DNA of 36,065 nucleotides from Ignavibacteriales bacterium (lineage in GTDB: Bacteria > Bacteroidota > Ignavibacteria > UBA10030): the NCBI GenBank assembly GCA_016207415.1, contig JACQPT010000091.1, positions 1 through 36,065 of the forward strand, read 5' to 3'. Both the position numbers and the translations under genes were made by a program. The notes below the pieces were generated by a model that was not told where the DNA came from, did not search any database, and was given only the letters and a program-made list of their open reading frames with translations. Positions 1 to 36,065 of this stretch are shown in pieces. The stretch's first letter is position 1. The number at the start of each line of letters is the position of its first letter.

Positions 1-45
1 AAAAAGCAAAAGCCCCAACCTTCGTTGTGAAGATTGGGGCTCGTC
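1..45 (-). terminator. Rho-independent terminator downstream of the cobalamin riboswitch
   Basis: Inverted repeat agccccaacctt (11-22) / aagattggggct (30-41), 12 bp with one G-U wobble in minus-strand RNA, loop 23-29. It is followed on the minus strand by GGGGCTTTTGCTTTTT. Confidence 0.85.
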
Positions 46-92
46 AAAGAAAAGATTCGTCGAGCGCCTTCCCGCGAAGTTCTCAGAAAAGT

Positions 93-262
93 AGTTTTGG
101 CAGGTCTCCTGGCTCGCGAGTGAGGTATACAGCAACCTCCGTTCTTCCCATCACGTTCCGATAGTGAACGCAGGTTTCTTTTTCTCGCCTACAGTTGCGG
201 GGCAGCTTCCGCTTTTTGACGGAATTCCCTTTTCATCCCGTTAATCCCGGGAACCAAGACAA
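93..262 (-). ncRNA. Cobalamin (adenosylcobalamin-type) riboswitch
   Basis: The minus strand reads ...GATTAACGGGATGAAAAGGGAATTCCGTCAAAAAGCGGAAGCTGCCCCGCAACTGTA...GTGATGGGAAG...GAGCCAGGAGACCTGCC. This contains the AAGGGAA, GCTGCCCCGCAACTGTA and B12-box (GCCAGGAGACCTGCC, 99-113) signatures of the family. Confidence 0.95.
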
Positions 263-295
263 TTTTTGAAAGAACGTTTACAACTTCTTTACACG

Positions 296-324
296 AGTGT
301 ACTAAAAACTCCAATAAGAGTCAA
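296..324 (-). promoter_or_regulatory. Putative sigma70-type promoter for the riboswitch transcript
   Basis: Minus strand TTGACT (319-324), 17-nt spacer, TACACT (296-301), about 35 nt upstream of the riboswitch core. Confidence 0.55.
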
Positions 325-378
325 CGGTTGATAATGAATATCGTTTAACATTCATTCCAGACAAGCCTGAGCGTATTC

Positions 379-1332
379 CTATCGAATCGTTTTCAGAAAC
401 TTCTTGATAATAATATAAAATTTCTCTTTTTGTTCCACCCATGGAAAGTGTCCGCTGTTTTTGACAAACTCTTGACGTGCCTGCTTAAGAATATTCTGAA
501 TTTGCATCGCCGTTCGTTTGTCAACCGGGTCGACCTCACCCTGAATCAATAAAACGGGCTTGTGAAACTTGCGAAGAGACTCGATTAACGCGAAGGGTGT
601 AGTCAGAAAACTCGTCCACATGGCCTGGGCTATTACTGGCGAATAAGTTTCTCTGTTAAACCATCGCCTTATCTCGGGAAGATGATTTCTATCCCACACC
701 TGTGCTCCGAGCTTGATTCTGAATTCTTCTGTTTTGGCGATCTCTTTGTCTATTGAGAGAAGTGATTCGGCCTCTCGAAGCTTCAATGAATCATCGTTTG
801 TCAGACGTGCGAGAATATTTGGACTGTAATAATCGAGATAACTAGGATCGAACCCGCCAGATCCAACGAGAACAAGAGCTTGCGTTTCGGCAGGAAATCG
901 TGAAGCATACCCCATGGAAATGGTTCCACCAAATGAGTGACCGAAAACAATCCATTTTCGAATTCTCAGCGCCAAACGCAAAGCCTCAAGGTCGTTCAGT
1001 ACCCTGTTTAGATTAATGGTGGAAGAGTCTACGGCCTCAACGACTGACTTACCTGTGCCTCTCAGATCAACGAGGATGATTCGATGTGTTTTTCTCAACT
1101 CCTGTGCGATCGGAAGTAGGTATTCATTCGAGGCTCCTGCGATGCCTCCCACCAAGAGAATTGGTGTGCCCTTGCCAAATGTGCGATAGTACAAGGTGGC
1201 GCCATCCACGGTGATGCTTTCAAACTCTGAATGCAGAAATGTCGAACCGCAAACCATTAAAAGCATTAAAACCATGCCGAATCTTAATGTTCGCTCTAGA
1301 ATGCGGGTGAGAACCATTTCTTTCAGGAGCAT
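379..1332 (-). CDS. Alpha/beta hydrolase (proline iminopeptidase-like fold), N-terminal membrane/signal segment
   Basis: ORF 379..1419. Nucleophile elbow GHSFGG, LVDLRGTGKS, late GEVDPVD and GHFPWVE (Asp and His of the triad). The longest ORF overlaps the end of ggt by 68 nt, so an internal Met (about 1332, MLLKEMVLTRIL) is the more likely start. Confidence 0.8.
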   Translation of the reverse strand: MLLKEMVLTRILERTLRFGMVLMLLMVCGSTFLHSEFESITVDGATLYYRTFGKGTPILLVGGIAGASNEYLLPIAQELRKTHRIILVDLRGTGKSVVEAVDSSTINLNRVLNDLEALRLALRIRKWIVFGHSFGGTISMGYASRFPAETQALVLVGSGGFDPSYLDYYSPNILARLTNDDSLKLREAESLLSIDKEIAKTEEFRIKLGAQVWDRNHLPEIRRWFNRETYSPVIAQAMWTSFLTTPFALIESLRKFHKPVLLIQGEVDPVDKRTAMQIQNILKQARQEFVKNSGHFPWVEQKEKFYIIIKKFLKTIR

Positions 1333-1351
1333 TTGTATCTTCAGCTGATCG

Positions 1352-3055
1352 CTAATATCCGATCGCGGCGCCATCCGATTGTCGAGGGTCGGAGGCACCG
1401 AAGAAGGTTTTGTCTTCAATCATTATCCCCATCACGCTCCCCTGACTTCGAGTGAAGTCTATTCTGTGCCCTATTCCTTCGAGCAGCCGGTATGTGTCGG
1501 CAGTAGTGGCGAATTTCTCAATTCTCAAAACGTCCGGCAACCATTGATGATGGACGCGACCCGCGGTGATGGCCTCTGAGATATTCATGCTGAAATCGAT
1601 CAGGTTCAGCGTCACCTGAAGAACTGTGTTGATAATCGTCCGCCCTCCCGGAGATCCGATCAGCGCCCAGGGCTTTCCATCCTTCACGATGATTGTGGGC
1701 GTCATGCTCGACAGCATCCGTTTGCCCGGAGAAACAAGATTGGGTTTCGTTCCAATCATTCCTGTCGTATCCGTTCGGCCGGGCGCGGGATTAAAGTCCC
1801 CCATTTCATTGTTCAGAAGGAAGCCGAGTCCTTCCGCCACGATCTTCGAGCCATATCCATCCTCCAGGGTGTACGTGACGACGACAGCGTTGCCCTCTGC
1901 GTCAACGACCGAGTAATGAGTCGTCTGTGAGCTCTCATATGCTTCGTTGAATTTCTCGGGATTGCTTTTTGACGAGTGCGTCAAACTGATGTTTCGACGC
2001 AGTTCCTCCGCATACTCCTTGGAAATCAGCTTGTCGATAGGCATCTCGGGAATGAAATCGGGGTCCCCCACGTGAAGGGCTCTGTCGGCGTACGCTCTCC
2101 GCATGGATTCAGTCAGAACATGCAGATATTGCGCGGAGTTGTGGCCATACGATTTGAGGTCAAAGCCTTCCAGAATATTGAGCATCTCAATGAGCGCCGT
2201 CCCCCCGGAACTCGGCGGACACATGGAAATAACTTCAAAACCGCGATAGCTCCCACGGAGTGGGCTGCGTTCCTTCGCCTCATATGAAGCCAGGTCTGCC
2301 TCAGTGATCAGTCCGCCATTTTTCCTCATGTCGGCGGCGAGGAGGCGAGCAGTCTGGCCTTTGTAAAACCCATCGCGACCGGAATCTTGAATTCGCTTCA
2401 ACGACTTTGCCAGATCGGGTTGCTTCCAGACGTCTCCAGCTTCGTACGCTGTTCCATCCTTCCGGTAGAAAGCTTTCAACGATGCCGGATAGGGTTTCAG
2501 CTCGCCTCTCAGCTGTTTGAATTCTTCCGCCAGAGCCCAGTTAAGAGAGAAGCCATTCTCAGCGAGTCGCACCGCGGGCGCGGCGAGTTCTTTCCAGGAT
2601 TTCCGGCCGAAACGCCTAAGGGCGAGGTCAAAACCTGCGACGGTCCCGGGAACGCCGACAGCAAGGTAACCCTCATGATTGAGATTCCTGATGTATTTCC
2701 CCTGAGAATCAACGTACATTTTCTCGTGTGCCATGGCCGGCGCTTTTTCCCGAAAATCAAATGCCGTCGCCTGGCCGTCCTTGGTCACGACAATCATGAA
2801 ACCGCCGCCTCCAATGTTCCCGGCAGCAGGGTGCACGACTGCAAGTGCCATTCCGGTGGCCACTGCGGCGTCAACCGCATTCCCGCCCTTCTTGAGAATG
2901 TCGACTCCGACCTGCGAAGCAAGGTAATGCGCCGACACTACCATTCCTTTCTGCGCTCGAACGGGCTTTTTTGCTGCTCCCGCCTGGGCTTCACGGACAA
3001 AGAAGAAAAGGAAAACGAAAAGCAGGCCTTTGGCCGAAGAAAATGAACGACTCAT
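1352..3055 (-). CDS. ggt: Gamma-glutamyltransferase (periplasmic)
   Basis: 567 aa with signal peptide. Contains KGMVVSAHYLASQVGVDILKKGGNAVDAAVAT, the autoprocessing region SSQTTHYSVVDAEGNAVVVTYTLEDGYGSKIV and LSSMTPTI. Confidence 0.93.
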   Translation of the reverse strand: MSRSFSSAKGLLFVFLFFFVREAQAGAAKKPVRAQKGMVVSAHYLASQVGVDILKKGGNAVDAAVATGMALAVVHPAAGNIGGGGFMIVVTKDGQATAFDFREKAPAMAHEKMYVDSQGKYIRNLNHEGYLAVGVPGTVAGFDLALRRFGRKSWKELAAPAVRLAENGFSLNWALAEEFKQLRGELKPYPASLKAFYRKDGTAYEAGDVWKQPDLAKSLKRIQDSGRDGFYKGQTARLLAADMRKNGGLITEADLASYEAKERSPLRGSYRGFEVISMCPPSSGGTALIEMLNILEGFDLKSYGHNSAQYLHVLTESMRRAYADRALHVGDPDFIPEMPIDKLISKEYAEELRRNISLTHSSKSNPEKFNEAYESSQTTHYSVVDAEGNAVVVTYTLEDGYGSKIVAEGLGFLLNNEMGDFNPAPGRTDTTGMIGTKPNLVSPGKRMLSSMTPTIIVKDGKPWALIGSPGGRTIINTVLQVTLNLIDFSMNISEAITAGRVHHQWLPDVLRIEKFATTADTYRLLEGIGHRIDFTRSQGSVMGIMIEDKTFFGASDPRQSDGAAIGY

Positions 3056-3121
3056 AGGGAATGTGCAGAGAGAGGCAACATCAAATCTTCAATCCGCGAT
3101 CGACAATAGACAATCTTCAAT

Positions 3122-3538
3122 CTAAAACGGAAGGTCGTCAGATTTTTCCGTCGAGGTCTCCTGAATATGACTCGAGGCGGGTTCACTTGGAGGGGCGCCG
3201 CCTTTGCTGTCCAACATCACCATCTCGTCGATGACGATTTCCGTCACGTACCGTTTGACGCCATTCTTGTCATCGTAGTTTCGGTATTGGAGCCGGCCTT
3301 CGACGTAAACCTTGCTCCCTTTCTTGAGGAATTCACCGCAGATTTCGGCCAGTTTCCTCCAGGCGACAATGTTATGCCATTGCGTGCGCTCCTGGATGTT
3401 GCCGTCGGGATCTTTCCAGCTTTCGTTTGTGGCGAGGCTAAAGGAGGCAACAGCCACACCGCTGCTGGTGTAGCGAAGTTCGGGATCTTTTCCCAGATTG
3501 CCTATCAAAGTAGCTCTGTTCACCGACCGAGATGCCAT
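3122..3538 (-). CDS. ssb: Single-stranded DNA-binding protein
   Basis: 138 aa. [39 protein letters not shown]... OB fold with the C-terminal acidic tip DDLPF. Confidence 0.96.
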
Positions 3539-3583
3539 GACTCCTCCTCAGGATGGAATAAACACGAAGAATTTGATTTGAAA

Positions 3584-3612
3584 AAAATAGGACAATTACG
3601 GTTGAATGTCAA
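3584..3612 (-). promoter_or_regulatory. Putative sigma70-type promoter upstream of ssb
   Basis: Minus strand TTGACA (3607-3612), 17-nt spacer, TATTTT (3584-3589), about 46 nt upstream of the ssb start. Confidence 0.6.
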
Positions 3613-3619
3613 GAAACGA

Positions 3620-4495
3620 CTACATCACATGAATCACGAAAACGAATATCCGCTTGGGAACCAGGACGTACAAGAGGTTGCGAATGACGACGACATCCTG
3701 AAGCTCAGAGAGCTGTTCATCCGCAAGAATGAATCGGAGTGGCGTTCTGAGCGCCAACATCCCGGACCTCGAGAACCAGAAAAGAGTATCTCTGGCGACG
3801 GCGAGAAGACCATTCTCTACCGCTGCACAACTTCGCAATGAACTGAGCGCGCCATTGCCGACCGTCCTCACAAAATTACCAAAATAATCGAACTCGACAA
3901 TCCGATCCGGCTCAGCAACATAAATCCTGTCGTCGTTCGAGAGAACAATCTTGCCGGGTTGAACGAGCCTCCCCTTGGCGGCGTCAAAACTGCCAAAGGT
4001 CTGAAGATATCTGGAGTCGGCAGAAAATCGAACGATCCGGAGGTTCTCCCCATCCACGATGAAGAGGTCGCCCGACTTTGAAACCGCGACTGACATTGGG
4101 TAACCGAAGCGCGCCCCGGCGGCCGATGTATCACGGGTTGAGAGCGAGCTGACATAGTTGAGGTTCTTGTCGAAACGTTGGATGCGATGGTTGCCGTGGT
4201 CTGAGATAAACACATTGATCCCGTCTGTGGCGACGCCGCTCGGCCTGTCGAAGCTGGTCGTGGCCCACCCGTATCCGCCGATGACCGAGGACTCCCGACC
4301 GCGATTCTTGAGAACATGGACGACATTCTCGGCTTCATCGATGCAGTAGACCCATCCTTGTGGAGAAACGGCAAGCCTTGTGGCATGCTGAAACGAGCCG
4401 GCAGAGTATTCGTACTGTAAAACGGTGTCAGGAGGTGTTATCCGGGAAGCCGGGAGAGAAAAGAAGTACCACGTTATTGCAAGAATCGTTGCCAT
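3620..4495 (-). CDS. NHL-repeat beta-propeller protein
   Basis: 291 aa. Repeats such as RPSGVATDGINVFISDHGNHRIQRFD, YPMSVAVSKSGDLFIVDGENLRIVRFS and QPGKIVLSNDDRIYVAEPDRIVEFD. Overlaps the upstream gene by 22 nt. Confidence 0.85.
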   Translation of the reverse strand: MATILAITWYFFSLPASRITPPDTVLQYEYSAGSFQHATRLAVSPQGWVYCIDEAENVVHVLKNRGRESSVIGGYGWATTSFDRPSGVATDGINVFISDHGNHRIQRFDKNLNYVSSLSTRDTSAAGARFGYPMSVAVSKSGDLFIVDGENLRIVRFSADSRYLQTFGSFDAAKGRLVQPGKIVLSNDDRIYVAEPDRIVEFDYFGNFVRTVGNGALSSLRSCAAVENGLLAVARDTLFWFSRSGMLALRTPLRFILADEQLSELQDVVVIRNLLYVLVPKRIFVFVIHVM

Positions 4496-5835
4496 GTATC
4501 ATCGCGAAGTTCGCCGCGCTTGGTGGAATGGACGAGAACGTACTCACCGAAACCCGACCTGTCGACAAAGACAAATTCCACGCCGTTTTCAACTCCGTAG
4601 TAATGCCACACCTCATACGGCTTGCTCTCACCACTGGGATGACGCTCTACCTCGTCCGATTCGCCATATAGAATGAACACCCGTCCCCGGTCCGTTCTCC
4701 AACCGTCCTTTCCCATGACACGGTAACGCTGATTTGCCAGAGTCACGCGCGACAGGTATTCTGACCGCCTCATCGGATCCCGGCCAAGACGACCTGATTC
4801 GATTTCAACCCAGAATCTGCCGAGAAATTCTCTTCGCCCTTCAGCCGAGGTGACCTGTGAAAAAGTCTTCATCTCCTGATCCGTGGCGATGTATTGAGCT
4901 CTTCGAAATTCGTCCGCGAGCTCTTCCGCAGTCAATCCGTCAAGCTCGGTTGCCTTCAGCGACCCCGAGGAAATCTGCGCTGCCTGTAAGTGTGGATTAT
5001 ACACATAGAATGTCTTCGTTGCTTTTCCAATCTCCTCACCTCCAGCATTCGTCAAAAGAAGGTGATACCGATAGCGTCCAGACGGAATGGACGTGGTATT
5101 CACGGTGTTCACTTCAACGGCGTTGCTGACGGTGTAAAGCCTCGACTTTGAGGACTCGCGAATCGTCTTGTCCCGACCGTCAGTAATGGTCGATTTCAGA
5201 GTATACGGCGAGTTCTTACTTACGTTGTACACCTCAGCATAGACGAACATAACAGGGCTTCCCGTAACGCCAAAGACCAGAGTAGGGTTGGGAACGACAA
5301 TCATGGAGTTCTTGAAGAAAGGGTCGACTTTGTCGTCCGATTCCTTGATATTGGAACACAGCTCAAGGTCGCTGATGGCCGTAGCCCTGAACGGCGTCAC
5401 GGAAACGGGCAACCGTATGCTATCACGTCTCTCGGGACTAAGAGAGTCCACGGCAAGAACTGAGAGCATGTATTCACCGAACGCAAGAGAATACCCGGCC
5501 TGAGAAATGAACGTGTAATTGAAGGACTCGTCCAGAGTATCTTTGACGGAGATCGGCAAGGCGAAGGACCTGTTTAACAGTGCTTCACCGCCTTCCTTCT
5601 TCGTTAGGTTCACATGGAGCGTGATGGTACCTGAATATCTGTTATCCCGCAATTCGTAGGAGACAAGCCTTGGATAGAAGCCGTAGTAGATCTCGAGATA
5701 CCCTGCCTGGTCAGTGTGCCGGAAGGATGCATAGTCGAGGTTGAGAACCAGCGATGCCTTTGGAACAATGCGTTGGGCAACCGACGCCAGGGGAAGAAGA
5801 ACAAAGAGAAATGCGCAAGAGATGAGCCTGGTCAT
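4474..5835 (-). CDS. GWxTD domain-containing protein, exported
   Basis: 453 aa with signal peptide. C-terminal ...VTLANQRYRVMGKDGWRTDRGRVFILYGESDEVERHPSGESKPYEVWHYYGVENGVEFVFVDRSGFGEYVLVHST contains the GWxTD motif. ATGA overlap with the upstream gene. Confidence 0.88.
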   Translation of the reverse strand: MTRLISCAFLFVLLPLASVAQRIVPKASLVLNLDYASFRHTDQAGYLEIYYGFYPRLVSYELRDNRYSGTITLHVNLTKKEGGEALLNRSFALPISVKDTLDESFNYTFISQAGYSLAFGEYMLSVLAVDSLSPERRDSIRLPVSVTPFRATAISDLELCSNIKESDDKVDPFFKNSMIVVPNPTLVFGVTGSPVMFVYAEVYNVSKNSPYTLKSTITDGRDKTIRESSKSRLYTVSNAVEVNTVNTTSIPSGRYRYHLLLTNAGGEEIGKATKTFYVYNPHLQAAQISSGSLKATELDGLTAEELADEFRRAQYIATDQEMKTFSQVTSAEGRREFLGRFWVEIESGRLGRDPMRRSEYLSRVTLANQRYRVMGKDGWRTDRGRVFILYGESDEVERHPSGESKPYEVWHYYGVENGVEFVFVDRSGFGEYVLVHSTKRGELRDDTWQRFLQ

Positions 5836-8192
5836 TGTGTTCTCACTTGAGGATGGTCATAAGAAACAAGATTCACAAGAAACCGGAATGCGCCCGGATG
5901 GACGTTGAGCCACTGGTGGTCGAGGTTCAGGTCGACATAGGTTCTTCGTCCAGCCTTTGCTTTTTCTGTCACCACCAGAGGAAACTCTTGCCTGCCGACC
6001 TTCGCAGAAAGAAGCACCCGGGCCGAATTATTGTTTAGGATTCTTACCTTATTCACCCCTCTGCTGAAAATCCACCCGCTCCAATCCTCGTGGGTCAAGC
6101 GATGCGGTGTTGTCAGTAAATCGCTCAGACTGTCCCCTGCCAATTCACTCTCTGCGTCAAGGCCGAACGTCGGTTCGAGATGAATTCCTTTCATGAGCGG
6201 ATTGCGGTTCCAGCTCGCCGCATTCTGGGCAAGCACGACGAGATGCCCCCCCGCTTCAACGAATTCGTCCAGATGTCTTTTTTGCGATGTGAGGCCCCTG
6301 AGCCTGGCGAATGCTCCCCGGTCAACAACGACGCACTGAAACGACGCAAGCGACGGCATGGACTCAAGCTCCAGAATCGCCGGATGCATGTTCAGTCGTT
6401 GGAGCGTTTGAAGAAGCGGAGTGCTTTTACCGGCCGTGATAACGCCAAGAGAGACGATGGCGGGTGCCTCCACTTCAAACTTCCTTGCAACAAAATGAGC
6501 GACATCATTATCCGCGATCTTTACAGAAAGAAGGTAAGTGCTATCCCTCGCGTCGCTCTTCCAGCTGAGGGTAAGGGTGTCAGACCACACTGCGCCTTTT
6601 GCATTCAGCCGGAACTCTTTCTTCTCCGAGGTTACAAGCTGATCCATGACACAAATTGAATCTCTCACGCCATCCCGCGAATGGTTCGTTAACCGCACCG
6701 GAAGCTGCTCACCATCTCTGGCAAACACAACAGGCGCTTGCACCTCGACCGTGAACTTCTGTGAGAGAAAAATATCAAGACTTTGCCGATAGACAAAATT
6801 GTACAACGGGTTTCTCGACCTGTGGATAATAAGAAAATACATCTGACGGGCAAATTTCTCGTTTCGCAATCCATCGATCGACCACGGCACGTCGAACGTC
6901 CCTGCCGGCGGCGATAACAACCCGTATGGCTCATTGAGTCTCAGCGCCAGTCGAGGCTGTATATTTTCGTCGACGATCCATCCCTGCTGCGTAATGGGAA
7001 AATAGATCTCCTTCGTCCCCTCCTCCTGGATCCCCGTCACCGAGTCGATTTTGAGGAACGTCAACTGACGCGGCGCGAGCACTGCCTCGGAAAGGGAAAA
7101 CGAGACAGAGACGCCCAGAAGGACATTGCGAAGATTCTCAAGGCCTGTTTTCCATCGAGCCAATGATTTGATTTCAAACACGCCGCGTTCGGTCGCTTTG
7201 GGAATCTCCCGGTCAACGGACTCCATGACCAGAGCGATTGACTTCAGGTAACGGTCACGATTGACCGCATTTAAACGGGTGAGATTTTCACGCGAAAAGT
7301 CCGTCGTCAGCTTCTGGATTTCATTCTCCAGAGATCTGTACGCTGATGAAACGCGCGGAGGCAACCCTTCGTCCATCTTCTTAAGCTTAGCGCCTCGAGC
7401 AGAAGAAAGGAGTGTATAGGTGCGCTTCCCGGTTTTGCCAAGAACTTCACCCATAGTGGCCAGAGAATAATTCTTCAATGCTTCCTCACCCAGGGCTGCG
7501 TAGGTTTTCTTTAAGATTGAATGTCGTGAGCCTGTTTCCAGCGTCATTCCTTTTCCAGAGCCTTCGTCGAAGAAAACGCGATTTATCGTCCAATGCGCTT
7601 CACCGGCGCCGCCGGCCGGAGTTGATCCCTGAAGGGCTTTTTGAAGTGCCTGTCGAAGCACTTGAATCTGGGGGTTCTTCTCCCCGTGCAACAGGTCGCC
7701 GGTGAACAGAACGACATCCGGGCGAAATCGTGAAAAAAGCTCGCGTATCCTCGTGGCGAGAGTATCCCTGGGCCAAATGCTTCTGACGTGTTGCGAGTCG
7801 GAGGCGGCTACGATATCAGGTAAATTCATGAAGAGGTGATCGCAGTCCAAAGCCCGCGTGAAGCGGTATGCTTCGCCTCGCCTCCTTGCAGCTATCTCAT
7901 GCGGATACAGAGAAGAATCGTCGGGCTGGCCTCCTTCGCCGTTGGAAACATAAACGCTCAAGACTCTTGCACCTTTTCCAAGTCGAAAGTAGGCAAGTGC
8001 AGCGGCGTCTTCGTATCCGGGCTTAAGAGATATCATCATGACCTCAAAATTCCCGCAAAGTTCCAGGATCCGCTGGAAGAGATCAGTCTGGGTGCTCCTC
8101 CGGACATCCTGAATAATTGATTGGGCCTTGAGACTTGGGAGAAAAAGACTGAGAAGAATTGCTAGAAGAAACCTCATTGATCGAACACTCAT
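5832..8192 (-). CDS. PIG-L/LmbE-like multidomain protein with degenerate metal-binding motifs; C-terminal GATase-like/Ig-like region
   Basis: ORF 5832..8219. The N-terminal domain (VMMISLKPGYEDAAALAYFRLGKGARVLSVYVSNGEGGQPDDSS...RRRGEAYRFTRALD...IWPRDTLATRIRELFSRFRPDVVLF) aligns by eye with the ~800-aa PIG-L deacetylase family common in Bacteroidota. The start is likely Met at 8192 or 8177, because the longest ORF begins inside the terminator at 8217-8247. Confidence 0.7.
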   Translation of the reverse strand: MSVRSMRFLLAILLSLFLPSLKAQSIIQDVRRSTQTDLFQRILELCGNFEVMMISLKPGYEDAAALAYFRLGKGARVLSVYVSNGEGGQPDDSSLYPHEIAARRRGEAYRFTRALDCDHLFMNLPDIVAASDSQHVRSIWPRDTLATRIRELFSRFRPDVVLFTGDLLHGEKNPQIQVLRQALQKALQGSTPAGGAGEAHWTINRVFFDEGSGKGMTLETGSRHSILKKTYAALGEEALKNYSLATMGEVLGKTGKRTYTLLSSARGAKLKKMDEGLPPRVSSAYRSLENEIQKLTTDFSRENLTRLNAVNRDRYLKSIALVMESVDREIPKATERGVFEIKSLARWKTGLENLRNVLLGVSVSFSLSEAVLAPRQLTFLKIDSVTGIQEEGTKEIYFPITQQGWIVDENIQPRLALRLNEPYGLLSPPAGTFDVPWSIDGLRNEKFARQMYFLIIHRSRNPLYNFVYRQSLDIFLSQKFTVEVQAPVVFARDGEQLPVRLTNHSRDGVRDSICVMDQLVTSEKKEFRLNAKGAVWSDTLTLSWKSDARDSTYLLSVKIADNDVAHFVARKFEVEAPAIVSLGVITAGKSTPLLQTLQRLNMHPAILELESMPSLASFQCVVVDRGAFARLRGLTSQKRHLDEFVEAGGHLVVLAQNAASWNRNPLMKGIHLEPTFGLDAESELAGDSLSDLLTTPHRLTHEDWSGWIFSRGVNKVRILNNNSARVLLSAKVGRQEFPLVVTEKAKAGRRTYVDLNLDHQWLNVHPGAFRFLVNLVSYDHPQVRTQ

Positions 8193-8212
8193 GAGTGATG
8201 GTCCAGGAGAAG

Positions 8213-8247
8213 AAAACAAAAGGCTGTCTTTTGCAGACAGCCTTTTG
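8213..8247 (-). terminator. Rho-independent terminator of the PorV-like gene
   Basis: Perfect 12-bp inverted repeat caaaaggctgtc (8217-8228) / gacagccttttg (8236-8247), loop 8229-8235, T-rich 3' flank (TTTTGTTTTCTT) on the minus strand. Confidence 0.85.
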
Positions 8248-8271
8248 TTCTAATGCAGAGAGTAGTGCGGC

Positions 8272-9327
8272 TTAGAAGCCAAACTTCACGGTGAACACGT
8301 TGTTCGCGTCGAAAAGCTCGACGGAACGGTACGCATAGTCGATGGTGATGCCAATCCCCGGAGCTGCGTAATCCAGCCCGAAGCCGTAGGTAATGCCGAA
8401 GATGTTCTCTTTCAAATCAGAGTCGGCATCCGGGAGCATTGTACCTCCAACGCGCCCAAAGAGCCTTACCGACTCCATTCCCATCGAAATCTCACCACCG
8501 AACTTATACTCATCGAGATATAAGTTGTTGTTCGTGAAAGCGCCGTTCAACATGAGGTTCATGTTCTCGCCCACTGTAGCGTCATAAGCAAGGCCAACTT
8601 CGACCACCGAAGGCAGTTCGAAGCTCGCCGTTTCGCTCTTATACCGCTGTTCGGGACGTGTACCTTCTGTTGTGACGGCCAGCCTAAACAAGCCAGACCC
8701 GTCATACTTCATTTGAGGACCGATATTCTTAACCGTGACGCCCAAAAGAAGTCCTTGAACACCGACCAGGCCGTTGTATTGCACTCCGAAATCAACAGCG
8801 AACCCGCTCGATGAGACGCGTTCGATTTGTTCGGAGATGATTTTCAATGTGCCTCCGACTGAAATCGCATCTGTCAACGATCGAGCATAACTGAAACCAA
8901 AGGTGACGAACGTCGGTGAGTAAAAGCGTCCTGATGCGTTTTCAGGGTCGTCTTCTGTTGTCAGTGGAATGTCACCGAAATCGAGCGATTTGACGCTCAA
9001 TCCCACAGTTCCGAAATCGGCGAACTGAGCGGCAACAGCTCCGTAGCTTACTCCTATGTCGGCGATGTAGGACATCGACGAAAACATCGCTTCAGCCGAG
9101 GACTTCCCCATGCGGGCCATACCCGCCGGGTTCCAGTAGATGGCGTTCACGCCCATAGAGGAAGCAAGCCCCGCTCCGCCCATGGAAAGGTCACGAGCAC
9201 CGACGGGGATCAACAGCTCTGATGCCGCCGAGGTGCCAACCCTCTTATTCTGCGCAACTGAACTCGATACAACAACCGCAGCAGCCACGCAGAGAATCAT
9301 CAAAAGATATGATGTCTTGGTTTTCAT
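8272..9327 (-). CDS. PorV/PorQ family outer-membrane protein
   Basis: Contains SAASELLIPVGARDLSMGGAGLASSMGVNAIYWNPAGMARMGKSSAEAMFSSMSYIADIGVSYGAVA and a beta-barrel C-terminus ending in F. Start set at MKTKTSYLL (9327) with an AAGGAG upstream; the track ORF extends to 9363. Confidence 0.88.
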   Translation of the reverse strand: MKTKTSYLLMILCVAAAVVVSSSVAQNKRVGTSAASELLIPVGARDLSMGGAGLASSMGVNAIYWNPAGMARMGKSSAEAMFSSMSYIADIGVSYGAVAAQFADFGTVGLSVKSLDFGDIPLTTEDDPENASGRFYSPTFVTFGFSYARSLTDAISVGGTLKIISEQIERVSSSGFAVDFGVQYNGLVGVQGLLLGVTVKNIGPQMKYDGSGLFRLAVTTEGTRPEQRYKSETASFELPSVVEVGLAYDATVGENMNLMLNGAFTNNNLYLDEYKFGGEISMGMESVRLFGRVGGTMLPDADSDLKENIFGITYGFGLDYAAPGIGITIDYAYRSVELFDANNVFTVKFGF

Positions 9328-9366
9328 AGTATTCACTCCTTGTTTTCCTTTGTTGTTCTGCACGGC

Positions 9367-12300
9367 TTAGTACGAATCGAGGATTTCTTGTTCCTGAATA
9401 ACCGCCAGCTTCAGCACCTTGGTCACTGTCGACCCGTCCGACGGCAAGGTCATTTCCACGTGGGCGATGTACATGCCGCTCGCAACGGGGAAATTGAACC
9501 TGTTCAACAGATCCCACCGCACGAATTGTCCCGGATTGGAAACAGGATCCTTCGTGAGCACGCGCACCAGCTGACCCGCAAGATTGAAAATCCTGATGGT
9601 CGCCGTGGGCGGCAGGTTGCTGAAGGTGACGAATCGAGAGAACCGATTCGTCTCGGCAGCGTTGAACGCATAATACGGGTTCGGGAACACATTGACCAGA
9701 CCTGCACTTGCTATGTCCTGATCCGGGCCTGAGGCCGGTTTCGGAATGACATACGTGAAGACGTCGTTGGGCGTGTTTATCCTCGTCGGCGTAAAGTTGA
9801 TGTAATTCGGTGCACCCGGCCAGGGACGCGTGTTTCGTCGGGTCCATGACAGCCAGTACATGAATGGCATGTCACCACCAATGGCTTCTGCTTGGAAGAC
9901 GGCGTCCGCCGTACTGCCAGTGTATGTAGAGTTTGATATCCACAACCATTCTCTGGGACCCGAACCACCAATGTTGTCGCCATTCAAATCAGGCGGCCAG
10001 TAGAAGCCATTGACTGTTCCGCCGCTCGCGTTGTTTTCCAGGTATCCAAACGCAAGCCGTCTCGGAGGATTCGCGTCGACATCATAGACGGATAATGGTG
10101 CACTTATCCTGTAGTCCTGATATGAGTACCCTCCAGCAGTATTGATGATCCATGGAGCAAAGGAAGGCTGAGCTGCAGCTCCAGCGAACCCTCGACCATA
10201 TCGGTACGCGTATGAACCCGTGTCATCCGTACTGTTGTTAAAAGTCCCAATGTTGTCTGAAGTGGACTTGAATCGAATCGTGATTGCCTTCAATTGGTCC
10301 GCCCCAACAAACAGAGTTCCGTCTCCAAACACGTTTCGGGGTGAACCATAACCAGCGGCTCCGTTGAAATCCTCCCAACCGAAATCCCCTCCGACCCATG
10401 TCATGAATCGCGCGCCTGCAGAAGGTCCCCAACTCCACGCGCCAGGATTCAATCCCGGAGCCGGTCCCTCAACCTTGAGGTAAACGCCCCCTTCCACAAT
10501 CTTATAGTTGGCATCTCCACTCTGGTTAGTTTCGCCGCTCAGCAGTGTAGTATTCTTCGTCACATTGCGGAGCATCCATGTTGTGGTCAACGCTCCAGCA
10601 GCGGCAGATCCCGTGGTATCGAACGTCACTTGATAAGTATTTCCTGTCGCAGCTCCGGGGTTCACAACGATCGGACGAATTGTCCCATCAGTGTTACCTG
10701 TACCGGAGTGCGTAATCGAAAGCGTATCTCCCGTTCCCACAGCTGGAACCGCGCCAAAAGGTATCTTTGGCCGAACGGTAAACACGATCGGACTCGATTC
10801 TAGTTGACTGGGGAGATAACCTGTAACAGTAGATACAGCGTATGCTGTCACTGCCAGATAGTACTCCTGGCCATTATAGATTTTGTCGAAGTCCTTAATG
10901 TAGTCGCGATTGAATCTGAAATAGCGTTGAACGCCATTGTTCGTGCCAAACTGCACAGGGATGAAGAGAATCTGACCGCTGGATTGGTCAAACTGCTCGT
11001 CGAGCACGACGGTTGGGTCTGTCGGTTTATCGAAGGTCACCACCCGCTTGGAATCAGAAAGCCTGGCTCCGCGGCTCGGAAGCTGGTAAATATTGTAACC
11101 CTCGAATACGTATGCCCCAGGATTGCTCACTCGATTCTCGATATCGTTCACCCTTGTCAAGTTGCTCCCCCATTCGAGTGCTATCTCACCATCCAACTCC
11201 GCGAACTTCATATCGGGCGCTAAGGGTGGAGCTGGAACACTGAACAACGCGTTATAGGTGTTCTGGACAAACCGGTCATTGAACTTCATAACCGCCACGC
11301 TCGAGAGCCTGTCAGAACCCAGGCCGGCAACGACACCCACCACGACTTCTTGAGTATCACCCGGAGCCATCGTGAACGGCCCCGTGTTCAGGAGAATACG
11401 ACGGTCGCCCGGTACGAAGGAGTAGTTGGTTCCAAGGCCGTCGACAAAACCGGTCTGTTTAACCGGATCACCTGACAGAGGGAACCTCGGCGAAATGTAA
11501 GGACCGCTATTGTAGGGAACGTCGGCTGTGTTCTGATTTCCAATCGGAGCAAATCCCCTCAACATCTTCCACCATTGGAAGGTTCGGCAAATGTAAGCGC
11601 CGCCGGTGGAGTTGTTACAGGGATCGCTATACGGACTTCCGGCCGAGAAATATGCAAATGACGACATGGGGAGGTTTCTGACGCCGTACCGCTTCTTGAG
11701 GTCAAAGACTGCCGAGTCGCCCACTGCGGCTTCGATCGGTCCTGCGAGGAAATCGTATCCAACAGCAGGGGGCGGATAACCAAAGTTGTTGTAGGTTTCG
11801 TCAATGGCGTTTCCATTGTACACAAAACCCATGCTCAACGTAGAGTCGCAACCGGCAAGGTCGTCAGTAAACGAACCGAGGTCAACATCAGACCATAGGC
11901 AGACAAACATACTGTCAATCCAGAAACTCCCGTTGACAGCTGTTGTCGTGTGGCTCGTATCGACTCCACCTTTGTTAATTATCTTGATTCGCTTAAAGAA
12001 GAGCTGACCGAGTGCATCCGTTCTCTTGTAACCCCAAACCGTGAACTGAAACTCAAGGCCTAATGGCTCGGAGCCATGGAGGGCAATCGATACACTGGGA
12101 TTCAGGTCGTTACAAACAGTCCAGATCACCTGGTCCGCGGGCGAATTGGGATCGGACCCGGCAACGCCTGGCTCATCTCGATTCTGCGCAATTAAGCTGT
12201 CCACGGTGAACGTGGGACCGAATGCAGGAGGAGCCGTGTAAATGCCGTCGCCGTTCCTATCGACAAACGGGGAACCGAGAGAGACGGGCCAGTTCGTCCA

Positions 12301-12906
12301 GTCGAGTGCGTATTGCGCCACAACTGCCGCAACCTGCGCGTCGGTAACCGACGTGACTGGGATTTCGTTGATTTCTGCCGCATCGCGCCTTAATTCCTGG
12401 TCCGTCATTGCAAGATAGTCGCGGCGGATTCTGTAACTTCGCGCATCTGCATGTGTCGGAGCAATAGCAGTCGCACCAACGCCAGAACCGGTGACCCATC
12501 CTGCTGACAATCCATAGCTGTATCCTTTACCACCAACGCGCACCGTTTGACGCGGGGCTTGGGTCGTTTTTGCAGCATTCGTAAACGCCTTTCCACCAAA
12601 ATAAAACCCGTCGGTGTAAATGGCGTTGCCGGTTCCACGCGGATAGACTGCCTGGTTATCCCCGTGGGGAGAAAGTGCACCGGGCGCATCACGCCGTACC
12701 CAATTGACGAAGTTGTTGATGTTCAAGATCGTCCAGGCTGGGTTACCGGCCGTCTTGGAAATTGCCCGCGCGCGCGGCTTTGTCTTGTCCGGGATATCCT
12801 CCGCAAAGGAGTTCGACCAGACGACGAGTCCTGCGAGCAGGATCAGAAAGTTGATCAGTTTGAAAGAAGGATTTCTCATGGGAACAATTCCTTTTTTTGT
12901 TGACAA
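9367..12906 (-). CDS. Large secreted protein with T9SS type A sorting domain
   Basis: 1179 aa with signal peptide. C-terminal VFPNPYYAFNAAETNRFSRFVTFSNLPPTATIRIFNLAGQLVRVLTKDP...VRWDLLNRFNFPVASGMYIAHVEM...VLKLAVIQ is typical of the Por secretion CTD. Confidence 0.88.
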   Translation of the reverse strand: MSTKKGIVPMRNPSFKLINFLILLAGLVVWSNSFAEDIPDKTKPRARAISKTAGNPAWTILNINNFVNWVRRDAPGALSPHGDNQAVYPRGTGNAIYTDGFYFGGKAFTNAAKTTQAPRQTVRVGGKGYSYGLSAGWVTGSGVGATAIAPTHADARSYRIRRDYLAMTDQELRRDAAEINEIPVTSVTDAQVAAVVAQYALDWTNWPVSLGSPFVDRNGDGIYTAPPAFGPTFTVDSLIAQNRDEPGVAGSDPNSPADQVIWTVCNDLNPSVSIALHGSEPLGLEFQFTVWGYKRTDALGQLFFKRIKIINKGGVDTSHTTTAVNGSFWIDSMFVCLWSDVDLGSFTDDLAGCDSTLSMGFVYNGNAIDETYNNFGYPPPAVGYDFLAGPIEAAVGDSAVFDLKKRYGVRNLPMSSFAYFSAGSPYSDPCNNSTGGAYICRTFQWWKMLRGFAPIGNQNTADVPYNSGPYISPRFPLSGDPVKQTGFVDGLGTNYSFVPGDRRILLNTGPFTMAPGDTQEVVVGVVAGLGSDRLSSVAVMKFNDRFVQNTYNALFSVPAPPLAPDMKFAELDGEIALEWGSNLTRVNDIENRVSNPGAYVFEGYNIYQLPSRGARLSDSKRVVTFDKPTDPTVVLDEQFDQSSGQILFIPVQFGTNNGVQRYFRFNRDYIKDFDKIYNGQEYYLAVTAYAVSTVTGYLPSQLESSPIVFTVRPKIPFGAVPAVGTGDTLSITHSGTGNTDGTIRPIVVNPGAATGNTYQVTFDTTGSAAAGALTTTWMLRNVTKNTTLLSGETNQSGDANYKIVEGGVYLKVEGPAPGLNPGAWSWGPSAGARFMTWVGGDFGWEDFNGAAGYGSPRNVFGDGTLFVGADQLKAITIRFKSTSDNIGTFNNSTDDTGSYAYRYGRGFAGAAAQPSFAPWIINTAGGYSYQDYRISAPLSVYDVDANPPRRLAFGYLENNASGGTVNGFYWPPDLNGDNIGGSGPREWLWISNSTYTGSTADAVFQAEAIGGDMPFMYWLSWTRRNTRPWPGAPNYINFTPTRINTPNDVFTYVIPKPASGPDQDIASAGLVNVFPNPYYAFNAAETNRFSRFVTFSNLPPTATIRIFNLAGQLVRVLTKDPVSNPGQFVRWDLLNRFNFPVASGMYIAHVEMTLPSDGSTVTKVLKLAVIQEQEILDSY

Positions 12907-12917
12907 ACCTTTCAGAA

Positions 12918-12953
12918 AAATCGGAAGGAGCGGCCCTGCATGGAGCCGCCCCC
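12918..12953 (-). terminator. Probable Rho-independent terminator of the TonB-dependent receptor gene
   Basis: Minus strand GGGGCGGC TCCATGCAGG GCCGCTCC, 8-bp GC-rich stem with one G-U pair, followed by TTCCGATTTTT. Confidence 0.65.
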
Positions 12954-12958
12954 TTCGC

Positions 12959-15900
12959 CTACAATTCTACTCTCATTCCAACGCGAATTTCACGAGGCGC
13001 TCCAAACACGTCGCCAAAGGCCGCACCGCCGCCAAAGGGATCCTCCCCTGCTTGCATAATACCCCAACGGTTCTGGAGATTGATCGCCTTGTAGAACGCT
13101 TCGTAATTGGGCAGCTCTTTATACGACGTTGCCAGCGGGCTCTTCAGCCAACCGTCGTCATACGGAGTCCCTGTGGTCGGGTAGACGTTGATGATGTTCT
13201 TCGTGTTCAACAGGTTCAACACATTGACAAAGAGCTCGAAATTGAACATGTCCATGTAGAACATCTTGTTCCAGTTCAAGTCAATGTTGAAGACCCAGGG
13301 TGTGGTGGAACTGTTCACAGGCTCTACGGGGTTCCTCGAACGAGAGTCGAGCATCGCGCGGATGCCTATATTCCAGGGGTTTGCCTGTCCGAGGTTCTGT
13401 GGCTCTTTGATCTTGGTGTAAGGGTGACCGCTGTTGAACGTCAGCAATGCGTTGAAACCCATTCCTTCCAGGATCGCGCCGCCGTCGCCTTTGTCAAATC
13501 GGTAGTCCAACATCACCGATCCGCGATGCACCTGATTGTAGTGCAACGGGTTGATGAACAGGGGGAACCTCGCTGATGCTTCGTCCGTCACGCCGTTTGA
13601 AGAAGAAAGCGGCGTCGAACCCGTTCCGCGTGCATCCGAAAGGGTATAATTCACCTTGGCTGCAAGGCGGTTTGTTCTCCGCAGTTCGAACGTGAACTCC
13701 AACCCCTTCACAGTCCCAAAATCTTCGTTCTGAAGGGCAACAAACATAGGACCGCCAAGGTCGTCAAACACACGGCGAATCGAAAGCTGATTGCGGAGAT
13801 CCTTGTAGAACCCGGAAATCGTCAACGCAAAGTTGTCGGCAAGTGACTGACGAAGACCGACTTCATACTGCGTGTTCCGCTCCGGTTTCATCAAGAATGA
13901 CGGGATGGAACCTCCCAACCAGTACGGCTGGCGAACGCTCGAGTTCAACCGCCCGTTCAAATTCACCAGGCTGTTGTAAAGCGTGTTCAGCGACGGCTGT
14001 TGGGCATATTTTCCGTAGAGAGCGTAGAAAACGGTTCGGTCCGTGACTGGGAAGGAGAAGCTAATCCTTGGTAAAAGCAGACTAATCGGGTCGGCTTCGA
14101 CAAATGCCGTTTCGTCGATCATGTTCAACGCGCCATGCCCATCCAAGGGCGGGGATTTGAACAACGTCGAAGGCAACGTCAAGCCCTTTGTGCTGATGTA
14201 TTCATACCGGACACCAACATTAAGGATCAGGTCGTTATACTCGAATTTGTTCTGAATGTAGGACGAGGCTAACACTGGCTTGTACGGCTTGTCCAGCAGA
14301 GTGCCGTTGTAGTCAAACCCTTCAGACTCGTTTCCATCGACATCGTAGCCGTAGTTCGTAACGGCCCGTCGCACGATTTCGACTCGGCGTGTATAGTCGT
14401 CAACGAAAGTTTTCTCGGGGTCGGTTCCGAACCTACCGTATAAGTACGTCATGTATTCGGACGGTGACACCGAGAAGAGCCTCATCGTCCAGCTATCGAT
14501 GCGGCCCCCGAGTTTCAATTCCCATCGGGAATTGACCTGGGAAGTAAGGTCAAGGGTGATTCCAACCGAATTCTGTTTGTTGATCTGGTAACCATCATTC
14601 GGCGTATTCGGGTGTGCAAAGACGAACCGGAAAATCGTCGAATAACTCGCTGGCCCTTGAAATCTCGATTGAAAACCAGTGTACCCGAGTTCCGCGTTCT
14701 TGATACTATCCGTGTAGGACTTCCAGTCGTCGCCAAAAAGTGGGTCATAACTTCTGAAAGTTCTTGACTGATACGAGAGTCCAACCTCATAAAACGTCGT
14801 GGGATTCAACACGTGCGTAAGGCGTGCATTGCCAAACAGGGTCTTCGTTTCATTACGACTAGACCTCCCGTTCTGAATCCGATAGTAGCTTCCGAGAGCG
14901 CCCGGCCAGTTTCCTAACGACGGGCTCTGATTAAACGTGTAGCTTCCCGTGAATCGCAGTTTGATCTGGTTCAAGTCAAACAGCAGGGTTCCCTGTCCCA
15001 CATGGTTCTCATTCCAGTTGCCCGAGAGGTTGTTCTTCTTGTATTCCACGGGTCCCGGTAACGGAGTTCCCGCTGGATATGTGCCAAGTCCATCCTCAGT
15101 CAGGTTTTCAAAAAGGAAGGGCTCCAGGAACATCTGCTGCCTGTTTCTGAAAAAATTCAGTTCATAGGCGCCAAAGAACCTGATGTCGTTTGTGCCGAGA
15201 GGGCCACCAACTGTAGCGACGAGGTTCTTGAATCCACGAGATGTCGTCCCGAGGAAGTCTTCACCGCCCGTTGCAAAATCGTCCGTCTGGTACGACAGCG
15301 AAGCTTTGAGGTCGGAACCGCCGGTTCGCACTGTCTGTCGGATAATACCGGCATTGCCGCCTCCATGCTCAGCCGTCCATCCGCCGGATTGAAGCTGAAG
15401 TTCTTCGAGCGCTTCCTGAACGACGCTGACATTTTGGCTGTTGAACAGCGGGTTCGTCGTGTTGGCGCCGTCGATGAAGTATGCGATTTCGCCAGCTCGG
15501 CCACCGCGAACGTACAGGTTACCTCGCTGCTGCACGACGCCCGCTTCCAGAGCGATGATGTTCTGGACGCCGCGGAACGGAATGTTTCGAATATTTTCCT
15601 GCGTGTTGATCCTGATGGTGTTGGTGGTGTTGCGCTGGATGAGAGGACGCTCAGCGACAACTTCTACGGGGCGCTGTTGAACGGCAGTGCTCGAGAGCGC
15701 AAAATCCTGTGTCGTCGTGATATTCGAGTTGACGCGGACATCAGAGATCGTATACGGTGAGTAACCAATGTAGGAAGCTTTCACCGTGTAGTTACCGGCA
15801 GGAACGCTAAGAATGATATACTCACCGTTGACATCCGTTGAGGCGCCAAGTGTGGTACCGTCTATCACAACGTTTGCACCAATGAGTGGTTCACCCGATT

Positions 15901-16000
15901 CCTTGTCCGTTACTTTGCCCCGCAACTTACCGTCTTGGGCAAACAACAAGGCCGGAAGAAGGAATAACGAGATGAAAGGAATCAAAAGCTTGCGTAGCAT
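12959..16000 (-). CDS. TonB-dependent receptor with N-terminal carboxypeptidase-like regulatory domain
   Basis: 1013 aa with signal peptide, then LRGKVTDKESGEPLIGANVVIDGTTLGASTDVNGEYIILSVPAGNYTVKASYIGY (CarboxypepD_reg-like), plug domain (NIIALEAGVVQQRGNLYVRGGRAGEIAYFIDG) and a beta-barrel with outer-membrane receptor character. Confidence 0.9.
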   Translation of the reverse strand: MLRKLLIPFISLFLLPALLFAQDGKLRGKVTDKESGEPLIGANVVIDGTTLGASTDVNGEYIILSVPAGNYTVKASYIGYSPYTISDVRVNSNITTTQDFALSSTAVQQRPVEVVAERPLIQRNTTNTIRINTQENIRNIPFRGVQNIIALEAGVVQQRGNLYVRGGRAGEIAYFIDGANTTNPLFNSQNVSVVQEALEELQLQSGGWTAEHGGGNAGIIRQTVRTGGSDLKASLSYQTDDFATGGEDFLGTTSRGFKNLVATVGGPLGTNDIRFFGAYELNFFRNRQQMFLEPFLFENLTEDGLGTYPAGTPLPGPVEYKKNNLSGNWNENHVGQGTLLFDLNQIKLRFTGSYTFNQSPSLGNWPGALGSYYRIQNGRSSRNETKTLFGNARLTHVLNPTTFYEVGLSYQSRTFRSYDPLFGDDWKSYTDSIKNAELGYTGFQSRFQGPASYSTIFRFVFAHPNTPNDGYQINKQNSVGITLDLTSQVNSRWELKLGGRIDSWTMRLFSVSPSEYMTYLYGRFGTDPEKTFVDDYTRRVEIVRRAVTNYGYDVDGNESEGFDYNGTLLDKPYKPVLASSYIQNKFEYNDLILNVGVRYEYISTKGLTLPSTLFKSPPLDGHGALNMIDETAFVEADPISLLLPRISFSFPVTDRTVFYALYGKYAQQPSLNTLYNSLVNLNGRLNSSVRQPYWLGGSIPSFLMKPERNTQYEVGLRQSLADNFALTISGFYKDLRNQLSIRRVFDDLGGPMFVALQNEDFGTVKGLEFTFELRRTNRLAAKVNYTLSDARGTGSTPLSSSNGVTDEASARFPLFINPLHYNQVHRGSVMLDYRFDKGDGGAILEGMGFNALLTFNSGHPYTKIKEPQNLGQANPWNIGIRAMLDSRSRNPVEPVNSSTTPWVFNIDLNWNKMFYMDMFNFELFVNVLNLLNTKNIINVYPTTGTPYDDGWLKSPLATSYKELPNYEAFYKAINLQNRWGIMQAGEDPFGGGAAFGDVFGAPREIRVGMRVEL

Positions 16001-16223
16001 ATGCTACCTCCTTCTGGAAGTGGAGATTGTTGTAAATGTGGATTCCTGTTTCGCCGTAGAACGACCCCTATGCAAATTGCTCAGAGGGTTCGGTCGTTCA
16101 TGGCAGATGGTGAGACAAACTTTTTCAACTGTTCTTTCCTCGCCGGAACTGCCTCCCCTTGACGAGGCTCTTTGGTGTTCACCTCCTTCTGGTAGGTGGG
16201 AATGATGGGAAGATTTCGAGGGA

Positions 16224-16252
16224 AATATATACCACGATATCTTTTATGTCAA
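16224..16252 (-). promoter_or_regulatory. Near-consensus sigma70-type promoter for the TonB-dependent receptor gene
   Basis: Minus strand TTGACA (16247-16252), 17-nt spacer, TATATT (16224-16229). Implies a leader of about 217 nt before the ATG at 16000. Confidence 0.65.
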
Positions 16253-16325
16253 GTCTTTTTTAAAGATTTTCGAGCGCGAGTGGCTTTTGGCTCAGTTGAC
16301 CTGGAATGCACCTCTCGGGGGAATT

Positions 16326-17903
16326 TCAAAGCTTTGCGGTGCGGACCTCGAAAACTCCATCAATTTGTTCCAGTTTCTGAAGAGTTTGAATCGGAATACT
16401 GCTGTCAACGTTCATTACCGTTAATGCTTTCTCGCCCGGTTTGTCACGTCCTAAAGCCAATCCGGCAATGTTGATACTCGCCTTTGCCAGTTCCGCCCCA
16501 ACTTGAGCAAGCATTCCTGGTTTGTCGACATTTTTATAGAGTAAGAGACACCCGTCCGGATGGATTTCCATATGGTAGTCATCTATCTGGACGATTCGAA
16601 CCTGCGAATTGCCAAAGACGGTTCCGGCGAACTTCCGTTTTTCCACGTCCGTTTGGTAGGTTAGGGCAACCAGGTGGGTGTATGCGGCATGGTCGCTTTC
16701 CCGCTCCTCATCGATCGTTATACCCATTTCCTTCGCGATGACTGGAGCATTGATCAGGTTCACGGGTTCCGTCAGCAGGTGAGAGAAAAGTCCTTTCAAA
16801 GCCGCAGCAGTAATCAGCTCCGTCGCCTGGGTGACAAAACTGCCGCTGCACGCGATGGTCACCTTGCGCAGTTGTCCCCGCATCAATTGGGCCTGAAGGG
16901 CGCCGAGTTTTTCAGCAAGAGCGACAAAGGGTTGCAATTCTTTGCGCATCGCGACCTGGATCGCCTCGGCATTCACGGCACCACTCACTCCCCGCTCTTT
17001 CAACGCGTCAGCCACTTGAAGAGCGATCTGTCGCGCGACTTTTTCCTGAGCTTCTTCCGTCGATGCTCCAAGGTGCGGTGTCGCCACCACTTTTGGATTC
17101 TTCAGGAGAGGGTGCTCGCCAGGAGGCTCGTGTTCGAAAACATCCAGCGCCGCACCCGCTACTTTTCCGGATTCGAGTCCACGGCGAAGTGCGGCTTCAT
17201 CGACAATTCCCCCCCGTGCACAATTGATGATCCGTACGCCCGTCTTGCACTTCGCGATTTCTTTGTCGCCGAGTAATCCCTTGGTATCATCGTTGAGCGG
17301 CGTGTGAACGCTGATAAAGTCAGAGCGCTGAAACACTTCGCTGAGGCTGACGAGTTCAATGTGTGCCTTTCCGGCGACCTCGGCGGATAACAAGGGGTCG
17401 AATCCTATCGTGGTCATCCCGAAAGCCTGACACCGGACGGCTACCTCGCGTCCAACCTTTCCAAGGCCGATAACACCAATCGTCTTTCCAAGAAGCTCTG
17501 TTCCTATGAACTTCTTGCGATCCCACTTGCCATGCCTCAACGAGTCGTTCGCCTGTGGAATGTTGCGTGCGAGAGAGAGAAGAAGCGACATGGTGTGCTC
17601 GGCCGTCGAGACCGTGTTCCCTCCCGGCGTGTTCATTACGATGACCCCGCGTCGCGTGGCTGCATCGACGTCGATGTTGTCAACACCTGCTCCCGCTCTC
17701 CCGATGACTTTCAGCTTTTTCCCTACACTGAGAAGCTCGCTCGATACTTGTGTGCTGCTGCGGACAATGAGCGCGTCGTAATCGGAAATCATGCCTCTGA
17801 GCTCTTCAAAGGGCCTGCTGGGCTTGAAATCCACAATGAAGCCTTCTGAGGTCAGCAGATCGACGCAAACCTGCTCGATGGGATCACTGATGAGAATTTT
17901 CAT
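16326..17903 (-). CDS. serA: D-3-phosphoglycerate dehydrogenase with C-terminal ASB and ACT domains
   Basis: 525 aa. VIGRAGAGVDNIDVDAATRRGVIVMNTPGGNTVSTAEHTMSLLLSLARNIPQA, GLGKVGREVAVR, INCARGGIVDEAAL and a C-terminal ACT domain (DKPGMLAQVGAELAKASINIAGLALGR). Confidence 0.96.
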   Translation of the reverse strand: MKILISDPIEQVCVDLLTSEGFIVDFKPSRPFEELRGMISDYDALIVRSSTQVSSELLSVGKKLKVIGRAGAGVDNIDVDAATRRGVIVMNTPGGNTVSTAEHTMSLLLSLARNIPQANDSLRHGKWDRKKFIGTELLGKTIGVIGLGKVGREVAVRCQAFGMTTIGFDPLLSAEVAGKAHIELVSLSEVFQRSDFISVHTPLNDDTKGLLGDKEIAKCKTGVRIINCARGGIVDEAALRRGLESGKVAGAALDVFEHEPPGEHPLLKNPKVVATPHLGASTEEAQEKVARQIALQVADALKERGVSGAVNAEAIQVAMRKELQPFVALAEKLGALQAQLMRGQLRKVTIACSGSFVTQATELITAAALKGLFSHLLTEPVNLINAPVIAKEMGITIDEERESDHAAYTHLVALTYQTDVEKRKFAGTVFGNSQVRIVQIDDYHMEIHPDGCLLLYKNVDKPGMLAQVGAELAKASINIAGLALGRDKPGEKALTVMNVDSSIPIQTLQKLEQIDGVFEVRTAKL

Positions 17904-17931
17904 CCTGAATCCGATTTGTTGACCTTTTGGC

Positions 17932-19065
17932 CTACACGGAAAAAGCAGAAATGGCGGCTCTCACACCCACCCCCGGCTCGAACTTGTAGCCGCAGTCTTT
18001 CAACGTTAATTCGAGCGCAGACACTATCGCTGTCATGTCGAATTCATCGTAGTAGCCAAGGTGGGAAATTCGGATAATCTTTCCTTTGAAATGGCCCTGC
18101 CCCCCGGCAACAGTGATCCCGTATTTGTTTTTCAGGGTCCTGTTGAATGCCTTTGCATCCAGGGAATCGGGAATTGTTATTGCCGTGAGCGCGTTTGAGG
18201 GACACTTCGCCAGCACAGATAATCCCAGCGCCTGAGCCGACGACCTGATGGAACGTGCAAGCCGATCGTGTCGCTTCCAGACGTTTTCGATCCCTTCCGA
18301 CCGTATCATTTCTAACGCCTTGTCAACGCCGATGACGAGTGAGACTGCGGGAGTCCATGGCGTGTCATTGTCTCGGACCGCTTTTTTGGCTTTTATGAGG
18401 TCAAAATAGTATTTCGGCAACGTCGATTTCTCGGTCATCCGCCAGGCCCGCTCGCTGAGAGCAAGAAATGCCAGACCAGGCGGTATCATGAGCCCTTTTT
18501 GAGATCCGGTCACGACAGCATCGATTCCCCACTCGTCCATCCTCAATTCCATGGCGCCGACTGCCGTAATGCCGTCGACAACGACAGCAGCCTCACAGTT
18601 CTTGTGGACTTCTCGCGCGATAGTTTTGACGTCTGTTGCCGCACCGGTGGAAGTTTCACTTTGGGTTAGATAGACAGCTTTCACAGCGGGATTCCCTTTG
18701 AGCGCATCCGCAATCTGGTCGGCGGAAACGCTCGAGCCCCACTCCACGGAAACTTCTACAGCGTGCATTCCGTAGGCACGGAGTATCTCGCCCCATCGTT
18801 CTCCAAATTTTCCGCCGTTCACGAAAACTGCGGTTTCTCCTGGCTGGTGCAGATTGCAGACGACCGCATCCATCGAACCCGTGCCGGACGAAGTCAGTGT
18901 GAGGACATCGCCCGAAGTCTGAAAAAGATACCTGAGGTTGTTGTTCACCCGCGTGAAGAGTTCGGTGAATTCCGGATGTCGATGGTGAATCATCGGCTCC
19001 GCCATCTTGAGCATGACAGATTCGGGGACTGGCGTAGGTCCGGGTGTGAAAAGCCTCTTTTTCAA
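17932..19065 (-). CDS. Class V PLP-dependent aminotransferase (serine-pyruvate/alanine-glyoxylate type; possible phosphoserine aminotransferase)
   Basis: 377 aa. RLFTPGPTPVPESVMLKMAEPMIHHRHPEFTELF, VDGITAVGAMELRMDEWGIDAVVTGSQKGLMIPPGLAF (PLP-Lys context). Starts at TTG (19063-19065) with AAGGA 6 nt upstream; 28 nt upstream of serA. Confidence 0.9.
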   Translation of the reverse strand: MKKRLFTPGPTPVPESVMLKMAEPMIHHRHPEFTELFTRVNNNLRYLFQTSGDVLTLTSSGTGSMDAVVCNLHQPGETAVFVNGGKFGERWGEILRAYGMHAVEVSVEWGSSVSADQIADALKGNPAVKAVYLTQSETSTGAATDVKTIAREVHKNCEAAVVVDGITAVGAMELRMDEWGIDAVVTGSQKGLMIPPGLAFLALSERAWRMTEKSTLPKYYFDLIKAKKAVRDNDTPWTPAVSLVIGVDKALEMIRSEGIENVWKRHDRLARSIRSSAQALGLSVLAKCPSNALTAITIPDSLDAKAFNRTLKNKYGITVAGGQGHFKGKIIRISHLGYYDEFDMTAIVSALELTLKDCGYKFEPGVGVRAAISAFSV

Positions 19066-19100
19066 AGCGTATTCCTTCTCAGCGAATTCATGATGAGGAA

Positions 19101-19129
19101 ATTATAACACTTCGGTTCTGGAGAAGCAA
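19101..19129 (-). promoter_or_regulatory. Putative sigma70-type promoter of the aminotransferase-serA operon
   Basis: Minus strand TTGCTT (19124-19129), 17-nt spacer, perfect TATAAT (19101-19106). Confidence 0.6.
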
Positions 19130-19143
19130 GAACGCTGTACACG

Positions 19144-19174
19144 CAAAGACCTCGAAGGTCGTTCGAGGTCTTTG
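19144..19174 (-). terminator. Strong hairpin in the engB/aminotransferase intergenic region; possible terminator
   Basis: Perfect 13-bp inverted repeat caaagacctcgaa (19144-19156) / ttcgaggtctttg (19162-19174), 5-nt loop. No clear U-tract follows on either strand. Confidence 0.5.
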
Positions 19175-19200
19175 GAAGTAATGGAATCAAGGAAGAGCAG

Positions 19201-19833
19201 TCAGACAGCTTCCTTCTTGCGTCTGGGTGAATGCTCAAAGTGGCCCTCAATACGTTTCAGCAACTCTGTGCGGCCATCTCCGTCGACGATGGAGAAGGGC
19301 ACAATGCCTGCGCAGCAACCGCCGTTGGTGAGCTGAGAATGAAATCGGTCCTTATATGCTTCCAGCTGTTTCGTGAGCTTGCTCGTGGGAAGCTTATCGG
19401 CTTTTGTCAGGACGAGAAGGTACGGCACTTCGTAGTATTCCAGCCAGTCCATCATCATCAAATCCAGGGGCGTTGGCTCCTGACGGGAATCGATCAGCTG
19501 CATTGCAAGGCTTATCGGGGAGCCTCTTTTGAGAAAATCTTCAATCAGCTTCTTCCATCCGGCGCGCATTTGCTCGGGCACTTTCGCGTACCCGTAACCG
19601 GGAAGGTCGACAAAGTAGAACTGGTTATTAATAATGTAGTAGTTGATTTCCCTCGTTTTGCCTGGGGTGGAACTGGACCGCGCCAGATTCTTTCGTCCGC
19701 AAATCTTGTTGAGCAGGGAGGACTTGCCCACATTCGACCTGCCGATGAACAGGATCTCTTTGAGTTCGTTCTTGGGCAGCTGCCGGAGGTCTGCCACTCC
19801 CTGAAGGAATTCCGCCGATGTTATTTTAAGCAT
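19201..19833 (-). CDS. engB: Ribosome biogenesis GTP-binding protein YihA/YsxC (EngB)
   Basis: 210 aa. GRSNVGKSSLLN (G1), DLPGYGYAKVP (G3), LTKADKL (G4). Confidence 0.95.
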   Translation of the reverse strand: MLKITSAEFLQGVADLRQLPKNELKEILFIGRSNVGKSSLLNKICGRKNLARSSSTPGKTREINYYIINNQFYFVDLPGYGYAKVPEQMRAGWKKLIEDFLKRGSPISLAMQLIDSRQEPTPLDLMMMDWLEYYEVPYLLVLTKADKLPTSKLTKQLEAYKDRFHSQLTNGGCCAGIVPFSIVDGDGRTELLKRIEGHFEHSPRRKKEAV

Positions 19834-19872
19834 AGCTGGTACCTTTTGTTAGTTGAACACGGAAAAAACTCA

Positions 19873-20406
19873 CTAACTCTTCTTCACTGAGGGGGCTGCA
19901 GCTTCTGCTTTCGCCTCTTTCGACGCCGTCTTTTCTTTTTGTGAAGACTTCTTCGTCTTGTTCGCCCCGCCTTTTGCTGCTTTTGCCGCAGGTTTCGCCG
20001 CGGCTTTTTCCTGGCCCGTATTGTAGTCGACAAGTTCGATCACGGCGAGCTCTGCTCCGTCACCGTATCGCCTGCCGAGCTTGACCACACGGGTGTAGCC
20101 TCCCGGTCGGTTCGCAACTTTTGGAGCTATGTCGTTAAACAATGTCGAAACGGCAGCACGGTCGCGAAGGAACGCGAACACCTGTCGGCGCGCGTGAACG
20201 TTCTTCAGTTTTCCGTCGCCTTCGTGCGCCACGGCGTTCTTTGCACGCGTGATGAGCTTTTCAACAAACATGCGTGTTTCTTTTGCCTTTGCCGCCGTCG
20301 TCCAGATCTTCTTGTGCTGAATGAGCGAGGCACTGAGAGCCGCCAGGGTTGCCTTGCGGTGACTCGAGGTGCGTTTCAGCTTTCTGCCTGATTTCAGATG
20401 TCGCAT
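19873..20406 (-). CDS. rplQ: 50S ribosomal protein L17 with Lys/Ala-rich C-terminal extension
   Basis: [53 protein letters not shown]; tail [43 protein letters not shown]. Confidence 0.97.
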
Positions 20407-20424
20407 AGCGTTTCCTTACCTCGT

Positions 20425-21411
20425 CTACTCGTTACCGTCTTTCAGATACTTGTCCACATCCATTCCGAAATTCAATCCGTACTCGTCGACAATCGCAGCG
20501 AGCTCAGCAAGCGATTTCCGCCCAAAGTTGCGGAACTTGAGCAATTCGGATTCGTTCCGGCGTACCAGGTCCGCCATTGTTTTGATGTTCGCTGAACGCA
20601 AGCAGTTGTGCGAACGCACAGAGAGCTCGAGCTCATCGACGGACATCTTCAGGATCTTCCGGATACGACTCACCTCACCTTCCTGCTGACTCTCAATCTT
20701 CTCCGTCTCGGGCTCCGTTCCAAAATTGATGAAAAGCTGGACATGATCCCTGAGAATTTTCCCTGCGTGCGTCAGCGCATCCTGGGGAGAGATGGAACCG
20801 TCTGTCTCGATCTCGATGACAAGTTTTTCAAAATCTGTCTGGCCGCCGACGCGTGTCGGCTCTACGAGATACCGGACATTCATGATCGGCGTAAAAATCG
20901 AATCGACGGCAATCATGCCCAACGGCTGGTCGGGAGACTTGTTCTCTTCGGCCGCTGCGTAACCTTTGCCACGGCCAAGACGCAATTCGATCTCAAAGTC
21001 CGCGTCCTTGTTAAGCGAGGCAAGGTGGCAATCGGGGTTGAGAATTTCGATCTCGCTGGTAGCTTTCTGCAGGTCGGCTGCAACGAACTCGCCGGGTCCT
21101 TTCATGGGAACCGTGATTTTCGTGGCTTTCTTATTCACGGGTTTGATCCGAACTTGTTTTAGGTTCAGAATAAAGTCCGCAACATCTTCAACCATCCCTT
21201 TGATCGTCGAGAATTCGTGCTGAATCCCGTCGACCCGGATGGCCGTGATAGCCGTACCGGGAAGCGACGAGAGGAGCACCCGGCGGAAGGAATTCCCCAA
21301 AGTGACTCCGAAGCCCTTCTCCAGCGGCTGGACGGTGAATCGGCCAAACGTTGCGGTTGCGGACGACTCCTCGAGTTCAATTCTTTCAGGCATTTGGACA
21401 AACGTGCTCAT
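20425..21411 (-). CDS. rpoA: DNA-directed RNA polymerase subunit alpha
   Basis: 328 aa. FTVQPLEKGFGVTLGNSFRRVLLSSLPGTAITAIRVDGIQHEFSTIKGMVEDV and alpha-CTD LELSVRSHNCLRSANIKTMADLVRRNESELLKFRNFGRKSLAEL. Confidence 0.98.
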   Translation of the reverse strand: MSTFVQMPERIELEESSATATFGRFTVQPLEKGFGVTLGNSFRRVLLSSLPGTAITAIRVDGIQHEFSTIKGMVEDVADFILNLKQVRIKPVNKKATKITVPMKGPGEFVAADLQKATSEIEILNPDCHLASLNKDADFEIELRLGRGKGYAAAEENKSPDQPLGMIAVDSIFTPIMNVRYLVEPTRVGGQTDFEKLVIEIETDGSISPQDALTHAGKILRDHVQLFINFGTEPETEKIESQQEGEVSRIRKILKMSVDELELSVRSHNCLRSANIKTMADLVRRNESELLKFRNFGRKSLAELAAIVDEYGLNFGMDVDKYLKDGNE

Positions 21412-21477
21412 AATGTTCTTTCCCTCGCTGATGACGAGGATGTTAAGAGTTCAAAATCTTGAATGGAATTCTTCTCA

Positions 21478-22107
21478 CTACTTCGAATACAATTCAACAA
21501 TAAGTTGCTCATTTGCATTGAGTGGTATATCCGGCCGCTCGGGGATGTTCAGGAACGTTCCCGACATCGTCGCCTTATCCAGGCTGAGCCACGGTAACAT
21601 TGCTGTGTCCTTCATCCGCTTCATAGAGGAGTGGATGATCTCCAGCTTCCTGCTTTTGTCCTGAACATGAACCACATCTCCTGGGTTCAACAAATAGGAC
21701 GGCACGTCGACAACGCGATTATTGACCGTGAAGTGCCGATGGAGAATTAGCTGCCGTGCGGCTTTTCGCGATGGTGCAAGCCCGAGACGATAGACGACGT
21801 TGTCGAGCCTCCGCTCAAGCATCTTCACGAGCATGTCTCCCGTGCGTCCAGTGACCTTCAGCGCCCGTTCGAAATAATTCCGGAACTGAGATTCCAACAG
21901 GCCGTACGCCCTCCGCACCTTTTGTTTCTCACGCAGCTGCAAGCCGTATTCCGAGATTCGGGATCGACGGGACTGCCCGTGCTGTCCGGGTGGATACGAG
22001 CGTCTCTCCACAGGGCATTTATCCGTATAACACTTCGTGCCCTTCAAAAACAGCTTCTGCCGCTCCCTGCGACACAGTTTGCAACTGGCATCCAAGTATC
22101 TTGCCAT
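21478..22107 (-). CDS. rpsD: 30S ribosomal protein S4 (zinc-binding type)
   Basis: MARYLDASCKLCRRERQKLFLKGTKCYTDKCPVERRSYPPGQHG, four-Cys motif; S4 domain. Confidence 0.97.
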   Translation of the reverse strand: MARYLDASCKLCRRERQKLFLKGTKCYTDKCPVERRSYPPGQHGQSRRSRISEYGLQLREKQKVRRAYGLLESQFRNYFERALKVTGRTGDMLVKMLERRLDNVVYRLGLAPSRKAARQLILHRHFTVNNRVVDVPSYLLNPGDVVHVQDKSRKLEIIHSSMKRMKDTAMLPWLSLDKATMSGTFLNIPERPDIPLNANEQLIVELYSK

Positions 22108-22184
22108 AGACCTCCTAGGGTGAACTCAAAAACACTTCGTTATTCTGCAGTTTCTTGTTCGAAATTCAGACTCACACTTTAATA

Positions 22185-22583
22185 TTATACCCGACGACGC
22201 TTTGGCGGACGGCATCCGTTGTGAGGAATCGGGGTGATATCTCGAATCATCGTCACTTCCAGGCCGGCGGTTTGGAGCGAACGCACCGCCGCCTCACGGC
22301 CTCCGCCGGGGCCTTTAATAAACACCTCCACACGCTTCAACCCAAGGTCAACAGCTTCCTTCGCCGCCGCTTCAGCCGCGACCTGAGCCGCAAACGGTGT
22401 GCTCTTGCGCGAACCTTTGAACCCGTTCTTCCCGGCCGATGACCATGCGATGACGTTTCCGTACGTGTCCGTCAGGGTAACAATCGTGTTGTTAAAGGTC
22501 GCCTTGACGAAAGCCTTGCCGTTTGCGTCGACGTGGACTTTCTTTTTCTTCTTTGTAACCGGAGCCGCTACCTGTTTAGCCAA
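22185..22583 (-). CDS. rpsK: 30S ribosomal protein S11
   Basis: [48 protein letters not shown]...[11 protein letters not shown]. Confidence 0.97.
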
Positions 22584-22727
22584 AAAACGTTTCTCCTTGA
22601 ATTAGCTCAGTGGATTGTTCGATTATTGGATTGTAGTCTGAGGCAAAGATTAGGTTTTTGACTGATCATTGATTCACTATCCATTCATCCACTAATCCAT
22701 TGTTCCTCTGTTGCTTTGACTTCGCCG

Positions 22728-23111
22728 CTATTTCTTCTCAATCGCCTTCTTCTTGCCCGCGACAGTCTTTCGTTTGCCTTTCCGCGTGCGAGCGTTCGTC
22801 CGTGTCCGCTGTCCGCGCACGGGTAATCCTTTGCGGTGGCGAAGCCCGCGGTAGGAGCCAATGTCCATGAGGCGCTTTGTGTTGAGCTGAGCTTCGCTCC
22901 TCATCGCCCCCTCCACTTTGTAATCGCTCTGGATCACAGAACGGATGCTGGCCACTTCTTCGTCGCTCAGGTCGGCGACCCGTTTGTTCAGGTCGACCTT
23001 GGCTTTTGTGAGAATATCCTGAGACGATGACCTGCCGATACCGTAGATATAGGTCAGGCCGATTTCCACGCGTTTGTTTTTTGGCAAATCAACTCCTGCA
23101 ATGCGAGCCAC
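22728..23111 (-). CDS. rpsM: 30S ribosomal protein S13
   Basis: [34 protein letters not shown]...[32 protein letters not shown]. Confidence 0.97.
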
Positions 23112-23130
23112 TCGTCAATACTCCTTATGT

Positions 23131-23244
23131 TTATCCCTGACGCTGCTTGTGTTTAGGGTTCTTGCAAATAACGTGAACCACTCCCTTGCGCTTGATGATT
23201 TTGCAATTCTCGCAAAGTTTTTTTACCGACGATCGAACTTTCAT
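23131..23244 (-). CDS. rpmJ: 50S ribosomal protein L36 (zinc-binding type); absent from the ORF track because of its size
   Basis: Own translation of the minus strand: [37 protein letters not shown] (37 aa), C-C-C-H ligands intact, between infA and rpsM as expected. Confidence 0.96.
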
Positions 23245-23257
23245 GTTGAATCCTCAG

Positions 23258-23476
23258 CTACTTATAGCGATACGTAATTCTGCCCTTGGTGAGATCATAC
23301 GGCGACATTTCCACCGTCACACGGTCTCCCACAAGGATCTTGATGTAGTGCATCCGCATTTTCCCTGAAATGTGAGCCAGAATCTCATGTCCACTGTCCA
23401 GTTTCACTCTGAAGGTCGCATTCGGAAGAGTCTCGGTAATCACTCCGTCTACTTTAATAGGACCTTGCTTTGCCAT
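23258..23476 (-). CDS. infA: Translation initiation factor IF-1
   Basis: 72 aa. [72 protein letters not shown]. Confidence 0.98.
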
Positions 23477-24244
23477 TCAGTTTGGTACTTGAGTTAAGAT
23501 CTCCGGCTTCCCGTTCACAATGGCGATTGTGTGTTCAAAATGAGCCGACGGCATGCCGTCCTGCGTGACGATCGTCCAGCCGTCTGCCAGAACGCGGACC
23601 TTCCAGGTTCCATAGTTCACCATGGGTTCGATGGCCAGGGTCATCCCCGTTTTCAGCCTCACGCCGGTACCCGGATCGCCAAAATTCGGGACCGAAGGTT
23701 CTTCGTGAAGTTCTTTGCCCACGCCATGTCCCACCAAATCCCGAACGATGGAGAATCCGTTGATCTCGACATATTCCTGCACTGCATGCGAGATATCATG
23801 AACCCGGTTCCCCTCGATCGCTTTTTCAATCCCCCGATACAACGCCTCTTCTGTCACACGCAGCAAGCGCTCTTTTTCTTCCGAGATTTCTCCGACGGGG
23901 AATGACCAGGCTCCGTCTCCGTAATACCCGTCTTTTTTTACTCCAACATCTACGGAGAGAATTTCGCCTTCCTTGAGCATCCGTCTTCCCGGTATTCCGT
24001 GGACGACTTCCGAGTCCACCGACGTGCAGAGGGTTCCCGGAAAGAGGTTGTGCTTACTGCTCCCGTATCCCTTGAAGGCGGGAACGGCCTCAAACGACCT
24101 GATGTATTCTTCCGCCAGTCTGTCGAGTTCCAGCGTCGTGACACCCGGCTTCACTTCGGCTCCGACGAGCCTGAGAACTTCTGCCACGATCCTGGAGCTC
24201 TCGCGCATTAGCTCGATTTCGCGTTTCGATTTGAGCTGCACCAT
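23477..24244 (-). CDS. map: Type I methionyl aminopeptidase
   Basis: 255 aa. GYGSKHNLFPGTLCTSVDSEVVHGIPG, VDVGVKKDGYYGDGAWSFPVG, GHGVGKELHEEPSVPNFG. Confidence 0.96.
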   Translation of the reverse strand: MVQLKSKREIELMRESSRIVAEVLRLVGAEVKPGVTTLELDRLAEEYIRSFEAVPAFKGYGSSKHNLFPGTLCTSVDSEVVHGIPGRRMLKEGEILSVDVGVKKDGYYGDGAWSFPVGEISEEKERLLRVTEEALYRGIEKAIEGNRVHDISHAVQEYVEINGFSIVRDLVGHGVGKELHEEPSVPNFGDPGTGVRLKTGMTLAIEPMVNYGTWKVRVLADGWTIVTQDGMPSAHFEHTIAIVNGKPEILTQVPN

Positions 24245-24254
24245 CGGCCATTTC

Positions 24255-25601
24255 TCAGAACCCGCGGCGCCCTCTCAGCTTGCCGCTTTTCATGAAGCCA
24301 TCATAATGACGCATGAGCAAATGCGATTCGACTTGTTGAAGCGTATCAAGGGCAACACCGACAATAATGAGTAGACTAGTGCCTCCAAAGAACGATGCGA
24401 AACTCGGCGTCACCCCCATTTTCATCATGAACGTTGGGAGAATCGCCACGATTGCCAGAAACACAGACCCGGGAAGCGTGATCCTCGTGAGAATGTTGTC
24501 CACAAACTCCGCCGTGTGCGGACCGGGGCGAATTCCGGGAATAAACCCTCCCTGCCGTTTCATTGTATCGGCAACATCTTTCGGGTTGAACGCAATCGCC
24601 GTGTAAAAATACGTGAAGAACACAATCATCAACCCGTACACAATCGAGTAGGTCCAGGACATGTGGCCGAACCAGTCATTCGATAATTCCGAGACAAAAT
24701 CGCTTTCCGGAAAGAACGAGAAAATGATCTGCGGAATAAACATGATCGACTGCGCAAAGATTATCGGCATCACGCCTGCTGTATTGACTCTCATCGGGAT
24801 ATACTGCGTAATGCCCCCGTAGACCTTTCGCCCGACGACGCGTTTTGCGTACTGCACCGGGATACGACGCGTGCCTTGTGTTACAAGCACCACCCCCGCC
24901 ACAATGAATCCCATCAGGATGAAAATCACCAACTCAACGATCAGGTTACGGCTCCCTGAGGAAACGATTTGATACTCGTCAAGAATTGAACTGGGGAATC
25001 TCGCAATGATCCCGATAAAAATAATGAGTGATATGCCGTTGCCTATTCCCCGTTCGGTGATCTGTTCGCCAAGCCACATCATAAAGATCGTTCCCGCAGT
25101 CAGGATCACTATGGTGCTGAAGGTAAACCCGAAGCCCTGAACCTCGACAGGCACGATCGGCAGACCACCCTCACCCGTCGTGTAGACCAGCTTGACGACA
25201 ACACCGCTTGCCTGCAGAATGGAGATCAACACCGTCCCGTAGCGCGTGTATTGTGTGATCTTCTTGCGTCCGTCTTCTCCCTCTTTCTGCAGTTTTTGAA
25301 AGTACGGGATCACCGCTCCCAAGAGCTGAATGACAATCGAGGAGCTGATGTAGGGCATTATGCCCAGGGCAAAGACTGCCGCGTTGCTGAACGCTCCCCC
25401 CACGAACAGGTCATAGAGCCCAAACAGCGAGCCTTCGGCTCCACGCCGAATCGTATCGGCAAGAAGCACAGCGTCCACTCCGGGCACCGTCACGTGTGAG
25501 CCGATGCGCACAACGATCAACAAGGCTGCGGTGAACAACAATCGTTCCCGCAGTTCCTGAATCTTGAAAATGTTGGTAAAGGTCTCGCCCAGCTTACTCA
25601 T
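24255..25601 (-). CDS. secY: Preprotein translocase subunit SecY
   Basis: 448 aa polytopic. ALGIMPYISSSIVIQLL, GIGNGISLIIFIGI, FNPKDVADTMKRQGGFIPGIRPG. Confidence 0.97.
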   Translation of the reverse strand: MSKLGETFTNIFKIQELRERLLFTAALLIVVRIGSHVTVPGVDAVLLADTIRRGAEGSLFGLYDLFVGGAFSNAAVFALGIMPYISSSIVIQLLGAVIPYFQKLQKEGEDGRKKITQYTRYGTVLISILQASGVVVKLVYTTGEGGLPIVPVEVQGFGFTFSTIVILTAGTIFMMWLGEQITERGIGNGISLIIFIGIIARFPSSILDEYQIVSSGSRNLIVELVIFILMGFIVAGVVLVTQGTRRIPVQYAKRVVGRKVYGGITQYIPMRVNTAGVMPIIFAQSIMFIPQIIFSFFPESDFVSELSNDWFGHMSWTYSIVYGLMIVFFTYFYTAIAFNPKDVADTMKRQGGFIPGIRPGPHTAEFVDNILTRITLPGSVFLAIVAILPTFMMKMGVTPSFASFFGGTSLLIIVGVALDTLQQVESHLLMRHYDGFMKSGKLRGRRGF

Positions 25602-25609
25602 GAGCTGCC

Positions 25610-26080
25610 TTATTGAGAAAGAACAATCGCTTTTCCACCCGCCGCTTGGATTTTTTCCAGCGCAGATTTGCTGAACGCATGGACGCTGACTTCAATTTTG
25701 GATTTCAAGTCGCCGTTTCCCAGGATCTTGATCGGCACATCTTTCTTTGAAACGGCGCCCGCATTATACAGCGATTCTGGGGTGACGGCCGTCCCGTCAA
25801 TCTTCTTTGTGGAAACGAGGCGTTCGAGAGTTTCCAGGTTGACGATCTGGGCCTCGACTCGATTATGCGGCTTGAAGCCAAACTTCGGGATTCTGCGCAA
25901 CAGCGGCATCTGCCCGCCCTCGAACCACAGTTTGAACTTATGACCCGAACGGGAGCGCGCTCCCTTGTGACCTTTCGTCGCCGTGCCGCCGTGGCCGGAT
26001 CCTTGACCTCGGCCGATCCGCTTGACGCGTCGTCGCGAACCTTTGGCGGGAGTGAGATTGCTCAGGATGTCCTTGCCCAC
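25610..26080 (-). CDS. rplO: 50S ribosomal protein L15 (GTG start overlapping the rpmD stop)
   Basis: VGKDILSNLTPAKGSRRRVKRIGRGQGSGHGGTATKGHKGARSRSG. GTG at 26078-26080 overlaps the rpmD TAG at 26080-26082. The longer track ORF (to 26164) is out-of-frame read-through of rpmD. Confidence 0.95.
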   Translation of the reverse strand: MGKDILSNLTPAKGSRRRVKRIGRGQGSGHGGTATKGHKGARSRSGHKFKLWFEGGQMPLLRRIPKFGFKPHNRVEAQIVNLETLERLVSTKKIDGTAVTPESLYNAGAVSKKDVPIKILGNGDLKSKIEVSVHAFSKSALEKIQAAGGKAIVLSQ

Positions 26081-26271
26081 TATTTTACCTCTTCGACTTT
26101 GACGAGATGACGCACGGTATTGATCATTCCCCGCACCTGAAGCGTATCGTTCTTCACCACCCAATAATTGGGACGTCCGAGCCCGAGCGCCTTTATTGTC
26201 CGCTTGGCGTTTTCGAGTTGCTTGATGATGCTCTTCGTCTGCGTGATCTTTATTTTTTTCGATTCAGCCAT
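26080..26271 (-). CDS. rpmD: 50S ribosomal protein L30
   Basis: MAESKKIKITQTKSIIKQLENAKRTIKALGLGRPNYWVVKNDTLQVRGMINTVRHLVKVEEVK. Confidence 0.95.
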   Translation of the reverse strand: MAESKKIKITQTKSIIKQLENAKRTIKALGLGRPNYWVVKNDTLQVRGMINTVRHLVKVEEVK

Positions 26272-26279
26272 GATCAAAC

Positions 26280-26783
26280 CTAATTCTGAAACAGTTCGTG
26301 GAGAGTGATGCCGCGACGGGCCGCCACCATTTTTGCGTCGGTGAGATTCAGGAGAGCCTGCATCGTCGCTTTGACAACGTTGTGGGGGTTGGACGAGCCC
26401 ATTTGCTTTGTCAGGACATCTTTGACTCCTGCTGATTCAAGGACAGCACGCACCCCACCGCCGGCAATAAGTCCTGTGCCAGGAGAGGCCGGTTTCAGAA
26501 GTACTCTCCCTGCTCCAAATTTTCCGATGACTTCATGCGGTATTGTGCCTTTCACGACCGAAACCTTCACGACATTCTTCTTCGCATCCTCCCCACCTTT
26601 TGCAATAGCGTCGGCAACCTCGTTGGCCTTCCCAAGCCCGATGCCGACATGGCCGTTGCCGTCTCCCACAACCACCACAGCATTAAAGCTGAAGCGCCGG
26701 CCGCCTTTGACCACTTTTGCCACGCGGTTGACGTGAACAAGCCGCTCTTTGAGTTCCAGTTCGCCTGCTTTTATTCTTGCCAT
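26280..26783 (-). CDS. rpsE: 30S ribosomal protein S5
   Basis: 167 aa. [50 protein letters not shown]. Confidence 0.98.
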
Positions 26784-26799
26784 GTTGATTCTTTGATGT

Positions 26800-27168
26800 T
26801 TAGAATTTCAAGCCGCCTTCACGCGCTCCGTCGGCGACTGCCTTGACACGGCCGTGATAGAGAAATCCGTTTCTATCAAAAACCACTTCTTTGATGTTCT
26901 TCTCCAGAGCCTTCTTTGCGGCGGTCGCTCCGATCTTCTTGCACACATCCTTTGAAGATTTCAGGCTCTCCAGCTCGTCTCTCAAATCCTTTGCGAGGGT
27001 TGAGGTTGAAACCAGTGTTTTTCCCGTCGAATCGTCGATGATCTGCGCATACACATGGTTGAGACTTCGATACACCGTAAAGCGCGGGCGCTCAGAGGTT
27101 CCAAATACTTTCTTCCGAATTCTCACCTTCTTCTTTTGCCGTCGCTCTTCCGTGTTCTTGCGTATCAT
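26800..27168 (-). CDS. rplR: 50S ribosomal protein L18
   Basis: [42 protein letters not shown]...[26 protein letters not shown]. Confidence 0.97.
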
Positions 27169-27185
27169 GTCGAAAATACCCCGAG

Positions 27186-27746
27186 TTATTTTGTCGTGCC
27201 TGTGCCGGCAGTAGCAGCAGCTTTACCCGCCTTACGACGAATGTATTCACCCTCATACTTAATGCCTTTGCCCTTGTAGGGCTCGGGCGGACGGAACGAT
27301 CGAATCTTCGCGGCAACCAATCCTACGAGCTGCTTATCACTTCCGGATATCGTGATGTTTGTCTGCGTCGGCGCCTCGATCTTGATCCCTTTGGGTGGAC
27401 CAAACAGGATTGGATGACTGTAGCCGATCAACAACTGGAGCTTTTGGCCCTTCATCTCGGCACGATAACCCACACCGACAATCTCAAGCTTCTTTGAATA
27501 ACCGCTGGACACGCCGAGAATCATGTTTTGAACAAGCGCCCTCCAGAGGCCATGCAACGCACGCTGCTCGTTCTCGTCGGATTGGCGGGCAACGAGTACT
27601 TCTTCCCCTTTCACGTCGACCTTGATGTCCGGATGTACTCTGGCGGAAAGTTCTCCCTTTGGACCCTTGACGACCAGAGTGCCGTCTTTGTGCGTAACCG
27701 TGACGCCTTTGGTTATCTGAACAGGTTTTTTACCTACTCGTGACAC
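27186..27746 (-). CDS. rplF: 50S ribosomal protein L6
   Basis: [41 protein letters not shown]...[28 protein letters not shown]. Confidence 0.97.
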
Positions 27747-27764
27747 GAGTGATTCTCCTCAACA

Positions 27765-28160
27765 TTACCAGACGTACGCTATGACTTCGCCACCGACCTT
27801 TTCTTTCCTTGCCTGCGCGTCGGTCATAACGCCTTTTGACGTCGAAACAATTGCTACACCTAAACCACCGAGGACACGGGGCAATTTATCCGAAGACCGG
27901 TACTGGCGAATGCCAGGCCGGCTGATCCGCCGCGACCCCTTGATGACTGGCCTGCCGTTTTGATACTTGAGATTGATGCGTAGCAGACCCTGCTTTCCGT
28001 CTTCCAGAACGGCGAAATTCGCTATGTATTTCTGGTCCAACAGAATCTGCGCAATTGCTTTCTTCGTGTTCGAAGCCGGGATGTCCACGCGACGGTGCTT
28101 CGCCTTTGCGGCGTTTCGAATCCTTGTCAAAAAATCAGAAATCGGGTCGGTCAATGCCAT
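27765..28160 (-). CDS. rpsH: 30S ribosomal protein S8
   Basis: [46 protein letters not shown]...[26 protein letters not shown]. The track ORF is N-terminally over-extended (28289). Confidence 0.96.
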
Positions 28161-28182
28161 GGTCAGTGCTTTCCTTCGATGA

Positions 28183-28368
28183 CTACCAGCTTGCTTTACG
28201 AAGTCCGGGAATTTTTCCTTCGAGGGCAAGATTGCGAAGGCAAATCCGGCACACGCCGAACTTTCTATAGTATGCTCGCGGGCGCCCACAGATGTTGCAC
28301 CGGTTATGATGCCGGACCTTGTATTTCGGCGTTCTTTTCGCCTTGACCATCATTGCCAGCCGTGCCAA
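28183..28368 (-). CDS. rpsN: 30S ribosomal protein S14 (type Z, zinc-binding)
   Basis: 61 aa. [61 protein letters not shown]. Confidence 0.97.
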
Positions 28369-28380
28369 TCGAGCACCTCG

Positions 28381-29052
28381 CTAATTGTTTTTGGGTATTT
28401 GAACGACTTCCTGCCGTTTAACGAAAGGCATGCCGAGCTCCCTCAAAAGCTCGTATGCTTCGATATCAGTGTTCGCTGTCGTGACGACCGTGATATCCAT
28501 TCCCGTTATTCTTGTGACTTTGTCAACGTTAATTTCGGGGAAGATGATTTGTTCTTTAATGCCGATGGTGTAATTCCCATGCCCGTCAAACGATTTGTCG
28601 GACACACCGCGAAAATCACGCACGCGCGGCAAAGCCACATTGATGAACCTGTCCAAAAACTCGTACATCCTCGCCCTGCGAAGTGTCACCCGGCAGCCGA
28701 TAGGCAGTCCCTCCCGAAGTTTAAAGTTCGAAATTGCCTTCTTGGACTTTGTTACGGCGACCTTTTGCCCGGTCACCATCTCGAGTTCTTTGACAGCCGC
28801 ATCGAGAAGCTTCGGGTCCTGCGTGGCCTGGCCGACACCGATGTTGATGGCGACTTTTTCCAACTTAGGCACCTGCATTCGGCTCGAATACGCAAAACGC
28901 TTCATCAACGACGGAACGACATCTTTCCTGTACCGCTCGAACAGTCGTGGCGTTACTCCCTTTTCTTCGGCAACGGTTTCTTTCTTCCCTTTTGCCTCGG
29001 GAGCCCCTTTTTCTGCTTTGTCTGTTTTTTTCTCTTGCTTCTCTTTAGCCAT
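28381..29052 (-). CDS. rplE: 50S ribosomal protein L5 with charged N-terminal extension
   Basis: 223 aa. Extension [33 protein letters not shown], then [42 protein letters not shown]. Confidence 0.96.
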
Positions 29053-29064
29053 GGCTGATTTCGC

Positions 29065-29400
29065 CTAGAACATCTCTTCGCAGTTTTTACACACGCGCAT
29101 CGTCTTTCTCTTGCCGCTCGTCACGTCCTTGATGTGAGCATGCCCTACCCGCGTCGGCTCCGAGCATTTCGGGCAAACGACCATCACGTTAGAGGCATGG
29201 ATCGGAGCTTCCTTCTGGACGACGCCGCCCTGCGGATTCTTTTGCGACGGTCGCGTATGCCGCTTGACAATGTTCACGCTTTCGATAAGGACGCGGTTTG
29301 ACAGCGGGAATACTTTCAGCACTTTCCCTTGCTTGCCAACGGCGTTTCCTGAAATGACCAGGACGTTATCGTTTTTATGGACGTGGAGAGTCTGCGCCAT
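29065..29400 (-). CDS. rplX: 50S ribosomal protein L24
   Basis: [82 protein letters not shown]. Confidence 0.97.
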
Positions 29401-29402
29401 CG

Positions 29403-29771
29403 TTATAAAACTTCCGGTGCGAGTGAAACAATTTTCATGAACTGACGCTCACGTAATTCTCGAGCCACAGGCCCGAAGATGCGGGTGCCGCGCGGTTCGC
29501 CTTGTTGATTCAAGAGCACGGCCGCGTTTTCATCGAACCGAATAAACGAGCCATCTTTGCGGCGAATCTCTTTTTTTGTCCTCACAACCACTGCACGGGA
29601 GACTTCTCCCTTCTTGACGGGAGCTCCGGGAATGGCGCTCTTGACGGAAACAACAATCAGATCGCCCACCGTCGCATACCGTTTGTCATGTCCGCCTAAC
29701 ACGCGGATGCAGCGTATCTTCTTTGCACCTGAATTGTCCGCCACAACGAGATTCGTTTCTTCCTGAATCAT
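29403..29771 (-). CDS. rplN: 50S ribosomal protein L14
   Basis: [27 protein letters not shown]...[44 protein letters not shown]. Confidence 0.98.
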
Positions 29772-29785
29772 AATGGTCTGTCCGG

Positions 29786-30067
29786 TTACTTTGCCTTTTC
29801 GACAACTTCGACAAGCCTCCAGCGCTTCTGCTTGCTGAGCGGCCGCGTTTCCATGATTTTGACAAGGTCGCCGATCCCCGCTTCGCGCTTTTCGTCGTGC
29901 GCCATTAACGTCGTGGTCCGGCGAAAGTACTTCTTGTACAAAGGATGCGCCACTTTCCGCTCGATGGCGACCACGATGCTCTTTTGCATTTTGTTGCCGA
30001 CCACTTTTCCCAGACGCACCTTGCGGCGTCCTCGTGTCAACGGACTCACTTCGTTCTCTGTCGCCAT
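29786..30067 (-). CDS. rpsQ: 30S ribosomal protein S17
   Basis: [80 protein letters not shown]. Confidence 0.97.
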
Positions 30068-30068
30068 A

Positions 30069-30314
30069 TTACGCCTTCTGCTCCTGTGCCTGCGTCTGAG
30101 CCTGCTGCGGCATGGCGCTGGACTGTCTCAATGCTCTTTCGCGCAAGATCGTTCTCATGCGGGCAATATCTTTCTTGATGTGGTCGATCTTCATCGGGTT
30201 CTCGAGCTGGCCGATCACTTTCTGGAATTTCAGGTGCGACAGGTTCTCTTGCTCTTCCTGAAGCCTTTTCAGCAACTCAGAATCCGACAGTTGACGAAAT
30301 TCAAATGCTTTCAT
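30069..30314 (-). CDS. rpmC: 50S ribosomal protein L29 with Gln-rich C-terminal tail
   Basis: [62 protein letters not shown] plus tail [19 protein letters not shown]. Confidence 0.94.
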
Positions 30315-30329
30315 ATGCCATTGAATAAT

Positions 30330-30746
30330 CTAAGCCGCCTCGTAATCGACGCGGGTGACCAGCCTGGTTTTTATCGGAAGTTTATGCGAAGCAAGCCTCA
30401 ACGCTTCTGTGGCCGCCTCACGCGTTACACCGCCAAGCTCAAACAGAATCCGTCCCGGCTTCACCACAGCAACCCAGAACTCCGGGATGCCCTTGCCACT
30501 CCCCATTCGTGTCTCAGCCGGTTTCTTGGTGACAGGCTTATCGGGGAAAATGCGGATCCAGACCTTTCCTTCTCTTTTCATCATCCGCGTCAGAGTCACG
30601 CGCGAAGCTTCAATCTGCCTTTGCGTAATCCAGCCAGGTTCGAGAGCTTTAAGTCCAAAATCTCCGAATGCGACCGTTGCCCCCCGCGTGGCTTTTCCTC
30701 TCATGCGGCCCCGCTGCGCTTTTCTAAACTTTACTCGTTTCGGCAT
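30330..30746 (-). CDS. rplP: 50S ribosomal protein L16
   Basis: [54 protein letters not shown]. Start at the second Met of the track ORF. Confidence 0.97.
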
Positions 30747-30769
30747 TAACATAAATGTAATCCTTCAGC

Positions 30770-31408
30770 CTACCGGGAAGACGACCCGAGAATCTCGCCT
30801 TTGCAAATCCATACCTTGACTCCGATGGCGCCATAGATGGTGAAGGCCGTTGCTGCGGAGTAATCAATATCGGCTCGGATGGTCTGGAGCGGAATACGTC
30901 CATCTTTATAATGCTCGCTCCGTGCAATCTCGGCGCCTCCGAGCCTGCCACCGCATCGAACGCGGATGCCCTCGGCACCCATGCGCATCGCGGCTGTAAT
31001 CGCCTGTTTCATCGCACGCCGGAAGGAAATCCTGCCTTCAAGCTGCGAGGCGATCGCCTCAGCGACGAGGTACGCATCCAACTCGGGACGCTTGATTTCG
31101 TGGATGAGAATCTTCACTTCTTTGCTCGTGACCTTCTTCAATTCCTCCTCGAGCTGGGCGATCTCCTTGCCACTCTTGCCGATCACGATTCCCGGCCTCG
31201 ATGTGTGAATCGTGATGACTGCGCGCTTGGGCGTCCGGTCAATCTGGATTCTGGCGATGCCCGCTTTCTTGAGCCTGCTGCGGACGTAGTTCCGAACGAC
31301 CAGGTCCTCCTGCAACTTCCCGGAAAAACTCTTGTCGTCGTACCAATTCGCGTCCCACGTGCGGACAACTCCTAAGCGGAATCCATTCGGGTTAGTTTTT
31401 TGGCCCAA
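30770..31408 (-). CDS. rpsC: 30S ribosomal protein S3
   Basis: [46 protein letters not shown]...[16 protein letters not shown]. Confidence 0.98.
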
Positions 31409-31429
31409 GCATTCCCTCCTTCATGAAAC

Positions 31430-31933
31430 CTATTCAGTTTTTTTGGTTTTGGATTTCGGTTTGGATTCTTTTGGCTTCTGGGCTTTTTCTTGCTGCGTCT
31501 TGGCCGGTTGAGCCGCAGCTTCCTTCGATTCCTTCGCGGACGCCTGTTTCGGCGTGACGGTTTCTTTCCTTTTCTCGACGACGGCCGGCGCTTCGCGCTG
31601 CCCAATGACGATGGTGATGTGGTTCGACCTCTTCCGAATCCTGTAGGCACGGCCCATGGGCGCCGGCCGAATTCGTTTCATCGTCGGGCCTCCGTCGACA
31701 AACGCCCGCTGCACGAACAAAGTAGCTGTGTCCACCCGACCGGCTTCATCTTTGTTCTGAAAATTCGAGATTGCCGACCGCAGAACTTTTTCCGCCGTTC
31801 TGGCGGCATGCTTCGGAGAAAAATGGAGAATGCTCAGTGCTTCCTCCACTCCGCGACCGCGAATGAGGTCGATCACTAGTCTCATTTTGCGCGGCGATGT
31901 TGAAACAAACCTGTTGATTGCTCGTGCTTCCAT
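31430..31933 (-). CDS. rplV: 50S ribosomal protein L22 with Lys/Ala/Gln-rich C-terminal extension
   Basis: MEARAINRFVSTSPRKMRLVIDLIRGRGVEEALSILHFSPKHAARTAEKVLRSA...HITIVIG, then tail VVEKRKETVTPKQASAKESKEAAAQPAKTQQEKAQKPKESKPKSKTKKTE. Confidence 0.96.
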   Translation of the reverse strand: MEARAINRFVSTSPRKMRLVIDLIRGRGVEEALSILHFSPKHAARTAEKVLRSAISNFQNKDEAGRVDTATLFVQRAFVDGGPTMKRIRPAPMGRAYRIRKRSNHITIVIGQREAPAVVEKRKETVTPKQASAKESKEAAAQPAKTQQEKAQKPKESKPKSKTKKTE

Positions 31934-31936
31934 GTT

Positions 31937-32227
31937 TTATGCTGCCGGCGTCGTTGTTTCTTCTTTCTTGATTCCGGGGTGCGCGCGGAAAATCCGCGTC
32001 GGCGCAAATTCGCCCAGCTTGTGGCCGACCATGGCTTCGTGAATATAGACGGGTATGAATTTGTTCCCGTTATGGACGGCAAAGGTGTGCCCGACAAACT
32101 CCGGGATGATCGTCGACGAGCGAGACCATGTCTTGATCACCCGCTTCTGATTGGACTTGTTGAGAGCGTCGACTTTTTTCAGCAACTTTGCATCAACAAA
32201 AGCGCCCTTTTTAACTGAACGACTCAT
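31937..32227 (-). CDS. rpsS: 30S ribosomal protein S19
   Basis: [62 protein letters not shown]. Confidence 0.98.
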
Positions 32228-32230
32228 AGG

Positions 32231-33061
32231 TTATTTTCGTCTCTTGACGATGTACTTGTTTGATTGCCGTTTCCGCTTTCGTGTTTTCAAGCCCTTCGCA
32301 TATTGTCCCCACGGCGACTCAGGATGTTGCCAGCCGCCACCGCTCTTCGAGCGGCCCTCACCGCCGCCCATCGGATGGTCTACGGGATTCATGGCCATAC
32401 CGCGTGTCTGCGGGCGTATCCCCAGCCAACGCGACCGGCCGGCTTTCCCCAGACTGATATTTTCATGATCAAGGTTGCCGACAACACCGACAGTGGCAAA
32501 GCACTGCAGAGATGTCTTGCGAACTTCGCCCGAGGGCAGTTTCAGCGTCGCAAAGTCGCCTTCTTTGGCCATCAGCTGAAGTGAGTTGCCTGCGCTGCGA
32601 CCCATCTGACCACCCTTACCCGGCACAATCTCGACATTGTGCACAAACGTGCCAACAGGAATATTCGTCAGCGGCATGGCGTTACCTGTCAGGACTTCGG
32701 CCTCCGGACCTGATTGAATAATCTGGCCCACTTTCAATCCATCCGGGGCGAGGATGTACCGTTTGTCCCCGTCTGGATACTGGACGAGCGCGATCCGTGA
32801 AGACCGGTTTGGATCATATTCAATGGCGGTTATCCTGCCCGGAATTCTTTTTTCGCGCTTAAAGTCGATGAGTCGGTACTGGCGCTTATGCCCCCCACCG
32901 CGATGACGTGAAGTAATCCGGCCCAGGTTATTCCGCCCACCGGATTTCTTCAACGGTTGCAACAACTGTTTCTCCGGCTCCCCTTTCGTGATTTCCTCGA
33001 AGGTGGAAACAGAATAGAAACGGGTAGCTGGGGTTCGCGGTTTTAGTTTTCGGATCGCCAT
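32231..33061 (-). CDS. rplB: 50S ribosomal protein L2
   Basis: 276 aa. [66 protein letters not shown]...[19 protein letters not shown]. Confidence 0.98.
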
Positions 33062-33074
33062 TCTTTATTCGTTC

Positions 33075-33365
33075 TTAGACATTCTCAAAGAAATCAATCT
33101 TGTCGCCTTCTTTCAGCGTCACAATAGCCTTTTTCCAACCCTTCGTACGGCCTTCAAAACGGCCTGCCCGCGTAAGCTGGGTTTTGCTTTTACCTTTCAC
33201 GCGAAGCGTTCGGATACTCGTTACGCGAACCTTGAATTTTTTCTCGATCGCTTTCCCCACCTCGACCTTGTTGGCCGACAAGGGCACTTCAAACGCATAT
33301 TGGCGACGTTCTTGAAGACCCGTGATCTTTTCTGTAATAATCAGTCGTAGCAGAATACCAGTCAT
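33075..33365 (-). CDS. rplW: 50S ribosomal protein L23
   Basis: RLIITEKITGLQERRQYAFEVPLSANKVEVGKAIEKKFKVRVTSIRTLRVKGK. Confidence 0.96.
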   Translation of the reverse strand: MTGILLRLIITEKITGLQERRQYAFEVPLSANKVEVGKAIEKKFKVRVTSIRTLRVKGKSKTQLTRAGRFEGRTKGWKKAIVTLKEGDKIDFFENV

Positions 33366-33376
33366 GACAATTCTAA

Positions 33377-34003
33377 CTACTTTAGTGAGTTCTGCAGCAG
33401 CCCGACAGCGCTTTTTTGAATGAGCAAAACCTGGTTGTCAAGAATCTCATAAGTTGAAGCTTTATCTGCCTCTCGCACTTTGAGTGTCGCGATATTTCGG
33501 CCTGACTTTAGCAATGTCTGGTCCGTTTTGCCAGTGAGCAGCAGGGTCTTCTTTGTGTCCAAAGAAAGAGCTTTCAACACGTTTACAATTTCTTTTGTTT
33601 TGGGAGCCGACGGGCTGAAATCCTCAACAACAACAATCGCCTCATCCTTAGCCTTGTAACTCAACGCAGATTTTCGGGCGAGTTTTCTCACTTTTGCCGG
33701 AAGCTTAACGACGTAATCATGAGGAGTTGGCCCGAAGATGGAACCGCCTCCTATCCACAACGGAGACCGCGTTGTTCCCGCCCGGGCACGGCCTGTCTTC
33801 TTCTGCCGAAAAGGCTTTTTTCCGCCTCCACGCACTTCGTTCCTCGATTTCACCTTGTGCGTTCCCTGTCGCTGATTCGCCATGTAACTCCGAACGGCCT
33901 GATACAACGCGTGGTCATTCGGCTTGATCTCGAAGATCGCCGGATCCAGCGCCACCTTCTCGCCCGTGAGCGAACCATCGGTCTTATAAACATTGAGCTG
34001 CAT
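33377..34003 (-). CDS. rplD: 50S ribosomal protein L4
   Basis: MANQRQGTHKVKSRNEVRGGGKKPFRQKKTGRARAGTTRSPLWIGGGSIFGPTPHDY. Confidence 0.98.
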   Translation of the reverse strand: MQLNVYKTDGSLTGEKVALDPAIFEIKPNDHALYQAVRSYMANQRQGTHKVKSRNEVRGGGKKPFRQKKTGRARAGTTRSPLWIGGGSIFGPTPHDYVVKLPAKVRKLARKSALSYKAKDEAIVVVEDFSPSAPKTKEIVNVLKALSLDTKKTLLLTGKTDQTLLKSGRNIATLKVREADKASTYEILDNQVLLIQKSAVGLLQNSLK

Positions 34004-34014
34004 CGAAATCCTGT

Positions 34015-34647
34015 TTAGACGTGCTTAACGATTTCCAGATAACTGTTGATGGCGCCGGGGACAGACCCTTTCACGATCAGGATGTTGGACTCCGGAATAA
34101 CTTTGAGCACCTGGAGATTCCTGACCGTCACTTGTTCATGTCCCATACGTCCGCCCATCCTCATTCCTTTGAAGACGCGTGAAGGGTACGAGCTAGCCCC
34201 GATGGAACCCGGTGCGCGCACGCGATCGGAGGCACCGTGCGATGTCATGCCGACACCGCCGAAGTGATGGCGTTTAACCACACCTTGAAATCCTCGTCCT
34301 TTCGAGCGGCCCGTCACATCGACAACGTCTCCCTGATGAAAGATATCGACCTTGATCTCTGCACCAAGCTGAAGCGAGCTTCCATTGAAGTTTCTGAATT
34401 CCTTCAGAAGTCTCATCGCTTTCACGTTCGCTTTTCCAAAATGACCCTTCATGGGCTTGCTGACAAGGCGCTCTTTCTGTGCATCAAAACCCAACTGGAC
34501 GGCATCGTAGCCGTCCTTCTCTTTCGTTCTCACCTGAACAACGTAGCACGGACCGGCCTCGATGACAGTGCAAGGTATGGCCTCGCCGCTTTCATCGAAG
34601 ATGCTTGTCATGCCAACTTTTTTTCCTAAAATACTGCTCACACTCAA
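34015..34647 (-). CDS. rplC: 50S ribosomal protein L3
   Basis: [36 protein letters not shown]...[57 protein letters not shown]. Confidence 0.98.
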
Positions 34648-34694
34648 TGCTCCGTTGACTCTTTGAAGCTTGGGATCACCTTCAAAGGCGTGCG

Positions 34695-35003
34695 CTATAC
34701 TTTGATTTCTACGTCGACCCCGGCGGGGAGCTCAAGCTTCATCAGCGAATCGACTGTCTTCCCGGTGGAGTTCAGAATGTCGATGAGGCGCTTGTGCGAC
34801 CGCGTTTCAAACTGCTCCCTGGACTTCTTATCGACATGCGGAGACCTGTTCACCGTGTAGACGCTCCGCTTGGTTGGCAGGGGAATCGGGCCTGACACGA
34901 CCGCTCCCGTCGACCGAACGGTTTTGATGATCTTCTCAGCCGACTTGTCGATGAGATTATGGTCGTAGGATTTCAGTTTTATACGGATCTTTTGCCCAGC
35001 CAC
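34695..35003 (-). CDS. rpsJ: 30S ribosomal protein S10
   Basis: 102 aa. [76 protein letters not shown]. Confidence 0.98.
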
Positions 35004-35062
35004 GGTAGCTCCTCAGTCGATTTGGCGTCCGGAATCAATGGACACCGTTCTTTAGAAAACAG

Positions 35063-36065
35063 TTATTCGATAATCTTTGTTACAACACCGGCGCCGACCG
35101 TACGGCCGCCTTCACGGATGGCAAAGCGCAGTCCTTCTTCCATCGCAATGGTCGAAATGAGCTCGACGTTCACAGCATCGAGGTTGTCGCCGGGCATCAC
35201 CATCTCGACACCGCTGGGCAGTGAGATAACGCCCGTAACGTCCGTGGTTCGGAAATAGAACTGCGGACGATAACCCGTCAGGAAGGGCGTGTGCCGGCCT
35301 CCCTCTTCTTTCTTCAGAACGTACACCTGTGCCGTGAATTTCTTGTGGGGCGTAATCGAACCCGGTTTTGCGATAACCATTCCACGCTCAAGGTCGTTCT
35401 TTTCAATGCCGCGTAGGAGGAGACCCGCATTGTCGCCTGCCACGACCTCGTCAAGTTCCTTACGGAACATTTCTGCGCCTGTGACAACGGTTTTCTTGTG
35501 TTGGCCGAGTCCGACCACCTCAACCTCGTCCCCTACTTTGCACTTTCCGCGATCAACACGGCCTGTGCCCACCGTGCCGCGACCGGTAATCGAAAAGACG
35601 TCTTCGACCGGCATCAGGAACGGTTTTTCGATATCCCGCTTGGGCAAAGGCACGTATGAATCAACTGCCGCCATGAGGTCATAAATGCATTTGAACGCTG
35701 GGTCATCCATTTTCACATCCGGGCGCAAGGCCGCCTCCATCGCTTTCAGTGCGGAACCGCGAATCATCGGGATTTCATCTCCGGGGAATTCGAACTTCTT
35801 CAGGAGGTCGCGCAATTCCAATTCCACAAGGTCAAGCAATTCAGGATCATCCACCGCGTCGACTTTGTTGAGAAACACCACGATCTTTGGCACGCCCACC
35901 TGTCTGGCGAGAAGAATGTGCTCCCGTGTTTGGGGCATTGGCCCGTCTGTAGCCGCAACGACGAGAATAGAGCCGTCACTGTGTGCGGCACCAGTAATCA
36001 TGTTCGTCACATAGTCGGCGTGGCCAGGGCAGTCGTCGTGCGCATAGTGTCGAGTCTCCGTGGCG
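35063..36065 (-). CDS. tuf: Elongation factor Tu, N-terminus truncated by the window edge
   Basis: The frame is open to the last base: [69 protein letters not shown]...GVVTKIIE. The track Met at 36010 is internal. Confidence 0.97.

Follow-up and report, generated by a model that had tools for sequence, protein, structure and literature searches.

An exported PIG-L/LmbE-fold protein of an Ignavibacteriales bacterium belongs to a clade lacking the zinc site and may serve a neighbouring outer-membrane module

The window analysed here, a stretch of 36,065 nucleotides from an Ignavibacteriales bacterium (GenBank GCA_016207415.1, contig JACQPT010000091.1), carries a gene for a large PIG-L/LmbE homologue without the residues that bind zinc in this family, and raises the question of whether its product is still an enzyme, the remnant of a decaying gene or a protein put to another use. 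Enzymes commonly have inactive relatives, and the original prediction was that of a catalytically dead protein repurposed in the cell envelope. Taken together, the evidence suggests, with a probability of about 0.5, that the protein represents an old clade of periplasmic pseudo-deacetylases which serve the adjacent outer-membrane module as a subunit for binding or scaffolding, the ligand being left unnamed.

The gene, its two possible starts and the domains of its product are as follows, residue numbers being counted from the TTG at 8219:

5832..8192, minus strand: pseudo-PIG-L protein, 786 aa from the ATG at 8192
5832..8219, minus strand: the same open reading frame from a longer start, TTG at 8219, 795 aa
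8213..8251, minus strand: terminator-like hairpin with a 17-bp stem, AAAAGGCTGTCT..AGACAGCCTTTT, 3' of the PorV-family gene
8124..8192, minus strand: Sec-type signal peptide, residues 10-32, ending ...MRFLLAILLSLFLPSLKAQ and followed by S, read by eye from the sequence
7440..8123, minus strand: PIG-L/LmbE-fold domain, residues 33-260 (Pfam; AF2 model and PDB fold search)
7110..7439, minus strand: helical linker, residues 261-370, the least conserved part of the mature protein
6474..7109, minus strand: two Ig-like domains, residues 371-582
5835..6452, minus strand: C-terminal GATase-like/GH42 domain-B-like domain, residues 590-795

The ATG, which is codon 10 of the longer frame, is favoured as the start because the TTG sits within the strong hairpin. 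Hydrophobic N-termini of this kind are also present in relatives, and the protein is, on this reading of its signal peptide, exported and periplasmic. The predicted GATase-like C-terminus and multidomain layout agree with a weak match by fold to GATase-like and GH42 domain-B-like domains, and the same C-terminal domain is found in cousins with an intact catalytic site.

All sequence strings on which the prediction was built (NGEGGQ, RRGEAYRFTRALD, IWPRD, RFRPDVVLF, SLKPGYED, LLHGEKNPQ and the C-terminal stretch) are present, and the HMM search and structure prediction that it had proposed both assign the N-domain to the PIG-L/LmbE family. Pfam PIG-L (PF02585) matches with 41.5 bits against a gathering cut-off of 28.2 (E = 2.4e-10), the match spanning only profile positions 23-109 and leaving the HPDDE start of the profile unmatched, and 27 of 27 relatives scanned match as well (E <= 0.01). 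The 42 best PDB matches of the AF2-modelled N-domain are all proteins of the Rossmann-like LmbE fold (E from 3.2e-9, TM about 0.5-0.6), and the hydratase GalB is one of the fold hits; model confidence is low for the loop segments of the old active site. Since a sequence profile search of the PDB returned noise only, homology to solved structures rests on the fold search; a single-sequence scan of the genome contigs with the protein found nothing.

In MshB, zinc is bound by His13 and Asp16 of the HPDD[E] motif, in which Asp15 is the general base (PMC4101496). The window protein differs from intact cousins at four sites:

8007..8024, minus strand: degenerate motif 1, K66-P-G-Y-E-D71 aligned in place of H-P-D-D-E-D
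7935..7943, minus strand: N93-G-E95 replacing R-G-E of intact cousins
7665..7688, minus strand: degenerate motif 2, H178-G-E-K-N-P-Q-I185, where H-G-x-H-[QT] stands
7467..7469, minus strand: Tyr251 replacing the His of H-x-[TS]-Q, which is invariant in intact cousins

In motif 1 the zinc His has become K, the base Asp G and the zinc Asp Y. The distal zinc His equivalent to MshB His147 is absent, together with His144, from the window protein and from all clade members aligned; in the window protein, which has neither histidine of the distal HGxH motif, it is missing in either register. The alignment with intact cousins (LKPGYED against AHPDDED, NPQI against HGxH) is well anchored, as both sides share P, E and D as well as the GE that follows. 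Judged from this alignment, the window protein has kept neither of the two zinc histidines, nor the zinc Asp or the catalytic base Asp, just as the reading of KPGYED for HPDDE had implied, and it very probably performs no LmbE-type zinc catalysis.

This loss is shared by a clade of 47 distinct sequences, found in Ignavibacteria-type genomes and on contigs whose titles name KSB1, Marinimicrobia or Deferribacteres. All 47 are devoid of base Asp and distal zinc His, each has at most one of the three zinc ligands left, and the full catalytic set is retained in 33 of 33 other large homologues; the ten last distinct clade members and seven cousins, fetched after this rule was seen, obeyed it. The stricter statement that every catalytic residue is lost in every member had to be corrected, since single ligands survive in four of them: the first zinc position is still His in L043, and the second still Asp in L050, L064 and L082. 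Pocket changes are near-uniform across the clade (Gly for the base Asp, Asn for Arg, Tyr for His), with a motif 1 consensus of P-x-x-E-D, nearly always P-G-x-E-D, T/S-N-G-E in most members and Tyr (once Phe) for His at position 251. In a tree computed with the motif columns left out, a single branch (SH-aLRT 100) divides the clade from the intact large cousins, and the window protein does not fall on the side of the HPDDE-bearing proteins.

With dN/dS values of 0.17-0.22 in clade pairs with usable dS (dS up to 1.2), the degeneration is conserved under purifying selection, as had been anticipated. Substitute His or Asp ligands were sought by sequence comparison and none was found, a column comparison of the PIG-L domain revealing no clade-specific conserved His, Cys, Asp or Glu. 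In a 27-row alignment, six of the seven invariant N-domain columns lie in former pocket motifs (P67, E70, D71, G94, E95 and Y251), so that the site remains under constraint. Arg113, probably at the position of MshB Arg68, is kept in only 70%, the aligned Arg being invariant in intact cousins, and this makes a retained sugar site less likely. Intact cousins have a mean pair identity of 0.52 in the PIG-L part versus 0.20 in the middle; the clade no longer has this peak (0.34 in the PIG-L part, 0.30 in the middle and 0.30 in the C-terminal part).

The neighbouring genes form a conserved setting:

4474..5835, minus strand: GWxTD-domain protein, its ATG overlapping the pseudo-PIG-L stop by 4 nt (ATGA)
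3620..4495, minus strand: NHL-repeat protein, overlapping the GWxTD gene
8272..9363, minus strand: PorV/PorQ-family outer-membrane protein (NF033709, 153 bits against a cut-off of 90; below the PorV equivalog model, 72 against 250)
9367..12906, minus strand: 1179-aa secreted protein with a T9SS type A sorting domain, candidate cargo (TIGR04183, narrowly passed with 23.9 bits against 23)
12959..16000, minus strand: TonB-dependent-receptor-like protein with carboxypeptidase-regulatory and plug domains

The pseudo-PIG-L gene usually comes after the unit of TonB receptor, T9SS cargo and PorV-family gene and often before GWxTD and NHL genes, an arrangement also conserved on contigs titled KSB1 and Neomarinimicrobiota. 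GWxTD does not follow in some clade members (e.g., L044, L045, L046, L048, L055, L059, L061 and L062), and neither cargo nor PorV was found adjoining the gene in L099, a relative at class level. Several relatives keep receptor, cargo and PorV, some also GWxTD and NHL, without the pseudo-PIG-L gene, which is therefore not essential to the module; open reading frames considered as lost homologues (758 aa at the same place in L130, 664 aa after PorV in L123 and 306 aa in L131) gave no match. The genome contains the T9SS sortase PorU (982 bits); the SprA model had no match in it, but none in any control genome either. A counterpart of the terminator-like hairpin stands after PorV in most relatives, the rarity of its motif having been judged on 0.96 Mb of loci, mostly the pseudo-PIG-L locus or paralogous ones. 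As it lies between PorV and the pseudo-PIG-L gene, the reading as a single operon was toned down, and the receptor/cargo/PorV unit and the gene may be separate transcripts.

As essentially one and the same loss has persisted in 47 related sequences, in most cases next to the same outer-membrane and secretion genes, the protein has probably been retooled and is probably neither an enzyme nor the product of a broken gene. Loss of catalysis is near certain, and the role is read from context: signal peptide and neighbourhood fit an envelope function, which may be of the carbohydrate-binding, structural or sensory kind originally guessed. More specifically, neighbourhood and conservation shift hint, at slightly less than even odds, at a binding or scaffold role in which the protein would serve the TonB-like receptor, the T9SS cargo and the PorV-family protein, its partner in the window probably being the GWxTD protein. 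The remodelled pocket might hold a glycan (an amino sugar of peptidoglycan or LPS) or a partner loop without cleavage, protein contacts then falling to the Ig-like and GATase-like domains; a glycan as the actual ligand is unlikely. It is doubtful that the family is an undescribed one which forms a structural, glycan-anchoring component of an envelope machine, itself undescribed, that Ignavibacteria share with some other FCB-group bacteria. The machine so proposed comprises TonB-like receptor, T9SS cargo, PorV-family protein and GWxTD protein.

Alternatively, the protein might mainly be a structural spacer, with an inert PIG-L fold, an empty old pocket, and the Ig-like and GATase-like parts doing the work. 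Conservation spread evenly over the whole protein and the low-confidence loops of the old site are in line with such a role, which is nevertheless rather improbable given that the invariant N-domain columns cluster in the old pocket motifs.

That the protein is still an enzyme with other chemistry, metal-independent or with a relocated metal, and acting via E70, D71, E95 and Y251, is quite improbable. These four residues are invariant in the 27-row alignment, other reactions are possible on the LmbE fold, as exemplified by GalB, and in a few clade members one ligand remains or the position of the zinc Asp holds a Glu. However, E70, D71 and E95 are equally conserved in intact cousins and are therefore not new catalytic residues, four later members have lost E95 and one has lost Y251, and neither a clade-specific conserved His, Cys, Asp or Glu nor the conservation peak of the PIG-L domain can be found.

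A pseudoenzyme-enzyme pair, in which the protein would regulate or accompany an intact PIG-L enzyme of the same cell, is about as improbable. Two further PIG-L genes and a large intact paralogue (at C81) do occur in the genome, a GWxTD gene is also found close to intact cousins of one family, and the cousin in L067 adjoins genes for a lipid A acyltransferase and glycosyltransferase 9. On the other hand, no intact PIG-L gene adjoins the pseudo-PIG-L gene in the loci read, and G004, G012, G037, G052 and G053 (at least 94% complete) carry the pseudo-PIG-L protein but no other match to it at E <= 1e-3, so that a large intact paralogue was not detected there in what is a survey of large homologues. 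Finally, a decaying pseudogene or sequencing artefact, for which the catalytic-residue loss itself is the only point, is rejected in view of full-length open frames in dozens of genomes, a dN/dS near 0.2 and 47 sequences that share this kind of loss.

No description of a clade-wide inactive PIG-L/LmbE family was found in the literature searched, and no NCBIfam model names the present one; automatic annotation based on the Pfam match alone will tend to label its members deacetylases. If the binding or scaffold role is true, the family offers a way into an envelope module that is widely kept yet unstudied in FCB-group bacteria, most of them uncultured, as well as a clear conversion from enzyme to binding or scaffold protein with intact cousins on hand for comparison.

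Compared with the known PIG-L/LmbE deacetylases MshB, BshB/BC1534, TT1542 and the archaeal diacetylchitobiose deacetylase, the pseudo-PIG-L protein shares the N-domain fold, the Pfam match, the GE motif, P..E of motif 1 and, for the most part, the R..E motif; unlike them, it lacks the zinc ligands and base Asp and is an exported protein of 786 aa with helical, two Ig-like and GATase-like domains. Also comparable are the large exported Bacteroidota PIG-L proteins with intact HPDDE[DN] (e.g., G000:C81 and L066-L070), which have an N-terminal PIG-L domain and the same C-terminal domain, are homologous over much of their length and similar in overall architecture, but possess every catalytic residue, TRGEGGQN (one N for R), HGxH[QT] and HxTQ. 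GalB (4-carboxy-2-hydroxymuconate hydratase) likewise has the LmbE fold without being a deacetylase; its depositors name it an enzyme, whereas here the catalytic set is missing. Accessory envelope proteins are known in T9SS systems (PMC12618676, PMC5562754), and in Flavobacterium and Porphyromonas T9SS cargo/shuttle gene pairs have been described next to which an accessory cell-wall-binding protein is encoded, an anchored complex having been proposed for them (PMC12618676). As in the SprB/SprF system of Flavobacterium and the PorU-PorV-PorQ-PorZ attachment complex, a sorting-domain cargo adjoins a PorV/PorQ-family gene in the window. In contrast to SprB/SprF, with its type B tail and PorP/SprF protein, the window combines a type A-like tail with a PorV/PorQ-family protein, and to the known cargo/shuttle systems it adds a TonB-like receptor and a PIG-L-fold protein.

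The reading frame of the original prediction is real, and its end at 8192 is an ATG, codon 10 of a longer TTG-started frame from which residues are numbered here:

5832-8219, minus strand: PIG-L/LmbE homologue lacking metal-binding residues (pseudo-PIG-L), 795 aa from TTG

As the TTG sits within a strong hairpin, a start at the ATG of position 8192, or else at codon 15, is to be preferred. By eye, a Sec-like signal peptide ending in LKAQ/S can be read at the N-terminus, and export of the protein, to the periplasm or elsewhere, is therefore expected.

The proposed PIG-L homology is supported by a Pfam match at 2.4e-10, which covers only profile positions 23-109 and leaves unmatched the portion holding HPDDE. 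Among the four genes of the genome found with PF02585 it is the weakest match, the other three being two of ordinary size and one large gene. AlphaFold2 models (residues 33-795, mean pLDDT 79; N-domain, pLDDT 78 and pTM 0.81) support an LmbE fold of the N-domain, its best 42 PDB matches all having this fold at a TM of about 0.5-0.6 (MshB, diacetylchitobiose deacetylase, TT1542, BC1534, BshB, teicoplanin-type deacetylases, LnmX and GalB). The full-length model yields further matches to Ig-like folds and weak ones to GH42 enzymes, the latter presumably through the C-terminal GATase-like part, judging from predicted secondary structure and known families.

In the alignment with large PIG-L cousins that retain their catalytic residues, AHPDDED is replaced by LKPGYED and the distal HGxH[QT] by NPQI, the register being fixed by P67, E70, D71, G94, E95, E116 and W149, which are common to both sets. 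In MshB, zinc is bound by His13, Asp16 and His147, while Asp15 is the base and His144 the substrate binder (PMC4101496); pseudo-PIG-L lacks the counterparts of all five. His178, within LLHGEKNPQ, is not conserved among relatives, and since Lys occupies the position +3 from it, the distal zinc His is missing in either register. Both metal motifs are thus lost, as had been predicted.

By tblastn and profile searches, full-length relatives with about 21-40% identity were found across the order, about 38 of 81 genomes having one, with some copies split at contig ends. The records are named Ignavibacteria, Ignavibacteriales, Bacteroidetes, KSB1, (Neo)marinimicrobia and, in one case, Deferribacteres, titles that in some cases may reflect misbinning or misnaming. 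A first set comprised 36 degenerate relatives besides the window protein and 26 large cousins with every catalytic residue; 18 loci new to the comparison, retrieved afterwards, added 11 degenerate (L139 being the same record as L082) and seven intact sequences, giving 47 and 33 distinct ones. The degeneration is conserved throughout the clade, base Asp and distal zinc His being absent from all 47. One member (L043) has His at the first zinc position and three (L050, L064, L082) have Asp at the zinc Asp position, where several later-retrieved members carry Glu, and none of the 47 combines two ligands. P67, E70 and D71 are invariant, while G68 is changed once, N93 twice, Y251 once (to Phe) and E95 in four later-retrieved sequences.

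That alternative His or Asp ligands might fill the zinc site finds no counterpart in the sequence columns: column comparison revealed no conserved His or Cys in the N-domain of the degenerate clade, and all its strongly conserved acidic columns are also common in the intact cousins, so that a replacement metal site appears to be lacking.

In an unrooted maximum-likelihood tree (quick search, 58 rows, motif columns removed), one branch with SH-aLRT 100 parts the two sets, the intact state probably being ancestral, as judged from the superfamily. Purifying selection is borne out by dN/dS values of 0.17-0.22 in close pairs with unsaturated dS, close to the value for an intact pair, 0.14. How conservation is distributed along the protein differs in character between the sets: mean pair identity is 0.52 in the PIG-L part versus 0.20 in the middle of the intact set, and alike across parts (0.34, 0.30, 0.30) in the degenerate set, the within-set contrast being the useful figure as the two sets differ in depth. 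Since the former pocket motifs contain six of the N-domain's seven invariant columns in a 27-row alignment, the pocket is not simply released from constraint.

On the minus strand, the gene order is serA, TonB-receptor-like, T9SS-tailed cargo, PorV/PorQ-family, pseudo-PIG-L, GWxTD, NHL, SSB and gamma-glutamyltranspeptidase, with the following features in the window:

8213-8251: terminator-like hairpin 3' of the PorV-family gene, z -6.1
9367-12906, minus strand: candidate cargo, 1179 aa with T9SS tail
12925-12954: further terminator-like hairpin, 12 pairs, between TonB-like and cargo genes
19873-36010: ordinary ribosomal-protein cluster with rpoA and secY, its EF-Tu gene apparently cut at the contig end

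The order receptor, cargo, PorV, pseudo-PIG-L recurs in most loci of sufficient length, among them one KSB1 contig (L076) and one from Neomarinimicrobiota (L083). A GWxTD gene comes next in many loci, though not in all; in the window its start overlaps the stop of pseudo-PIG-L (ATGA). The cargo matched no Pfam family, yet homologues of it were found in 54 of 61 relatives, frequently with several in one genome, next to TonB-like and PorV-family genes; the genome of the window encodes a PorU sortase (982 bits) besides over 20 weak PorU-model matches, mostly to the model's C-terminal part. The hairpin after PorV has the stem AAGGCTG..CAGCCTT, a related stem standing there in most relatives, and each of the seven exact AAGGCTG palindromes present in 0.96 Mb of loci (mostly this or a paralogous locus) follows PorV. 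A hairpin of this type also follows PorV in L120, though no pseudo-PIG-L was seen there. Receptor, cargo and PorV, sometimes with GWxTD and NHL, occur without pseudo-PIG-L in L119, L126, L128 and others; it is therefore an often present accessory of the module, and together with the hairpin this limits any operon claim. In L130 its place is taken by an unrelated 758-aa ORF (3625-5898, minus strand) with, by eye, a T9SS-tail-like C-terminus. A second receptor/PorV-family set lies 3' of pseudo-PIG-L in L044, L045, L046 and L056, joined in L046 and L056 by another cargo, which suggests local duplication of the module. In one family (L066-L070), a GWxTD gene is found within a few genes of the intact large cousin, and L067 also has genes for a lipid A acyltransferase, a glycosyltransferase 9 and an ABC transporter nearby.

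As far as sequence comparison goes, the catalytic residues are missing in the window protein, the site is broken clade-wide and the gene is maintained. Inactive enzyme homologues are a known phenomenon; no account of one in the PIG-L/LmbE superfamily was found in the limited literature searched, nor any NCBIfam model for the degenerate clade. We infer that the protein carries out no zinc chemistry and, at a moderate level of confidence, that it serves in binding or as a scaffold at the outer membrane, the neighbouring receptor/cargo/PorV module being the likely partner. Partnership with an intact large PIG-L, such as the one at C81 of this genome, is less probable, since pseudo-PIG-L occurs in several near-complete genomes that have no detectable large intact relative.

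In Flavobacterium and Porphyromonas, genes for T9SS cargo/shuttle pairs are sometimes accompanied by one for an accessory protein that binds the cell wall; such sets of proteins have been proposed to assemble into an anchored complex (PMC12618676). By analogy, and speculatively, pseudo-PIG-L could occupy the place of this accessory protein. Such a role is conceivable because its PIG-L/LmbE relatives bind GlcNAc-containing substrates.
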